Both the position numbers and the translations under genes were made by a program. Positions 1 through 64,000 of a stretch of DNA of 64,000 nt are shown here, in pieces; positions within the stretch are counted from its first letter, which is position 1, and every line of letters begins with the position of its first letter. Origin of the DNA: SAR324 cluster bacterium (GTDB lineage: Bacteria; SAR324; NAC60-12). The stretch covers positions 1 to 64,000 of the forward strand of contig JADFZZ010000007.1 in the NCBI GenBank assembly GCA_015232315.1, read 5' to 3'. Under the pieces are notes generated by a model, which was not told the DNA's origin, did not search any database, and worked only from the letters and a program-made list of their open reading frames with translations.

Positions 1-468
1 AAGGTAGATTTTCTTGTCCTTGTGCTGATCCAGAAACTGTTTCAGCAGTTGGGACGCCTCCAGGTTGTCCGCGAAACCGAGGGTGGGCAGTGCGTAGTCT
101 CTTTCAAAATTTCTGAGACCTCGCAGAACATTAAAGGCAAAACCCTTGCGAGTGCTTTCCGGGGTATCGGTATGGATTCCGCTGAACTCGAACCGCAGGA
201 CATAATAGGTTCCCGCCAGCGGGGTACGGTGCTGGCCGATCCAGTATTTACCAAACCATTCCTCGAAATGTTCCCTGTGTTCGAGGCCGTAGTAGTGAAG
301 CAGAATGGAAATCCACAGGCTTTTGCCAAAACGCCGCGGACGCAGGAACACCAGATAGCGTTCCGGCAGATTTTCCAGTTGTTCCAGAAAGGGCGTGCGG
401 TCGATGAAATGGTAATTTTCGGTTGTCAGTTGGGGAAAGTGGCTGATGCCATAGGGAAGTCGGAGCAT
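1..468 (-). CDS. AAA-ATPase-like protein, 3' part missing
   Basis: Open frame on the minus strand from an ATG at 468 that runs off the left edge, giving 156 N-terminal residues. It begins MLRLPYGISHFPQL and carries the P-loop RPRRFGKS at residues 43-50, the form typical of the AAA-ATPase-like family (PF09820). Members of that family usually carry a C-terminal PD-(D/E)XK nuclease-like domain (DUF1703), which here would lie outside the window. A possible ribosome site AGGA lies about 5 bases before the start. It follows the terminator of the dihydrolipoyl dehydrogenase gene, so it is probably transcribed on its own. The cellular role of the family is not established. Confident on family; the full length cannot be judged. 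Confidence 0.8.
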   Translation of the reverse strand, partial: MLRLPYGISHFPQLTTENYHFIDRTPFLEQLENLPERYLVFLRPRRFGKSLWISILLHYYGLEHREHFEEWFGKYWIGQHRTPLAGTYYVLRFEFSGIHTDTPESTRKGFAFNVLRGLRNFERDYALPTLGFADNLEASQLLKQFLDQHKDKKIYL

Positions 469-508
469 AAAATCCTGTGGGGTGAAGATGAAGATTTTTC
501 TCTGAAAA

Positions 509-546
509 AATGAACTACCCCGCCGCAAGTGAGGGGGGAGTTCATT
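509..546 (-). terminator. Rho-independent terminator after lpdA
   Basis: Inverted repeat AATGAACT-a-CCCC / GGGG-g-AGTTCATT with an 11-base loop. On the minus strand it is followed by a run of six T (plus-strand A at 505-510). It sits 22 bases past the lpdA stop and 40 bases before the next minus-strand start. Confidence 0.7.
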
Positions 547-568
547 TTGATGTCCCTGAAATCCGGGA

Positions 569-1978
569 TTACATGTGAATGGCACGTTTGCCGGTTGCGT
601 CCAGCGCAGCTTCCTTGATGGCTTCGGCAAAGGTTGGATGGGCATGCGACATACGGGCAAGATCTTCAGCGCTGGCACGGAACTCCAGCGCGACAACAGC
701 TTCCGCGATCAAATCCGCGACTCGGGCTCCAAGCATGTGAATTCCAAGAATTTCATCAGTTTGGGCATCAGTCACTACTTTTACCAGTCCTTCAATTTCA
801 TTTGCGGCACGGGCACGTCCCAGTGCTCTGAAGGGGAATGAGCCTGTTTTGCAGGCACGGCCTTCTTTTTTGAGTTCATCTTCCGTGTAGCCAACCCCCG
901 CGACTTCGGGCCATGTATACACCACGCCCGGAATCGCCCGATAATTGATGTGCGGTTTTTGTCCAGCCATGACTTCAGCAACCAGCACGCCTTCTTCCTC
1001 AGCTTTGTGAGCCAGCATCATGCCGCCGATAACATCACCGATGGCATATATTCCGGGAACGCTGGTTTCCAGATGGGAAGTGACCGTAATGAAGCCACGT
1101 TCACTGAGCTGGATTCCAGCATTTTCGAGGCCAAGTTGCTGAGTATAGGGTTTGCGCCCGACCGCAACGAGACAATAATCCGCTGAAAAATCTACCAGGT
1201 CTCCTTTTTTGTTTTTTGCGGTCACCGTGACTTGATTCCCGTCGGATACCGCTTGCTGTACCGCATGTTCCAGAAAAAACTCCATCCCCTGTTTTTTAAG
1301 GACTCGCTGAAGTTCCTTGCTGAGTGTGGAGTCCATTCCGGGAATGATACGGTCCATGAATTCCACAACAGAAACTTTCGTACCCAGACGTGAATAGACG
1401 GATCCAAGTTCCAGACCAATCACGCCGCCGCCGATCACCAGCATTTTTTCAGGAATAGTCCTCAGGCTCAGTGCTTCTGTGGAGGTGATGATACGTTGCT
1501 TGTCAATCGCGATTCCCGGTAGCGATGAAGGTTTGGAACCGGTAGCAATGACTGCTTTTTTTGTTTTGAGTTCAATCCTTGTGTCTCCCTGCTGAACCGC
1601 AATGGTATTGGCGTTCAAAAAACTGGCATGCCCATGGAGCACCTCAATTTTGTTTTTTTTCATCAGGAATTTTATACCGTCACAGGTTTGGGAAACCACA
1701 CTGTCTTTTCGATCAAACATTTTCTGAATGTTGGGACGTATCCCATCGATTTCAATGCCATGGGTGTTAAAATTTTTAGTTGCCTGATGAAAAAATTCAG
1801 TAGAGTCCAGTAGTGCCTTGGACGGAATGCAACCGACATTCAGGCAGGTTCCGCCGAGAGTGGCGTAACGTTCCACCAGAGCGGTTTTCATACCAAGTTG
1901 AGCACAGCGAATAGCACAAACGTAACCCCCAGGGCCAGAACCTATAACAACCACATCATATTCCACAGGAACCTCCAT
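569..1978 (-). CDS. lpdA: dihydrolipoyl dehydrogenase (E3)
   Basis: Flavoprotein disulfide reductase that reoxidises the lipoyl group of 2-oxoacid dehydrogenase complexes or the glycine cleavage system with NAD+. The 469 residues match the usual family length. Seen directly: FAD-binding GSGPGG at residues 13-18, the redox pair Cys45/Cys50 in GGTCLNVGCIPSK, an NAD-binding glycine cluster in VIGGGVIGLELG near residue 180, and the C-terminal catalytic His447-Pro with Glu452 in HAHPTFAEA. No E1 or E2 gene is adjacent, so the complex it serves cannot be told from context. It lies 134 bases downstream of a minus-strand hypothetical gene and ends at a good hairpin terminator. Upstream ribosome site is weak. 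Confidence 0.96.
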   Translation of the reverse strand: MEVPVEYDVVVIGSGPGGYVCAIRCAQLGMKTALVERYATLGGTCLNVGCIPSKALLDSTEFFHQATKNFNTHGIEIDGIRPNIQKMFDRKDSVVSQTCDGIKFLMKKNKIEVLHGHASFLNANTIAVQQGDTRIELKTKKAVIATGSKPSSLPGIAIDKQRIITSTEALSLRTIPEKMLVIGGGVIGLELGSVYSRLGTKVSVVEFMDRIIPGMDSTLSKELQRVLKKQGMEFFLEHAVQQAVSDGNQVTVTAKNKKGDLVDFSADYCLVAVGRKPYTQQLGLENAGIQLSERGFITVTSHLETSVPGIYAIGDVIGGMMLAHKAEEEGVLVAEVMAGQKPHINYRAIPGVVYTWPEVAGVGYTEDELKKEGRACKTGSFPFRALGRARAANEIEGLVKVVTDAQTDEILGIHMLGARVADLIAEAVVALEFRASAEDLARMSHAHPTFAEAIKEAALDATGKRAIHM

Positions 1979-2112
1979 AAAAAAACTTACTTTAAAAATA
2001 ACGCTGATGTCAGCAACAAATTAAAATTATCCAACCAATGAATATTCACACCGGTGCTCTGTATCACAAAATAGCAGTGAAAACCAAGCTTTCATCAGCG
2101 GGTGATGTATGT

Positions 2113-3276
2113 TTATTCAGCAAACGGATAATAATTTTCCGGAATAAGTGGTCCATTGAAGGGTTCACACAACCCTGTAACCTGATCAAATGTTTTCCGT
2201 ATTTTAATATCCTTGAAGATTCCGCCTCTAAAAACTCCCATAAAATATTTTCCAGAATACAAGACCTTCATACAGGCTTTCTGTGTTCTGAAATATAAGG
2301 GCAAGATTCCGCCCGGTTGATTCACCCCCATGACCCAGGCTTGTTGTGTTTGAACAGTTGACGGCTCAACTGCCGCAGTGGATGACGAATGCAGGGATGC
2401 CCAGGGATACAGGAACGGGACTTCGTTGGCTTTGGGTTGTCGTCGTTCACAATGCCGTAAATGCAATGGTATCTGATAAGTCACCTGGAGATCCTGAAAG
2501 GCTCGATGAGAAATCTTGCTGTAATACATCCCATCGCGCGCAACCAGTTCACATAAAGACTTATTCAGAAATTGAAGCAGTCGAACATAACGGCCCTCAT
2601 CCACCGCCATGGACCAGGCCTGATACACAGCAGGTGGCTTGCCTGATGCCGGCGGATGGTCCCGGGTGAATCCATAGAGATCTTCATATTGGCCAAACGA
2701 AAGCCTCTCCTTCAAACAATATTGAGATTCTTTTCGCAGAGAAACATTGAGCTGCCCGGAAGTTTTATAAAAACCACTGAGGGCCACACGCCAGCAATCG
2801 TTTGCCTTCGGAAAAATCAATGCTTTTGAATCTTCACCGGTCGCAAGTGGTAATACCCAGGCGTCGATATGATGGGAGCGCCATTGATAAAACGATCGTG
2901 TTTCTCTTAAATAACAGGCACTGTGAGGCTTGTCGGATTTCAATGCGTGAAATTGACAACCATCCTGATTTTCGAAGGGGCCTTTCAATCCGACAATCCG
3001 GGTTTTGACAGAAACAGGCATATCCGTATCCGGGACCGATGAATCCGGATGTTTCAGGTTATAGTACCACCCTTCACGCATGCCGGTGAAGGGAACAAAA
3101 GCTTGTTCCACAGCGGATGCAATCTTTGCCGGAGAAATTAAAACAACAACCAGCAATGCCAAACACCTGAATAAATTATTAGAAGGCAGGAGTTTTAAGA
3201 CAGCTTTACAATTTGTGTTTTCACTTGAAGATTGGTCATGTCCCATGAATGATAACTCACTGAATATTGGTTTCAT
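2113..3276 (-). CDS. secreted hypothetical protein with three internal repeats
   Basis: I do not recognise the family. The ATG at 3276 is chosen because AAAGGA lies 8 bases upstream; an earlier in-frame start would add 15 residues. The N-terminus carries a hydrophobic stretch (LFRCLALLVVVLISPA followed by KIASA) that looks like a signal peptide after a long polar lead. The mature part holds at least three degenerate repeats of about 40 residues, each with Trp-(Val/Ser)-(Leu/Met) near the start and a Cys followed by an alternating hydrophobic strand: WVLPLATG..CWRVALSG, WSMAVDEG..CELVARDG, WVMGVNQPG..CMKVLYSG. A beta-rich periplasmic or surface repeat protein is the inference. It stands alone, divergent from the metal-uptake operon. 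Confidence 0.75.
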   Translation of the reverse strand: MKPIFSELSFMGHDQSSSENTNCKAVLKLLPSNNLFRCLALLVVVLISPAKIASAVEQAFVPFTGMREGWYYNLKHPDSSVPDTDMPVSVKTRIVGLKGPFENQDGCQFHALKSDKPHSACYLRETRSFYQWRSHHIDAWVLPLATGEDSKALIFPKANDCWRVALSGFYKTSGQLNVSLRKESQYCLKERLSFGQYEDLYGFTRDHPPASGKPPAVYQAWSMAVDEGRYVRLLQFLNKSLCELVARDGMYYSKISHRAFQDLQVTYQIPLHLRHCERRQPKANEVPFLYPWASLHSSSTAAVEPSTVQTQQAWVMGVNQPGGILPLYFRTQKACMKVLYSGKYFMGVFRGGIFKDIKIRKTFDQVTGLCEPFNGPLIPENYYPFAE

Positions 3277-3352
3277 TGCAGGAATCCTTTCAAATCCTGT
3301 TCCTGTATAACCGGAATCCATCCCTCTGGCTAAAAAAACTCATGAGAATTTT

Positions 3353-3787
3353 ATGAAACAAGTCCGTCTGTTGCTCTTGATAACGATATTTCTGGGAATT
3401 GGAGCAACGGTTCAAGCCGTTCCCAAACTGACCATTCATTGGAAAATGCTCCAGGAATTGAATGTTAAAACAGGCCAGGCCTCCGAAGCGCTCAAACACC
3501 TGCAGGGGAAACTGGTGCGTCTGCCAGGATATATCGTCCCTCTGGAGGGCGATGAAAATACCGTGAAGCAATTCCTTCTGGTGCCAACGCTGGGGGCATG
3601 CATTCATGTTCCCCCTCCGCCACCGAACCAGATTGTGATGGTTAACATGCAAAAATCTATCCCCGCGGATTTTATGACCTATGCGGTCTGGGTAACGGGT
3701 TCATTCCACATTGAACAAAAGAACAATGACATTGCTGAAGCCAGTTTTTTTATGGAAGGTGAAGACGTACAGCCTTACCAGCGTTAA
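3353..3787 (+). CDS. DUF3299 family periplasmic protein
   Basis: Small exported protein of 144 residues with an N-terminal signal peptide (about residues 1-22) and the hallmark of DUF3299 (PF11736): LPGYIVPLE at 57-65, then LLVPTLGACIHVPPPPPNQ around 75-93. The invariant Cys83 and His85 are suggestive of a metal or redox site, but no function is proven for the family. It is the first gene of a plus-strand set leading into a zinc-type ABC transporter, 94 bases before znuA, and genes of this family are often found next to metal transporters. A role in metal handling is therefore inferred from context only. Confidence 0.85.
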   Translation: MKQVRLLLLITIFLGIGATVQAVPKLTIHWKMLQELNVKTGQASEALKHLQGKLVRLPGYIVPLEGDENTVKQFLLVPTLGACIHVPPPPPNQIVMVNMQKSIPADFMTYAVWVTGSFHIEQKNNDIAEASFFMEGEDVQPYQR

Positions 3788-3881
3788 GCCGATCAACCCT
3801 TCGTTTATCTTGAGTATCGCCTTCAACCAGATATATTTCACAAATTTTTAATCTCAACCCAACATTTGTCAGCTTTTCATT

Positions 3882-4736
3882 ATGAAATCCGTGGTCTGGG
3901 CCTTATGCCTTCTCTTGCCGCAACTGGCCTGGAGTGAGCCTCTGCATCTCACTGTCAGTATCATGCCGCAGAAATATTTTGTTGAAAAAATAACGGGAAA
4001 CACCGTCTCTGTGAATGTCATGGTCCCCCCGGGGGCCGACCCTCACACCTATGAACCCAAACCCAGACAAATGATGGAACTTCAGCAGTCCAAACTGTAT
4101 TTTTCCATCGGCATTGAATTTGAGAATATCTGGTTGCCAAGGTTCAAGGATATCAACACGAACATGCAAATCATTCCAACCGATCAGGGAATCCCTAAAC
4201 TCGGAGGCCAGATCGAATCTTTCGAAGAAGAATCTGACCATCAGCATGAATGGCTGGATCCGCATATCTGGTTATCGCCCCTGCTGGTCAAAATACAGAT
4301 TGTGCACATGCTTCAGGCACTGATCCGGTTGAATCCGGAACAAACAGAACTGTATCAACAGAACTATCAACGGTTTCAGGCAGAACTGGATCAATTGCAT
4401 TTTGAACTTCAGCAACGGTTTCAAACGGCAGAATCAAAGACATTTCTCGTATTTCATCCGGTCTGGGGATATTTTGCGCAGGCTTACGGCTTGACTCAGG
4501 TTCCAATCCAGATTGGAGGCAAGGAACCTAAACCAGGCCAGTTGAAAATGATGATTCTTGCCGCCAGAAAACAGGGAATTCATACGCTGTTCCTGCAACC
4601 TCAGATTTCATCCAGAACAGCCGATCTGGTTTCAAGAGAAACGGGTGCCTCCTTGATTGTACTCGACCCTTTGGCTTATGACTGGCCCGCGACCTTGAAA
4701 ACCGCAACCCAACATATTTGTTCCCCCCACAATTGA
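3882..4736 (+). CDS. znuA: zinc-type ABC transporter, periplasmic binding protein
   Basis: Cluster A-I metal-binding protein that captures divalent metal in the periplasm for the ZnuBC transporter. Signal peptide at residues 1-18 (cleavage likely after AWS). The four expected metal ligands are visible: His55 (GADPHTYEP), His128 (LDPHIWLS), His192 (VFHPVWGYF) and Asp262 (VLDPLAYDW). Histidine at the third ligand favours zinc over manganese. A short acidic/His stretch (EEESDHQHE, 115-123) resembles the His-rich loop of zinc binders. At 284 residues it is of family length. Followed after 13 bases by the ATPase gene. Confidence 0.9.
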   Translation: MKSVVWALCLLLPQLAWSEPLHLTVSIMPQKYFVEKITGNTVSVNVMVPPGADPHTYEPKPRQMMELQQSKLYFSIGIEFENIWLPRFKDINTNMQIIPTDQGIPKLGGQIESFEEESDHQHEWLDPHIWLSPLLVKIQIVHMLQALIRLNPEQTELYQQNYQRFQAELDQLHFELQQRFQTAESKTFLVFHPVWGYFAQAYGLTQVPIQIGGKEPKPGQLKMMILAARKQGIHTLFLQPQISSRTADLVSRETGASLIVLDPLAYDWPATLKTATQHICSPHN

Positions 4737-4749
4737 TGTTACGACACTT

Positions 4750-5535
4750 ATGGCGTTACTGGAAATCAACAATCTTTATTTCAACTATACCACCAGCACT
4801 CCAGCACTGAAACAGGTCAATCTGAACGTGGAAGAAGGTGATTTTCTTGCTATTCTCGGACCTAATGGGGGAGGTAAAACCACATTGCTCAAACTGATCG
4901 CTGGATTGCTGAACCCCTCGGAAGGGACTATTCGAATTTTATCAGGAACCCCTCGTCAGTCCAGTAAAGTTATGGGTTACATGCCACAGCACACCAATAC
5001 CAATCCGGATTTCCCAATCGCTGTGCTGGATGTGGTATTGATGGGGAAACTCAATTCCAACAGCGTTTGGTCCATGCTCAGCAAACAGGATCGAAAACAG
5101 GCTGAAGAATCACTGAAACGAGTGGGCATGCAAGAATTCCTGCAAGCCAGAATGAATCAGCTTTCAGGAGGCCAGAAACAACGTGTTCTTCTGGCAAGAG
5201 CCTTATTGACTCACCCTCGCTTGTTATTGCTCGATGAGCCAACCGCGAATATTGACGCCTCTGGAAAAAGCGAATTTTATAAATTGCTACGAGAATTGAA
5301 CCGGCAGATGACCATCATCATGATCAGTCATGATCTGAACGCGATCCCCTCCATTGTGAAATCAGTGGCCTGTGTCAACAAGACCCTGGAATTTCATCCA
5401 TCACCCAAACTCAATGAAAAAATGATCACCATGCTGTATGGCTGTGATGAGGAGTGTCCTGTGGAATTGATCGCTCATGGACACCCACATCGAATATTAT
5501 CCCATCATCATCATGCCCACGAGTCCCATGATTGA
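4750..5535 (+). CDS. znuC: zinc-type ABC transporter, ATP-binding protein
   Basis: ATPase subunit that powers metal import. Walker A GPNGGGKT at 37-44, Q-loop MPQHT, signature LSGGQKQR from residue 138, Walker B LLLLDEP around 158-164 and the switch His in ISHDL are all present. The C-terminus (last 20 residues) is unusually histidine-rich, including HSHHHHAHESHD-like sequence, which fits metal sensing or buffering in zinc transporters. Its end overlaps the permease start, so the two are translationally coupled. Confidence 0.93.
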   Translation: MALLEINNLYFNYTTSTPALKQVNLNVEEGDFLAILGPNGGGKTTLLKLIAGLLNPSEGTIRILSGTPRQSSKVMGYMPQHTNTNPDFPIAVLDVVLMGKLNSNSVWSMLSKQDRKQAEESLKRVGMQEFLQARMNQLSGGQKQRVLLARALLTHPRLLLLDEPTANIDASGKSEFYKLLRELNRQMTIIMISHDLNAIPSIVKSVACVNKTLEFHPSPKLNEKMITMLYGCDEECPVELIAHGHPHRILSHHHHAHESHD

Positions 5536-6340
5536 AGCTCTTCAATTTGATTTTATGCGGCATGCCATTTATGCAGGACTCCTCGCGGCCTTGATCTGCG
5601 GCATGATTGGCAGTCTGGTTGTTGTCAAACGAATCGTCTTCATCGCTGGCGGCATCGCTCATGCCGCCTATGGTGGCTGTGGTATTGCCATCTATGCCGG
5701 AATTCCTATTTTAATCAGCACTCTCGGTTTTTCCGTGGGTATCACAATGTTGATGGCCGCAATCACGTTGAGACAAAAACACCGTGCTGATACAATCATT
5801 GGCATTTTATGGGCCGCGGGTATGGCTATCGGCATAATTCTTACCGACTTGACTCCCGGATATCAGGGAGAGTTGATGGGATATCTGTTTGGAGGAATTC
5901 TTGCGGTTCCGGGATATGAAATTTACTGGATGTCTACTGTTTCTTTTGTAATTTTCTGTTTACTGACCCTGTTTTATCGGCAATTTCTGGCATTGGCCTA
6001 TGATGAAGAATTCGCAAGAGTCCGGGGCGTAGAGGTCGATGGTTTGTATTTGCTGTTGCTGTTGATGATTGCGGTTTCAGTCGTGGTCGTGATTCGGGTT
6101 GTCGGACTTATTCTGGTTTTAGCCCTGCTGACAATTGCACCCATGATTGTAGAGCGTTATGTCCGGTCCCTGGCATGGATGATGTTTTTTTCGGTGTTGA
6201 TCAATTTGTGTTTTGTGATTGGGGGCTTGTGGCTTTCCTATAGCTTCAATCTCACTTCAGGTGCCAGCATTGTTCTGGTGGGGGTTGCGGGTTATTCAGT
6301 GGCCCAGATTCCCGTGTTTGTGAACAGGTTTTTAAAATAA
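5528..6340 (+). CDS. znuB: zinc-type ABC transporter, permease
   Basis: Integral membrane subunit of the ABC-3 family with eight or so hydrophobic segments. I chose the ATG at 5528 (MIEALQFDFMRHAIYAG) because it overlaps the ATPase stop by 8 bases, a usual arrangement, and because family members start in this way; a frame 17 codons longer is open. The motif GGIAHAAYGGCGIAIY near residue 45 is the family-specific cytoplasmic region. The gene ends directly before a strong terminator, closing the four-gene plus-strand unit from 3353. Confidence 0.9.
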   Translation: MIEALQFDFMRHAIYAGLLAALICGMIGSLVVVKRIVFIAGGIAHAAYGGCGIAIYAGIPILISTLGFSVGITMLMAAITLRQKHRADTIIGILWAAGMAIGIILTDLTPGYQGELMGYLFGGILAVPGYEIYWMSTVSFVIFCLLTLFYRQFLALAYDEEFARVRGVEVDGLYLLLLLMIAVSVVVVIRVVGLILVLALLTIAPMIVERYVRSLAWMMFFSVLINLCFVIGGLWLSYSFNLTSGASIVLVGVAGYSVAQIPVFVNRFLK

Positions 6341-6367
6341 AAAAGGCGAATCGCTTCGCCTTTTTTT
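6341..6367 (+). terminator. Terminator of the znu operon
   Basis: Perfect stem AAAAGGCGAA / TTCGCCTTTT with a four-base loop TCGC and a T-run, starting on the base after the znuB stop codon. It is nearly symmetrical, so it could also stop the convergent acyl-CoA dehydrogenase transcript. Confidence 0.92.
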
Positions 6368-6426
6368 GACACTCTGACTTCGTTTGTTTGACCTCTGCCT
6401 TTTTCAAAGTTTAAGGCAGAAAAGTC

Positions 6427-8277
6427 TTATAACGAAATATCCAACGGAGAAAAATTCCGTTTTTTAGCGATGGTCAACAGTGATTCAAACTGAGGCAGCA
6501 CCACATCCACAAAATAGCTGATTGTTTTGAGTTTGTTGTCATAGAACAACGCATCGGAATTCGTTTTAAGAAAGGCCTTGTATTGATCGGCTCCAATATT
6601 ATTTTCCGCTTTGAGTGCTTCCAGTTTTTCCGCGACAACAATTGACTGCTGAAGCAAGAAATAACCAGCGGTAACAGACGAGCAATACATCAGAAATGGG
6701 GTTGCGTACAAGGCCACGCCTTCCATACCACGAGTGGTCATGACCTCCTGAACACCCATTGCCATTTCTGACAGGGTTTCACAATGTTGAATCCAGTTTT
6801 GAACAATTGGTCCAACCACAGGATGTCCACTGTTTTCTTCTGCCATTTTTCCGAAACGCCCCATGAGTAACATGAAATAAGCGCCATTTTTCATGGTCAT
6901 TTTACGACCGATCAGATCAAGAGCCTGAATTCCGGTGGTTCCTTCATAAATCGCTGTAATACGAAGGTCACGGTAAAATTGTTCCAGAGGAAAATCTTTG
7001 GTATAGCCCACACCACCCAGAACCTGAATGCCAATACGAACGACATCCAGTCCGACCTCAGTCGCCCATGCTTTGCACATGGGTGTCAGCATCTGGATGA
7101 TACCTTCAGCTTCTTCTTTTTCCTTTTCATTGTCAGAAGCCATGGAAATATCCAGCAAATCCGCTGACGCGTACAACAATGCCCGGATGGCTTCCACACG
7201 GCATTTCATATTCAACAGATTCAGACGAACGTCAGGGTGCTCAATGATAGCTACTTTGGGCGGATCGGCTTCCCGCATATTGTTGATATGGGATCCCTGA
7301 ATTCTTTCTTTGGCATAATCGAGCGTATTCTGATACGCCGCGCTGGACAGGGCCAATCCAATTGTTGCTGTTCCCATACGTGCTTCATTCATCAACTGGA
7401 ACATATTGGCCATCCCCTTGCCTTCTTCGCCCAGCAACCAACCGTAGCAGTTGTTGTTTTCGCCAAAATTCAACACACATGTAGAACTACAGTTGATCCC
7501 CATTTTATGTTCAATGGATGCGACTTCAACATCATTACTTTCACCCACAGAGCCATTATCAGCGACATGTAGTGTTGGCACCACGAACAGACTCAATCCG
7601 CGAGTTCCCTCAGGAGCCCCCTTGATTCGGGCAAGAACAGTATGGATCGTATTTTTTCCAAGATCACTGGCACCACCTGAAATCCAGCATTTTGTTCCCT
7701 TGATTTTGTATCGGCCATCTCCTGTAGGTTCCGCAACAGTTGTAGACGCACCTACATCCGAACCAGCATGCGGTTCGCTCAGACACATGGAACCCAGAAA
7801 TTCACCGGTATACATTCGTTGACAATATTTCTGACGCAAAGCCTCAGTGCCGAAAACCTCAATCAGATGCGCGGCACCTTCTGTCAATCCAAAATACATG
7901 GAAAGTCCCAGATTTGCTGCGGCAATTCCTTCACTCAACGCCATTCCCAGAATTTGAGGAGCTCCCTGCCCACCAAATTCTGGATTTGCTTTAAGGGACG
8001 CCCAGCCCAATTCATAGGCTTTTTTGTAGGGTTCATGGATACATGCTGGCACCTTGACCTTGCCATTTTCAAGCTTGCAACCTGTTCGATCAGCCTCAGA
8101 CCGGCTTGGATACATAACCTCCAGCGCAAATTTATGACCTTCTTTGACCAGAAGATCTATCGTATCAACATCAAAATCCTTAAAGCGTTCAAATTTTGAC
8201 AGATTTTCAATATGTAACCATTCCTTCAGTGCAAATTCAATCTCTCGGTTGTCCAGTGTCAATTCAGTACTGCTCAT
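6427..8277 (-). CDS. acyl-CoA dehydrogenase, long FadE/DmdC-like form
   Basis: FAD enzyme that introduces the alpha-beta double bond into an acyl-CoA. The start at 8277 (MSSTELTLDNREIEF) has AAGGAG seven bases upstream; a further 65 codons are open upstream but lack such a site. The 616 residues exceed the usual 380-400 because of N- and C-terminal extensions, as in the 3-methylmercaptopropionyl-CoA dehydrogenase/FadE5-like branch. Visible: CLSEPHAGSDVGAS (FAD/substrate loop), KGTKCWISGG, and the catalytic base Glu445 in IYEGTTGIQALDL. The chain length it prefers cannot be read from sequence. No beta-oxidation partner is adjacent. Shares the znu terminator with the convergent operon. Confidence 0.92.
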   Translation of the reverse strand: MSSTELTLDNREIEFALKEWLHIENLSKFERFKDFDVDTIDLLVKEGHKFALEVMYPSRSEADRTGCKLENGKVKVPACIHEPYKKAYELGWASLKANPEFGGQGAPQILGMALSEGIAAANLGLSMYFGLTEGAAHLIEVFGTEALRQKYCQRMYTGEFLGSMCLSEPHAGSDVGASTTVAEPTGDGRYKIKGTKCWISGGASDLGKNTIHTVLARIKGAPEGTRGLSLFVVPTLHVADNGSVGESNDVEVASIEHKMGINCSSTCVLNFGENNNCYGWLLGEEGKGMANMFQLMNEARMGTATIGLALSSAAYQNTLDYAKERIQGSHINNMREADPPKVAIIEHPDVRLNLLNMKCRVEAIRALLYASADLLDISMASDNEKEKEEAEGIIQMLTPMCKAWATEVGLDVVRIGIQVLGGVGYTKDFPLEQFYRDLRITAIYEGTTGIQALDLIGRKMTMKNGAYFMLLMGRFGKMAEENSGHPVVGPIVQNWIQHCETLSEMAMGVQEVMTTRGMEGVALYATPFLMYCSSVTAGYFLLQQSIVVAEKLEALKAENNIGADQYKAFLKTNSDALFYDNKLKTISYFVDVVLPQFESLLTIAKKRNFSPLDISL

Positions 8278-9400
8278 ATCCATGCTCCTTTGTTGAATGA
8301 ATGTAGAGGATTTCGTCCAGGACGAAATGAAGATCACAGAATGACTTATTCTGCAATCGATGATCAACTGATACAGGAAATGTTGTGCGTATGCCGCAAA
8401 ATTTATTGAGTGACGACATATGGTCTGGTGGTTCTGATTCACCTGAACTCTTGCATTTATCAATGCAGACATCCAATAGTTAATCAGAAAAAGAGGGCTT
8501 AATTAGCCGGTTTCAACTAAATGTTCAATCATTTTTTATAACTCGATAGCTGTTAGTTTCAGCTTTCAACATGCGGTTCTCATCAACATATCGCTGTTGC
8601 ACAAATCCAACGTGGTGCGACACCAACCTAATGGAGAGTGTTTAGTTTTATAAAATCAGAAGCTTAATGAGCAACAAATCCAACGTATCCTGTCGGAATG
8701 ACACAATAAACGATTTACGCGACAACGACCAGTGAACCGTTTGAATATGTCATTCCGACAGAGCGAGGAACAAGGGACGAGGGATATTAAATAGTGGCGT
8801 ATCAGTTATCTCCTTAGTCAAAATGACAAACTGTAATCAGAAAAATGCAAATGCAACAGAAGTATGGTGATGCGACATTTTCACCTGAGATGAAACAGAT
8901 TGAGACAGTTTAAAAATGTTTTACTCAGACACACAAAAAAGTTTCGCTCAAAACAATGCGGTCACAAAAAAACAGAGCATAAAATAGTTATTGATTTTAA
9001 GGGATTAATGAGAAACTTGTTGATTACAAAGCTTTTATTTCTGTCAATTTTTTTAGAAAAGCTTTTCAACGGTTTAACCTTATTAACATGTTTTTATTGA
9101 GTTTAATTTTGATTGCATTAGATGAAACTTTGTCATAGCTTGACCGGGAGTTAATCGTATCCTAACAACGATTAAACGTTTTTTTGCGCCAAGGCAAAAG
9201 AGATATAAAGTTTCTTCTGAGGGGAAAAGAAACTGTTTTTAAGGGGGGTCATAGCAGGGGGAGTGTCAAGAGAATCACTCCATAAATTATCCTCTCAATC
9301 ATTGACTAATTTTGTTACAGTTGCACAAAATTTTCAGGCGAGTGTCCATTGATGGTCCTCAGGCCTTTGTGCGTCAACTTGTACATCAAACGGGATAAGA
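8278..9400. other. 1.1-kb non-coding region upstream of dnaA
   Basis: AT-rich stretch with no convincing gene. It contains a 13-bp direct repeat ACAAATCCAACGT (8601-8613 and 8674-8686), the inverted repeat at 8691-8760, and several poly-A/T tracts close to dnaA. I looked for TTATCCACA-type DnaA boxes and found none clear enough to call an origin. The dnaA promoter must lie in its last few hundred bases, but I cannot place it with confidence. Confidence 0.6.
8691..8790. repeat. inverted-repeat element with TGTCATTCCGACA arms
   Basis: A perfect 13-bp inverted repeat, TGTCGGAATGACA (8691-8703) and TGTCATTCCGACA (8748-8760), 44 bases apart, followed by GAGCGAGGAACAAGGGACGAG. This layout resembles the common dispersed intergenic repeats that begin with GTCATTCCGA in many bacteria; related but not identical words occur at 11026-11080 and 20322-20390. 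Confidence 0.6.
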
Positions 9401-10900
9401 ATGGATTTTAATCAACAGTGGACTGTTTTTAAAAAAAATATCCGGGAGCTATTGCGACCGGAAGAATATGAAGGTTGGCTGGAGGCCATACAGATTGTAG
9501 AACTGGAACATGGGCGTGCGGTGATCGCAGGCATTCCGCATCCTGTCTTTCAATATGATATCAAGAAGAATTACGATGTTCTTTTCCGCAAAGTTCTGGG
9601 AGACCTCTTTCCCGAAAAAGCACCTTTTTATAAAAAAAATGTAGAATATCATGTGGGTGAATATCAATTCAAAACCAGGAAAACTTCTGAGAAGCAGACA
9701 TTGAATCAGCTTTCTCTGTTTGATGAATCATCCACAGCCGTCCCTGAAGTGTCTGAAAAGGCAGGAAAAGAGGTGTCCCGCCCGGTGAACAAAGTGGTGA
9801 GGTTACGCCAAAAACCTGTGTTTGATCCGAAATATATTTTCAGCTCTTTTGTGGTTGGATCCAGCAATCGTCTGGCCTATAAAGCGGCTTCCATGATCGC
9901 GCAGACACCTGGAGTGTGCTACAATCCTTTTGTGATTACTGGCACGTTGAGTACCGGCAAGACCTTTTTGCTGCAATCCATTGGTCAGGCCATTGAAGAA
10001 AATTATCCCGGATTGCAGATTGCCTACATCACGGCTGAGTCGTTCCTCAATGATTTTCTCTATCATTTAAAACATGGTATGTCCGCGTTTCGACAAAAAT
10101 ATCGGGAAGCCGATGTGTTTTTGCTTGATGATCTGCATATATTGGCTGGCGCCAGGGAGTGTCAGAAAGAATTATTGAATACCATCACGACACTCCTTCA
10201 GATGGATAAGCAGATTGTGATGACCAGCCAACAGCAACTACATGACATCAAAACCCTTGACCCGACACTCCGCTCCAGACTTGAAGGCGGTCTTACGGTT
10301 GAGGTAATGATGCCTGATGTTGAGACAAGAATGGCGATTCTTGACAGCAAAGCAGCCCAGCGCCAAATGAATTTGCCACCACAGGTCACACGCTTCATGG
10401 CCGAATATATTTATAGTGATGTACGAAAACTGGAAGGTGCGTTGACACGGCTTGGAGCCTACGCGTCTTTGGCCGCAGAAGAAATTTCACTGGATTTTGC
10501 GTTTGCCACTCTGGAAAATTTTTTGGATAGAACCCCGACGGGATATGATCTTTCCAACATTCCACAGGTTTCTACCGAAAAGATTCTGGAGCGGATCTGC
10601 AATATGTTTCAAGTGACACAGACAGAAGTTCTGTCTAAAAAAAGAGAACGGCGTATTGTCCTGGCAAGATCTATTCTGATGTACATGCTTAAAGAATTGA
10701 CGACCCTTTCACTCAAGGATATTGGTGCCAAAATTGGGGGCAGAAGTCATTCCGCTGTTCATAATGCCATTCGGCATCTCAAAGCCCAAATGTTAAAAGA
10801 TGAATTTTTTCAGCGTCAGATTCATAATCTGATCCGCGAATTTAGCCAGACCCAACTTCCAGAAAAAATCATCCCCAGCAAAAAACAATCCCGTCTTTAA
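9401..10900 (+). CDS. dnaA: chromosomal replication initiator DnaA, divergent
   Basis: AAA+ initiator that binds and opens the origin. 499 residues: domain I about 1-90 (WTVFKKNIRELLRPEEYEGWL), a short linker, AAA+ core with Walker A GTLSTGKT at 181-188 and Walker B VFLLDDLHIL at 239-248, the DnaA-specific SDVRKLEGALTRLGAYA segment, and domain IV ending in GGRSHSAVHNAIRHL, the DNA-binding signature. Several normally conserved positions differ: the usual SRFEWGL reads SRLEGGL and the P-loop lacks the usual GLGKTHL. There is no dnaN, recF or gyrB beside it. It is either the only, divergent DnaA or a paralogue. A modest hairpin follows the stop codon. Confidence 0.88.
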   Translation: MDFNQQWTVFKKNIRELLRPEEYEGWLEAIQIVELEHGRAVIAGIPHPVFQYDIKKNYDVLFRKVLGDLFPEKAPFYKKNVEYHVGEYQFKTRKTSEKQTLNQLSLFDESSTAVPEVSEKAGKEVSRPVNKVVRLRQKPVFDPKYIFSSFVVGSSNRLAYKAASMIAQTPGVCYNPFVITGTLSTGKTFLLQSIGQAIEENYPGLQIAYITAESFLNDFLYHLKHGMSAFRQKYREADVFLLDDLHILAGARECQKELLNTITTLLQMDKQIVMTSQQQLHDIKTLDPTLRSRLEGGLTVEVMMPDVETRMAILDSKAAQRQMNLPPQVTRFMAEYIYSDVRKLEGALTRLGAYASLAAEEISLDFAFATLENFLDRTPTGYDLSNIPQVSTEKILERICNMFQVTQTEVLSKKRERRIVLARSILMYMLKELTTLSLKDIGAKIGGRSHSAVHNAIRHLKAQMLKDEFFQRQIHNLIREFSQTQLPEKIIPSKKQSRL

Positions 10901-10907
10901 CTTCTAT

Positions 10908-10936
10908 TAGAGGGTGGTTCTCCAGTCCATCCTCTA
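10908..10936 (+). terminator. possible terminator after dnaA
   Basis: Stem TAGAGGgTGG / CCAtCCTCTA with a 9-base loop, eight bases past the dnaA stop. The following T-run is poor, so this is a weak call. Confidence 0.4.
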
Positions 10937-11025
10937 TTTCCGGAATTCATTATTTGCATCCTTCACGGGAATCCTGACGCACTCACAAAGCCACACACCA
11001 TCCCCCAAAGTATCCCAGATAATCT

Positions 11026-11080
11026 GTGTCATTTCGAGCCAAGGGCGAGAGATCTTTCTAATGTTCCTTCGGGATGACAC
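11026..11080. repeat. short dispersed repeat, GTGTCATTTCGA...GGGATGACAC
   Basis: 55-bp unit with inverted ends GTGTCAT/ATGACAC and interior GCCAAGGGCGAGAGATC. It has the form of the common GTCATTTCGAGCGnAGCGAGAGATC intergenic repeat of many Gram-negative genomes. Confidence 0.55.
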
Positions 11081-11090
11081 GTCCTCCAAT

Positions 11091-11270
11091 ACTAAGGAAT
11101 TGCAAAAGAATAAATTGTATAAGTTTGCTCGTGCCCTACGTCCCGTGGGGCACGTTATCCACCAGGCGAAGCTCTGCTTCGCACCCACCGGAGGTGGGTC
11201 ATGGAACGGTTACGAACGGGACGTTCGTAACCAGAAAGTGTTCCCTGTTATTTTTTGAACATTCCTATAG
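11091..11270 (+). repeat. A-family hairpin element, copy A1 (most complete)
   Basis: About 180 bp bounded by imperfect inverted ends (CTAAGGAATtGCAAAAGAATAA at the left; the right end read backwards begins with a similar ATAGGAATGTTCAAAAAATAA). Inside lie four consecutive hairpins: GTGCCC/GGGCAC, GCGAAGC-tct-GCTTCGC (11166-11182), ACCCACC-gga-GGTGGGT (11183-11199) and GGTTACGAACG-gga-CGTTCGTAACC (11208-11232). Related copies lie at 31174, 46581, 49209, 54855 and 58150. No credible protein is encoded. Confidence 0.85.
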
Positions 11271-11397
11271 TGGACCACAGCAGAGCGTTGTTGCGTCATA
11301 CATAAACTAAAAATTGAAAATTCAGATTTATTTTGCATTATTGACAGGTCTGTATTGCATGAATGGCGATAAATTGTTAAGAAACGTTTATCAATTT

Positions 11398-11537
11398 GTA
11401 AGCGTTTCAGCTTTTAGTATTCAGCTTTCAGTGTTTAGGCGCCTCAGAAGCATTATGACTCTATAGCAGAAAAAATCGTTTGGCTTCCAGGCCTTGAGAA
11501 TTTCTGAAAACAGATAGCTGACGGCTGTAACGCTTAC
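11398..11537. repeat. 140-bp MITE-like element (G)
   Basis: Terminal inverted repeats GTAAGCGTTTCAGC (11398-11411) and GCTGTAACGCTTAC (11524-11537) match at 13 of 14 positions. ATCAAT occurs just outside both ends, a possible target duplication. The left-end sequence recurs next to the B4 element near 41255. Confidence 0.55.
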
Positions 11538-11585
11538 ATCAATGTTATATACCATTCAAAATTCCACTGTGTTTAGAGTGATATT

Positions 11586-12845
11586 ATGGAAAAAACTACA
11601 GGGCATGTATTGTATGTCGAAGATGAAAAAGCATTGCGCGATGTGACCTCATTTCAACTAAAAACGATTGGGTGTCAGGTTTCGACAGCAGGACATGGCA
11701 AAGAAGCGCTGGATTTCATGGAAAAACAGATCCCTGATCTTGTGCTTACAGATGCGATGATGCCTGTCATGAACGGTTTCGATCTGGTAAAAGCCATGCA
11801 GGAAAATGAAAGATTGAAAGCTATTCCTGTTATTTTTATCTCTGCCAACGCGCAGGATTCCAGCAAAGCTCAGGCCTTTGGTACAGGAGCGATTGACTAT
11901 CTGCAGAAACCCGTTTCAATGAAAGAATTGATCTTCAAGGTGCAGAACAATCTTAAACTGGCGGCTACAAACAAACAGCAGCGCGAGCACATTGCCTATA
12001 ATCTCAAGAATGCCATGGAAAGTATTGATGCCCTGAAGGATCAAACCCAGATTCTGGCTGAAATCATGAAACGGACTCTGGGAATGCGACAACTGGAAGA
12101 CATTCACCAGATTGCGGATAAGGCTGTAGCCGGATTTTTTGAGTTATGTGGCGCAGAAGTGAATTTCTGGAGACAACTTTCGGGCAAGTCGGTGATGATG
12201 GGAACCAGACATCCCGCTGATGAAATTGAAAATTCAAGGCTGGAACGAATAGAAAGTGTATTCGCCAGCAAGGAAGCAATCACGGAACCCTCACTCCTGC
12301 TATATACCGAAGGCTATGTCATGGAAGTCCTTCGCTGGACTGAAGATATGCCGAAGATCATGGAGGTGATGCAACTATATTTCAGCCAGATTGCTGATAT
12401 TTTCACATCGTTCAAGGATGCTGCCATATTCAGAAAGGTATCTGGTGAGTTGCATGAAATTTTGAAAATCAGAAATACCCTCGTATCGAACCTGGAACAT
12501 ATCCGCTCAGACTCCAATGTCAATGTCAGCAATATCAGTTCCGGGATTGAACAGATTTCAGATCTGGCCTTTAAGGAAACCCTCAGTCCTGAAGACATGG
12601 AACAATTGAGAGAGATTTCCACAGAAGTACTCACACTCACTCAATATGGAGATCTGGCAAATCAAAAGATTTTTGCCATCATTCACTCCCTCTCTCAGAT
12701 ATTTGCCTCTCTCGAAGATGATGTTGGAGTGGAATCCGTAGAGATGGAACTATCCATCAGTGAAGTCAGTTCAGACAGCATTGCCGGTTCAGAAGAATCA
12801 AACCAGCAAAGTGTTGATGATTTGCTGGCAAATCTTGGATTGTAA
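11586..12845 (+). CDS. response regulator with C-terminal CheZ-like phosphatase module
   Basis: 419 residues. An N-terminal receiver (about 5-125) has the acid pair Glu12/Asp13, phospho-acceptor Asp56 (LVLTDAMMP) and Lys108 (YLQKPVS). A middle region (about 160-280) looks GAF-like but is weak. The C-terminal part is helical and holds QYGDLANQ, in which Asp356 and Gln360 fit the catalytic Asp-x3-Gln of CheZ, and the protein ends SVDDLLANLGL (409-419), closely like the CheY-binding tail of enterobacterial CheZ. The inference is a phosphatase acting on its own receiver or on another CheY-like protein. No chemotaxis genes are nearby. The next gene, a two-core histidine kinase, begins 5 bases after its stop, so they form one operon. 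Confidence 0.8.
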   Translation: MEKTTGHVLYVEDEKALRDVTSFQLKTIGCQVSTAGHGKEALDFMEKQIPDLVLTDAMMPVMNGFDLVKAMQENERLKAIPVIFISANAQDSSKAQAFGTGAIDYLQKPVSMKELIFKVQNNLKLAATNKQQREHIAYNLKNAMESIDALKDQTQILAEIMKRTLGMRQLEDIHQIADKAVAGFFELCGAEVNFWRQLSGKSVMMGTRHPADEIENSRLERIESVFASKEAITEPSLLLYTEGYVMEVLRWTEDMPKIMEVMQLYFSQIADIFTSFKDAAIFRKVSGELHEILKIRNTLVSNLEHIRSDSNVNVSNISSGIEQISDLAFKETLSPEDMEQLREISTEVLTLTQYGDLANQKIFAIIHSLSQIFASLEDDVGVESVEMELSISEVSSDSIAGSEESNQQSVDDLLANLGL

Positions 12846-12850
12846 ATTTC

Positions 12851-15811
12851 ATGACTCGACAAGAACTTTATACGTCACTGAGGAATACCCGATATTTCAT
12901 CAATTTTTCTGAAGAGGATCTGTTATTTTTAATGGAACTGCTGGAACTTCGCAGTTTTCCGCCGAACCATGTGGTGCTTCAACAAGGACAGATAAATCAG
13001 GATATTTTTTTTATTCTGGAAGGACATGTTGTCCTGAAAACTGATCAGGAAACCATCTGCCAGTTCACCCGCCGTGGCGATATGTTCGGTGAGATGAGCG
13101 CACTCACCGCAAGACCCAGTGAAGTGACCATTGAATCCATCGGTGCTCTGGAAGTGGCTGTTATTCCGGCGAAAGCTTCAGCCTTTGTAACCCGAAATCC
13201 ACAACATTCATTCTATCCTCTGTTTTATCAATGGCTGTTCCAGATCATTGCCGATAAACTTCATCTTATTTCACAGAAAGCCAAACAATTCGAAGAAACC
13301 AACCGGCTCAAAGACGACTTTCTTGCCATTGCCACCCATGATCTGCGGGCTCCGGTTAGCAGTATCATTACCATCCTTGAAGTGATTCTGACCAACTATG
13401 ATCTGGAATCGCATGTACAGGAAATGCTGACGTCCTGTATGGAAATATGCAATGATCAGCTTTCCTTGATCAATAATTTTCTGGATATTGCCAAAATCGA
13501 ATCCGGACAGCTTGAACTTGAATATAAAGCGCTGTCTCCCGCAGAATTGTTGGGCCAAATCAAACAGGGCATGAATCATCACAGGGTTCTGGCCAATAAC
13601 AAAAATATTTCCTTGCAGATTGAGTTGCACAATCCAGTCAACGATTCAGATCATTTGTTCTTCCAGACCAATGAGAACCAGATCAAAATCAAACAAGTCT
13701 CTGTATTCACAGCAAACTTCCCCATTGTTTCACTGGATATTTCCAAGGTCAGGCAAGTCCTTAACAATCTGGTCAGTAACGCCATCAAGTTCACTCCGGA
13801 ACATGGTCAAATCACCTTGAAAATCAGTCATCCCAACCCTGAGATCGTTCAGTTTTCTGTTCAGGATTCGGGAATGGGAATCAGTCCTGAAAATATCAAA
13901 TTGATCTTTGATAAATACAAGCAGGTAAAAAATAAAAATGTGGGCACGAAAGGGGAACGGGGCACCGGTCTGGGACTTGCCATCTGTAAAAACATGGTGG
14001 AATTGCACCATGGAACCATCTGGGTTGAGAGCAAACCCGGTCATGGCAGTGTGTTCCATTTCACACTCCCCATGAGAAAACAGAAAACAGACGCTGTTTC
14101 TGACACCACCTCATCCATATCCACCCCCTTACCGAACGTTGTCTCCGAACCGATTGAACAACCAGAAAACAAGAGTTCCGGCGATCAGCAGAAACAGATA
14201 TGGAAATTACTCTCAACTTCTTCTTTTTTTAAGGATTTTACGGATGAGGATCTAAGTCTGCTGTTGCCTCTCAGCCAACTCCGGCAGTTTGAGAAAGAGG
14301 ATATTCTGATTCACCAGGGAGACACCACAGATAACCGTATTTTTTTCCTGCTCAAAGGTCAGGTTTCTGTGTATGTCGACAAAAGATTCATCCTGATGCT
14401 GAACCAGACCTGGGATATATTTGGAGAAATGGCCATCTGCAGCGCGGCTCCCCGATCCGCGTCTGTGATTGCTGATAGTTCTGTGCAGGCGTTGATTCTA
14501 GATGCTTCCATTGTGCATGATCCCTCTCAACAACATAATTATCAGTTCAGGTATTATTTTTATAACATGCTTGCCGCAATCATGTCCCGTAAACTGAAAA
14601 CAACTTCTGACCGGGCAAAATTGTATGAAGACGCCTTGACACAGAATCAGCAGATGTCTGAATACAGCCATGGACTTGAAAAACGATTGCAGGATAATCT
14701 GGAACACATGCTGTTGTATACCCACATGATCAACAGTGTGCAGGAAGGAATCTTCATCATGACCCCCACAGGAAAAATCACCATGACAAATCCGGCAATT
14801 CAGACGCTGTTTTTCATGCGCGATACCGAAATAATCGGAAGAGATCTGGTTGATTTTGTGACGGAGGAGGATTCTCAAAACAGGCTTGAAAACCAATTTA
14901 TTCCCAATAATGATCACAAATCATGGCTGGGGGAAGTGCTCTGCCACAATGACTCGGGGCATGCTTTCCCGGCCTACCTGTCCATGTCTCCTGTCCGGAA
15001 TCCCCAAAATGAAATTCTGGCGTTATCCTGTATCATTCGGGATATCACCCGACAAAAAGAACAGGCAACGAGGATTATGGAACAAACAAATTCTCTGGAA
15101 CAGGCCTATGCGGAATTGCAGGAACTGGATAAACTCAAGGATAACTTTCTGACCTTAATGTCGCATGAAATGCGAACCCCTCTCAGCACGGTCATGGCTT
15201 GTGCAGAGATGCTCAATACGCCCGGAATGGTAGCACCTGAAGATCAGCCTGCGCTGCTGGGACCCTTGTTGAGCGAAACACAGAAACTGGACAAACTGAT
15301 TGGACGGGTCATTTATTTTTCCAATCTGGAACAGGGAACTCATGAATTCCAATTCATGCCGGGAAATATTTATGAACTGATGCAGAGACTGCATACCCGC
15401 TGGAATCCAGTCGCCCTGGAAAAAGGTCTGGAAATGGGACTGGAATGCTCGCGTTCCCTGCGCCATATTCAAATGGATATTGAAAGCATGGACATCGTGC
15501 TGGACGCTATTCTGGAAAACGCTGTCATGTTCACGGATTCTGGTTTTATTGAAATCAAGGTGACGCAGAACCAAACCGGAACCATCATCAGCATCCGTGA
15601 TACAGGAATTGGCATTGCACCGGAAAACATTCCCAAAGTATTCAAAAAATTTGAAACCTTTACGGATATGACCTATCACCAACATGGAATGGGTCTGGGA
15701 ATGCCGGTTTCCAAACTGATTATATCCGCGCATCATGGCGAAATCTGGCTGGAAAGCACCGTAAAAGAGGGAAGCACTTTTTTTGTGTCACTCCCCCGCA
15801 GTCATGATTGA
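12851..15811 (+). CDS. dual-core histidine kinase with two cyclic-nucleotide-binding domains and PAS
   Basis: 986 residues, cytoplasmic (no membrane segments seen). Order: CRP-type cyclic-nucleotide domain (about 15-135), HisKA with His163 (ATHDLRAP), HATPase (about 290-405, GERGTGLGLAICK at 366), second cyclic-nucleotide domain (about 453-565), PAS (about 626-740), second HisKA with His772 (LMSHEMRTP) and second HATPase (about 875-985, HGMGLGMPVSK). The halves look like a duplication of one sensor-kinase unit, with PAS added to the second. There is no receiver in the protein; the obvious partner is the receiver-CheZ protein encoded just upstream. Both nucleotide domains have the GEM(S/A) stretch of the binding cassette, but whether ligand binds is unproven. 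A class III cyclase is encoded 2.2 kb downstream. Confidence 0.9.
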   Translation: MTRQELYTSLRNTRYFINFSEEDLLFLMELLELRSFPPNHVVLQQGQINQDIFFILEGHVVLKTDQETICQFTRRGDMFGEMSALTARPSEVTIESIGALEVAVIPAKASAFVTRNPQHSFYPLFYQWLFQIIADKLHLISQKAKQFEETNRLKDDFLAIATHDLRAPVSSIITILEVILTNYDLESHVQEMLTSCMEICNDQLSLINNFLDIAKIESGQLELEYKALSPAELLGQIKQGMNHHRVLANNKNISLQIELHNPVNDSDHLFFQTNENQIKIKQVSVFTANFPIVSLDISKVRQVLNNLVSNAIKFTPEHGQITLKISHPNPEIVQFSVQDSGMGISPENIKLIFDKYKQVKNKNVGTKGERGTGLGLAICKNMVELHHGTIWVESKPGHGSVFHFTLPMRKQKTDAVSDTTSSISTPLPNVVSEPIEQPENKSSGDQQKQIWKLLSTSSFFKDFTDEDLSLLLPLSQLRQFEKEDILIHQGDTTDNRIFFLLKGQVSVYVDKRFILMLNQTWDIFGEMAICSAAPRSASVIADSSVQALILDASIVHDPSQQHNYQFRYYFYNMLAAIMSRKLKTTSDRAKLYEDALTQNQQMSEYSHGLEKRLQDNLEHMLLYTHMINSVQEGIFIMTPTGKITMTNPAIQTLFFMRDTEIIGRDLVDFVTEEDSQNRLENQFIPNNDHKSWLGEVLCHNDSGHAFPAYLSMSPVRNPQNEILALSCIIRDITRQKEQATRIMEQTNSLEQAYAELQELDKLKDNFLTLMSHEMRTPLSTVMACAEMLNTPGMVAPEDQPALLGPLLSETQKLDKLIGRVIYFSNLEQGTHEFQFMPGNIYELMQRLHTRWNPVALEKGLEMGLECSRSLRHIQMDIESMDIVLDAILENAVMFTDSGFIEIKVTQNQTGTIISIRDTGIGIAPENIPKVFKKFETFTDMTYHQHGMGLGMPVSKLIISAHHGEIWLESTVKEGSTFFVSLPRSHD

Positions 15812-15907
15812 TCCCGAAATAAAGTTTGATCCCGCACAGCAAAGTTGAGTAGACTCCATTCATATTCCATATAATTTTCTCCATTTGCCTTCTATTCAAA
15901 GATTTTC

Positions 15908-17977
15908 ATGCACGGTATTACGTTTTTTCAGGATCTGGCAGTCATTATTATCACAGCCGGGGTGGTGAGTGTTTTATTTTATCGTTTTCGTCAACCCATC
16001 ATCCTGGGCTATCTGGTGGCCGGCATGGTGGTGGGACCCCATTTGCTAAGTTGGAATATGGTAAAGGATGAAGCGACTATCCGGAGCATCGGGGAACTGG
16101 GGGTAGTGTTTCTGATGTTTGCGCTGGGTCTCCATTTCAGCCTCCGGCAACTGTTTCGAGTTGGGATTTCCGCATTGATTGTCGCGTTGCTGGAAATTTC
16201 AATCATGATCTCCCTGGGATATGGAGCCGGGCGTACCTTTGGCGGCAGTCCGATTGACAATCTGTTTCTTGGTGCGATGCTTGCCATTTCATCCACCACC
16301 ATTGTTGTGAAAACCCTCCAGGAATATGGACTTCAGAAAGAAAACTTCACCAAACTGATTTTCGCGATTCTGATCATTGAAGATATTCTCGCCATCGTGT
16401 TGCTGGTTTTGTTATCCGGAATTGCCACCAGTGGCGCTTTCAGCATGTCAGCGTTTGGCTGGATGATCCTGAAACTCACCATGTTTTTAACCGGATTGGT
16501 GTTTATCGGTCTTCTGACCATTCCCCGCACACTCCGATATCTGGCAAAATTTCGCAATGATGAAATCCTGTTGATGGTATCGCTTGGACTTTGTCTGGGG
16601 GTGGCCCTCCTTGCTCAAAAACTGAATTACAGTGTGGCCCTCGGATCTTTCATTATTGGTGCTGTGATTGGCGAAACAAGGGAAGGTGGAAAGATTTCGA
16701 CATTGATCATGCCCTTACGGGATATGTTCAGTGCCATTTTTTTCGTTACAGTGGGAATGCTTATCGATTTCAGTGTGATTTGGGACAATCTCGCCTTCAT
16801 TGGGGTCCTGATCAGCATTGTGATTTTGGGGAAAACCACAGGCTGCACCCTTGGTTCCTTTTTGGTGGGTACCACTCCAAGAGATTCCTTGAAAATCGGT
16901 GTCAGCTTGTCCCAGATCGGGGAGTTTTCCTTTATCATCGCACAACTCGGACTCTCCCTTGGCGTCGTGAAACCAACACTGTATCCGGTCATCGTCGCGG
17001 TTTCTGTGGTGACCTCACTGACCTCGCCCTATCTGGTAAAAAACTCCCGGGGAATCGGTCTTGGCTTTGGAAAAATTATACCAAACGCCTTTCAGAATTC
17101 CCTGGTCCTGTATCATGAATGGATCACGGATATCTGGAAGAAAGACTTTTCCAAACAGAATTCCGCTGTTCAAAAAATCGTAAGGAGAAGCATACGTCTG
17201 ATTGCGATTGATCTCCTTCTCAGCACAACCATTATCATGAGTATTATTGCCGCGGGTCGGTATTTTCAACCTGGAATTCTCCAGATTCCTGAATACCTTG
17301 GTGGAATGAATTCCGTGTTATGGCTGATTTCCATGATGATGGTTCTGCCCTTACTGGTGCATACCTTTTTCAAATTGAGAGCACTGACCATGATCTTTGT
17401 GGAAATGGGCCTGAATGAACTGAAACAAAAAGCTGTTCCCGCGTTTGTTCATGGGACGTTGAACACTACCCTCATGATTGTTTTTTCAGCGGTGCTGATT
17501 TTTTGGCTCTCTCTGGTCAGTCTGGCCATCTTGCCGCCATGGCCGGTACTCCTTGTTTTGGTTGTTGTACTGTTCCTGACCGCAAGTCTGTTACTGAAGC
17601 ATTTTAACAAACTCTATACACGAACGGAACTCAGATTGTATGAAGTATTCGCGCACCATGTGGAAGTGGAAGCCGAATCAATTTCTGTTGCGGATCATCC
17701 ACTGAAACAGGCCAATCTGAAACTGGTGCATATTCCTGAACAAGCGTTTGTTCATGGACGTCTGATCCGTGAATTAGCCATTCGAACCCAGACAGGAGCC
17801 AGTCTGGTGGGCATCACCCGTGGAGAACTCAACCTGATCAACCCTGACCCTGACGAGGAAATACATTCAGGAGACGATGTGTTGATCCTGGGAACTACCC
17901 AGCAACTGGAAGCGTGCACAACCTTGCTGAACAGTAAGGGCTTGCCTCAAAAACAGGCAAAACAGTATCCTTTTTAG
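15908..17977 (+). CDS. CPA2-type cation:proton antiporter with RCK-C domain
   Basis: 689-residue inner membrane antiporter of the KefB/YbaL-like CPA2 family. The N-terminal two-thirds has about twelve hydrophobic segments starting VIIITAGVVSVLFYRFRQP, with the family motif GELGVVFLMFALGLHFS. After an extra hydrophobic pair (about 430-565) comes a soluble C-terminal RCK-C/TrkA-C domain (LVHIPEQAFVHGRLIRELAI...GDDVLILGTTQQL). No NAD-binding RCK-N domain is present. Likely exchanges K+ or Na+ for H+; ion choice cannot be read here. Lies 96 bases after the kinase gene and converges on the cyclase gene with only 17 bases between stops. Confidence 0.88.
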   Translation: MHGITFFQDLAVIIITAGVVSVLFYRFRQPIILGYLVAGMVVGPHLLSWNMVKDEATIRSIGELGVVFLMFALGLHFSLRQLFRVGISALIVALLEISIMISLGYGAGRTFGGSPIDNLFLGAMLAISSTTIVVKTLQEYGLQKENFTKLIFAILIIEDILAIVLLVLLSGIATSGAFSMSAFGWMILKLTMFLTGLVFIGLLTIPRTLRYLAKFRNDEILLMVSLGLCLGVALLAQKLNYSVALGSFIIGAVIGETREGGKISTLIMPLRDMFSAIFFVTVGMLIDFSVIWDNLAFIGVLISIVILGKTTGCTLGSFLVGTTPRDSLKIGVSLSQIGEFSFIIAQLGLSLGVVKPTLYPVIVAVSVVTSLTSPYLVKNSRGIGLGFGKIIPNAFQNSLVLYHEWITDIWKKDFSKQNSAVQKIVRRSIRLIAIDLLLSTTIIMSIIAAGRYFQPGILQIPEYLGGMNSVLWLISMMMVLPLLVHTFFKLRALTMIFVEMGLNELKQKAVPAFVHGTLNTTLMIVFSAVLIFWLSLVSLAILPPWPVLLVLVVVLFLTASLLLKHFNKLYTRTELRLYEVFAHHVEVEAESISVADHPLKQANLKLVHIPEQAFVHGRLIRELAIRTQTGASLVGITRGELNLINPDPDEEIHSGDDVLILGTTQQLEACTTLLNSKGLPQKQAKQYPF

Positions 17978-17994
17978 ACATATCCTGAAACCCT

Positions 17995-18960
17995 CTAATA
18001 TCCCATTTCTGATAACATCGCCCATTCTTCATCCCAGCCATGAGCATTATAATATTCGCATCGTTTTACGTAAATTTTTGAAGGACGGTCTTCCGGAAAG
18101 ATTTGCAGACATTTTTCAAACAGTGGCAAGGCCTCCTTGAATTCATGAAGATGATACAGGCTCACCCCTTCTTCAAAAAAATTACTGATACGCAATTTGG
18201 CATCCTTAATATCAAGCGGATCACCATTGATCACCTCCAGCACAGTCACCATTTTGTTTTTTCCCTTGGCTTTCACTCTGTCAAGGATACGAGTCTGAAA
18301 GTTCAGAGGTGTTTTAAGATTTAGCAGGATGTCTTCACTCACCAGAATTGTAGAACCATATAATTTATTCATACGCTCAATTCTCGATGCCAGATTGACG
18401 GCATCACTGATCACAGTGCTTTCCATCCTGTCAGATTCCCCGATGGTTCCCAGCATGAGCGGCCCCCTGTGAATTCCAATTCCGATCCGTATGGGTTGTC
18501 GTGCAGGCCTGTTTCTGGTCTGATTGTACACATTCAGTTCATAGAGCATATCAATTGCGCTCAACAGCGCATCATCCGCATCACCATCAAACAAGGCCAT
18601 GATGGAATCGCCAATATATTTGTCTACAAAACCACTGTGATGGCGAATGACAGGAACAATTCGTTGCAAATACCCATTGATGAAATAAAAATTATCCTGG
18701 GGACTCATCTGTTCAGAGAGCGTGGTGAAGGAGCGGATATCCGCAAACAGAACAGTCATTTCTTTCTGAACATGGTCGCCCAATCGCAGCTCAGCAATGC
18801 TATTTTTTTCCAGGTGTCTTAAAAACTCTCTGGGCACAAATCGTTCAATCGCACGCAGAAGATCTGCCGTTTGTTCGCTTGTTTTCAGCGATTTCAATAA
18901 GCGGGATTTTCTGGAAAAGACCAGTGCCTTTCTTAATTTATGCTGAGTCCATTTGATCAT
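17995..18960 (-). CDS. class III adenylate cyclase
   Basis: 321 residues from the ATG at 18960 (MIKWTQHKLRK); a TTG three codons earlier is possible. The cyclase homology domain (about 55-235) contains both metal-binding aspartates (VLFADIRSFT and KYIGDSIMALF), the adenine-selecting Lys in DKYIGD, Thr at the second selectivity position (ESTVISDAVN) and the transition-state Asn/Arg in VNLASR, so ATP is the expected substrate. The C-terminus (about 255-321) has a TPR-like helical stretch (SLYHLHEFKEALPLFEKCLQIFP) common behind such domains. No membrane or sensor domain. It could feed cAMP to the three cyclic-nucleotide-binding domains encoded in this window (12851-15811, 52572-54845). Confidence 0.9.
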   Translation of the reverse strand: MIKWTQHKLRKALVFSRKSRLLKSLKTSEQTADLLRAIERFVPREFLRHLEKNSIAELRLGDHVQKEMTVLFADIRSFTTLSEQMSPQDNFYFINGYLQRIVPVIRHHSGFVDKYIGDSIMALFDGDADDALLSAIDMLYELNVYNQTRNRPARQPIRIGIGIHRGPLMLGTIGESDRMESTVISDAVNLASRIERMNKLYGSTILVSEDILLNLKTPLNFQTRILDRVKAKGKNKMVTVLEVINGDPLDIKDAKLRISNFFEEGVSLYHLHEFKEALPLFEKCLQIFPEDRPSKIYVKRCEYYNAHGWDEEWAMLSEMGY

Positions 18961-18989
18961 TGACGCCAATCAGAAAAAATTGTTAAACC

Positions 18990-19110
18990 CAGCCTTACCT
19001 CTGGTGGGGAACCCTCCTTATCCCACCTCCGGTGGCTTGCCAACGAACCGTAGAAGGGCACCAGAGGTGCATTATGGAACGGTTCCCGATGAGACGTCAG
19101 GAACCAGAGT
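18990..19110. repeat. F-type hairpin element
   Basis: String of inverted repeats between two minus-strand genes: ACCTCTGGTG (18997-19006) with CACCAGAGGT (19059-19068), CCACC-tcc-GGTGG (19023-19035), and GGTTCC/GGAACC (19081-19105). The lead word TACCTCTGG and GGAACC recur at 34690-34915. Looks like a relative of the A family with other stem sequences. Confidence 0.6.
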
Positions 19111-19248
19111 AATGTTAAAAAACTTTTGATCGGGTACTTAACTGTACCGGCTTAAACTTGGTAGCCCATCAAACGGAACCACTGCCCACATGCTTGTACA
19201 CAGGTGTTTTCGTCACCCCGAAGGTAGCTTGTGTTGTCCGTCGGCTGT

Positions 19249-20244
19249 TCAGACCAGTGTTCCGCCGCAACTGCTGCCAGCACCGGCCGTGCAGCCAAAG
19301 CAATGGGAAGCAGTGGCAATTTCGGGTTGTCGATAATCATCAAAGGACTGAAGATCCCAGACAGAACGAACCTTTCCGCTCACGGGAATTTCCAGCATCT
19401 GATTAAAATCACAATCATAAAAATTTCCTTCCCATGAAATTGAAAGCAGACTCCGGCACATCAGTCCGGATACAGTACCTGGATTGAACGCGCTCAACAG
19501 CAGTGCCATGTAATCATCCCATTGCTGATGACGTTTAAGATCCTGTGCGAAACGGTTGATCGGCAGGTTCGTCATGGTGAATAACTGATTGAAGACGATG
19601 CCATAATTTTCTTTGAGAATATCTTTATATTGCTGTTCCAGTGTATGCTGAACTGGCGGCAAGGACGGCCCGCCCGGATTATAAACCAGATTGAGCGACA
19701 ATCCTGAATCCGGTTGTCCATAGCCCAGTTCATTCAGTTTTCTGATGCCTTCAAGGCTTTTCCGGAAAACGCCTGTGCCGCGTTGTTTATCCACATTTTT
19801 TTCCAGATAACAGGGCATGGACGCAATGATTTCCACCTGGTGTTCCTTTAAAAAAGTACCAAGATCTTCTTGTCCTGCTTCGAGCAGAATCGTCAGATTG
19901 CAACGATCCATCACATGGCGCCCCAGTTTTCGTGCTTCACGAACCAGCGTGCTAAAATGCGGATTCAGTTCCGGTGCGCCGCCGGTGATGTCCACCGTGC
20001 GAATTTCCGGGGAAACCGCCAGCAGTTCCAGGATGCGGGTTACGGTTTTGAGGGCCATGCTTTCTGTGCGTTTGGGACTGGCATCCACATGACAGTGATG
20101 GCATGCCTGATTGCAAACACGACCCACATTCACCTGAATAGTGTGAAGCTGATCCCGTTGTAACAATTGCTGACAGTTAGAAACGACATGCCTGAAATCA
20201 TAGGTTTGTGAAGCGGATACGGACTGGAAAGACGGCATATTCAT
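19249..20244 (-). CDS. arsS: arsenosugar biosynthesis radical SAM protein ArsS-like
   Basis: 331 residues. The radical SAM cluster motif is CNQACHHC with Cys44, Cys48 and Cys51, preceded by IQVNVGRV. A GGAPELNP segment fits the SAM-binding GGE-like position. The C-terminal DUF3641-type part is clear from MCRSLLSISWEGNFYDCDFNQML and the final CFGCTAGAGSSCGG. ArsS makes the arsenosugar precursor by adding the adenosyl radical to methylated arsenic. No arsM or other ars gene is adjacent, so function here rests on the family alone. GGAG lies seven bases before the ATG. Confidence 0.9.
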   Translation of the reverse strand: MNMPSFQSVSASQTYDFRHVVSNCQQLLQRDQLHTIQVNVGRVCNQACHHCHVDASPKRTESMALKTVTRILELLAVSPEIRTVDITGGAPELNPHFSTLVREARKLGRHVMDRCNLTILLEAGQEDLGTFLKEHQVEIIASMPCYLEKNVDKQRGTGVFRKSLEGIRKLNELGYGQPDSGLSLNLVYNPGGPSLPPVQHTLEQQYKDILKENYGIVFNQLFTMTNLPINRFAQDLKRHQQWDDYMALLLSAFNPGTVSGLMCRSLLSISWEGNFYDCDFNQMLEIPVSGKVRSVWDLQSFDDYRQPEIATASHCFGCTAGAGSSCGGTLV

Positions 20245-20582
20245 GAAAGACTCCGGAGGTGTACAAATTTAATGTTGCTGTAAATTTTCTGGTGACGGCA
20301 ACCGATTCAAGCCATTGCACGGTGTCATTCCGTGCTTGACACGGAATCCATCAGCGCACTCCTGGATCCCCGTTTTCACGGGGATGACATCGTGGCGGGC
20401 CACAGGGTTTCATCACCAAATTATTTACAGCAGGAATTTAATCAATGAGAAAACGGACTACACTGATACAAGTTGAATGAGCATAGGATTTTGACTGGAC
20501 AATGAAAAGCGGTTATTACAGAAAATGAGAGACCAGTTCTTTCAGGGGTCCCATCTTCCAACCTTTCAGAATATGTGATGAT
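20245..20582. other. non-coding gap with one dispersed repeat
   Basis: Divergent gap between arsS and the carbamoyltransferase gene. Apart from the repeat at 20322-20390 I see no gene or clear promoter in it. Confidence 0.5.
20322..20390. repeat. dispersed double-hairpin repeat
   Basis: Two perfect hairpins, ATTCCGTG-cttga-CACGGAAT and CCCCGT-tttc-ACGGGG, framed by GTGTCATT and GATGACA. This arrangement is a widespread intergenic repeat in proteobacterial genomes. Confidence 0.7.
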
Positions 20583-21635
20583 ATGCAAGAAATTCTGTCT
20601 CTCGAGGAATACCTTCGCCTTCCCATAAGGGAACGCATGTCCTATTACGAACATGAAGACCGTCCGCTCCACATCATGATGTCCCAACAGTTTTCAAGAG
20701 AATATCTTGAAGATCTGTTTGACTCTGCGGATATGATCAAACACATCACACGGAAACCCAATGGTTCTGAATTTCTGGGATCACTGCTCAAGCACAAACG
20801 GGCCATGCTGTATTTCACCCAACCCTCAACCCGAACGTTTTTATCCTTCCTGTCGGCGTGTCAGATTGTGGGTATGAGCACAGGTGAAGTGCGAGATCCA
20901 AATCTTTCTTCCGAGATGAAAGGTGAAAGTCAGGAAGATGGAGTGCGAACATTCAGCAGTTATTTTGACCTGATCATCATGCGCGATCCCAAACCCGGAT
21001 TTTGCGAATATATTTCGTACCTGCTTGGTTTTACCGCACGAAATGTTCCTGTATTCAATGGCGGTAGCGGCAAGGATCAGCATCCCACACAAGCCATGCT
21101 GGATTTATATACCATGTACCGTTCTTTTCAGAACAATGGCGGAATTTCCGGAAAAACTTATGGCTTCGTCGGGGATTTGCTCCGTGGTCGCGCAGTGCGT
21201 TCGCTCATTTATCTGTTGTCCAAATATGAAGACATCGAGCTTTATTTTATCGCTCCCAAGTCTTTTCAAATTGCCCCTGACCTGGAACAGCATCTGGTGG
21301 ACTGCAACATCAAGTATCACAAATCAGAAGATCTGGACCAATGTCTGCCTTCTCTGGATTGCGTGTATATGACTCGAATTCAGGATGAATATGATTTGTC
21401 AGGAGAATCCAAGCTGTTTGATTATTCAAAGTATCATTTGACTCCTGCGAATGTGAGTAAAATGAAAACGGATGCCATCATCATGCACCCGCTTCCCCGT
21501 CGCATGGAAATACATCCCTCTGTGGATGCCGATCCGCGAGCCATGTATTGGAGACAACTTCGTAATGGAATGTATCTCCGTGCGGCACTCATTCTACATG
21601 TCTTTCATATGGAAAAACGACTGCAGGAATATTGA
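20583..21635 (+). CDS. pyrB: aspartate/ornithine carbamoyltransferase family, probably aspartate carbamoyltransferase
   Basis: 350 residues with the carbamoyl-phosphate loop FTQPSTRT (Ser82-Thr85), the 80s-loop Lys in SSEMKGES, HPTQAMLDL, and the aspartate-side motif MHPLPRRMEI. The usual STRTRxSFE reads STRTFLSFL, so this is a divergent member, and it carries an N-terminal extension of about 30 residues. The reaction would be carbamoyl phosphate plus aspartate to carbamoyl aspartate, the committed pyrimidine step. No pyrI or pyrC is adjacent. It starts a plus-strand run of housekeeping genes. Ornithine or a related amine as acceptor is not ruled out. Confidence 0.8.
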   Translation: MQEILSLEEYLRLPIRERMSYYEHEDRPLHIMMSQQFSREYLEDLFDSADMIKHITRKPNGSEFLGSLLKHKRAMLYFTQPSTRTFLSFLSACQIVGMSTGEVRDPNLSSEMKGESQEDGVRTFSSYFDLIIMRDPKPGFCEYISYLLGFTARNVPVFNGGSGKDQHPTQAMLDLYTMYRSFQNNGGISGKTYGFVGDLLRGRAVRSLIYLLSKYEDIELYFIAPKSFQIAPDLEQHLVDCNIKYHKSEDLDQCLPSLDCVYMTRIQDEYDLSGESKLFDYSKYHLTPANVSKMKTDAIIMHPLPRRMEIHPSVDADPRAMYWRQLRNGMYLRAALILHVFHMEKRLQEY

Positions 21636-21662
21636 TATCAGGTTTTCAAGGAAAAGAAGGCT

Positions 21663-23171
21663 ATGCGACCTATGCCCAATAAGGAGTTTCTTTCACAAAA
21701 CATGGCGGCTTTGCTGGTGTATGGGCGCCCCCCCCTTGTTTTTGCAGGAATGATTTGCGCCATTGCGGTGATGCTGACGCACAATCCAATTATTTATACG
21801 TCAGGAGTGATCTGCCTGGTCATTGCCATGAGTTTTGACCTGGTGGATGGCTGGTTTTCTGCCAGGTATCGTCCCCATGCGAAATTGACCCACCTGGCAG
21901 ACCGGATCATGGACAAGGTGATGTACTCCATGATTTTTCCTCTGGTTGCCACCGGGATGATGTGGCGCTTTCATTTTTATGATGCTGATAACCGTCAGGC
22001 TTTATTGCACACTGTGTTTGTGCTCATTCTGTGTGTCACGGTGCTGATTCGTGACAATTTCGCGCACTTCATGCGCAATTTCGCACTGAGGAAAGGGCAT
22101 GAAGAAGAGATCCGCGAAATCCGGTTGTTGCGTACCATGATCGCTTCGCCTGTAAGCGCGATCCTGTATTCCTATGCGTTTTACATTCCGGAAGGCCCAA
22201 GTTCCACCATCTACAATTGGCTGACATGGTTGGGAAATGATCTGCCAATGCGGGGGTTGTTCTTTCTTGAAATCACTTTTCTGATCATCAATTTTGCGTC
22301 CATGGCCGGCTATTGCCGGAAATATGGAACCTATTGCCTGGATGAACTGTGTCTCGGGGATAATGTACTCAGGCGCAGAATTCTTTCGGTTTTCCCTAAT
22401 TTTCTGACCGTGATGAATGCCATCATGGGCGTTCTGGCAATTTTCTTTGCCTATCAGGGGCGGATCCGGGAAGCGTATATGATTCTTCTCGGAGGGGCGT
22501 TGTTTGACAAACTGGATGGTGCCTTGGCCCGAAAACTGGGACTTACCACCCCGTCTCCCCAGCAGATCAATAAACACAAAAAGAAAAACGTCACCCTTGG
22601 CAGTATTCTGGATGATATTTCCGATGGCGTCAGTTTCTGTATTGCTCCGGGAGTGATTTTTTATGTGATCATGTCCAGACTTCCCTATGAATCCATCCAG
22701 AATCTGCCTTATGCCTGGATTGGCTTGCTGTATTCCCTGATGGGTATCTCACGGTTGATTTATTTCACAATAGATCCCACGCCGATTCCGGGATTTTTCA
22801 AGGGATTGCCCACTCCGGCCGCGGCTCTGTTCATCACGGCACCCTTGATTGTGCTCCAGCAACTCTCTATGGATCATGCGTTCTGGGCCGAACAATTCGC
22901 GCTGGCCTGTCTGGTTATTACAGGGGGGACAGCGATTCTGATGAATGCCTATCCTGTCAGATATATTCATTTTGGACGACTTATGAGCAGAAGACCCGGA
23001 GTCAGCAAATTCACGGTTATGCTGGTACTGGGATTTGTATTCACACCATATTTTGGACATGCGGCTTTTTTTTATTTGCTGTTGTATGTGCTTTCACCTT
23101 TGATTACATGGAGAGTCAGCCCCGATGTGGCTTCTCAGGAATCCAGGATCAAAACCACCCCATCCCGGTAA
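21663..23171 (+). CDS. fused double CDP-alcohol phosphatidyltransferase
   Basis: 502-residue membrane protein with two CDP-alcohol phosphotransferase domains in tandem. The second (about 255-500) keeps the motif FDKLDGALAR...GSILDDISDG, with an extra loop of about 22 residues between AR and G. The first (about 20-240) reads FDLVDGWFSAR...THLADRIMDK: the four aspartates (59, 62, 80, 84) are there, but one residue is inserted before AR and the conserved Gly is Thr76. The second half most resembles phosphatidylserine synthases (PssA type). The first may be inactive, structural, or of other specificity. Dimers are the rule in this family, so the fusion may be a covalent dimer. ruvB follows after 3 bases. 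Confidence 0.82.
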   Translation: MRPMPNKEFLSQNMAALLVYGRPPLVFAGMICAIAVMLTHNPIIYTSGVICLVIAMSFDLVDGWFSARYRPHAKLTHLADRIMDKVMYSMIFPLVATGMMWRFHFYDADNRQALLHTVFVLILCVTVLIRDNFAHFMRNFALRKGHEEEIREIRLLRTMIASPVSAILYSYAFYIPEGPSSTIYNWLTWLGNDLPMRGLFFLEITFLIINFASMAGYCRKYGTYCLDELCLGDNVLRRRILSVFPNFLTVMNAIMGVLAIFFAYQGRIREAYMILLGGALFDKLDGALARKLGLTTPSPQQINKHKKKNVTLGSILDDISDGVSFCIAPGVIFYVIMSRLPYESIQNLPYAWIGLLYSLMGISRLIYFTIDPTPIPGFFKGLPTPAAALFITAPLIVLQQLSMDHAFWAEQFALACLVITGGTAILMNAYPVRYIHFGRLMSRRPGVSKFTVMLVLGFVFTPYFGHAAFFYLLLYVLSPLITWRVSPDVASQESRIKTTPSR

Positions 23172-23174
23172 GAC

Positions 23175-24203
23175 ATGCCTGCTGAACATGATAGAGTTGT
23201 GAATCCGTTGCCTGAAGAGGAAGAGCAGGTCGAGCCTTCCCTCAGACCCAAACTTCTGAATGAATACATCGGACAACAGGATATCAAGGAAAACCTCGGC
23301 ATCTATATTCAGGCAGCAAAAAAAAGAAAACAACCGCTGGATCATGTTCTGTTGAGTGGCCCTCCCGGTCTTGGAAAAACCACGTTGGCCAATATTCTGG
23401 CCTCAGAAATGGGAACCTTGTTCCGTTCCACATCAGGACCAGTGATGGAGCGGCAAGGGGATCTGGCGGCAATTCTCACCAACATGGAAGCCGGCAGTAT
23501 CCTGTTTATTGATGAAATCCATCGGATGAACCGCGTTGTGGAAGAAGTGCTTTATTCCGCAATGGAAGATTTCACACTGGATATCATCATTGGCGAAGGT
23601 CCTTCCGCCAGAACCATCAAACTGGATCTGGCACGCTTCACTCTGGTAGGCGCGACCACACGCTCCGGTTTGTTGTCCAGTCCCCTGAGAGATCGTTTCG
23701 GTATCCAGTTCCGGCTTAATTTTTATAAACCGGAAGAATTACAGACCATCATCATCCGTGCGGCATCAATTCTGGGAATTGAAATCACCGATGACGCGGC
23801 CTTGAAACTGGCGAAACGTGCCCGGGGAACCCCCCGTATTGCCAATCGTCTCCTCCGACGTTGCCGGGATTTTGCGGAAATTAAAACGGCCGGAGTGATT
23901 TCAGACGCGCTACTGGAATATAGTCTGGAGCAAATGGGTGTCGATGAACTGGGACTGGATGATATGGACCGGCAGATTTTGAAAATCATTGTTGAAAAAT
24001 TTGATGGTGGACCCGTTGGTTTGAATACACTGTCTGCGGCCGTGTCTGAAGAAAAAGACACCCTTGAAGATGTGTATGAACCCTATCTGCTGTTGCTGGG
24101 CCTCATACAGCGTACTCCCCGAGGACGCGTCGCAACCCGCAGGACCTATGAACATCTGGGAATTCCTGTGGATAACGCACAGCTTCAATATAATTTATTT
24201 TGA
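23175..24203 (+). CDS. ruvB: Holliday junction branch migration helicase RuvB
   Basis: AAA+ motor of the RuvAB complex that drives branch migration in recombination repair. 342 residues, of family length, with [12 protein letters not shown] near residue 23, Walker A GPPGLGKT (62-69), Walker B LFIDEIH with Asp113/Glu114, sensor 1 [19 protein letters not shown] and the C-terminal winged helix ([20 protein letters not shown]). ruvA and ruvC are not in the window. It is tightly packed behind the phosphatidyltransferase gene. Confidence 0.97.
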
Positions 24204-24364
24204 ATCGTAAGAAATCCGAAGTATAGTCGAAAGTTATCAATAGACCTGACAGAATAATCCAGGCAATTGACCCCTCAGTATTGTGACCATGTTTGCCAGA
24301 TGAAACACGGGTGAACACTAACGGAAATAACATCAAAAATATTTTACATTCATAAAGAGGAATT

Positions 24365-25882
24365 GTGACGACCTTACATGAAGAATGCGGAATTGCCGCA
24401 GTTTATCAACTGGATCAGGCCACGGCTCCCCCCGTCAATGTAACCGCCTATATTCCGGGAATGCTGCTTGATTTACAGAATCGGGGTCAGCTCAGCGCGG
24501 GGGTTACCAGTTATAATCCGAAGCGGGAAAGGCTCCTGCAAACCCATAAAGATCTGGGGAATGTCGGCCAGGCATTTAAAATGTACCATTCCTCCAAAGC
24601 CCAGCGACTGGTTGAAACCTTTTCCGGCACCGCTGCGATTGGTCATGTGCGTTATGCGACCAGTGGTTTGGAAGATTACAATTTTGCCCAACCCTTTGAG
24701 CGTGTTCATGGAAAAAAATGGAAATGGTTTTCCATTGCGTTCAACGGAAATCTGGCAAATTTTGAAACCTTGAAAGCACAGTTGATTGAGAAAGGCTATC
24801 ACATCACTTACAACACCGATACCGAAGTGATGATGCATTACATCAACAAGGAATTGATCGGTGAGGAACCTAGAGGTTATCTTGAAATTTTTTCAGCGCT
24901 TGCAAAGGCTTTTGATGGAGCTTTCAATATTGCCTTTATCAATGGTATGGGCGACATGGTTGTCATGCGGGATCCGCGAGGAATCAAACCGTTGTGCTAT
25001 GGCATCAAGGGAAACCTGTTGTTTGCGGCTTCAGAAAGTGTGGCACTGACCAGGTTGGGAATCATGGATTATACGGATCTCGAACCCGGAACCATGCTGA
25101 TTGCCACCAAAGAGGGGTATCGGATCGAACGTTTCCATGAAGAAGTTCAGCATGCACGTTGCTATTTTGAATGGGTTTATTTTTCAAATCTGGCCTCAAA
25201 CCTGGATGGTCGATCGGTTTACAAGGCCCGTCGTGCACTGGGGGAACAACTTGCTGACATAGAAGATATTCCTCCCGGTGACGATGTGCTGATTGTGCCT
25301 GTTCCTGAAACTTCAACGGTTGCGGCAGTCGCCTGTGGATTTAAACTGGGAATTCCTGTGATGGAAGGCTTGGTGCGTAATCGTTATGTCGGGCGAACGT
25401 TTATTGAAGGGGAAACCCGGCAAAGCCTGATTCTGAAAAAATTCACACCTATTCCGGAAATTCTGGAAAACAAACGCATCCTGCTGGTGGATGATTCCCT
25501 GGTCAGGGCTGTGACCCTCAAAACCATTATTCAGGATCTTTACAATCGGGGCCGCGTCGCAGAAGTTCATGTCCGCATTGCCTGTCCGCCAATATTGGCT
25601 CCCTGTTTTTATGGAATTGATATTCCAACCGTCAAGGAACTGTTTGCGACAAGTTACTGGAAACCCGGAGAACCACTGGAACTGTCGCCTGAAGTCCTTC
25701 TGGAAATGGCCCGAAAGATGGGCGCGAACAGCCTCAAATTTCTGACAATTCCCCGCTTGGCGGAATCCATAGGTTTCACCGACAAAGACCTGTGTCTGGC
25801 ATGCGTCAATGGAGAGTATCCTACCCCTTGGGGGCGCTACAATTATCAAAAACAACTTCAGGATTATAAAGCAGGCAAATGA
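24365..25882 (+). CDS. purF: amidophosphoribosyltransferase
   Basis: First enzyme of purine synthesis: PRPP plus glutamine to phosphoribosylamine. Starts at a GTG with AGAGG just upstream. An N-terminal propeptide of seven residues precedes the catalytic nucleophile Cys8 (HEECGIAAV). The PRPP loop is LLVDDSLVR with Asp376/Asp377. Cysteines expected for the [4Fe-4S] form of the enzyme are visible in HARCYFEWVY, APCFYGIDIP and CLACVNGEYP, so this is probably the Bacillus-type iron-sulfur enzyme. The PRPP motif ends VRAVT where VRGTT is usual. Its stop overlaps the next start. Confidence 0.93.
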   Translation: MTTLHEECGIAAVYQLDQATAPPVNVTAYIPGMLLDLQNRGQLSAGVTSYNPKRERLLQTHKDLGNVGQAFKMYHSSKAQRLVETFSGTAAIGHVRYATSGLEDYNFAQPFERVHGKKWKWFSIAFNGNLANFETLKAQLIEKGYHITYNTDTEVMMHYINKELIGEEPRGYLEIFSALAKAFDGAFNIAFINGMGDMVVMRDPRGIKPLCYGIKGNLLFAASESVALTRLGIMDYTDLEPGTMLIATKEGYRIERFHEEVQHARCYFEWVYFSNLASNLDGRSVYKARRALGEQLADIEDIPPGDDVLIVPVPETSTVAAVACGFKLGIPVMEGLVRNRYVGRTFIEGETRQSLILKKFTPIPEILENKRILLVDDSLVRAVTLKTIIQDLYNRGRVAEVHVRIACPPILAPCFYGIDIPTVKELFATSYWKPGEPLELSPEVLLEMARKMGANSLKFLTIPRLAESIGFTDKDLCLACVNGEYPTPWGRYNYQKQLQDYKAGK

Positions 25883-26139
25883 TGGATAAAACAATACTTG
25901 ATATTCTGGTTTGTCCCGAAACACGGACAGCACTTCAATTTGCGGAGGACTCATTGCTTCAGCAAATCAATGCCCGCGTTACGGAGGGCAAACTACTGAA
26001 CCGCAAGGGTCAATCTGTGACCCGGAAACTGGGGGCAGGACTGTTGCGGCTTGATGAGCGGTTTCTGTATCCGGTGTTTGATGATATTCCAGTGATGCTC
26101 ATCGATGAAGCAATCCCGTTGAATCAATTGAAACAATAG
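25879..26139 (+). CDS. Trm112/UPF0434-like small protein
   Basis: 86 residues; starts LDILVCPETRTAL and ends LYPVFDDIPVMLIDEA, the two blocks that define the Trm112p-like/YcaR family. Only one Cys of the usual zinc site is visible (Cys13), so metal binding is doubtful. The start overlaps the purF stop (ATGA); a second ATG follows at once. The role of bacterial members is uncertain. Confidence 0.85.
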   Translation: MMDKTILDILVCPETRTALQFAEDSLLQQINARVTEGKLLNRKGQSVTRKLGAGLLRLDERFLYPVFDDIPVMLIDEAIPLNQLKQ

Positions 26140-26158
26140 TTTATTAAGAGGTTGTTCT

Positions 26159-26362
26159 ATGAGTACAATGATTTCTGAAGTTTATGAAGCGTTCAAGGAA
26201 GCTGGAGCTTCCGATGAAAAATCAAGAAAAGCCGCAGAAGCCATTGCTAACTACGAAAACCGTTTTGCTAAAATCGAGGCCGATTTATTAGTCATAAAAT
26301 GGATGTTAGGACTTATTCTGGCTGGTGTTGTTTCATTAGTCGCAAAATCTTTTTTTTCTTAA
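26159..26362 (+). CDS. small coiled-coil membrane protein
   Basis: 67 residues: an alpha-helical head (YEAFKEAGASDEKSRKAAEAI) followed by a single C-terminal membrane segment (VIKWMLGLILAGVVSLVAKSFF). It resembles short DUF1640/CCDC90-like proteins found in tandem in many genomes. AGAGG precedes the start. The next gene has the same design on a larger scale, ending IKWMFGVAGIQLTLIVTLLKWV, so the two are probably paralogues acting together at the membrane. Function unknown. Confidence 0.7.
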   Translation: MSTMISEVYEAFKEAGASDEKSRKAAEAIANYENRFAKIEADLLVIKWMLGLILAGVVSLVAKSFFS

Positions 26363-26374
26363 TTGAGACAGAAA

Positions 26375-26905
26375 ATGCTTGTATTTGACACCTTAGCGTT
26401 TGCTGAACGACTGCAAAAAGTGAATTTCACCAAGGAACAAGCCAAAGTTCTGACAGAAGAATTCAGGGAACTTCTGGATGAAAATCTCGCTTCAAAACGA
26501 GATCTGAAAGAGACAGAAACCGGGTTGCGACACGATTTGAAAGAAATGGAAATCTCGTTGAAACGTGACATGAAAGAAATGGAAATCTCGTTGAAACGTG
26601 ACATGAAAGAAATGGACGTGTCGTTGAAACGTGACATGAAAGAAATGGACGTGTCGTTGAAACGTGATTTGGCAACAGTTGAAACTAGTCTGAAACAAGA
26701 CATGAAAGAATTAGAAATCAACACGAGACGTGATTTAACAGAAGTGCAAACTGGTCTAAAACGAGACATGAAAGAACTCGAAATCAATTTAAAACACGAT
26801 ATTGCGGAAACCAAAGCAGACATGATCAAATGGATGTTTGGCGTTGCAGGCATCCAGCTTACTTTAATTGTAACCCTGCTGAAATGGGTGCTCGAAAAAG
26901 GGTAA
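26375..26905 (+). CDS. hendecad-repeat coiled-coil membrane protein (DUF1640-like)
   Basis: 176 residues from the ATG at 26375 (MLVFDTLAFAERLQ). A globular head of about 40 residues is followed by some ten 11-residue repeats of the type KEMEISLKRDM, forming a long right-handed coiled coil, then a C-terminal membrane helix. Four of the repeats are almost identical at the DNA level (33-bp units from 26540 to 26671), which invites copy-number change. The head (LAFAERLQKVNFTKEQAKVLTE) matches DUF1640/CCDC90 proteins. Bacterial function is unknown. Confidence 0.78.
   Translation: MLVFDTLAFAERLQKVNFTKEQAKVLTEEFRELLDENLASKRDLKETETGLRHDLKEMEISLKRDMKEMEISLKRDMKEMDVSLKRDMKEMDVSLKRDLATVETSLKQDMKELEINTRRDLTEVQTGLKRDMKELEINLKHDIAETKADMIKWMFGVAGIQLTLIVTLLKWVLEKG
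26540..26671 (+). repeat. four tandem 33-bp repeats inside the coiled-coil gene
   Basis: Units at 26540, 26573, 26606 and 26639, each encoding KEM(EI/DV)SLKRD(M/L). The first two and the last two are near-identical pairs, differing from each other at the EI/DV codons, so duplication took place in steps. Confidence 0.9.
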
Positions 26906-27054
26906 TCCGCACTGATCGTGAGACCATGTTTATTTAACTCAGGAAAACTCAATTTTCATACCATGACCATCTTGTTCAACATGATTTTCCCCACCACGCC
27001 ATTTGACCACTTTTATTCCCTATTAATATTCACTGATTTATCCAGGAGTCATTT

Positions 27055-28233
27055 ATGAGTTCAGTATTGATCGTAGGAACCGGCGGAGTTGGAAGCGTTG
27101 TGGCTCACAAATGCCACCAGATCCCCTCTGTTTTTTCTAAAATAACGCTGGCCAACCGGACTTTGTCCAAAGCCGAGGCCATAAAACAAGCGATTGGGAA
27201 CCCCAAAATTGATACGTATCAGGTCGATGCGGACAACACAGCCGAATTGATCCAGTTGATCAACAAGGTCAAACCTGAACTGGTGATCAATACCGCGTTG
27301 CCGTATCAGGATCTATCCATCATGGAAGCTTGTCTGGCAACCAATGTACATTATCTGGACACGGCGAATTATGAACATCCGGATGAAGCAAAATTCTGTT
27401 ACGCACCCCAATGGGCCTTGCATGAACGCTTTGAACAGAAAGGCTTGATGGCCTTGCTTGGTTGCGGGTTTGATCCGGGTGTGACCAATGTTTACTGTGC
27501 TTACGCCAAAAAACACCATTTTGATGTCATGCACACCATTGATATTCTGGATGCCAATGGCGGCGACCATGGTCAGGCGTTTGCCACCAACTTCAATCCG
27601 GAGATCAATATCCGTGAAATCACTCAGGAAGGTAAATATTATGAAAACCGGGAATGGAAAACCACCCCGCCCCTTTCTGTGCATGAAACATTCGATTTTC
27701 CTGGCATCGGCCCCAAAGAAAAATATCTTCTGTATCATGAGGAACTGGAATCTCTGGTCAAACATTTTCCAGAAATCAAACGCCTCCGGTTCTGGATGAC
27801 TTTCTCGGAAAAATACCTGACACATCTCCGTGTATTGCAAGCGGTTGGCATGACCGCCATCAAACCAGTGAATTACGAGGGACATCAGATCATTCCGATT
27901 CAATTTTTAAAAGCGGTATTGCCCGAACCTTCCTCTCTTGGACCACTGACTAAGGGGAAAACCTGTATCGGTTGTATCATAGAAGGCGAGAAACATGGCA
28001 AACCCGTTAAATATTATGTGTACAACATCTGTGATCATCAGGAATGCTATCAGGAAGTTGGTTCCCAGGCAATCTCCTACACCACCGGTGTTCCGGCCAT
28101 GATTGGCGCCAAAATGATGCTGGAAAAGAAATGGACCGGTAAAGGTGTGTTCAATGTGGAACAGTTCAATCCGGATCCCTTTATGGAAGACCTGAATCGC
28201 TACGGATTGCCCTGGACTGAAACATGGCTTTGA
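27055..28233 (+). CDS. carboxynorspermidine/carboxyspermidine dehydrogenase
   Basis: 392-residue member of the saccharopine dehydrogenase family. The Rossmann motif GTGGVGSVVAHKC lies at residues 8-20 and the pocket segment LGCGFDPGVTNVYCAYA near 140. Together with the decarboxylase encoded 12 bases downstream it defines the alternative spermidine route: reductive condensation of aspartate semialdehyde with putrescine or diaminopropane, then decarboxylation. The pairing, rather than the dehydrogenase sequence alone, argues against lysine metabolism. An upstream SD (CAGGAG) precedes the ATG. Confidence 0.88.
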   Translation: MSSVLIVGTGGVGSVVAHKCHQIPSVFSKITLANRTLSKAEAIKQAIGNPKIDTYQVDADNTAELIQLINKVKPELVINTALPYQDLSIMEACLATNVHYLDTANYEHPDEAKFCYAPQWALHERFEQKGLMALLGCGFDPGVTNVYCAYAKKHHFDVMHTIDILDANGGDHGQAFATNFNPEINIREITQEGKYYENREWKTTPPLSVHETFDFPGIGPKEKYLLYHEELESLVKHFPEIKRLRFWMTFSEKYLTHLRVLQAVGMTAIKPVNYEGHQIIPIQFLKAVLPEPSSLGPLTKGKTCIGCIIEGEKHGKPVKYYVYNICDHQECYQEVGSQAISYTTGVPAMIGAKMMLEKKWTGKGVFNVEQFNPDPFMEDLNRYGLPWTETWL

Positions 28234-28245
28234 GCTGGAGTGCTT

Positions 28246-29382
28246 ATGACAATTGATATTCAACAAATTCCAACGCCCTGTTATGTTTGTGATGAAGCCC
28301 TGCTCCGGAAAAATCTGGAAATTCTGAAACAGGTTCAGGATCAGACAGAATGCAATATTCTGCTCGCACTCAAGGGTTTTTCCATGTTCAGTACCTTTCC
28401 CATTGTGCGGGAATACCTCAGGGGAGTCGCGACGAGTTCTCTGAATGAAGCCCGTCTGGGGTTTGAGGAATTCGGGGGCATGGTCCACATGTACACACCC
28501 GCCTATAAAGAATCAGAGTTTTCTGAGATCATGAACTATGCGGACCATCTGGTGTTTAATTCGTTTGAGCAGTGGAAACGCTTTCGACCGCTGGTTCAAC
28601 GTTCCGGGAAAAAAATTGAATGCGGGATCAGAATCAATCCTGAACATTCCGAAGTGACCACCGAAATTTATGATCCGTGTCAAAAATTTTCCAGGATGGG
28701 TGTGACACAATCCCAGTTTGATGAACAGTCAATGGGGGGATTGACCGGCATTCATTTTCATAATCTTTGTGAAAAAAATTCTGATTCTCTCGAGCGAACC
28801 TGGACTGTGGTTGAAAAAAAATTCGGTCATCTGTTTTCGAGACTGGAATGGATCAATCTCGGTGGTGGTCATCATATCACACGCTCAGATTATGACCTTG
28901 AACGACTCTGCCGTATCATCCGGAATATTCGAAAAAAATATGGTCTGACCGTGTTTCTTGAACCAGGGGAGGCGATTGCGCTCAATGCCGGGATTCTGGT
29001 CGCATCGGTCATGGACACGATGCATAATGGCATGGATATCGCTCTGCTGGATGCGTCAGCCACAACTCACATGCCGGACGTGCTGGAAATGCCTTATCGT
29101 CCCACGATTGTAGGTGCCGGAGTTCCCGATCAATATCCCTATCTGTATCGTCTGGGGGGCACAACCTGCCTTTCCGGTGATATCATCGGTGACTATTCCT
29201 TTCCTCAGCCCTTGAAACCCGGTGACAAACTGGTGTTTGAGGATATGTTGCATTACACCATGGTTAAAAATACCACATTCAATGGCGTGGAACTGCCTTC
29301 CATCGCGATCTGGACAAAAGAGGGAAAACTGGAAGTGGTCAGAAAATTTGGCTATGAGGATTATCGCAACAGGTTGTCCTGA
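28246..29382 (+). CDS. nspC: carboxynorspermidine/carboxyspermidine decarboxylase
   Basis: PLP enzyme of the alanine-racemase-fold decarboxylases, 378 residues. The ATG at 28246 has GGAG five bases upstream; a GTG two codons earlier is less likely. Starts IPTPCYVCDEALLRKN, with the PLP lysine Lys43 in LLALKGFSMF, a substrate/PLP block GIHFHNLCE, the glycine loop LGGGHH and a C-terminal GDIIGDYSF close to the second active site. Forms an operon with the dehydrogenase. Its TGA stop abuts the stop of the convergent phosphatase gene within TGATCA. Confidence 0.92.
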   Translation: MTIDIQQIPTPCYVCDEALLRKNLEILKQVQDQTECNILLALKGFSMFSTFPIVREYLRGVATSSLNEARLGFEEFGGMVHMYTPAYKESEFSEIMNYADHLVFNSFEQWKRFRPLVQRSGKKIECGIRINPEHSEVTTEIYDPCQKFSRMGVTQSQFDEQSMGGLTGIHFHNLCEKNSDSLERTWTVVEKKFGHLFSRLEWINLGGGHHITRSDYDLERLCRIIRNIRKKYGLTVFLEPGEAIALNAGILVASVMDTMHNGMDIALLDASATTHMPDVLEMPYRPTIVGAGVPDQYPYLYRLGGTTCLSGDIIGDYSFPQPLKPGDKLVFEDMLHYTMVKNTTFNGVELPSIAIWTKEGKLEVVRKFGYEDYRNRLS

Positions 29383-31140
29383 TCAGGAGAGCACTTCAAA
29401 ACCAACAAACGTGAGGTCATCGTTAAAATCAGAAAAACCGGCACCATCAAAGCCAATGACCCGTGTCGGGTCAAAGCCGGTATACTGATGAGCAAACTCG
29501 ATCATTTCAGGCAAGATTCTATTCAGGGCAAAGGTGTGTCGTTGACTTAAAAAATCATAGAAAGCGTTTTTTCCCCAGAGTTTTCCTTCGTTGTTGGCAA
29601 TCTCCAGAATTCCATCGGTATAAAAGAGCACTTTGTCCCCAGGTTCCAGAGTGAGCTGTCTTTCATGATAAATCACATCGTTGCTTGAAAACACACCAAC
29701 CATTGTTCCGATTGTCGTAACCGGATGAATCGCATCGGTATTTTGATGCAGAATCACGGCTGGAGGATGCCCCGCGCCACAGTATGATAAAACATGGCTG
29801 TGAGTATCATAAACCGCATAAAAAATGGTGGCGAATTTACCATTTTCCAGTTTCTGGTAAAGGCGCTCATTGGTCAAACGCATCACCTGGGAGGGCGAAG
29901 CTCCTGTCATGGCACTTTCCTGAAACACGACTGAAACCATGAAGGATATGAGCGCCGCAGATATTCCATGCCCTGTCACATCCCCGACGACAATTCCAAA
30001 ACAGCCATTATCCAGATCCAACACATTGTAAAAATCGCCGCCAACCTGCGACATGGGCAAATAGGTCGAGGAGAATTGAATGGCAGGATGAACGGGTAAG
30101 GTTTGTGGCATTAAAAACAGTTGGGTTTCACGGGCCTGTTCGAGTTCCTCCAGCATTTGTTTTTGTAAACGATGCACATCTTCGATTGTGGTTTGATAGG
30201 TTTGCTCCACAAATTTTTGCAGTTCCATTTCCTGTTTCAGTTCTTCATTGTAGAGCCGAGTGGTTCTCAACGCCCCCTGAATCTGCTGGAACATTCTGAT
30301 ATTTTTAACAATCGACAAGGTCATTCGTGCGATGTTCCTGATAAAGTCCAGATCGTCCTCCTTCAACACGATCGTTCCAACCGGACAGGACAGGTTGATG
30401 ACCCCTAACGTCTGCTGTTTATCCGCAAGGGGAATACACAACAAAGTTCTGGGAACATCGTCAGGACTCATGATGTATCGGGGATCATCAAAGGTATTGG
30501 GCACCAGGATCATTGTTTGGGTTTGTGCCGCAAAGCCGGCAATGCCCTGCCCCTGTTTAAACGTTCTGGGTTGAGCGGGACCTGTCAGCGTATCATGGAA
30601 TACTGCTGATGATTCATCCTGCATCACAAAATGAATCCGGCATTCCAGGGTATTTCCGGAATCCATCATGTATGCGGAACTCCAATTCATTCGGGTTCGT
30701 GTGTACAGAATTTTCAGGGTGTTTTTTAATACTTCTTTTTCGAGTTGAATACTGCCCAGAACATCCCCGGCAATTTTCAATGTTTCAAGTTCAGTTGATT
30801 TTTGTTGAAGCAATTGATTCGTCTGTTGAAGATGCCACCAAAGACGTCCGAATTCATCATTCCTTTCAAGAATTAGTGGTTTGTGTGGAAATTTGTTTTC
30901 TCCAAGCAAAACCGCTGAATCCTCGAGAGCCTGTAACACGGAGGTCAGTTGAGTTCCCCAGTAGTGTCCTCCAGTTGCGATCAGAACAGCAAATATCCCC
31001 CAGATCGTGATTCCTGTGAAAATCATTCGGTCTGAAATCGCCACATTGAGTTTCAACAGCATTGTGAAACCTGCGGCAGAACCCAGCAGAAAAGCCGCAA
31101 TTCCAAATAATAGTATTTTTTGTTTAATGGAAATCCACAT
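29383..31140 (-). CDS. membrane-bound GAF-SpoIIE protein phosphatase
   Basis: 585 residues from the ATG at 31140 (MWISIKQKILLFG); the reading frame is open upstream but only from TTG and into repeat DNA. Two membrane helices (about 5-62), a HAMP-like linker, a GAF domain (about 125-290), a coiled coil (about 295-335) and a C-terminal PP2C/SpoIIE domain with the metal-binding aspartates in VGGDFYNVL, VVGDVTGHG and FYTDGILE. SpoIIE phosphatases normally dephosphorylate STAS anti-anti-sigma proteins, yet no STAS gene is nearby. It is the last gene of the minus-strand signalling run. Confidence 0.9.
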   Translation of the reverse strand: MWISIKQKILLFGIAAFLLGSAAGFTMLLKLNVAISDRMIFTGITIWGIFAVLIATGGHYWGTQLTSVLQALEDSAVLLGENKFPHKPLILERNDEFGRLWWHLQQTNQLLQQKSTELETLKIAGDVLGSIQLEKEVLKNTLKILYTRTRMNWSSAYMMDSGNTLECRIHFVMQDESSAVFHDTLTGPAQPRTFKQGQGIAGFAAQTQTMILVPNTFDDPRYIMSPDDVPRTLLCIPLADKQQTLGVINLSCPVGTIVLKEDDLDFIRNIARMTLSIVKNIRMFQQIQGALRTTRLYNEELKQEMELQKFVEQTYQTTIEDVHRLQKQMLEELEQARETQLFLMPQTLPVHPAIQFSSTYLPMSQVGGDFYNVLDLDNGCFGIVVGDVTGHGISAALISFMVSVVFQESAMTGASPSQVMRLTNERLYQKLENGKFATIFYAVYDTHSHVLSYCGAGHPPAVILHQNTDAIHPVTTIGTMVGVFSSNDVIYHERQLTLEPGDKVLFYTDGILEIANNEGKLWGKNAFYDFLSQRHTFALNRILPEMIEFAHQYTGFDPTRVIGFDGAGFSDFNDDLTFVGFEVLS

Positions 31141-31173
31141 AAAACCCGCGGGTTGGTTGATCTCTATGTTTAA

Positions 31174-31424
31174 AACGTTCAAAAAATAACAGGGATAACG
31201 TGCCCCACGGGACGTACAAGGCTGTTAAGTTAAGAAATTACCTGTGAGTAAATCCCCCTTTTCAAAGGGGGCATGGGGGATTTAAAGCTCAGAATAACAT
31301 CCCCCTATCCCCCTTAAGCCAAGGGGGAATTGGTGCCAGTGCCTTCACAGGGCATAACTTAACCGACGTGCACGGGACGTAGGTCACGAGCAAACTTTTA
31401 CTACTTATTTTTTGCCATTCCTTA
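31174..31424 (-). repeat. A-family element A6, shortened, split by B1
   Basis: Reverse-oriented A element lacking the three central hairpins. Left part 31174-31216 and right part 31371-31424 join into CGTGCCCCACGGGACGTAG-type A sequence once B1 and one copy of CACGGGACGTA are removed. The 31141-31502 gap holds nothing else I can name. Confidence 0.75.
31217..31370. mobile_element. B-family MITE-like element, copy B1
   Basis: 154 bp with inverted ends CTGTTAAGTTAAG / CTTAAC-type and two internal G/C stems (CCCCCTTT-tc-AAAGGGGG and CCCCCTT...AAGGGGG). Flanked on both sides by the direct repeat CACGGGACGTA (31206-31216 and 31371-31381), i.e. an 11-bp target duplication within the A6 element. 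Confidence 0.85.
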
Positions 31425-31502
31425 TCCTGTATGTGTGAGTGTCACACATGAGGGCAAGAATCAATCAGATATTGAACGCAACAAAGGGATAAACCCAACC
31501 CC

Positions 31503-34500
31503 TTAGACAAACTCCTTCAGAAAATCATCCAGGGCCTGCATGGTGTGGGTGTAGCATAATTCCATTTGTTGCCAAAGCTCAGGCAAGGGATCAGGAGTTA
31601 CAGAATCAGGCAGATGTTGGAGCTGGTTGAGCAAATCTGACAATTGTTTCGCGCCCAGACATAAAGCCGCACCTTTGATTTTGTGCGCAATCGTCCTGAG
31701 TTGGGAACGATCTTCACTCTTCAGAAACTCCGGGTAGGAGGCGATGACCTCTTCCATTTGCTGCCGCAACATCGTCTGCATGACCTGAAACCCTGACGCG
31801 TTTGTGGTAATCTTAAATTCCTCCAAGAGTTCTGAATCTAGCAACTCGAGCTCTTCAGGGGATGGTTCGACCGCCATGGATGAGGGCTTCGGCGTTTTCA
31901 TAGGGAGTCCCTCATAATTTACGATTTCAATATTTTTGTGGTGAGCGTAGTCCTTCAAAACATTCACCACCGTTTTAATCGTGATGGGTTTGCTGAGATA
32001 GGCATTCATTCCGGCCTCCAGGCATTTTTCCTTATCTCCGGGTAGGGCATTGGCTGTCATTGCAATGATCCGGGGCCTGGTTGCTGAGGGGAGCGTTTTG
32101 ACAAGTTGTCGTGTTGCTTCGAGTCCATCCATTTCAGGCATTTGCACATCCATGAAAATCAGATCATAGTTTTGCTGTTGTGTGACACTCAGCACTTCCA
32201 GTCCATTCGTGGCCAAATCCGCCTCATAGCCCAGTTTTTTCAAAATCATCAGTGTGAGTTTCTGGTTGATGGGGTTGTCTTCCGCCAGCAGGATTTTCAG
32301 GGGGAGTTTTTCCGCCATTTGAGAATCTGCCGTTTTTTCATCCGTTTTGGGGTGGGAAATGATGATCGGAGTTTCGTGAACTGCTGTCAGAAACACAGTG
32401 AACGTCACCACAGACCCCTGCCCCTGAACACTTTCCATGATGATGTTTCCGCCCATCATTTCCACCAGCCTTTTGGCGATCATGAGTCCAAGTCCTGTGC
32501 CGCCAAATTTACGGGTGGTTGACACATCCACCTGGGAAAATTGTTGAAACAGCAGGTTGATTTTATCAGGCGCAATCCCGATGCCGGTGTCTCTCACCCT
32601 GAACAGCAGTTCCACACGGGGTTCTTCTGACAACCTGAGACCCGTCAACTGTTTAAGTTCAACAGTAACCACAACCGCGCCGCTGCTTGTGAATTTCACA
32701 GCATTGCCCAGAAGATTGACCAGAATTTGCCGAAGGCGTGTCACATCTCCTGAAACGATGGCGGGAACCCCCGGTGAAATTTCAGCATGGAGATCAATGT
32801 GTTTATCCACAGCTTTGGCTTCAAGCAGCATCAAACTGCTGTCAAGCAGATCATGAATCAGAAACGGCGCATCCTCGAGGGTCATGTTGCCTGCATCAAT
32901 TTTTGAAAAATCGAGAATGTTATTGATCAGCGAAAGCAGATGCTCGCCGCTCAAATGGATCGTTCGGGCATATTCACGTTGTTCCAGGGTCAGTGGAGTT
33001 TCCATGAGCAGACTGGTCATGCCGATCACACCATTCATCGGGGTCCGGATTTCATGACTCATGCTGGCCAGAAATTCAGCTTTGGCCCGTGACGCCTGTT
33101 CTGCCGCATCCCGGGCCTGTTTCAGATCTTCCTGATAGCGGATATGCCCGGTGATGTCTTCCAACACCCAGATCACGCCCTGCTCCAGGTTGGCCGGATC
33201 AATCGCCTTGCCATTCATGCGCACCCAGATCAGCGTTCCATCACCCCGAAGCATCTGTTGCTCCGTATCAAAAACTTCCCCGCGTTCGAGCACCGGACGG
33301 GAATCGGAGTCAAATTGTTCAAACGCTGCCGACGAGGGATACATTTTTCGGGTGGAATGGTTTTCCATTTCTTCTCTGGGATACTGGAATATCTCCAGGC
33401 ATTTGGGGTTCACCCAGCGTATCACCCGATCAATGACGAGTGAAATCCCGACATTGGCCGTGTCCGCGACAAACCGGAACCGGGCCTCACTTTCCTTGAG
33501 TTGGAGTCCTTCTTCCTTCAGTTGTTCGGTCATGGCGTGGGCGATTTTCTGTGCCCGCCGGTTGATGAAATTCAGGGAGTAAATGACATAAAACAGCAAC
33601 AGGTCAATCAAACTGCCGGCCAGCGCCACAAACAGCGGTTGTCTGGTTTCGCCCTCACTGACAATCCCCGGATGCGAATTGAAATACAGTTTCCAGGTTC
33701 GTCCCTGAATGTTGAGGGTTATCAGTTTGCGCAAATAGGACGCCTTGTGCTGTTCCAGCGAATCCAACCGGGTATTGGTGTCAAACAAAAGTGTTTCGGG
33801 ATTCATGTCCTCCCCGTCAAAAATTTCAAAATCAATTTCAGTATCCCCCGTTCCTAAAATTCCATGCATGAGATCACCGGCCCTGAACGGCGAATACACC
33901 CACCCACTGAAGTGGGCTCGACGTGCTTCAAGGGTTGAGGGAACACTCCGGGTACGATAGGTCGGAATATACATCAGAAAACCTTTTTGAACGGCCTCAC
34001 TGGTTTCCTGGACCAGTGTGATGATCCCTGAGGTTGCCGCAACGCCTTCGTCCCGGGCACGGGACATCGCCCTTCTTCGTGTTTCATTGGACCACATGTC
34101 ATAGCCGAAGGCCCGTTGATTGCGCCAGTCGAAGGGTTCCAGATAGATGATCGCACTGTAGAAATCCCGGACTCCTTCAGGTTTGATGGTGTATTCGGGA
34201 AAGCCCTCCGCACGGATGGACGCTATGTGTTGTTCCCTGTCTTCGGGTCTGACTGGAATGCTGAAACCGATCCCCTGTATTCCCGGCCAATGCCGGTTGA
34301 TGTTTAAGATTTTCACATATTCCGCCCATTCTTTGCGGGAGACGTGCTCTGAAGACGCGAACAAACCGGCGCCTCCCCACAGAACCTGTTCATAAATTTC
34401 CAGGCGATCCTCAATGGCAGTGGCAATCTCATGGGAGCGTAGATTGAACCGTTCAGCAATCCGCTGTTGGACCGAGGTGGAGGTGAAATAATAAGCCCAG

Positions 34501-34625
34501 ATTGTGGCGAGGATGGAGGAACCCAGAATGAGCCAGGCCAACAGTGGATTATGCAGGATGTTCAATAGCCGCTGTTTTTTATTGACCAGCAATTCATCGG
34601 TTTGATTCACGGGTATGGTGTCCAT
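31503..34625 (-). CDS. CHASE-PAS hybrid histidine kinase with receiver and HPt
   Basis: 1040-residue inner-membrane sensor kinase. Membrane helix about 30-50, periplasmic CHASE domain (about 70-310, with WPGIQGIGFSIPV, PEGVRDFYSAIIYLEPFDWRNQRAFGYD), second membrane helix about 335-355, PAS (about 380-495), HisKA with His524 ([11 protein letters not shown]), HATPase (to about 750, GGTGLGLMIAKRL), receiver with Asp826 ([13 protein letters not shown]) and HPt with His981 (IAHKIKGAA). The full His-Asp-His relay ends in the HPt, so a separate receiver must take the phosphate; receiver proteins at 40092 and 58447 are candidates. CHASE domains bind small ligands such as cytokinin-like adenines. Paralogous to the next kinase from HisKA to HPt. 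Confidence 0.93.
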   Translation of the reverse strand: MDTIPVNQTDELLVNKKQRLLNILHNPLLAWLILGSSILATIWAYYFTSTSVQQRIAERFNLRSHEIATAIEDRLEIYEQVLWGGAGLFASSEHVSRKEWAEYVKILNINRHWPGIQGIGFSIPVRPEDREQHIASIRAEGFPEYTIKPEGVRDFYSAIIYLEPFDWRNQRAFGYDMWSNETRRRAMSRARDEGVAATSGIITLVQETSEAVQKGFLMYIPTYRTRSVPSTLEARRAHFSGWVYSPFRAGDLMHGILGTGDTEIDFEIFDGEDMNPETLLFDTNTRLDSLEQHKASYLRKLITLNIQGRTWKLYFNSHPGIVSEGETRQPLFVALAGSLIDLLLFYVIYSLNFINRRAQKIAHAMTEQLKEEGLQLKESEARFRFVADTANVGISLVIDRVIRWVNPKCLEIFQYPREEMENHSTRKMYPSSAAFEQFDSDSRPVLERGEVFDTEQQMLRGDGTLIWVRMNGKAIDPANLEQGVIWVLEDITGHIRYQEDLKQARDAAEQASRAKAEFLASMSHEIRTPMNGVIGMTSLLMETPLTLEQREYARTIHLSGEHLLSLINNILDFSKIDAGNMTLEDAPFLIHDLLDSSLMLLEAKAVDKHIDLHAEISPGVPAIVSGDVTRLRQILVNLLGNAVKFTSSGAVVVTVELKQLTGLRLSEEPRVELLFRVRDTGIGIAPDKINLLFQQFSQVDVSTTRKFGGTGLGLMIAKRLVEMMGGNIIMESVQGQGSVVTFTVFLTAVHETPIIISHPKTDEKTADSQMAEKLPLKILLAEDNPINQKLTLMILKKLGYEADLATNGLEVLSVTQQQNYDLIFMDVQMPEMDGLEATRQLVKTLPSATRPRIIAMTANALPGDKEKCLEAGMNAYLSKPITIKTVVNVLKDYAHHKNIEIVNYEGLPMKTPKPSSMAVEPSPEELELLDSELLEEFKITTNASGFQVMQTMLRQQMEEVIASYPEFLKSEDRSQLRTIAHKIKGAALCLGAKQLSDLLNQLQHLPDSVTPDPLPELWQQMELCYTHTMQALDDFLKEFV

Positions 34626-34663
34626 AAAACCTGTTCCATAATTTTAAAAAAAACCTGTTCTGC

Positions 34664-34679
34664 CGGGCATAAGTGCCCG
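34664..34679 (-). terminator. hairpin in the leader of the CHASE kinase gene
   Basis: CGGGCA-taag-TGCCCG, 39 bases before the ATG at 34625; on the minus strand a T-run follows about 15 bases later. It could be a leftover terminator or an attenuator; the call is weak. Confidence 0.3.
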
Positions 34680-34689
34680 ACCCTAAATC

Positions 34690-34915
34690 TTTAACTATTT
34701 TTTCTGGTTCCCTACCTCTGGTGCACGTCTGTTAAGTTAAGAAATTACCTGCGAGAAAATCCCCCTTTTCAAAGGGGGCATGGGGGATTTAACGCTCAGA
34801 ATAACATCCCCCTAACCCCCTTAAACCAAGGGGGAATTGGTGCCAGTGCCTTCACAGGACTTAACTTAACAGACGTGTACCTCTGGCGAGGAACCTTCCT
34901 CTTATTCTTTTGCCA
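34690..34915. repeat. F-type element split by B2
   Basis: CTGGTTCCCTACCTCTGG on the left and CTCTGGCGAGGAACCTTCC... TTATTCTTTTGCCATTC on the right rejoin to an F-type unit when B2 is removed. The right end carries the same GGCAAAAGAATAAG head as A elements (reverse strand) and stops on the stop codon of the next gene. Confidence 0.6.
34722..34877. mobile_element. B-family MITE-like element, copy B2
   Basis: 156 bp. Terminal inverted repeats CACGTCTGTTAAGTTAAG and CTTAACTTAACAGACGTG are perfect over 18 bp. Direct repeats TACCTCTGG flank it (34713-34721 and 34878-34886), a 9-bp target duplication. Confidence 0.9.
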
Positions 34916-34919
34916 TTCG

Positions 34920-37604
34920 TTAATTCAATTCAATCTGCAATTTTTTTAATTCAGACAGCGTTTCAGTGTAGCACTGTTCCAACGCTGTCAGAAGTTCGGG
35001 CAGGGGATCAGGAATCACTCCTGATGGCATATTTTGCAATTGTTGAAATAACTCTGTCAAACGGATGGCACCCAGGCTTGAAACTGTGCCTTTGAGCTTA
35101 TGGGCGATACGTTTAATGGGGGTCCGATCAGTCTTCTGGATGAAATCCTGAAAATCCTTGATGGCTCCGGTGACCTGCTGTTCAAAGATTTTGAGCATCT
35201 CCTGAAATAATTCACGATCCATTTCTAAGAGAAGTTCCTTGATGTAGACCGGATCCAGCAAACCCATGGATGGGGTTCCGGAAAGAGTTGGTTGTTCTGG
35301 CAAAGCAGAAACACTGTTGTTCAGGGTGGAAACACCGGAAATATCACCTGATACCACGTCGAAATGTGTTTCACCTTCCTGATTTTTCATGAAATGCAGA
35401 TGGAGCATCCTGGCCAGATCACGCAGTCGTATGGGTTTACTCAGGTAGTCATTCATCCCGGCCTGCAAACAAATTTCCCTGTCTCCCGGCAGAGCATTGG
35501 CTGTCATCGCGATGATCCATGGACGCTCTGCGCTGGATGTTTGGGCCACAATCTGTCGAGTGGCTTCCAGACCATCCATTTCAGGCATCTGGACATCCAT
35601 GAAGATCACTTCATAGTGCTGTTGACTGACACACTTCAACACCTCCGGTCCCGTGGTGGCAATGTCCGCGGAATAGCCGAATTTTCCAAGCATGCGCAGG
35701 AACAATGTTCTGTTGATCGGATTGTCTTCAGCCACCAGAATCCTGATTGGCATTTTTTCCGCCAATTGGGGATCTACAGTTTTTTGTTCCATATGCCTGG
35801 AATAATAGTCCCTTGTCAGCGGCAATGATCCTGAAGGCAAGGCACGCAAAGGCACCATGAAAGAAAAGATGGAACCTTTTCCGGGAGTACTCTCCACCCG
35901 CATTTTACCCTTCATCAATTCTACCAGTCCTTTGCAAATGGTCAGCCCCAGGCCGGTGCCGCCATATTTGCGGGTTGTCGAAAAATCTTCCTGGGTGAAC
36001 GCCTGGAAAATATGCTCAATTTTTTCAGGCGCAATACCAATTCCGGTATCCTGAACACTGAACAGTAGTTCCGCACGGGACCCCTCACCCCCTCCCTGAG
36101 AGGAAAGCTGTTCTAATTCCACAGAAACCACCACCACCCCTTTCTCGGTGAATTTCAGGGCATTGTCGATGAGATTGAGCAGGATCTGTCGCAGACGTGT
36201 GACATCGCCTGTCAGGAACCGCGGAACCATTGGTGAAATATTTAACCGCAAATCAATTTGTTTGGTCTCCGCTTTGGAAATCAGTAATTCCAGTGTATTT
36301 TCCAGCAGTTCATTGACCTGGAAGGGAATTTTCTCCAAGGTGATGTTGCCGGAATCAATTTTTGAAAAATCCAGAATATTGTTGATCAGGGTCAGCAGGT
36401 GCTCTCCGCTCAAATGAATGGTCTGGGCGAATTCCTGTTGTTCACTGGTCAATTCTGTTTCCATCAGCAGGCTGATCATCCCGATAACCCCGTTCATCGG
36501 TGTGCGGATCTCATGGCTCATGTTGGCCAGAAATTCTGATTTTGCGAGGTTGGCGCGTTCCGCGAGTTCTTTGGCCGTCTGCAATTCTTCAGTCCTTGAG
36601 GCGACCAGTGCTTCCAGATGATGCTGATGTTCTTGAATTTCCAGTTCCCGCTGATCCATCGCTTTTGCCAGATCTTCCAGTTCATCGCCGGTGCCTACAG
36701 GCGCAAAATGCGAGAGTTCATCCTTGTTGGCCAGCCTTGTTTTAGTCCAGAGTCGCAGAATGGGTTGGGCGAGGCTCTGTCCGAGATAGCGAGACAGGCC
36801 AACAGCAAACAGCACCAGCACCACACTCGCCAGCAGCAACACTGAAAGCAATTTCCAGAGGATGCGCAGGTATTCTTTTTTCAAGGCACCCATTTCAAAC
36901 CGGATGTTCAATTGATGCAGGTTGGGCATCGTTTCATCTGCGCTCATTATCAGGGTTTTATAAGCGATTTCAGGATTGTACTGATAGGTATAAATCGTTT
37001 GCAGGGGAGTCAATACACGATAAAAACCTGTGGTCGTCGTTGGCACACTCCTGCTGATCAGATCATCCATATGAAATTCGGCAATCAGCGCGCCGATGGG
37101 CGTGTGATAATAATCAATGGATTTCACCATAATCAACCGTTGTGAATCCTGAGAAAGTCTGGTGAGTGTCTGGCCTGTCTGTAGCGTTGGACGAAGGTAG
37201 AGTTCTGTTTTGTAATCGGGTGGTTGACTGAGACTGCTTGCAAACAGATTGCCTTCAAAATCCACAAGTGTGACTGAATCCACCCCCTGGGCCTTGTTGA
37301 AATTCTGAATGAGTTTGGCCAGATATTCGCTGTTGTTGTCAGAAACCGCCAAACTGTTGACGATAAAGTGGTTTTCACTGAAGTTACCGAGATTTTCCTG
37401 GAGATAAACCAGTCTCTGCTCCATGGAAATCAGGGAATGCCGGGAACGTGATTCCAGCAGATGTTGCAATTCCTGCTGGATCGAAAGAAAGGCGATAATC
37501 GCCACAATCAGGATGAGGGAACTCATCATGCCCGTCACGGTCAAGGTAAAGGTCCGGGTGATGCGTTGTCTGATGCTGGTAGTCTGAAAATAGCTGAAGG
37601 ACAT
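34920..37604 (-). CDS. membrane hybrid histidine kinase with HAMP, receiver and HPt
   Basis: 894 residues from the ATG at 37604 ([15 protein letters not shown]); a TTG four codons earlier is less likely. Membrane helices about 25-48 and 250-275 enclose a Cache-like periplasmic sensor ([26 protein letters not shown]). Then HAMP (about 275-335), a short coiled coil, HisKA with His364, HATPase ([16 protein letters not shown]), receiver with Asp670 ([13 protein letters not shown]) and C-terminal HPt with His835 (IAHKLKGTV). From HisKA to HPt it is close to the CHASE kinase encoded next, so the pair arose by duplication with exchange of the input domain. Confidence 0.92.
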
Positions 37605-37700
37605 GTTGTTTCTCAATGGTTCAGAATCGTGTAAAAAATACCCTGTAAAATTTCAAAAAATATCTTCTGCCTGAAACCCGTCTCTACCATCTGTAAACCC

Positions 37701-37855
37701 AATGTCGTCAACTTAAGGCGTTCTTCGCCGGGGAATCCCCCTTTTCAAAGGGGGCATGGGGGATTTAACGCTCAGAATTACATCCCCCTAACCCCCTTGA
37801 ACCAAGGGGGAATTGAAACACAGCACCGTTCAGAATGCTTAAGTTGATGACATTG
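37701..37855. mobile_element. B-family MITE-like element, copy B3
   Basis: 155 bp with ends AATGTCGTCAACTTAAG and CTTAAGTTGATGACATT (16 of 17 pairs). The direct repeat TCTGTAAACCC lies at 37690-37700 and 37856-37866, an 11-bp target duplication. Removing element and one repeat restores a plausible uninterrupted CCCGTCTCTACCA-type intergenic sequence. Confidence 0.9.
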
Positions 37856-37883
37856 TCTGTAAACCCCGTCTCTACCACCAGAT

Positions 37884-40031
37884 TTATCTATGGCCAACGG
37901 GAACAATCGCTCCCGATTTATCAAACTCTGCCAGAAAATAATGTTCAGGATTCAATCCGTCATGCTGCGTGGCAGTGAAGGCCGGTGCATAGCGTTGAAC
38001 GACGCCATCATACGGAGGCAGGTTTTCCAGCGCATCCCTTATTTTGGAACGTTCGAGTGTACCGGCCTGCTTGATCGCCAGGGCCAGCAAATGAATCAGA
38101 TCCCAGGCATGAGCGATGCCGACAGGTGCCTCGATTTTTTCAGCGTCAGCAATTTCATATTTTTTCAGATATCGGGTTTTGAGGTCCTCAGCCCGTGGGT
38201 TGAGGTGTGTCAGAAAGGAAAAGGTCTGAATAAACTGGAAGGGCACTTTCTCAAGATCCTGATGGGCTTCTTCCCAAAAATTTCCTCCGGTAATTCCCCA
38301 ATGAGAAATGATTGGCAGAATGTTTTTTTGACGGGCCATGTTGTGCACAATGGTCACGCCTTCAGGCGCGTTGGCAATCAGCAGAATCACATCGGCCTGA
38401 GCCGCTTCGATGCGTTTGAGTTGAATGGACATGTCAGGTTCTCCATTGTTGAACCACTCAATCGCTGCCGGTTCGATCTGTCTTGCGTTCAAGGCCTCCT
38501 GAAGGGCCTTTTGATTGCTCCGGCCCCAGAGATTGTTGTTCAGCAGCAACGCCGGGCGTTTATAATTTTTTAAGGCTTCCGCGACAAGAAAAGGCCCCAC
38601 GTATTTGTCATTGGCGGAAACACGAAACACATAGCCCGGAGAATCCTTTTGTTCCGTCAAGCCGGTTGCGGCGCCCCACGGGCCCAGATAAATCAGTTGG
38701 TTCTGATGAATGGTTTCCATTCCCAAAAGTACGATTTGACTGTGCAATCCACCCAAGACCGCAACCAGGTTGGGCAAAGTCGCAAAATATCTGATATTTT
38801 CCAAACCAATCGCGGCCACACCCGAATTGTTCCGCACAACCAGTTTCAGCCGTTTACCCAGAACACCTCCGTGATGGTTGATGTCCTCAATCGCCAGTTC
38901 CGCGCCTCGCTGGATCGCGATGCCGGATTGTGCGGAACCCGCAATCATGTCGGCATCCAGGCCAATGAGAATTTCATTGTTGAGCAGACGTTCTTTCTTT
39001 TCCACCAGCAGTCTGGTCAGTTCCAGAAATTCGCCGCCGACTTTACGATACGAATCAATCACCGGCATCAGGGCCTGCTGAAAACGGGCTTTTTCCTCTG
39101 TGGTGAGTTCATAAACCTGTGTGCCATGAGCCCGTATCGTTTTAAGCTGTTCTGTTTCCCTCTTTAAAATTTCCTGCCGTTGAAAGCCGGTCAGTTCCAC
39201 GGCTGTTTCCACAAGGATCTTCTGCAAATCCCCGGGCAGGGTGGTCAATATTTTATTGCTGAAACACAGGGCCTGCGCCAAATAGGCATGATTGCTCAAA
39301 ATGAGATATTTCTGGATTTCATAAAATTTCATTCCGGCGATGGAGCCAATTGGATTTTCCTGTCCGGAAACATTGCCATCACTCAAGGCACTGTAGGTTT
39401 GACTGAAGTCAATCGGGATTGGAACCGCACCCAACAGCCTGTATTGCTCCATGAGCAACGGGCTTTTCATGACGCGGAAATTCAGTCCCCTGAAATCTTC
39501 CGGACGATGAATCTCCTTATTGGCTGTGAATTGCTTGAAACCGCTTTCCCAGAAAGTGGGACAGGTCAAACCATGAGCATTCAACAGCTTTGATAACAAC
39601 TGCCCCGGTTCACCATCCAGCATTTCATAAAGCTGTTCCCGATTTTTGAAAAAAAAGGGCAAATCGGGGTATTGCACGGCAGGTTCCAGGAAGCTCATCT
39701 TGGCCGTAGGAGGCAGAGAAATCGCCAGAGTTCCAGCCAGCAAACGCTCTATCATCTGTTCATCAGTCCCCAGAGACTGATTGGGGAAAACCTCAACGAC
39801 TATGTTCCCCCGGCTTTTATAATTCACAATATCCGCAAACCGCAGGGCGGCAATATGCTGGGCACTGTCTGGAGCCATATCATGCCCGAACTGAAGGTGA
39901 AATGGCTCCGGTGTTCCAGTAAGTTTCTTTTCTTTCAGGTCTGTACTGCCGGTTATCCAATTCAGTTCCAGAACGAGCAGAAACAACACAAATATCGCGG
40001 TAATTCCCGACAGGAGGTGCTTTTTATTCAT
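37884..40031 (-). CDS. fused DctP-type and LivJ-type periplasmic binding protein
   Basis: 715 residues from the ATG at 40031 (MNKKHLLSG). An N-terminal hydrophobic segment (about 5-25) serves as signal or anchor. Residues about 40-350 form a TRAP DctP-like binding domain: FHLQFGHDMAPDSAQH, IVVEVFPNQSLGTDEQMIERL, PEDFRGLNFRVMKSPLL with the ligand Arg, GQENPIGSI. Residues about 355-715 form a type I periplasmic binding domain (Peripla_BP_6): NEILIGLDADMIAGSAQSG, GAELAIEDINHHGGVLGKRLKLVV, VLGGLHSQIVL, LLNNNLWGRS. Neither TRAP nor ABC membrane genes are adjacent; the neighbours are a receiver-phosphatase gene (60 bases upstream) and kinases. I infer a dual-ligand extracytoplasmic sensor rather than a transport component. 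Confidence 0.88.
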   Translation of the reverse strand: MNKKHLLSGITAIFVLFLLVLELNWITGSTDLKEKKLTGTPEPFHLQFGHDMAPDSAQHIAALRFADIVNYKSRGNIVVEVFPNQSLGTDEQMIERLLAGTLAISLPPTAKMSFLEPAVQYPDLPFFFKNREQLYEMLDGEPGQLLSKLLNAHGLTCPTFWESGFKQFTANKEIHRPEDFRGLNFRVMKSPLLMEQYRLLGAVPIPIDFSQTYSALSDGNVSGQENPIGSIAGMKFYEIQKYLILSNHAYLAQALCFSNKILTTLPGDLQKILVETAVELTGFQRQEILKRETEQLKTIRAHGTQVYELTTEEKARFQQALMPVIDSYRKVGGEFLELTRLLVEKKERLLNNEILIGLDADMIAGSAQSGIAIQRGAELAIEDINHHGGVLGKRLKLVVRNNSGVAAIGLENIRYFATLPNLVAVLGGLHSQIVLLGMETIHQNQLIYLGPWGAATGLTEQKDSPGYVFRVSANDKYVGPFLVAEALKNYKRPALLLNNNLWGRSNQKALQEALNARQIEPAAIEWFNNGEPDMSIQLKRIEAAQADVILLIANAPEGVTIVHNMARQKNILPIISHWGITGGNFWEEAHQDLEKVPFQFIQTFSFLTHLNPRAEDLKTRYLKKYEIADAEKIEAPVGIAHAWDLIHLLALAIKQAGTLERSKIRDALENLPPYDGVVQRYAPAFTATQHDGLNPEHYFLAEFDKSGAIVPVGHR

Positions 40032-40091
40032 AATTTTTCCATGAAGAAACAATTGGTGAGGCGAGGTTCATGAACCACCCAATGACTGCGG

Positions 40092-41225
40092 TCACACTAC
40101 TTCGAGACCAACCAGGGTTACATCATCTTCAAAGGTGTCTTTTCCCGAAAAATCCCGCAAATGGTTGACCAGTTGATCCAGCAGGATCTCCATTCGCTGA
40201 TCGGCATGACGCAATAAAAAATGTTTCAGATTGAGCACACCGAACATTTGCTCTTTTTCATTGAAAACTTCAGTGATTCCATCGGTATACAGCAAAATTT
40301 TATCTTTAGGCCGCAAGTCGATTTTACATTCTTCATAATGAGCGATTTCATGCGAAAACAGGCCAATCCCCAAACCTCTGGTTTTGAGGTGTAAAATTTC
40401 GTTGGTTGAGGGGCGGATCAACAAGGCCGCGGGGTGTGCCGCTGACGTGTAGGTGAAACTTTGAGTGTCAGGATCATAAATCCCATAAAACATGCTGGCA
40501 AAGGAACCCTCTGGCAATTTATTGAAAATGACGCCATTCACCCAGTCCAGAGCCATTTTCGGTGAACGCAAGCCCGGCGAGAAATATTTGAAAATGCCCG
40601 ACACCATAAAGGAAATCAAGGCCGCGGAAATGCCATGGCCGCTGACATCCGCAATCAGGAAACCGAAGTGTGTTTCATCCACTTCAAACACATCATAAAA
40701 ATCACCACCGATCCGGGACATGGTCAGGTAGCGGACGGTCACGTTCATTCCAGGCACTTCGGGCAGTTCTTTTTGTAAAAGAGCGTGTTGCATTTCTCTG
40801 GCTTGTTCCAGCTCCTGTTGCAGGAGCCGCTGTTGCTGGAACCGTTGTAAATTGCCCAGCACTCTGGCACGGAATTCCTGAAGGATGAACGGTTTGACGA
40901 TATAATCCGTTGCCCCCAGTTCGAAAGCCCTGATTTTTTGTACAGGCTCCTGATGCGCCGTCAGAAACAAAATGGGTATCTCTTTATACTGTTTTATTTT
41001 CCGGATCTGTTCAATCAGTTCAAAGCCATCCATTTCAGGCATTTCCAGATCCGTCACAAGCAAGGACACATTTTGTGCTTCAAGCACCTTCAACGCTTCA
41101 ACTCCGTTGCTGGCATTGAGAAGCTCCACCGTGCAATCGGCCTCAACTTTCATGGCGGAACGAATCCTCAAATGTATCATGGGATCATCGTCAACCACCA
41201 GGATCTGGCATGGATCTTTTCGCAT
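40092..41225 (-). CDS. response regulator with SpoIIE phosphatase output
   Basis: 377 residues. Receiver (about 5-130) with Asp14/Asp13 acid pair and phospho-acceptor Asp59 (LLVTDLEMPEMDG), a coiled-coil linker (RFQQQRLLQQELEQAREMQHALLQKELPE), then a PP2C/SpoIIE phosphatase (about 160-377) with metal aspartates in IGGDFYDVF, IADVSGHGIS, LYTDGITEVF and FEDDVTLVG. Phosphorylation of Asp59 would switch the phosphatase, as in RsbU/HsbR-type partner-switch control. It probably shares a transcript with the downstream DctP/LivJ fusion. Its receiver is strikingly like that of the protein at 58447-59826. Confidence 0.93.
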   Translation of the reverse strand: MRKDPCQILVVDDDPMIHLRIRSAMKVEADCTVELLNASNGVEALKVLEAQNVSLLVTDLEMPEMDGFELIEQIRKIKQYKEIPILFLTAHQEPVQKIRAFELGATDYIVKPFILQEFRARVLGNLQRFQQQRLLQQELEQAREMQHALLQKELPEVPGMNVTVRYLTMSRIGGDFYDVFEVDETHFGFLIADVSGHGISAALISFMVSGIFKYFSPGLRSPKMALDWVNGVIFNKLPEGSFASMFYGIYDPDTQSFTYTSAAHPAALLIRPSTNEILHLKTRGLGIGLFSHEIAHYEECKIDLRPKDKILLYTDGITEVFNEKEQMFGVLNLKHFLLRHADQRMEILLDQLVNHLRDFSGKDTFEDDVTLVGLEVV

Positions 41226-41247
41226 GTTATCCTTCAGGCATGTGATA

Positions 41248-41399
41248 AAAAATTCGTAAGCGTTCAGCTTACTGTGAAAATCCCCCTTTTCAAAGGGGGT
41301 TGGGGGATTTAACCCTCAGAATTACATCCCCCTAACCCCCTTAAACCAAGGGGGAATTGGTTCACAGTACCATTCTGGATGCTTAAGTTGATGACATTG
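41248..41399. mobile_element. B-family element, copy B4, left end altered
   Basis: Carries both internal G/C stems and the intact right end GCTTAAGTTGATGACATTG. The left end is replaced by GTAAGCGTTCAGCTTAC, which matches the end of the G element at 11398. No target duplication is seen. It directly abuts the C3 remnant. Confidence 0.7.
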
Positions 41400-41400
41400 A

Positions 41401-41490
41401 TGGTAGGCGGGGATTACATGCCCCGCAAACGCCAAACATCGTATTTTTGACGGGCACATAGTCCCGTCCTACCAAAGAAGTGAACAACCC
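41401..41490 (-). repeat. C-family element C3, truncated
   Basis: Reverse copy of the C family (GGTAGGCGGGGATTACATG ... GACGGGCACATAGTCCCGTC ... GTGAACAACCC); about 40 bp of one end are missing at the junction with B4. Its other end reaches the stop codon of the kinase gene at 41494. Confidence 0.75.
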
Positions 41491-41493
41491 TGA

Positions 41494-44400
41494 TTATCCG
41501 CCCATGAGCGCACTGAACACCTGTAATTGCGCGTTGAACTTTCCTGTATCTCCTGTCCGGGACGCGGTTGAAAGTTGTTCAGCGTATTTGCGCAATAGTT
41601 CTGACTGATGGCTGTCTGCTATTATTTGCAGAATCTGGACAAACGACTCAAGATCCTCCCGTTGCGGATGGTTTACCAGGGAAGGCCAGACGGCCTGAAA
41701 TTCTTCCCGGATCTCCTGTTGCAAGACCTTGGGAAGTCGGGTGAGATCTAGGGTGTTGGCATCATCAGCACTGTTGCCGGTATGGGTAAGAATGGTGTGG
41801 ATCGTTTTGATCAGTAATTTGGGTGAGATGGGCTTGAACAGATAATCCGCGCACCATTGTTTCAATTGTTCCGATTCTTCCTTCAGAGCGGAGGCGGTCA
41901 GAATGACAATCGGGATATGGGAAGTCTTTGGATTTTCCTTGATCAAACGGGTCGCCTCAATGCCATCCATGCCGGGCATGTGAACATCCATGAGAATCAG
42001 ATCCGGCAATTCCGCTGTTGCCTGATTCACCCCTTCGTAGCCATCCACGGCCTCCAGACAGGTGATGGGATATTTATGCAGAAATCCGCGGATCACCATT
42101 CGATTGGGTTTATTGTCATCGACAATCAAAACCGTGGCCTTCGGCAAATCCATGTCCCTGGCTGGTTGCGTTTCTGTGGGAGTCTCCAACTTGGCAAGTT
42201 CAAGTCCATAGAGATTGATTCTGAACAGGGATCCCTGTCCCGGGACACTGCGGAGGTGAATTTTGCCACCCATCATGGTCACCAGTTGTCGAGTGATGCT
42301 CAAGCCGAGTCCGGTTCCGCCATAACGACGGGTGCTTTGACCTTCGACCTGGGTGAACACGTCAAAAATCAATTGCTGTTGATCTTCGGCGATACCGATG
42401 CCTGTGTCTTCGACTTCCACTACGAGATTGATCCGGGTGGGATCGTGGCTATGGGCGGTTTCAACGATTGAAAACTTCACCTGTCCCTGTGAGGTGAACT
42501 TGAACGCGTTGCTCAATAAATTGATCAGAATCTGCCGGAAACGCACTTCATCCAGCATGATTCCAGTCGGGAGTGTGGGCGACACATTGATTTCAAATTG
42601 CACGCCACTTTCCTGGACTCGCGGCAGAAACATCGTCCGCATTTCCTGTGCCATGGTGAGGAGGTTGACCGGTTCCAGTCGCAGTTCCAGTCGCCCGGCC
42701 TCAATTTTTGACAGATCCAGCACATCATTGATGAGCAACAACAGGTTTTGTCCGCCAATATGAATGCCCTTGAGATATTCCTGTTCCTCAGGCTTCAGAT
42801 TGATATTCGATAACAGCGATGCGAAGCCCAGAATGGCGTTGAGCGGAGTACGGATTTCATGACTGATATTGGCCAGAAAACGACTTTTTGCCAAATTGGC
42901 CTGTTCCGCCCGTTTCTGGGCCTGTACCAGTTTTTCTTCCAGGATCTTCCGTTCAGTGATGTCGGTGTGAGAACCGGACACCCGAACCGGTTTGCCGTCG
43001 CTGTCTTTGAACAACTCTCCGCGACCTGAGATCCAGACATAAGAACCATTCTTGTGACGCATGCGGAATTCAGAGTCAAAACGCCCGACACCATATTTCA
43101 GATAATGCTGTATTTTTTCAGACATCATCGGTTGATCTTCCGGATGCAGCAGATTGATGAAGGTCTCTGGAACATTGGCCAGTTCGTCATCGTCATAACC
43201 GAGGATCTGTTTCCATTGCGGAGAAAAATACATTTCATTGGTCAACAGATCCCAGTCCCAGATGCCATGTTGTGCCCCCCGGACAGCCAGTTCAAACTGA
43301 TCCCGGTTTTTTGCCAGAGCGTCCTCTGCCAGTTTGAGTTCAGTGATGTCGGTGAACGATGTCACCACGCCATCAGGACTTTGAGTGGATTCCAGGAATA
43401 TGGGTGAAGAATTGACAGATAACCAGATCATGGAACCCTGCTCATGCTGAACACCAGTGATGACTCGTTTTTGTGATACTCCTGTACGCAAGGTCATCCT
43501 TACCGGATACTCCTCATCCGTAAATTCTCGTCCATCCGGATGAATGACTTTCCATTGAGGTGAGGATGTTGATCGACCGATGACCTGGTTTCGTGACACA
43601 CCCAGAATCTGTTCCGCGGAGGGATTGATCTCAAGGATCTGCCCGTTCCTGCCATACAGGACAACGCCTTCGGCAAGGGTGTTGACCAGCGAACGATAGC
43701 GCAGTTCCGCTTTGCTCAGTTCTTCACGGCTTTTTCTCAATTTCTGTTCTTCCCGGTTGCGTATCCGTGTTTGATACCAGAGGGCCGAGATCATTATCCA
43801 AAGGACGCACCACAGCACAAGGCCCCTGAGCAGGGTCGGTATTAAATGTGCGCTACGCCATTGCTGTTCAAATTCCAGGCGGTTTAAGGCCAGAACGGTT
43901 CTGAAAGGAAAATTTTTCAGTTGATACACCGCATAATCCCAGTCGGTCGCTTCCAGCATTCCGGTGCTCGAAACGAGGGCCTCTGTCAGAACAAGTCTGG
44001 AAAAGGCCTCAACCTCTGAAATGGAGTTTCCGAATTTTTCCTGACTTTTGTAACTGTCGTTGATCCAGAGAGAGTGCAGGATCCCCTCAGAATCCATCAG
44101 ACCTGCCGCATGCATGAACAGGACGGATGTTCGTGACATCTGTTCAAAGTATGAAGAAGGATCAAGCAACAGCAACAGCACACCCAGCGGGTGAGTGCCC
44201 TCCTCGTTATACAGAAGCATACTCAGGTGAGTGACCGGGTGATTGTCGTGAGGAGGAAGAATCATCATTTTCTGAGTGTCATGCTGATGCCGTGACAGGA
44301 GCGTCTGAAAATCAAGCGGTATGTTCATTTTCATGCCGGGGTACAACCAGATTTCCGCCAGAAGATTACCGTTCATATCAAGCACGGCACTACCGGCAAT

Positions 44401-44727
44401 TTGTGGCACATGAATCATGTGCTGTTGCATGATCCTTTGAAAATCTTCCCGGATGTCCTGCTGAGCGCTCAGAAGCGAGGATATCCGGGAACCGGTTTCC
44501 AGCAGGATAAACCGCGAAAGCAGGAGGATTGTATTGATCGAATTTCCCACAATCTGGGCCTGGGAGATGGCTACAGTATGGGTTTGTTCAAGGATGACTT
44601 CCCGTTCTTTGAGGACAGATTGTAGCAAATACCACAACGACAACACCATCAAGGCCACCACCATGAGCGCAATAATCGCGGTCAGACGGGTGAGGCTTTG
44701 CGGATATTTTGAAGGAACGGTTTTCAT
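41494..44727 (-). CDS. membrane hybrid histidine kinase with tandem PAS and receiver
   Basis: 1077 residues. Two membrane helices (about 15-37 and 290-312) flank a periplasmic Cache-like sensor (about 40-285). Then PAS (about 345-455), PAS_3-type domain (about 470-590, QHGIWDWDLLTNEMYFSPQWKQILGY split over the fold core), HisKA with His623 (NISHEIRTPLNAI), HATPase ([16 protein letters not shown]), receiver with Asp914 (LILMDVHMPGMDG), and a helical C-terminus of about 100 residues without a clear HPt histidine. The start ATG overlaps the stop of a short upstream frame (ATGA), so it may be translationally coupled to the small genes before it. Confidence 0.92.
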   Translation of the reverse strand: MKTVPSKYPQSLTRLTAIIALMVVALMVLSLWYLLQSVLKEREVILEQTHTVAISQAQIVGNSINTILLLSRFILLETGSRISSLLSAQQDIREDFQRIMQQHMIHVPQIAGSAVLDMNGNLLAEIWLYPGMKMNIPLDFQTLLSRHQHDTQKMMILPPHDNHPVTHLSMLLYNEEGTHPLGVLLLLLDPSSYFEQMSRTSVLFMHAAGLMDSEGILHSLWINDSYKSQEKFGNSISEVEAFSRLVLTEALVSSTGMLEATDWDYAVYQLKNFPFRTVLALNRLEFEQQWRSAHLIPTLLRGLVLWCVLWIMISALWYQTRIRNREEQKLRKSREELSKAELRYRSLVNTLAEGVVLYGRNGQILEINPSAEQILGVSRNQVIGRSTSSPQWKVIHPDGREFTDEEYPVRMTLRTGVSQKRVITGVQHEQGSMIWLSVNSSPIFLESTQSPDGVVTSFTDITELKLAEDALAKNRDQFELAVRGAQHGIWDWDLLTNEMYFSPQWKQILGYDDDELANVPETFINLLHPEDQPMMSEKIQHYLKYGVGRFDSEFRMRHKNGSYVWISGRGELFKDSDGKPVRVSGSHTDITERKILEEKLVQAQKRAEQANLAKSRFLANISHEIRTPLNAILGFASLLSNINLKPEEQEYLKGIHIGGQNLLLLINDVLDLSKIEAGRLELRLEPVNLLTMAQEMRTMFLPRVQESGVQFEINVSPTLPTGIMLDEVRFRQILINLLSNAFKFTSQGQVKFSIVETAHSHDPTRINLVVEVEDTGIGIAEDQQQLIFDVFTQVEGQSTRRYGGTGLGLSITRQLVTMMGGKIHLRSVPGQGSLFRINLYGLELAKLETPTETQPARDMDLPKATVLIVDDNKPNRMVIRGFLHKYPITCLEAVDGYEGVNQATAELPDLILMDVHMPGMDGIEATRLIKENPKTSHIPIVILTASALKEESEQLKQWCADYLFKPISPKLLIKTIHTILTHTGNSADDANTLDLTRLPKVLQQEIREEFQAVWPSLVNHPQREDLESFVQILQIIADSHQSELLRKYAEQLSTASRTGDTGKFNAQLQVFSALMGG

Positions 44728-44895
44728 GGCGACTCCAATGCTCTTTTTGCGGCTGACACCAACTCCGGGTTCATGCCAAGTTCCTTAACCAATGATTGCT
44801 GATCGGATATACGATCTCTCCATGTTTGTCGAGTCTTTGCATCAGGAGAGGCGAAATCGCGACTATGGCCCTGTTCAATCTGGTTTCTGTCTCCC
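44728..44895 (-). other. short open frame with no ATG, possible coupled leader or gene remnant
   Basis: On the minus strand a frame of about 60 codons reads SRDFASPDAKTRQTWRDRIS, then QQSLVKELGMNPELVSAAKR, and stops in TGA overlapping the kinase ATG. Composition is protein-like, but no good start is visible; an in-frame stop precedes it. It could be the tail of a frameshifted gene begun by the 44875-45075 frame, or chance. Confidence 0.3.
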
Positions 44896-45075
44896 GGAAT
44901 AAGAGGCTTTCAAGTCTGTAAAGATCTGTTGCACCTCTTCTACCGGCACACCCTCCAGCAGGGCTTTCTGTAAATCAAGCAAGGTCACGGTATAGGTTGT
45001 CTTCCCGGTTTTCCTGATTTTAACGGCAAATTCCTCACTGATTTCCAGAAAAAGTTTGGTGACATATTCATCCAT
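44875..45075 (-). CDS. small helical protein, unknown
   Basis: 66 residues from the ATG at 45075 (MDEYVTKLFLEISEEFAVKI), chosen because AGGA stands at the right distance; an ATG two codons earlier overlaps that site. Mostly helical, with a middle strand-like TTYTVTLLDLQKALL. No recognised family. It lies 19 bases after the stand-alone CW-domain gene and belongs to the same minus-strand operon. Confidence 0.55.
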   Translation of the reverse strand: MDEYVTKLFLEISEEFAVKIRKTGKTTYTVTLLDLQKALLEGVPVEEVQQIFTDLKASYSGRQKPD

Positions 45076-45094
45076 AGACATCCTGAATGATTGT

Positions 45095-45403
45095 TTAATA
45101 TCTTTGATAATTTTTGGCCTGTGGCGGCGTCAGAAAAAAATTTCTACCTTCCTCTTCATGTACCTGATTGAGAAATCGACAACTAAGACAGGATCTCAAC
45201 TTTGAAGCGTAAGTTCCCTGTTTTTTATTGAAACATAAGGTTCCGGCGATGACCCAGCAAAATCTGCCCGAATTTTCGCCGTTGTTGACGCCATCAAATT
45301 CAGAGTCAGGCAAAGACGCGGGGCATGGTCCGAATTCCTCAACATGCTCTCCGCCTGGTTCTCTGCCGCACTTCATTTCTTCCCAGCAATTTTTTCTTTC
45401 CAT
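45095..45403 (-). CDS. stand-alone cysteine-rich CW-domain protein
   Basis: 102 residues from the ATG at 45403 with AGGAG six bases upstream; only two bases separate it from the stop of the preceding gene. Nearly the whole protein is one cysteine-rich domain: NCWEEMKCGREPGG, CPAS, GRFCWVIAGTLC, LRSCLSCRF. The same domain forms the C-terminus of the neighbouring ATPase protein and of the protein at 55143. The C-x5-C, CPAS, CW-x5-C, C-x2-C pattern suggests a metal or iron-sulfur site. I believe this corresponds to what NCBI calls a two-CW domain; no function is known to me. Confidence 0.8.
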   Translation of the reverse strand: MERKNCWEEMKCGREPGGEHVEEFGPCPASLPDSEFDGVNNGENSGRFCWVIAGTLCFNKKQGTYASKLRSCLSCRFLNQVHEEEGRNFFLTPPQAKNYQRY

Positions 45404-45405
45404 AT

Positions 45406-46290
45406 TCAACTCCTGTTGGTGAAATCAGAAATTTGCACACCGGGATCAAAGTGTTCAGACTCTTCCTGGTTTACCAGTTTATAAAAATCACATTGTTCAC
45501 AACCATTTTCATGTTTAGCGTGACCGTGGTTTTTCTTGCCACAGAAGGTTCCATTGATGGCCCAACAGACTCGGCCGCCATTGGTTCCATGATTGCAACC
45601 ATCCGCGTGATACAGCGCGGAAGCCGGGCATTCCCCATGGTGGACCCTGTAGCCATCCAGTTCCCGTCCGCATTTAAAAAATTCCCAGCAATTCTGTTTT
45701 TGGTTTTTACAGGATTCCTTCTGACTCCGGAAAATGATGGTGATTCTGTTTCCTGTTTTATTCCAGAACGCCCCGCTTGATAACTTGCGAATGATCAGAA
45801 GTCCTCTGCCGACAGTTGAGCCATTAAAATCAAGCTGTTCGAGTTGCTGAAGTATTTTGAAATCGAAACCATTGCCTTCATCTTCAATGTCAAAACGCAG
45901 TTGATCGTCTGTCATTAAATATAAAATATGAACTTTTTTTCGTGAATAAATCGGGTCGTTTTCACAGGACCTTAGTTTTGAATAAAACACACTCCAGTCA
46001 GTCTCTTTCAAGGCTGAAGCAATTTCAAAATTTCCGTGAACAACAGCATTTGTAAGTGCTTCATTGAGGCAAAGGTGCACCTTGTCCGGATCAATCCCAT
46101 GTTTCAGACAATATTCACCACAATGCTGGTCCAGATGTTCCAGTATCTTACTAATATTCTGCAACTGACTTGATATGATAAGCAGTTGAGACTGGTTTAC
46201 AGGCTGAAACTTGATTCCCCTAAGATCCACATAATCATTCAGGGATGATTCCTCATTGATTCTTTGCTGGAAGTCGTTGGTTTTATTCAT
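45406..46290 (-). CDS. RsbW-like ATPase fused to a CW domain, copy 1
   Basis: 294 residues. After a 40-residue lead comes a GHKL ATPase of the anti-sigma kinase type (HATPase_c_2, about 45-190): LNEALTNAVVHGN (N box), FDIEDEGNGFD (G1) and GRGLLIIRKLS (G2). The C-terminal 90 residues are the CW domain: NCWEFFKCGREL, GECPAS, GRVCWAINGTFC, GCEQCDFYK. RsbW-like kinases phosphorylate STAS proteins or hold sigma factors; neither partner is visible. The CW domain may add redox or metal control. First gene of an operon that runs through 45095 and 44875 to the kinase at 41494, with the 36-bp repeat motif 78 bases upstream. Confidence 0.88.
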   Translation of the reverse strand: MNKTNDFQQRINEESSLNDYVDLRGIKFQPVNQSQLLIISSQLQNISKILEHLDQHCGEYCLKHGIDPDKVHLCLNEALTNAVVHGNFEIASALKETDWSVFYSKLRSCENDPIYSRKKVHILYLMTDDQLRFDIEDEGNGFDFKILQQLEQLDFNGSTVGRGLLIIRKLSSGAFWNKTGNRITIIFRSQKESCKNQKQNCWEFFKCGRELDGYRVHHGECPASALYHADGCNHGTNGGRVCWAINGTFCGKKNHGHAKHENGCEQCDFYKLVNQEESEHFDPGVQISDFTNRS

Positions 46291-46367
46291 GGAGACATCT
46301 CAACTAAGGGGATTGATAGCTTGAAGTTGATACTTCAAGCTGAAGTTTATCACTTCCCGACAAGCCC

Positions 46368-46403
46368 ATCAATCACACAGAAGGGAAAAGAAGGGAAAAA
46401 TTA
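46368..46403 (-). promoter_or_regulatory. 36-bp shared upstream element, copy 1
   Basis: ATCAATCA..CA.AAGGGAAAAGAAGGGAAAAATTA matches 57956-57991 at 33 of 36 positions. It contains AAGGGAAAA twice (46381-46389, 46391-46399) with a 10-bp period, as expected for a dimeric activator binding one face of the helix. Located 78 bases before the start of the ATPase/CW gene. Confidence 0.6.
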
Positions 46404-46576
46404 TTTCCGTAGAAAAATTGAATTTTGTGTCAGTCTCAGGACAGTCGAAAAACTTGGCAGACTTTGGAAATAGTGGGCTGGCAGGTACTTCAACAGAAAA
46501 TCAGGGACAGGCGAAACACAAAACAGGGGGAGTTGTTCCAGAAAAAAAAGTAAAAAAATCCCGGTGATCGTCATCG

Positions 46577-46723
46577 TTTTGCTCGTGCCCTACGTCCCGT
46601 GGGGCACGATATCCATCAGGCGAAGCTCTGCTTCGCACCCACCGGAGGTGGGTCATGGAACGGTTACGAACGGGACGTTCGTAACCAGAAAGTTATCCAT
46701 GTTATTTTTCGAACGTTCCTTAG
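46577..46723 (+). repeat. A-family element A2
   Basis: All four hairpins of A1 are present (GTGCCC/GGGCAC, GCGAAGC/GCTTCGC, ACCCACC/GGTGGGT, GGTTACGAACG/CGTTCGTAACC). The right end GAACGTTCCTTAG is intact; the left CTAAGGAAT head is missing. Sits just past the stop of the 814-residue protein. Confidence 0.85.
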
Positions 46724-46727
46724 GGCC

Positions 46728-49172
46728 TCAAAGACCGGAATCTTTCCAGAATTTGAGATAATGGCCGATGATAAAAAGTTCAGTCCTGTTCAACAGATAT
46801 TGTTGGACGTGTTGTGACACATAGGTGGGATTCTGTAAGGACTGAACCGTATTGAACTGCTTTATCAATTGCTGTTGCGTCTGTTCCAGAATCAGCAGAC
46901 GTCGGGTCAGATGCAGGTGCTGAAAAATCATGTTTCTGAGCAGTTCCAGGGATTGCTCAGAGTAGTTTATGTTCTGACTGACTTTGGAAATTTCTTTCCT
47001 ACGCTGGAGGAACCGTTTGAGCAACTGCGTTTTATCCTCAAAAATACTGAAGAGATTGAGGCGATAAACCCTGACGAAGTTAGAGGACTTGTCCTGGAAT
47101 TGACGAAGCCGGAGATAGACGGGCAGACATTGTGATGAACTGTTCAACCAGTCGGTGAACACCACCAGATCATACTTGTCCAACCGGGAATTTTTCAGAA
47201 ACGCTTCGATACTGTCTGATGAGGAGGGATCATGGTCAGCGGCTTTCATCTGTTTTTCAAGCTTGTTCAGCGTCCAGAGGGCCAGCAAGCCGGCATCAAA
47301 CCCCTCAGCTATCAAATGTTCACAAATTGGCTCGCCCCTGTCATCAATGATAAGACAGCGGCTGACCCGAACCAGCGCAAGCACCAGTTTTTCCAGATGT
47401 CCCCCTTCTTCAATGGCTTCCAACAACAACCAGTGTAACAGCGTCAGGTATTGCGGAAACAATTCCTGAATCGAAGCTTCATTTTGTTGTAGCCGGGTCC
47501 GGACTTTATGAACACTCTGCTGTATTTTCCAGAGTTGCTGGTGTTCATTGTATTTTGCGACCAATAACTTATTTTGTTCACTCCGGGTGATGTTTTCTGC
47601 CAGTTGTACGAAGCGTTGTGACCATTGATCCACTTTGAAAAAATCAGTGCTGTCCGGATAGGTGTATTCCGACAGGGGTAATTCAGCATCAACAATTTCT
47701 GATGACCATTGTTCGGGAAGGGTTGAAATTTCTGAACCGGTGGACCATGACTCCCGGCCTCTCAGCGACAGGATAAGGCTGGCCTGTTCCAGTTCCTGCA
47801 TGTTTGTTTTTCCCGGTGTTGAGATTATGGCAGAAAGGCCGGTTGCGTCCAGACGCTGGCGTAAATTTTGTTCAAATTCCCCATTCCACAACTTCGGCAA
47901 CAATAAAACCGGGCGCACCTGCTTTATTTTTTCCTGATCTCCCGGCCGATACACTCTGGTTTGCGGCAGGAATTCGTTCACGTCCAGTGAAGTGAACACC
48001 GTTGGGGCCACAGTGTTCCTGTCCAGTGTCGCGGCCGAAATCGTTGCCAGCGTGGATAATACCTGTTTGACGGCAGTGACGTCTGTTTGAAACAGACGCG
48101 GTTTGAGATTGTTCAGGAAGTTCTGAAAATTATTATTGAGTTCCTTGAACACACTGGATTTTTCACTGAGACTTTCCACCGGAGATCGTTTTTCCGGTTC
48201 CACCTTCTGCTGAAGCTGAGCCACGGTATCATTGAACGTTTCCAGGGGCAGTTGATTCAGTAGTTGATCTTCTTTTTCGGGATCTTCAAGCACCCATTCG
48301 GAAAAGGTTTTTCCCTGAAAATACAGATTCTGATAAATTTTCTGCTTCTCAGGATGCCTGTCCAGACGTTTCACCCAGTGATGCAGATATTCCTGTTTGA
48401 GTTGTTCAAAGTGAACCAGGCTGTAGTGAATGTTCAAATTGCGGTTGCGCACCCGGGTACGGATTTGCTGACGGAACATCAAATTCAGGAATATGCTACG
48501 GTAAGGGTTGACATCCACAGTTTCAGGACGCGCGTATACCAACTTCAGTTGACGGCGATGCTCCAGTTGCTCTGATTTCAGATAATCAGGACTGATATTT
48601 TTATAAATCAAATTGTGATATTCCGGTTTGATGGATTGCCGGATCGCCATCATCAAGGCCCCGCGAAAGCCCTTCAAAATGCTGATCTGCCGCTCTTTCT
48701 GAAATTCTGAGGGAAAACTGACGCCTGACTCGATTTCAGTCTGGAGAGCGTCCACTGACTCGATTGTCTTTTTGACTTTGTAGAGATCATACAGAACATA
48801 AATATCCTGTTCATACGGGTCACGGTTGATAAAAAACCAGTCTCCCTCTCTGTCGCATTCAACCGCATACAGATGACGCATGAACTGATGAAAACTTTTT
48901 TCAGAGACAAAAGCCCCATGATATCTGAAAAATTTCTGTTGTGAGACTTCAGACGTTTTTTTCAACTGTTCCAGAAGCGGCAGAATATAAAACCGAAACG
49001 CGTGCCGCAAATGGTTGATGCGAACCAGCATGTGATCGGTGAGCTGAAGCTTCTGCTCATAAATTCGATCAGATTTTTCTTTCCAGAACCGGTCGATATT
49101 CCTGATTTCTCTGATCCAGAAATTACTTCTGTTGTTGACTGGTATCTCTGGTGATGTGTTTTCAGGCGACAT
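46728..49172 (-). CDS. large cytoplasmic protein of unknown function
   Basis: 814 residues from the ATG at 49172, which has AAAGGAGG seven bases upstream; the upstream extension starts only at TTG. No membrane segment. The N-terminal half is basic and helical (NIDRFWKEKSDRIYEQKLQL, YEQDIYVLYDLYKVKKTIES). Two stretches look like degenerate receiver folds: about 425-480 (RPVLLLPKLW..., SAIISTP, SLILSLRG) and about 605-700 (SRCLIIDDRGEPICEHLIAE, YDLVVFTDWLN, NFVRVYRL). The second keeps an Asp pair but no standard phosphorylation site. The C-terminus is coiled-coil. Surrounded by signalling genes, it may be a scaffold or pseudo-receiver; that is inference. Confidence 0.75.
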   Translation of the reverse strand: MSPENTSPEIPVNNRSNFWIREIRNIDRFWKEKSDRIYEQKLQLTDHMLVRINHLRHAFRFYILPLLEQLKKTSEVSQQKFFRYHGAFVSEKSFHQFMRHLYAVECDREGDWFFINRDPYEQDIYVLYDLYKVKKTIESVDALQTEIESGVSFPSEFQKERQISILKGFRGALMMAIRQSIKPEYHNLIYKNISPDYLKSEQLEHRRQLKLVYARPETVDVNPYRSIFLNLMFRQQIRTRVRNRNLNIHYSLVHFEQLKQEYLHHWVKRLDRHPEKQKIYQNLYFQGKTFSEWVLEDPEKEDQLLNQLPLETFNDTVAQLQQKVEPEKRSPVESLSEKSSVFKELNNNFQNFLNNLKPRLFQTDVTAVKQVLSTLATISAATLDRNTVAPTVFTSLDVNEFLPQTRVYRPGDQEKIKQVRPVLLLPKLWNGEFEQNLRQRLDATGLSAIISTPGKTNMQELEQASLILSLRGRESWSTGSEISTLPEQWSSEIVDAELPLSEYTYPDSTDFFKVDQWSQRFVQLAENITRSEQNKLLVAKYNEHQQLWKIQQSVHKVRTRLQQNEASIQELFPQYLTLLHWLLLEAIEEGGHLEKLVLALVRVSRCLIIDDRGEPICEHLIAEGFDAGLLALWTLNKLEKQMKAADHDPSSSDSIEAFLKNSRLDKYDLVVFTDWLNSSSQCLPVYLRLRQFQDKSSNFVRVYRLNLFSIFEDKTQLLKRFLQRRKEISKVSQNINYSEQSLELLRNMIFQHLHLTRRLLILEQTQQQLIKQFNTVQSLQNPTYVSQHVQQYLLNRTELFIIGHYLKFWKDSGL

Positions 49173-49208
49173 GACGCCTCCTTTCCGGCTATGGCTATTC
49201 AATATATA

Positions 49209-49297
49209 CTAAGGAACATTCAAAAAATAACAGGGCAAACTTTCTGGTTATGAACGTCCCGTTCGTAACCGTTCCATGAGCCACCTCCGTGGATGCA
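49209..49297 (-). repeat. A-family element A3, truncated
   Basis: Reverse copy starting CTAAGGAACATTCAAAAAAT and including the GGTTA(T/C)GAACG hairpin and the first arm of the ACCCACC hairpin; ends where C1 begins. The rest of the A element is not found beyond C1. Confidence 0.8.
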
Positions 49298-49425
49298 GGG
49301 CTGTTCACTTCTCTGGTAGGACGGGACTACGTGCCCGTCAAAAATCCGATTTTTGGCGTTTGCGGGGCATGTAATCCCCGCCGACCATCCGGTTGACGCT
49401 CAAAATATGGAGAAATGAACAGCCC
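49298..49425. mobile_element. C-family MITE-like element, copy C1
   Basis: 128 bp with inverted ends GGGCTGTTCACTTCTC / GAGAAATGAACAGCCC and inner stems GGACGGGAC..GCCCGTC and GCGGGG..CCCCGC. GTGGATG occurs at 49289-49295 and 49429-49435, a possible target duplication with small gaps. Confidence 0.8.
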
Positions 49426-49492
49426 CGGGTGGATGGTCTATGGTCATCGTTTAGCCAGTGAGTGACGCAAGCCGGGCAGGACGATACCGGGA

Positions 49493-49568
49493 ACGGTAGC
49501 CCTGGGTTACGTCCCGGGGAAGGCGACAAACCGTGGAATTTCATCGGGACGTAACCCAATGCTACCGT
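49493..49568. repeat. D inverted repeat
   Basis: ACGGTAGC-cct-GGGTTACGTCCCG and its complement CGGGACGTAACCC-aat-GCTACCGT enclose 28 bases. Perfect apart from the three-base bulges. Single copy in the window. Confidence 0.75.
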
Positions 49569-49674
49569 CTTCGAAAGGGTATTTACCCTCGATGATTCCG
49601 CATTTTCTTTTTCGGCAACCGTCTGACACTGACGAAACAATGACTATGGCCACCCGGGCAAAAGTTTTTTAACA

Positions 49675-50262
49675 TTAATCCGGCATTTCATCAGTCCAAC
49701 TGTCATCCTGCTCTCTCTCCCTGTTTTCGATGAGCCATTTCTGGGTGAGGGAGGTGGTCAGTTGTCTGATTTGCGCGGGTTTGAAGGGTTTGTGAAACGA
49801 CAACAACCGGTCAGGATTGCCAACTTCGGCAATGATTTCGTCATAGCTGAAATCGGAATAGGCGGAAAAAATCACAATTTCCACATAGGGGTCGAGTTGA
49901 CGGATCCGTTTGGCTGTTTCCAGTCCATTCATTCCGGGAGGCATTCGCATGTCCAGAAAAACCAGGGCAATCGGTGCCTGTTCAGCCAGCGCTGTTTCAA
50001 TAAGGCGTAGCGCATCCTTTCCCTGAGAGGCTTCCAGTATTTCATAATTTCCGATATTCCATTCTTCGATCAATATTTCCTCATCATCGCTTTGATCAAA
50101 GTCTCCTGTGAATTCGTCCGGTTCCCCGTCTTCTTCATCAAACAGATCCTCCAGTTCTTTCAACCGGGAAAGATTCTGATTGGCTTCAAGGATCTGGCGA
50201 TAACTTTGTCGAATCGCGAATTCATCATCGACCACCAGAATTCTTATGGATTGAAAATTCAT
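49675..50262 (-). CDS. single-domain response regulator with acidic insertion
   Basis: 195 residues. Receiver fold with Asp12/Asp13, phospho-acceptor Asp104 (LVFLDMRMPPGMNG) and Lys in SFHKPFKP. Between the first helix and second strand it carries about 40 extra, strongly acidic residues (about 33-70; LEDLFDEEDGEPDEFTGDFD), which is why the acceptor lies at 104 and not near 55. No output domain. Encoded 52 bases after a histidine kinase, its likely partner. Confidence 0.9.
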   Translation of the reverse strand: MNFQSIRILVVDDEFAIRQSYRQILEANQNLSRLKELEDLFDEEDGEPDEFTGDFDQSDDEEILIEEWNIGNYEILEASQGKDALRLIETALAEQAPIALVFLDMRMPPGMNGLETAKRIRQLDPYVEIVIFSAYSDFSYDEIIAEVGNPDRLLSFHKPFKPAQIRQLTTSLTQKWLIENREREQDDSWTDEMPD

Positions 50263-50314
50263 AACGACACCTGAAAAGAGGGTTTTTAGTTGGAAACAAA
50301 TGAGGCGTCAGCAC

Positions 50315-52528
50315 TCATCCGGTTACAGGCAGTAAAAATTTGATCTGTGTTCCCATTCCGACGCCGGGGGATTCCATTTGAATTTCGCCCTGACAACTGT
50401 TGATGAAGTTCGCGCTGTCGTGCAATCCTGATCCCACGTTGTTTGCCTTGGTGGAATATCCCGCCTTAAAAGCCTGGTTCAGAATTTCCGGAGTTGCCCC
50501 ACAGCCTGAATCCTGAAAAGAAACCTGTATAAACCGGTTGTTTCGCACCAGGGTAGCCTCGATGCTTATGACATGGAATATTTCCGTTCCTACCGGGGGT
50601 TGTTCAATGCTTTCAATGGCATTCTTCAGCAGGTTCATCACAACCAGTGACAGTTTATTTCTGTCAATTTTTAATTTTGGCAGATGGTGGTCATATTTCT
50701 GGTTCACACCAATCTTCAGTCGGTGGAGTTCCGGTTTCAGGATTTCCAGCACTTCCTCGATCAATTCCCGCATCACGATTTCTTCCCGGACCGGTTGAAA
50801 ATCAGCAAGTTCCTGCTGGGAGTCAATGATGTCTGTGACCTGTTTCAATTGCTGGTTTATAATTTCCAGAGCCTTGATATTTTCAGCATGATACAGGCTG
50901 AGCTGATCCGCCAGTTTCAGGAACATCGGGATGATTTGGATTCCCTGCGGGTGCCCGGATAAATACGTTTCCAGGGTGTTGGTCTGATGATGCTTTGTCA
51001 GGGCCTTGTGAGTTTTTCTTAACAGGGATTCCATCAACCGCAGTTGTTCCTGTTGTTCCAGCATCTGATGCGCGCTCACCACAACCGGGGTAATGGCATT
51101 GCCAATGTAATGGATATTGCTGATGGCATTTTCCATGACACCGGCTTTATACGCCTGTTGTAACATCAATTTTTGCTGTTGATAAATTTGGGTTTCGGTT
51201 TGCTTGCGATGGGTGATATCGCGCACCACACAGACGAATCCCCCTTCTTCCAGTGAGGTGAGCAAAAGATCCTGTGGAAACAGACTGCCATCCTTCCGTC
51301 TTCCCTGGGTCTCGCCCTGCCAGTGTCCCTGCTGTTGAAACACAGGCATGATTTCCCGCATAAATCGTTGATATTCAGTGTCAGTATAAAACATGGTCCA
51401 TTTTTGCCCCAGCAGTTCAGAGGGATCCGCATAACCATACATCCGGGCATGTGCCGCATTCATGTAAATGTAATGGTCCCGGGCATCCAGAATCCCAATG
51501 CCTTCCAGAACCGCATTCATGGCCATCGTCTGCCTGTGATCCTTCAACCGGGTGTCTCTGAGTCTGGCAGTCATGCTGTTGAAGGTATTTGCCAGATCAT
51601 TGATTTCCAGGCTGGCGTTGTGGAGTTGCACCATGTCCCATTTTCCCTTGGCCACATTGGCGGCGGCCTGTTCCAGTTGAATCACCGGGTTGGCGATTTT
51701 CCGTGTTAAAACCAGCAGATTGATGCCGATCATGATGATCAGTAACAGTCCACCCAGAGTAATCATCTGGATTTCCATGGCATAAATCGGCTCGCTGATC
51801 AGCGTTTCCGGAATTTTTGTCATCAGCGTGAGCGAATAAAACCGGTCCAGCGAAAATTCTCTGATTTCACCCTCCACAGCCATGTTTCCGGCAGTGACGA
51901 TCGGGTCTCCCTCATGCAACAGCGATAACACCATATCGGCTTGTTTCGGTATTTTTTTCCAGACGCTGTCCCAGTGAAGAACCGCCACCAGAATGCCGTC
52001 ATGGTGTGGCCCGGAATACACAGGCAACGCCAGAACATAGAGTACTTCTCCGGTTTTGATGCGTGTGAAATTATTGTATTGTTGTCCATCGTCCAGAATT
52101 ATTTCCTGCATTTTGTATGAATCGAGCAGTTCCCCATACAAACGTTCCCATTCCGGATTGTTGGATGCCAGCAACTCTAAACTGTAATTGTAGAGGCTGA
52201 CCGAAATATCTTCTTTCATGCCGGAAACGGAAATTTCGCTGATAAACTGCGGTAGATATGCCTCACGTCCGGCATCATCAACCAGACCGTTCATCAATAT
52301 TGTGCTTTTTGAAAGTTCCCGCATTTCATCTTCAAACAGAGTCAGTCTGTTGGTGATCAATTCACCCATGTGTTTGACAGACATGCTGTAATTCTCACGA
52401 ATCTGTTCGCGTAGCAGAGAACTGCTGTTGTGGAACAGCATCACACTCAACACACTGATATCCAGCGCGCTGATACAGAACAACACCAGGGATATTGTGA
52501 CCTTGATGCTGAGACGCCGTTGTTTCAT
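50315..52528 (-). CDS. membrane histidine kinase with Cache, HAMP and PAS
   Basis: 737 residues from the ATG at 52528 (MKQRRLSIKVTISLVLF) with AAGGA eight bases upstream; the frame is open 93 codons further but that part overlaps the upstream gene. Membrane helices about 8-32 and 265-290 flank a periplasmic sensor; then HAMP, PAS (about 345-455), an unusual dimerisation region with His473 in NIHYIGNAITPV, and HATPase with SFQDSGCGATPEI and VGSGLHDSANFI. The HxxGN-type phospho-acceptor differs from the common HExRTP. Middle gene of a three-gene unit (52572, 50315, 49675). Confidence 0.88.
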   Translation of the reverse strand: MKQRRLSIKVTISLVLFCISALDISVLSVMLFHNSSSLLREQIRENYSMSVKHMGELITNRLTLFEDEMRELSKSTILMNGLVDDAGREAYLPQFISEISVSGMKEDISVSLYNYSLELLASNNPEWERLYGELLDSYKMQEIILDDGQQYNNFTRIKTGEVLYVLALPVYSGPHHDGILVAVLHWDSVWKKIPKQADMVLSLLHEGDPIVTAGNMAVEGEIREFSLDRFYSLTLMTKIPETLISEPIYAMEIQMITLGGLLLIIMIGINLLVLTRKIANPVIQLEQAAANVAKGKWDMVQLHNASLEINDLANTFNSMTARLRDTRLKDHRQTMAMNAVLEGIGILDARDHYIYMNAAHARMYGYADPSELLGQKWTMFYTDTEYQRFMREIMPVFQQQGHWQGETQGRRKDGSLFPQDLLLTSLEEGGFVCVVRDITHRKQTETQIYQQQKLMLQQAYKAGVMENAISNIHYIGNAITPVVVSAHQMLEQQEQLRLMESLLRKTHKALTKHHQTNTLETYLSGHPQGIQIIPMFLKLADQLSLYHAENIKALEIINQQLKQVTDIIDSQQELADFQPVREEIVMRELIEEVLEILKPELHRLKIGVNQKYDHHLPKLKIDRNKLSLVVMNLLKNAIESIEQPPVGTEIFHVISIEATLVRNNRFIQVSFQDSGCGATPEILNQAFKAGYSTKANNVGSGLHDSANFINSCQGEIQMESPGVGMGTQIKFLLPVTG

Positions 52529-52571
52529 GATGAATCCTTGCGAACCTTGAAAGAATAACCGGTAACCTATT

Positions 52572-54845
52572 TCAAAAAATATCCCCTGAATCCCCGGACT
52601 TGACCGGTAATTGAAACACAATCCTCGCGCCCTGTCCCAAGCCGGGTGACTCAAAGCGGATATGGCCCTTCTGCTCCCGAATAAAATTGGCGCAGTCATG
52701 CAATCCGAAACCAGACCCGCGGGATTTGGTGGTGAAGCCAAATTCAAACAGATGTTTCCGCGCGTCGGTGGAGACACCAATGCCGTTGTCCTCAATGGAA
52801 AAATCAACCCATTTTCCCATACAAAGAGAACTTTTTATTACAATTTCAGGGGCAGGTTCCACGGATTGCAGAAGTCGTTCATCAATGCTTTCAATGGCGT
52901 TTTTGAGCATATTCAGCAGTACCTGCATCAATTTGTTTTTATTACTGACCAGTGGCGGCAGATTTTCTTCCACAAGTTGTACCAGGTGAATATCGCGTTT
53001 TTCCAGGGAGGCTTTCATCATATTGATCACATCCTGAATTAAGTCAGCGATCTGAAATGATTCTGATTCCAATCGGTAGTTGGCATATTTCTGTTGCAGG
53101 ATAATGATTTCTGTCGCATGGGTGAGTTGCAGATCCATGTTTTTCAGAAATTCCTGCTGACGCTGTTGATAGTCCTCGAGTTCTTCCGCAAACTGTTCCA
53201 GCAAACCAAGCATTCGTCTGCCTTTGGGGTGCTGTTTGAGATATTCCGGAAGATCTCCCTGTTCAAGGTGTCTGGTCATCGTGCCAAACAGTTTTCTGAG
53301 ATAGACGGACTGGTTGTTGAGTTGTCCGGTAATCTGCCATTCTTCAAGATTCCAGATCATTGGCGTGAGGGCATTGCCGATGTTATGCAGGGTAGCAATG
53401 GCTGTTTCGGCAAGTCCGGCAAGATAGGTGGTCTGGCCTTTCACCCCTGAATCCACCTGATACAAAACGATGAACATCATCCGGGTGATCTGGTTTTGAT
53501 TATTCCTGAGCGGTGCTCCGGACAAGGCGATGTTCAGCCGTTTCCCGGACTTTGTACGGGTGGCAAGCACCTGTTCCTGACAGGTTTCCCCCTTGAGCAG
53601 TCGTTGACACATTATCTGGAACAGGGACTCGCTTTCAGGATCAATAATGGTAATGAATTGATCGAGCATTTCCTGGCGCCCCCATTCAAACAGTTTTTCA
53701 GTCGCAGGGTTCCACATTTCAACGAGACACATGGAATCAGTGACGATCATGGCCAGTGGTGAGGCCTGGATCATTGTCTGCAGGGTGCGGTTGAACTCCT
53801 GACGGGTTTCTTCCGCTTTCTTCCGGCGCAACGCGTTCACGAGAATTTCTCCAATCAGCTTGAGCGTAGCGAAATCCTCCATGCTCCATTCGGACAACTC
53901 CCATTTTGTGTCAAGTCCAAGGAATCCGACCAACTGATTTTCATAATGGATAGGAATGCAGTTGAGTGAATGTATGGGAAGCTTCTCTTTTTCCCGGTTG
54001 AGGTCTTCATTGACAGAATGAACATCACCGAAATGAGGAACCCTGGCAATTTTTAACCGTTGCATTTCGGTAACAATCCAGTCCAGCGTATCCAGATTCA
54101 GTTGCTCCTGGTGATGAATCGCGGTTGTTTCATGCCCCGGATTCCAGTCATAGGCCTGTTCCACCGTCAGTTTCTCAACATTCAGCAATATCAGATGTCC
54201 GCTGTGCGCCTGATATTTTTCTCCAAGCAAGCGGAGGACGTTGTATATCTCCGTCTCAATTTTTGAGGCAGGCAAATTGATAAACAGCGTGGAGACCATG
54301 GTCACCAGTTTTGCCTGTTCTGCGCGATGCTCCAGGATCGCCATGGTCTGTTTGAGATTTCGATTCGTGCTCTCATATTGACGGGCCTTGTAGGTTGTGA
54401 TCGTCAGTTTTTCAGTCAAAATCATGGAAAACAACCGATATAACAGATGATGCAGGGTGTCTCCGTGGATCTCGGTAAAACGGGCAATGCTGTTGATCTG
54501 GATGCTGAATACCGTCACCGGGGTTTCGGCAATCACTGTCGCTGTGGTAATGTTATTGCTGATGACACTCATTTCCCCGAAAATATCTCCCCGACGGCGC
54601 AATCTGAGAATCACTTCGCCACCCGAACTGACAGCAACGGTTCCCCGTACCAAAAAAAAGATTGTTGTATTCAGTTTTCCTTCGCTTAAAATCTCGCTTC
54701 CGGTCGGATAGTTCCTCAATTCTGAAAGGGGGAGTAGCTGCTCCAGCAATTCAGCAGGTAAATGACTGAAAATCCTGGAATCTTTTAAATAATGGATGAT
54801 GTCCTGATTGTCCTCCAACAGATGAGTGATCAATTGATCAGACAT
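52572..54845 (-). CDS. soluble histidine kinase with cyclic-nucleotide, GAF and PAS domains
   Basis: 757 residues, no membrane helix. Cyclic-nucleotide-binding domain (about 20-140, RRGDIFGEMSVISNN), GAF (about 185-330), PAS (about 350-465), dimerisation region with His487 in ATLHNIGNALTPM, and HATPase (DFSIEDNGIGV, GSGFGLHDCANFI). The kinase half is of the same HNxGN subtype as the next gene, 43 bases downstream, suggesting both feed the response regulator at 49675. The nucleotide domain is close to those of the 986-residue kinase at 12851. It likely senses cAMP or cGMP; ligand not proven. Confidence 0.9.
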   Translation of the reverse strand: MSDQLITHLLEDNQDIIHYLKDSRIFSHLPAELLEQLLPLSELRNYPTGSEILSEGKLNTTIFFLVRGTVAVSSGGEVILRLRRRGDIFGEMSVISNNITTATVIAETPVTVFSIQINSIARFTEIHGDTLHHLLYRLFSMILTEKLTITTYKARQYESTNRNLKQTMAILEHRAEQAKLVTMVSTLFINLPASKIETEIYNVLRLLGEKYQAHSGHLILLNVEKLTVEQAYDWNPGHETTAIHHQEQLNLDTLDWIVTEMQRLKIARVPHFGDVHSVNEDLNREKEKLPIHSLNCIPIHYENQLVGFLGLDTKWELSEWSMEDFATLKLIGEILVNALRRKKAEETRQEFNRTLQTMIQASPLAMIVTDSMCLVEMWNPATEKLFEWGRQEMLDQFITIIDPESESLFQIMCQRLLKGETCQEQVLATRTKSGKRLNIALSGAPLRNNQNQITRMMFIVLYQVDSGVKGQTTYLAGLAETAIATLHNIGNALTPMIWNLEEWQITGQLNNQSVYLRKLFGTMTRHLEQGDLPEYLKQHPKGRRMLGLLEQFAEELEDYQQRQQEFLKNMDLQLTHATEIIILQQKYANYRLESESFQIADLIQDVINMMKASLEKRDIHLVQLVEENLPPLVSNKNKLMQVLLNMLKNAIESIDERLLQSVEPAPEIVIKSSLCMGKWVDFSIEDNGIGVSTDARKHLFEFGFTTKSRGSGFGLHDCANFIREQKGHIRFESPGLGQGARIVFQLPVKSGDSGDIF

Positions 54846-54854
54846 AATATTCTC

Positions 54855-55140
54855 ATAAGGAATGGCAAAAGAATAAGTTGTAAAAGTTTGCTCGTGCCCT
54901 CAGGGCTGTTCACTTCTCTGATAGGACGGGACTACATGCCCGTCAAAAATACGATTTTTAGCGTTTGCGGGGCATGTAATCCCCGCCTACCATCCGGTTG
55001 ACGCTCAAAATAAGGAGAAATGAACACCCCTGCTACGCTATCCACCAGGCGAAGCAGAGCTTCGCAACCTCCGGAGGTGGGTCATGGAACGGCCACGAAC
55101 GGGACATTCGTAACCAGAAAGTTTTCGTTGTCGTGTTGTT
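54855..55140 (+). repeat. A-family element A4, split by C2
   Basis: Head ATAAGGAATGGCAAAAGAATAAG to GCTCGTGCCCT, then C2, then CTATCCACCAGGCGAAG through the GCGAAGC, ACCTCC/GGAGGT and GTAACC stems. Two stems have lost perfect pairing, so the copy is older than A1. Confidence 0.75.
54903..55030. mobile_element. C-family MITE-like element, copy C2
   Basis: 128 bp, the same length as C1 and over 90 percent alike by eye, with ends GGGCTGTTCACTTCTC and GAGAAATGAACACCCC. Lies inside A4. No clear target duplication. Confidence 0.8.
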
Positions 55141-55142
55141 TG

Positions 55143-56048
55143 TCAGTCTTGGGATTTTTTATTTTTCCGGGTGAGATGATAAAATTGATCCCCACGATAA
55201 AATCTGCCTGATTCCTCCTCGTTCACCTTTTTATAAAAAGCGCATTTGTGACAACCTTCAGTGCATTCCGGATGAGCGCTTTTTACCTTTCCACAAATAG
55301 TTCCATTGATGGCCCAACAAACACGACCTCCGTTTGTGCCATGATTGAAACCATCCGCATGATACAGCGCAGAAGCAGGACATTCACCATGTTCCGCCAC
55401 GCTGTGTCCGCCAAGTTCCCTTCCGCAGTTAAAAAACTCCCAGCAATTCTGCCGGGGGACTTTCACAGGCTTCTTTTGGGGGCGAAACATGATTGAGATT
55501 CTGTTTCCAGCCTTATTCCAGAATACTCCGTGCGACAGTCGCCGAATGAGTTGAACCCCACGGCCAAAGGTCCATATCTCCTTCTGCGCGTTCGTTTCAG
55601 GTTTTGGCATAATTTTAAAATCACAGCCCTGTCCTTCGTCTTCAATTTCAAAACGTAATTGATCCTCAGTAATAAAATATAAAACATAGACTTTTTTTTC
55701 AGCGTATGCCGGATCTGATTCCCGGGATTGAACTATGGAATAGAACTCATCCCAATTTGAATCTTTCAAGGTTGACGATATACCAAAGTTTCCATGAACA
55801 ATGGAATTCGTCAGCGCTTCATGGAGGCAGTAGCGTATATTATAAGTATCAATTTCATGGGTCTGGCAATAATCACGATAGTGTGCCTCCAGATATTCCA
55901 GGGTTTTGGGCACATTCACCAATTGACTCCTGAGGGTAAGCTTATGCGACTGCTTTACCGGTTTATATTTAATCGCCTCAAGATCAATGTAATCATCAAT
56001 GCGGATTTCATCATTATCGTTTATGATCTGGATGTTGTTATCTGCCAT
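55143..56048 (-). CDS. RsbW-like ATPase fused to a CW domain, copy 2
   Basis: 301 residues from the ATG at 56048 with AAAGG at the right spacing; the longer frame starts from TTG. Paralogue of the 45406 protein over its full length: HATPase_c_2 with LHEALTNSIVHGN, FEIEDEGQGCD and GRGVQLIRRLS, then the CW domain NCWEFFNCGREL, GECPAS, GRVCWAINGTIC, GCHKCAFYK. The linker before the G2 box is longer (KPETNAQKEIWTF). It follows the TPR gene by 47 bases, and the shared 36-bp motif stands before that gene, so both ATPase/CW genes may answer to one regulator. Confidence 0.88.
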   Translation of the reverse strand: MADNNIQIINDNDEIRIDDYIDLEAIKYKPVKQSHKLTLRSQLVNVPKTLEYLEAHYRDYCQTHEIDTYNIRYCLHEALTNSIVHGNFGISSTLKDSNWDEFYSIVQSRESDPAYAEKKVYVLYFITEDQLRFEIEDEGQGCDFKIMPKPETNAQKEIWTFGRGVQLIRRLSHGVFWNKAGNRISIMFRPQKKPVKVPRQNCWEFFNCGRELGGHSVAEHGECPASALYHADGFNHGTNGGRVCWAINGTICGKVKSAHPECTEGCHKCAFYKKVNEEESGRFYRGDQFYHLTRKNKKSQD

Positions 56049-56095
56049 AATAACCTTTCCTTCGGGGTTCAAGAAGCGATGACTATTCTGTCTGT

Positions 56096-57847
56096 TCAGG
56101 CAGTCACCGCGATTGTTCGTTCAGCGGCGTCTCCGGGGCTTTCAGTCTCAGGTTCATTACGTTCCCTTCGTTCCGCATCAAGTTTGTAGCGTTCCATGCG
56201 CTGTCGGTGTTCCACCAGACGGTTGTAGCGTTGCGTCACATCGGCAATCATTCCCATCTGTCTGGTACGTTGGTAAAGTTTAACCAGCCTGATCAACACC
56301 CCTTTTTCCGGCTTCAGCCGCAAGGCTTCTTCATAGGAGTTGATCGCCTTGTAGGGAAGATGTTGCCGTTCAAAATGAAAACCTTCCCTGATTTTCTGAT
56401 AGTGGCTTTGCAACAATTCCTGTTCCTGTTCGGCTTCTTTCAGTTGATGAAGCTTTTTGCGCAATTCCCTGATTTTTTCATCATTTTTGAGCAGTTCATA
56501 CGCATGAATGCCTTCTTCAAGCGAGTGAATGGTGGGTCTCAGTTCAATACTTTTTTCATAAATATCAGCGGCCCGTGCATAACGACTGTTACGCATGTGA
56601 TCAGCGGCCTTTTCATTCATGAAATCCACCAGTTTCCTTGTCAGTTTTTCAAGTTCTTCCGGTTGAACAGCCATGCGTCCGGCACGGGCATAGGTTGTCA
56701 AGGCGCCGTCGATATCAGCCAGATCCAGTTTCATGCTGATTACCTTTTCCAGCAGACTGAAACTTTCCTGTTCGGTAAGAATCACTTCGTACATTTCCAA
56801 AGCTTTTTTGATGCTACCTTCCACAAAATATTGATCTGCCTGTGCCCTGAACTGCGTCATGTCATAATAGCCGCTGGATTTATCAAGCAGGGTTTTGGCA
56901 TACAGATAATATTTTCTGGAAAGCAGCAGGGATCCCTGCAAAGCGTATAAACGCCCCAGATTGACATTGGCGTAACGATTGTAAGGATTTGTTCCCAGAA
57001 GCATGACCAATTTGTCTATGGCTCTTTCAATATACCCGCGCAAACTGATGGCGATCGCCAGGAAGCATTTAAAATTTTCGTTTTGAGGGTGGGCGATGCT
57101 CAACCGTGTGTATATTTTCCAGGCGGCGTTGTATAAATTATTATGGAGTGCGAACAACCCCAGATATTGCATCATCATCAACCCTTCCTCGGTTTGAATC
57201 CCGATCTTGTCCAGAACATGCTGGAAGATCCGTTGGGGATCAATTGTGTCCTCCGCTTCCTGTTTTGAATTTTTATCCTTTTTTTCCGCTTTATCTCCGG
57301 GTTCTCCGGGTTCTTCCGTTGTTGTTCTGCCCAGTTCTTCATCCAGTTCTTTCTGAATCCGGATCAAAGTGATTTTACCCTCTGTGAAATCAGGAAGTTT
57401 GAAGAATTTCATGGACTCAAATTCTGATATGGCGGAAATGGCGGATTGATCCGCATACTCGATCCTGGACATCGCCGCGGCCAGATTGTATTGGGCAAAA
57501 GTAAAAGTTGGATCAATCTTGATACAGCGTTCATATAATTTTTCGGCAAGTTTGTAATTTCCGGTTTTGCGATAAGCATTGCCCAGTAAATTGGCCAGTT
57601 CAACATCATTTGGCGCTTTCATCAACAGATTGGAACCAATCGAAATCAGCCCCTCATAGTTTCCGGAAGATTTGTATTGATCAAACAGATCCTTGAGTTT
57701 CACCATGGTCTTGTCGGGGTTCAACTCCAAAGCCCTGGAAAATTCAACCATGGCACGATCATACAGTTTGCCCTGGATAAGGCCTTCGCCCTTCCTGATC
57801 AACTCATCAATCTGTGAATCATCAGTTTTTGCGGGTTTATTGAACAT
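56096..57847 (-). CDS. TPR-repeat protein
   Basis: 583 residues. TPR units are clear at about 15-48 (AMVEFSRALELNP), 85-118 (KLAEKLYERCIKIDP), 255-330, 425-460 (ARAADIYEKSIELRP) and 505-540 (KAINSYEEALRLKP). A charged, low-complexity linker of about 30 residues (170-215, rich in E and K) divides the two TPR blocks. No signal peptide or enzyme domain. GGGGATG precedes the start. Probably a scaffold for the signalling proteins encoded with it; partner unknown. Confidence 0.85.
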   Translation of the reverse strand: MFNKPAKTDDSQIDELIRKGEGLIQGKLYDRAMVEFSRALELNPDKTMVKLKDLFDQYKSSGNYEGLISIGSNLLMKAPNDVELANLLGNAYRKTGNYKLAEKLYERCIKIDPTFTFAQYNLAAAMSRIEYADQSAISAISEFESMKFFKLPDFTEGKITLIRIQKELDEELGRTTTEEPGEPGDKAEKKDKNSKQEAEDTIDPQRIFQHVLDKIGIQTEEGLMMMQYLGLFALHNNLYNAAWKIYTRLSIAHPQNENFKCFLAIAISLRGYIERAIDKLVMLLGTNPYNRYANVNLGRLYALQGSLLLSRKYYLYAKTLLDKSSGYYDMTQFRAQADQYFVEGSIKKALEMYEVILTEQESFSLLEKVISMKLDLADIDGALTTYARAGRMAVQPEELEKLTRKLVDFMNEKAADHMRNSRYARAADIYEKSIELRPTIHSLEEGIHAYELLKNDEKIRELRKKLHQLKEAEQEQELLQSHYQKIREGFHFERQHLPYKAINSYEEALRLKPEKGVLIRLVKLYQRTRQMGMIADVTQRYNRLVEHRQRMERYKLDAERRERNEPETESPGDAAERTIAVTA

Positions 57848-57955
57848 GTTTCATCCCCTACCGATTTACAGTTTGTCAACTCGACGAAGGGGAGATCTTA
57901 TTCACCACGCTTCAAGACCTCCTTTGTATAAAATATAATATTTTTATGTAAATCA

Positions 57956-57991
57956 ATCAATCATTCAAAAGGGAAAAGAAGGGAAAAATTA
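57956..57991 (-). promoter_or_regulatory. 36-bp shared upstream element, copy 2
   Basis: ATCAATCATTCAAAAGGGAA and the following AAGAAGGGAAAAATTA match the 46368 copy at 33 of 36 positions. Lies 109 bases before the TPR gene start, same orientation to its gene as copy 1. Confidence 0.6.
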
Positions 57992-58149
57992 ATTACCGGG
58001 AAGAAGGTTCTTTTCTATTCGCCAAAATATTGGAAAAAATCTGTTGAAGCCTGAATAGTAGAGGCCTGGAAGGGAAACAGGAACGCCAGAATCCATTGGA
58101 AAATGAAAACAGCAGAAGGCTTTGTCAGAAAAATAACGTAAAATTCACA

Positions 58150-58287
58150 TTCGTATCCTGCGATCCGTGGGGCACGTTATCCCTCAGGCGAAACTCTGCG
58201 TCGCACCGGAGGTGTGTCATGGAACTGTTACGAACCAGACGCTCGTAACCAGAAAGTTATCCATGTGATCTTTTGAACATTCCATGG
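58150..58287 (+). repeat. A-family element A5, decayed
   Basis: Recognisable GTGGGGCACGTTATCC, GGCGAAACTCTGCGTCGC, CACCGGAGGTGTGTCATGG and GTTACGAACCAGACGCTCG, each with substitutions that break the stems; ends TTTTGAACATTCC. Confidence 0.75.
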
Positions 58288-58336
58288 TGAGAAGGAACAT
58301 CCTTCCAGGGTCGTTTAATTTCCCCAAAAAGGATGC

Positions 58337-58406
58337 GTAGGATGGGTAGAGCCTTAGCGAAACCCATCGAGTTTAGTTGGGTTTCACTTCGTTCTACCCA
58401 ACCTAC
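58337..58406. repeat. E inverted repeat
   Basis: GTAGGATGGGTAGA...GAAACCCA and TTGGGTTTC...TCTACCCAACCTAC form a 70-bp imperfect palindrome of a type that is widespread in bacterial intergenic DNA. Confidence 0.75.
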
Positions 58407-58446
58407 TCACCATGCCAAACTGAAAATCAAACAACCCTGATCTCCT

Positions 58447-59826
58447 TCAAGGTGCATTCTGGAGCAGTTTTTTCAGATTGGAGGTGGTAGTTTGCAGATG
58501 GGTGCGTTGTGGTTCCAGTTGCGGACAGCGGGTTAACACAAAATTGGCGGTTTCCACCACATTTTTCCAGCGTGGAAATTTAGGAAGTGTATGGACCTTC
58601 AGATAACGATCCATCGTTTTGCTCTGATAATGATCTCTATCAATATAAATCCGCCACAAGCCACTTTCCTCGGCTAACTCAATCCTGGTCTTTCCTGTCG
58701 TTTTCTCCCAGTATTGAATGGACTGAACCATGACCTGAACCAACGTTTCACGCACTGCGGTGGACTGGTATTCTTCGGACAGATAGTCAGAGATATTCTG
58801 TAAGGAACTGCCTGTGTTTCTCAATTCATCGAGCAGTTTATCACGTCCCTGTAGAATCCAATCAAAGATTCCTTCAACCGCGTCTTCCATGGCTTGAATC
58901 CGTTGCTGTTCGTGTCCTACCACCCCAATTAAACCGGTGGTCGATGTGATCGGTTGTGAAGAGGAAAATTGGACGGTTCCTGAAATTTTTTCACGGAAAA
59001 ACACCGCAATTGTTTTTTCTTCTTCAGAAATCAGTTGCAATGCCATGGCTTCAGTCTGAATTTCAGTCTGATCTTCACGATTCAATGCCATTTCAACAGG
59101 CACAATGGTTTGAGCGGATTTTGAAGAAAAATTTTCATGCAGACCAACCTGCAGTGCCGACTTACGGATGGTTTCAAGGGGAATGAATTCATGGGCCATT
59201 TTTCCTGAAACGGACTGCGCTGAATAGCCGAGGATCCGTTCCGCGCCTCGATTAAAAAAAATAATTCTGGCAGAGTCATCCACCATGATCAGGGCGTCAT
59301 CCATAAAATCAAGGATGATGGCAAGTCGTTTCTGGGCAATCTGCAAATCGAGTTCTATCTGCTGACGTTTGACAAGTTTTTCCTGTTGAATCAGCAATGA
59401 CGCCTGTAGTTCGGCCTGGATTTGACGCTGTTGCTGATAACGCTGAATATTTCCCATCACCCGTGCCTGAAATTCCTGTGCGATGAAGGGTTTTGTGATG
59501 TAATCCGTGGCTCCCAATTCAAACGCGCGGATTTTGTGGTTCAATTCCTGATAGGAGGACAGAAATAAAATCGGAACCTGTCCAAAGTCTTTTTGTTTTC
59601 TGATTAGTTCAATCAGTTCAAAACCATCCATTTCCGGCATATCCAGATCGGTTAGAATCAAATCCACTTCTTTATTTTTCTCCAGAATAGTCAGGGCTTC
59701 CATGCCATTATTGGCCTTGATCAATTCAATTGAAACCCCGTCAACGGTCCTCATCGCCTTGAGCACTTGCAGGTGAATCATTGGATTATCGTCTACCACT
59801 AAAATCTGACCGGAAATTGATTTCAT
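58447..59826 (-). CDS. receiver-PAS protein with unknown C-terminal domain
   Basis: 459 residues. Receiver (about 5-130) with the phospho-acceptor Asp in LILTDLDMPEMDG, nearly the same as the receiver at 40092 (shared PMIHL, DMPEMDGFELIE, IRAFELGATDYI, KPFI-QEF-ARV-GN-QR). A coiled coil (about 135-170) leads to a PAS domain (about 175-290, DDALIMVDDSARIIFFNRGA). The last 130 residues (QRIQAMEDAVEGIFDWILQG, GKTRIELAEESGLWRIYIDR, FPRWKNVVETANFVL) are not a kinase, phosphatase or HTH that I recognise. The unknown module may be the output domain. Confidence 0.82.
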   Translation of the reverse strand: MKSISGQILVVDDNPMIHLQVLKAMRTVDGVSIELIKANNGMEALTILEKNKEVDLILTDLDMPEMDGFELIELIRKQKDFGQVPILFLSSYQELNHKIRAFELGATDYITKPFIAQEFQARVMGNIQRYQQQRQIQAELQASLLIQQEKLVKRQQIELDLQIAQKRLAIILDFMDDALIMVDDSARIIFFNRGAERILGYSAQSVSGKMAHEFIPLETIRKSALQVGLHENFSSKSAQTIVPVEMALNREDQTEIQTEAMALQLISEEEKTIAVFFREKISGTVQFSSSQPITSTTGLIGVVGHEQQRIQAMEDAVEGIFDWILQGRDKLLDELRNTGSSLQNISDYLSEEYQSTAVRETLVQVMVQSIQYWEKTTGKTRIELAEESGLWRIYIDRDHYQSKTMDRYLKVHTLPKFPRWKNVVETANFVLTRCPQLEPQRTHLQTTTSNLKKLLQNAP

Positions 59827-60061
59827 AATTTATTGAAATTCAGAAGGTTGGAACCAGAGCGGTTGTGAGCAAGCCGCAAATATATGTCACGTAAGAATAA
59901 ACAAACAAGATTGTTAATAGGGTTAGGACATTCCCGGCGTTATGAGCAAATAAATAAAAGTGACTTTCGATTGTTTTTTCAGGGAAAACCCGTTATGCAT
60001 CCGTTCTGATTCAATTGATTCAGGGAACTATCCCGGTTTAACCACTTTGAAGGGAGCACCA
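59827..60061. other. divergent promoter region
   Basis: Gap between the receiver gene and the plus-strand secreted-protein gene; it must carry both promoters, but no match is good enough to place. Confidence 0.4.
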
Positions 60062-60469
60062 ATGATGAAAAAAACAGGAATGCTGATGTTGGCTGGAATG
60101 CTGTGTCTGGCTATGATCACCGCACCACGGAAAGCCGAAGCCGCCCAGCTTAAAATTGTGTTTGAAAACGCACTGTGGGGCGCCGCCATTGGCGGTGTGG
60201 TCGGACTTGCGTTGTGGGGTCTCTCTGATGGTGAAAAGGTGGAGAAAATTTCCGGCAATGTGATTCGGGGAGCCGCTCTTGGGGGTCTTTTGGGGATCGG
60301 CTATGGCGTTTATCAGCTCAAGGGAAAGAATTTCTCACAAAACAGTTTGCTGGAATATTCAGCAGACAAGGCGCTCATCGCGTTTCGTCCGACTCAACTG
60401 CTTCCTCAAATTTCAAAAGATCAAGAAACAACACGTTTTGATATGAATGTGTTTGCCCTGCATTTCTAA
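60062..60469 (+). CDS. exported glycine-zipper protein
   Basis: 135 residues from the ATG at 60062 with AAGGGAG upstream; the frame is open 34 codons further. Signal peptide MMKKTGMLMLAGMLCLAMIT followed by APRKAEA as cleavage site. Two glycine-rich hydrophobic helices (ALWGAAIGGVVGLALWGLSD and NVIRGAALGGLLGIGYGVYQ) form a glycine-zipper hairpin as in small outer-membrane or periplasmic stress proteins. The C-terminus is polar. Function unknown; followed by a DUF4442 gene. Confidence 0.75.
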   Translation: MMKKTGMLMLAGMLCLAMITAPRKAEAAQLKIVFENALWGAAIGGVVGLALWGLSDGEKVEKISGNVIRGAALGGLLGIGYGVYQLKGKNFSQNSLLEYSADKALIAFRPTQLLPQISKDQETTRFDMNVFALHF

Positions 60470-60505
60470 CAATCTGACACCCCTGCTACTGACAGAAAGG
60501 AAAAC

Positions 60506-61000
60506 ATGAAATTCAATAACAAGGCCACACAAACCATTGGACGACTGAACGCGCTTCCACAACCCTTGAGAGGGTTTGCCTTGACCAAAGCTATCGGCTC
60601 CGTCGTCAAATATATGGGGACATCCAGTGTGAAGGTTCATGAGTTGAACTATCAGAGAGGCGAGTTTTCACTGGATAACATAAAAAAAATCCAGAACCAT
60701 ATTGGTAGCGTTCATGCGGCCGCAATCGCTTTGCTGGCAGAATCCGCTTCAGGCCTGGTGGTGAATATGAATGTTCCAGACACCAATGTTCCAGTGATTA
60801 AGACCCTCAAGGTGAACTATGAAAAACGGACTCAAGGGGCCTTGAAAGCTGTGGCAACCTTGACAGAGACCCAGATCCAGGAAATCCGGACAACAGAAAA
60901 AGGGGAAGTGACCGTTGAAGTCCATGTGACCGATGAATCCGGCAGGGAACCCGTTGTGTGCGAAATGATCTGGGCATGGACTCCAAAACGCAGAAACTAA
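60506..61000 (+). CDS. DUF4442 hotdog-fold protein (thioesterase-like)
   Basis: 164 residues matching DUF4442 (PF14539): an N-terminal helix, then HIGSVHAAAIALLAESASGLVV, the hotdog helix with the catalytic-region Asn/His replacement typical of the family, and strands VKVHELNYQRGEF and TVEVHVTDESGREPVVCEMI. Hotdog relatives hydrolyse acyl-CoA thioesters; activity of this family is not settled. GAAAGGAAAAC precedes the start, 36 bases after the previous gene, so the two are likely co-transcribed. Confidence 0.8.
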   Translation: MKFNNKATQTIGRLNALPQPLRGFALTKAIGSVVKYMGTSSVKVHELNYQRGEFSLDNIKKIQNHIGSVHAAAIALLAESASGLVVNMNVPDTNVPVIKTLKVNYEKRTQGALKAVATLTETQIQEIRTTEKGEVTVEVHVTDESGREPVVCEMIWAWTPKRRN

Positions 61001-61338
61001 TCGCTGTCGCTTGATTTGGAAGGGGTATCATCTCGGGAGAGTTTGAATGAAGAGTCAGGCTCTCTCGAAAAGCTCAGAAGTTTCTGACCGCAATGTTTCA
61101 TGCTCCATTTCTGGCGGGATGATATTGGCAGGAATTTCTCGCAATATCGCTGATGGTTTCAATGCGAGTCCGTTTGGTTTAAATCATTGCTCAGAACTTA
61201 CGTCTCACGAGTGAAATAAAAATATACAAATTAATCTTGCCCGAACCATGACACCTTGCTAAAAGGAACAAAGTAAGGTCGCCATTTCAGAAAGCGCGTT
61301 TCAAATCCTTTCCAGCGTTATACCTACAAAGGTTATTA
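61001..61338. other. non-coding gap, nothing recognised
   Basis: I see no repeat of the window's families, no gene and no clear terminator here; the promoter of the following gene should lie near its right end. Confidence 0.4.
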
Positions 61339-63537
61339 ATGAAAAAATCTCAATTGCATTATTTCGCAAGTCAGGTTGAAAGTTTTGCGGAACGACATCG
61401 GTTGTTGTCTTCCTTCATCATGGTTCTGTTTCTGCTTGTTGTAACAGATGAAATATTCCATTTATGGTTGTTCCCACACTATGTCCATTTGCTGGAACAC
61501 CTGTTTTTCATCAAGCCGGAACACCTGAATATGGTAGACCTTGGCTATGCCCCGGAAGTGTGGCTATCTCTTTTGGGAACAGTTCTGGGAACACTGATCA
61601 TTGTGATTTCCATCGCATCTCAAAGCATTCCAAAATTGATCGACCTGTATATGGAAGATCGCCCCAGCCTGTTTTATGTCTGGTTTCTTATTTTGTCCGT
61701 AGGGCATGCCATTTTTGTCAAAATTTACGCGGAAATTGGCATCGACCGTCAGTCGAGCAGGATTCTCAACATTCATTTCATGCTGACCTTCTCAGCCATT
61801 GTCGCCTTCCCTTATATCTTTTACATTTTGAAATACACAAAGCCGAGCAATGTCATCAACCGGATTCTGAGTTCGCAGGGGTTGATGCTCAACTCGCTGA
61901 CACAACCTCGACTGGAAGCCTTGCTGGACATCCCTAAAATGGTTGAGGAATACCAGTACTGGCTATTTGAATCCATGAATCAGCTCGATGATCTATTGGA
62001 ATATGTCGCTTTTCGTGAACCCAAAGCAGACATCATTCAAGGAATCAATAACAATCTGTCTCAGTATATTCCCTTGAAAAAACAGATCAATCCTGCCTTT
62101 TTCAAGGTTAGTCCCAGGGTTCGTTCAGACATTTCCTTCAAAACCATGATCGGGCAATTTGGCGACATGGAAAAAAGTGGGACATTTCTGGAACAAAAAT
62201 GCTTCAGACTCCTGGGCAACGTTTATATCAAGCTGATTGAACGGGGTGAGTTTGACCTTGCTTCGCTATGCGCCTCACAAATGACAATGATCGGCAAAGC
62301 CGCTGTGGAAGCTGGTGATGACGCCTTGCTCGACACCATCATTATCCGGTTGAATACTATTCTACGGTTTGCGATCAAACATGGTGTGAAAAATAATGAA
62401 GGAAGAAATCTTTATAATGCGGCGTTCCATTATGGCAATTTTATTGAACACCTGGTTCGCAGTTCCAAACTGGATCATGTGAAACGATGTTTCATGTATT
62501 TGCGCATCTACGGTACCGAAATTTTCAAGCATGGACGCAGTGCTCCCGCCATGTATTTTATTGTGGATGTCTTCGCGTCTGAAATGAAGAAGATTCTTAT
62601 TCTGGTTTATTCTCAGAAATGGGCGCCTGAAGTGCAAGAGGGTCTGCTCAAGGAAATGCTGATGGTGGACAACCCGCCCGATTTTAACAAGGAAGATCTT
62701 GACCGTGGGGTTCTGATGAATAACGGGGTTCGGGTTCTGCAAATTGGTCTGGCTCTGTTTTACTTGCGTGAAGGTGTGAATGATTTTGTTCAGAAAATTG
62801 TGGTAGATGTTCTGGATGATCTGAGTTTTATGGGAGAAAATGTGTTTCAACGGGTGATTGACATGACCATGAACCGGTTGAAATTTTCCGGACCAACGTT
62901 TTGGGAAGACACTGACCGTGGAAACCTGAACATTTATTATACCCCTGACCAGAACCAGATCGACACGTTCAAAGAATGGTTGGGACGGGAAATGGCGTTG
63001 TCGCTCAAACGGGATGCCACTAAAAAGTATCTTCTGGAACCGGTTGAAGTGGACATGCTCTGGGAAATGGCGAACAAAGGTCCAAAGCAGGAATTAATGC
63101 AACTCGCTCAACAGCCTGTGTTGTTTGAAAAATGTCAGACTTTACTGGAAAATCTTGATGCGGACCGCATCAACGCGCTGGTGAGTTTACGCAACAAACT
63201 GTATTTCACCTCAGACAACCCGAATCTGACGATCACACATACTCGACAAATAGCCCTCCAAAGTGTGCTGGAAATCATGATGACAGACCAACTCAAACAG
63301 GTCCAACACAAACGGGCTCGTGTGATTTTCTCCTATCCGGATCATCTATTCATTGAATTTATAGAAAATAAGGAAAATCTGACAGACTTTGTTAAAGCAA
63401 AGCAATTGACCATTCAACTCAAATCACTTCGCCAGAATTTGATCTATCAATTCAAATCCCACATTGTCGGACCCTCTGTTGAAAACCTGTTCAAGATGCC
63501 TCATACAGATCACGTCAAAATCATTTCGAGTCTTTAG
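61339..63537 (+). CDS. large membrane protein with soluble C-terminal domain, unknown
   Basis: 732 residues. Four hydrophobic helices at about 20-45, 75-95, 110-130 and 145-165, the second followed by ISIASQSIPKLIDLYMED, somewhat like the membrane part of DUF2254 proteins. The remaining 560 residues are soluble, mostly helical, with a region that looks like helical repeats (about 290-420: ERGEFDLASLCASQMTMIGK, VEAGDDALLDTIIIRLNTIL). No catalytic motif seen. It stands alone on the plus strand. Function unknown. Confidence 0.75.
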   Translation: MKKSQLHYFASQVESFAERHRLLSSFIMVLFLLVVTDEIFHLWLFPHYVHLLEHLFFIKPEHLNMVDLGYAPEVWLSLLGTVLGTLIIVISIASQSIPKLIDLYMEDRPSLFYVWFLILSVGHAIFVKIYAEIGIDRQSSRILNIHFMLTFSAIVAFPYIFYILKYTKPSNVINRILSSQGLMLNSLTQPRLEALLDIPKMVEEYQYWLFESMNQLDDLLEYVAFREPKADIIQGINNNLSQYIPLKKQINPAFFKVSPRVRSDISFKTMIGQFGDMEKSGTFLEQKCFRLLGNVYIKLIERGEFDLASLCASQMTMIGKAAVEAGDDALLDTIIIRLNTILRFAIKHGVKNNEGRNLYNAAFHYGNFIEHLVRSSKLDHVKRCFMYLRIYGTEIFKHGRSAPAMYFIVDVFASEMKKILILVYSQKWAPEVQEGLLKEMLMVDNPPDFNKEDLDRGVLMNNGVRVLQIGLALFYLREGVNDFVQKIVVDVLDDLSFMGENVFQRVIDMTMNRLKFSGPTFWEDTDRGNLNIYYTPDQNQIDTFKEWLGREMALSLKRDATKKYLLEPVEVDMLWEMANKGPKQELMQLAQQPVLFEKCQTLLENLDADRINALVSLRNKLYFTSDNPNLTITHTRQIALQSVLEIMMTDQLKQVQHKRARVIFSYPDHLFIEFIENKENLTDFVKAKQLTIQLKSLRQNLIYQFKSHIVGPSVENLFKMPHTDHVKIISSL

Positions 63538-63664
63538 ATTCATGGCTTGGGTTTTTGTCTCATCCCGAAGGCAAGGACTCAAAGCTTAGGATCCATACAG
63601 AAATAACCGATACACATTTATCGTCCTGACACCCCCGGGGGGAACAGTTTTAACAGGAATCCTT

Positions 63665-64000
63665 ATGAAATTTTTCAATACATCCGGACCGGTCAATCCT
63701 CAAAAGCATTATATTTTATCGCCTTTGAAACGATTTAATCTGGGGAATATTCTTTCCCTGATTGAACAGGAAAAATACTTTGTGATGCACGCTCCCCGTC
63801 AAACAGGAAAAACCTCCTGTCTGCTGGCTTTGCGGGACTATCTGAATCAGACAGGAAACTATCACTGTCTATACGTCAATGTGGAAGTCGGACAAGCTTC
63901 ACGCGAAAACGTGCAGGCGGGAATGCAGGCCATTTTGAGCCGGTTTGTTGAAAAAGCCAGGGAACTGGAAGGAAAAACCATCCTTCAAGACCAATGGGAA
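63665..64000 (+). CDS. P-loop ATPase, C-terminal part missing
   Basis: The frame opens at an ATG at 63665 and runs off the window after 112 codons. MKFFNTSGPVNPQKHYIL and the P-loop APRQTGKT (43-50) place it in the AAA-14-like family of predicted ATP-binding proteins that usually starts with (N/F)xxGPVxPxxHY. It is not the same family as the ATPase at the left edge. CAGGAATCCTT precedes the start. Role unknown; members are often expanded in deltaproteobacterial and cyanobacterial genomes. Confidence 0.78.
   Translation, partial: MKFFNTSGPVNPQKHYILSPLKRFNLGNILSLIEQEKYFVMHAPRQTGKTSCLLALRDYLNQTGNYHCLYVNVEVGQASRENVQAGMQAILSRFVEKARELEGKTILQDQWE

Follow-up and report, generated by a model that had tools for sequence, protein, structure and literature searches.

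In the LuxP-LuxQ and TorT-TorS systems, a solute-binding protein (SBP) is encoded together with a hybrid kinase and contacts the periplasmic domain of that kinase, and the examples of binding-protein signalling known to us involve one binding domain each. In Vibrio cholerae, the PotD-like SBP NspS works on a membrane GGDEF-EAL receptor, MbaA, via its periplasmic domain. Control of sensor kinases and GGDEF-EAL proteins by SBPs is an established mechanism, and about ten SBP-signalling sensor kinases have been characterised (PMC9602780); both SBP-driven kinases and SBP-driven c-di-GMP enzymes are known (PMC9602780, PMC11113362). Likewise, BctC of Bordetella, a TctC-type binding protein of a secondary transporter, signals to the sensor kinase BctE (PMC5812351). 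The locus described here shares features with each of these systems and differs from each. Its SBP is encoded with a hybrid kinase, as LuxP and TorT are, but the SBP families and the sensor domains differ; the partners gave no match to a LuxQ or TorS sensor domain (Pfam, 48 partners; Foldseek) and are dCache-like instead, so that the system, lacking a LuxQ-type periplasmic domain, is not LuxPQ proper. NspS-MbaA is comparable to the 22 cases described below in which the partner is a GGDEF-EAL protein, but NspS is a single SBP domain of another family, whereas the present protein joins two SBP domains from two transporter classes and is mostly paired with kinases. BctC, which also serves a transporter, is a single-domain protein of the TTT class, in contrast to a two-domain protein with a TRAP-type head.

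The fusion gene occupies positions 37884..40031 on the minus strand of the window (the whole stretch of DNA that was analysed, 64,000 nucleotides), running from an ATG at 40031 to a stop at 37884 and encoding 715 amino acids with no in-frame stop. Pfam placed a DctP domain at residues 48-329 (PF03480, E 4e-83, 279 bits, profile positions 1-284 of 286) and a Peripla_BP_6/LivJ-type domain at residues 354-707 (PF13458, E 1.5e-32, 114 bits, profile positions 2-342 of 343), behind a single hydrophobic membrane segment at residues 5-23; the coordinates, the frame and both domains are thus as the earlier note had read them. Structure prediction likewise found each half complete: the AlphaFold2 model, run with 66 fusion sequences, has a mean pLDDT of 92.9 and contains two complete, confident domains, with a helix at residues 322-346 leading into the second. 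The first half is a member of PF03480 by its full-length profile, its pocket arginine, its QENP motif and its alignment with solved DctP proteins, and in Foldseek it resembles TRAP receptors for C4-dicarboxylates and sugar acids (TMt 0.88-0.92). PA5167 DctP (TMt 0.92), DctPAm and SiaP share this fold and the motifs of the pocket (FR..., GQENP), but they are stand-alone proteins bound to DctQM, whereas the DctP of the present protein is fused and without DctQM. The second half belongs to PF13458 by its full-length profile, and a sequence search matched it to solved branched-chain amino-acid (LIV) binding proteins. One hydrophobic segment was found in 72 of 76 fusions and a lipobox-like motif in only two, which makes the fusion either a signal-anchor or a signal-peptide protein and, as a rule, no lipoprotein.

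The fusion is not confined to this locus. The source genome (5.25 Mb) carries a second one of 713 amino acids on contig C35, which is 42% identical, and a related SAR324 genome carries a third (47% identical). An alignment-based scan of GTDB r220, seeded with two peptides of the DctP half, detected 167 relatives; it returned 80 loci, 72 of which contain a complete fusion ORF of 614-828 amino acids (median 722); the shortest of these, at L135, seems to be frame-broken inside the LivJ half. The hosts include Nitrospirota, Magnetococcales, Campylobacterota (Sulfurimonas, Sulfuricurvum) and SAR324, in addition to Gammaproteobacteria (Amphritea, Thiomicrorhabdus, Hydrogenovibrio, Methylomonas) and Betaproteobacteria (Dechloromonas, Azoarcus, Zoogloea, Rhodoferax), and they include the cultured species Amphritea atlantica, Dechloromonas denitrificans and Oceanospirillum beijerinckii.

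A large gene on the same strand lies next to the fusion in all 73 readable pairs, its start falling between -88 and +109 bp from the fusion stop. The two genes overlap in 48 of these pairs, by exactly 4 bp in 35, and a 4-bp overlap is a mark of translational coupling. Among the complete fusion ORFs, only the frame-broken one at L135 lacks a large partner. With this sole exception, the downstream gene at every readable locus encodes a membrane receptor with the same dCache-type periplasmic domain of 330 amino acids, and the architecture of an SBP gene followed by a receptor whose periplasmic domain lies between two transmembrane segments is present in 73/73 readable pairs. In the window, this partner is a hybrid kinase of 898 amino acids (34920..37616, minus strand; Pfam, sensor homology, AlphaFold2 and Foldseek), in which transmembrane segments at residues 28-46 and 256-274 enclose the dCache-type domain and are followed by HisKA, HATPase, receiver and Hpt domains. 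A Pfam scan of 48 partners identified HisKA and HATPase in 30, GGDEF and EAL in 17, and dCache_1 in 31 at E<=0.001, although dCache_1 falls below the Pfam gathering score in members read singly. The assignment to the dCache sensors rests on profile and fold together, since the AlphaFold model of the sensor (pLDDT 90) has a dCache-type fold like those of DctB, KinD and PctA (Foldseek).

A sensor HMM built from the first 335 amino acids of the kinase partners only was matched by all 26 partners first classed as non-kinases, over the whole 330 amino acids (E 1e-89 to 1e-109). Three of the loci first classed in this way by motif (L100, L111 and L117) proved to be kinases by Pfam. After checking, the 76 pairs comprise 53 kinases, 22 GGDEF-EAL proteins and one truncated partner (L072), and the output of the partner has switched twice on the sensor tree. 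Across 383 genomes, the sensor profile gave only three strong matches, all beside fusions: the source genome has exactly two, beside its two fusions, and the third lies beside the fusion of genome G004. Kinases beside LivJ-only binding proteins in related genomes matched the HMM more weakly (E 1e-18 to 1e-27), and the other kinases in the window did not match it. The periplasmic domain is therefore the only constant part of the partner, and the outputs are exchangeable; this constant domain is also what a periplasmic binding protein could touch. The earlier suggestion was that the protein perhaps touches the Cache or CHASE domains of neighbouring kinases; of these, the Cache-type kinase is identified as the partner, and the CHASE kinase, which has no homology to the sensor, is not. 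Variations on this arrangement were also seen. In one Hydrogenovibrio (L124, 10038-12315), the sensor and the GGDEF-EAL part of the partner occupy two separate but overlapping ORFs, probably owing to a frameshift. At L153 (133-3984 and 4027-5778), the place of the binding protein is taken by a chemoreceptor (MCP) gene, which precedes a kinase whose sensor is a distant version of the one described here. At three further loci of the source genome (L156 on C36, L157 on C18 and L158 on C23), a single-headed LivJ-type binding protein is encoded directly before a membrane receptor gene, two of the receptors having kinase motifs and one no recognised kinase motif, which indicates that pairing of SBPs with receptors is common in the source organism.

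The sensory role that had been proposed for the protein is strongly supported by its constant pairing with one kind of receptor gene, by a sensor domain that does not change and by the lack of permeases; the correlated distances of DctP half and sensor (r 0.87), which shared descent would also produce, count in its favour as well. The protein is very probably a membrane-tethered or periplasmic two-headed co-receptor for a dCache receptor, of the LuxP-LuxQ or NspS-MbaA kind, and not part of a transporter. In the favoured model, ligand closes one or both of the Venus-flytrap heads, the ligand of the DctP head probably being a small carboxylate such as a C4-dicarboxylate and that of the LivJ head probably varying between species. 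The fusion would then pass its ligand state, presumably by physical contact, to the dCache domain of the adjacent receptor and across the membrane. In the source genome, the signal may run from the hybrid kinase at 34920-37616 through its own receiver and Hpt domains to the adjacent receiver-SpoIIE (RR-SpoIIE) phosphatase as the putative target of the phosphorelay, and a related RR-SpoIIE (30% identical) that follows the kinase at the paralogous locus on C35 supports this output. In other bacteria, the same periplasmic pair would drive a GGDEF-EAL (c-di-GMP) output.

Whether both heads sense is a separate question, on which the residues of the two clefts bear. In the DctP half, R186, K166, E225, N226 and H248 are invariant in 76/76 fusions; R186 is part of the FR motif and E225-N226 belong to QENP, and both motifs align with solved DctP proteins, and the equivalent arginine binds the ligand carboxylate in SiaP-type receptors. 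Sensing of two ligands is plausible because this pocket is fully kept. The LivJ half is more variable and its pocket is only partly conserved, for which reason it could serve as a scaffold. It is accordingly possible, if somewhat unlikely, that only the DctP head senses while the LivJ-type half is an adaptor docking on the dCache domain (or the reverse), in which case there would be one ligand and no integration. Such an arrangement would fit the invariant DctP pocket and the higher mean pairwise identity of this half (0.55, against 0.38 for the LivJ half and 0.33 for the sensor), but the loci were retrieved with DctP seeds, which to some degree overstates how conserved this half is, and this bias favours DctP in the comparison. 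It would also fit the distance correlations, which are highest for DctP-sensor (r 0.87), lower for LivJ-sensor (0.73) and lowest for DctP-LivJ (0.68), values that partly reflect shared descent, and the LivJ-only proteins at L039-L041, which show such a sensor paired with a LivJ half on its own. On the other hand, those LivJ-only relatives beside kinases must bind something themselves, and many residues of the LivJ cleft region are kept in the fusions (W452 in 74/76, D475 in 72/76, W502 in 72/76 and G503 in 76/76).

The co-receptor reading also has to be weighed against the possibility, which we regard as very improbable, that the fusion is a transporter binding protein serving distant TRAP or Liv permeases and that its place beside kinases is incidental. 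The source genome does contain two TRAP systems and at least two Liv systems elsewhere. However, its clear TRAP permeases are confined to C23 and C14, where each is accompanied by an adjacent stand-alone DctP of its own; BPD_transp_2 (Liv-type permease) occurs only on C14, C18 and C6. The earlier observation that no TRAP or ABC membrane gene is adjacent was borne out in the window, and tabulation of the neighbours showed that the homologues do not sit beside such permeases. No TRAP permease (DctQM) adjoins the fusion in the window, on C35 or at the 80 loci, where a weak DctM match (92 amino acids, E 5e-6) lies about 5 kb upstream of the fusion in two Marinobacterium loci, whereas TRAP permeases were found at 18 of 23 stand-alone DctP loci used as a control, most of which are shorter than 4 kb. 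Three LivH/LivM permease queries similarly found none in the 80 loci. With no permeases encoded alongside it, the fusion is a member of neither the TRAP transporters nor the HAAT/Liv ABC transporters. Among 50 carrier genomes, DctM is missing from 13 (including Methylomonas methanica R-45363 and Candidatus Magnetobacterium casense), LivH/M from 14 and both from three; most of these genomes are MAGs, which makes single absences of a permease weak evidence. The universal pairing with one sensor domain, and the specificity of a P subunit for its own QM partner (PMC5812351), further argue against service to distant permeases. That the fusion is an assembly or frameshift artefact joining two genes can be dismissed, since no support for it was found and the open frame, the paralogue in the same genome and the complete ORFs elsewhere show that the two-domain fusion is real and not an assembly join.

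The fusion and its partner kinase lie within a cluster of signalling genes on the minus strand. The receiver-SpoIIE phosphatase (40092..41225; Pfam) ends 60 bp upstream of the fusion, and hybrid kinases flank the fusion on both sides, as previously stated: beyond the partner lies a CHASE-PAS hybrid kinase (31503..34625), and on the other side a membrane PAS hybrid kinase (41494..44727). Both were assigned by Pfam, lack sensor homology and are neighbours rather than partners. Between the fusion and its kinase lies a dispersed repeat of 156 bp with 18-bp terminal inverted repeats (37700..37855), which explains the unusual gap between these genes in the window; it is also present in the fusion-kinase gap of the paralogous locus on C35. 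Further copies are found in the window at 41279-41399, 34758-34839 and 31251-31332, and at L005 at 12313-12468 and 16443-16596. This MITE- or REP-like element sits in four intergenic gaps of the signalling cluster and is otherwise rare in the approximately 0.97 Mb sampled. The repeat could affect the relative expression of fusion and kinase, and because it separates them, their co-transcription in the source genome is only putative. Two other genes of the region were recorded. An 824-amino-acid protein encoded upstream, near the cluster (46728-49202), has no Pfam match, and a comparison showed that its gene and the one preceding the C35 copy are unrelated. The gene at 45406-46290 encodes an RsbW-like HATPase_c_2 protein, extended at its C-terminus by a cysteine-rich stretch, which may act downstream of the SpoIIE phosphatases.

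The DctP halves all fall into one clade (support 1.0), which also takes in the truncated homologue L042, and the sensors of the fusion partners likewise all make up a single clade (support 0.99); this suggests a single origin of the cassette. In relatives of the same phylum, the genes of the LivJ-only proteins L039, L040 and L041 immediately precede genes for kinases whose sensor is distantly related, and a history in which a LivJ-kinase pair gained a DctP head is therefore reasonable. On the LivJ tree these three proteins nest inside the LivJ halves of the fusions (support 0.9), whereas the fusion partners stay together on the sensor tree; the nesting may reflect an exchange of LivJ halves or weak resolution.

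The source genome contains nine magnetochrome (PF18509) matches, at C3:177634-184201 and C17:39599-39802, whereas none was found in 14 control genomes, which makes a magnetotactic SAR324 bacterium the probable host. Among the 50 carrier genomes, which were chosen with a lean towards likely magnetotactic ones, 20 pass the PF18509 family cut-off, that is, at least 20 of about 79 carriers. In a sample of 383 genomes of relatives, four pass this cut-off, three of them in the family of the source genome, and the positive members of that family include both genomes with a complete fusion. Magnetotactic bacteria are thus strongly enriched among the carriers, by counts uncorrected for descent or shared habitat.

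The literature searched, from which subscription papers were mostly absent, yielded no description of the fusion, nor any account of a receptor served by a binding protein whose two SBP domains come from different transporter classes. We give an about even chance to the broader proposition that TRAP-type and ABC-type heads form an undescribed cross-phylum sensory cassette, a two-input detector for one dCache receptor that is preferred by redox-gradient and above all by magnetotactic bacteria. If this is true, one chain that joins the receptors of two transporter classes and serves a single sensor, whose outputs are exchangeable, would make a natural two-input device. For magnetotactic and sulfur-oxidising bacteria, about whose nutrient signals little is known, the fusion also provides a sensory link that can be tested.
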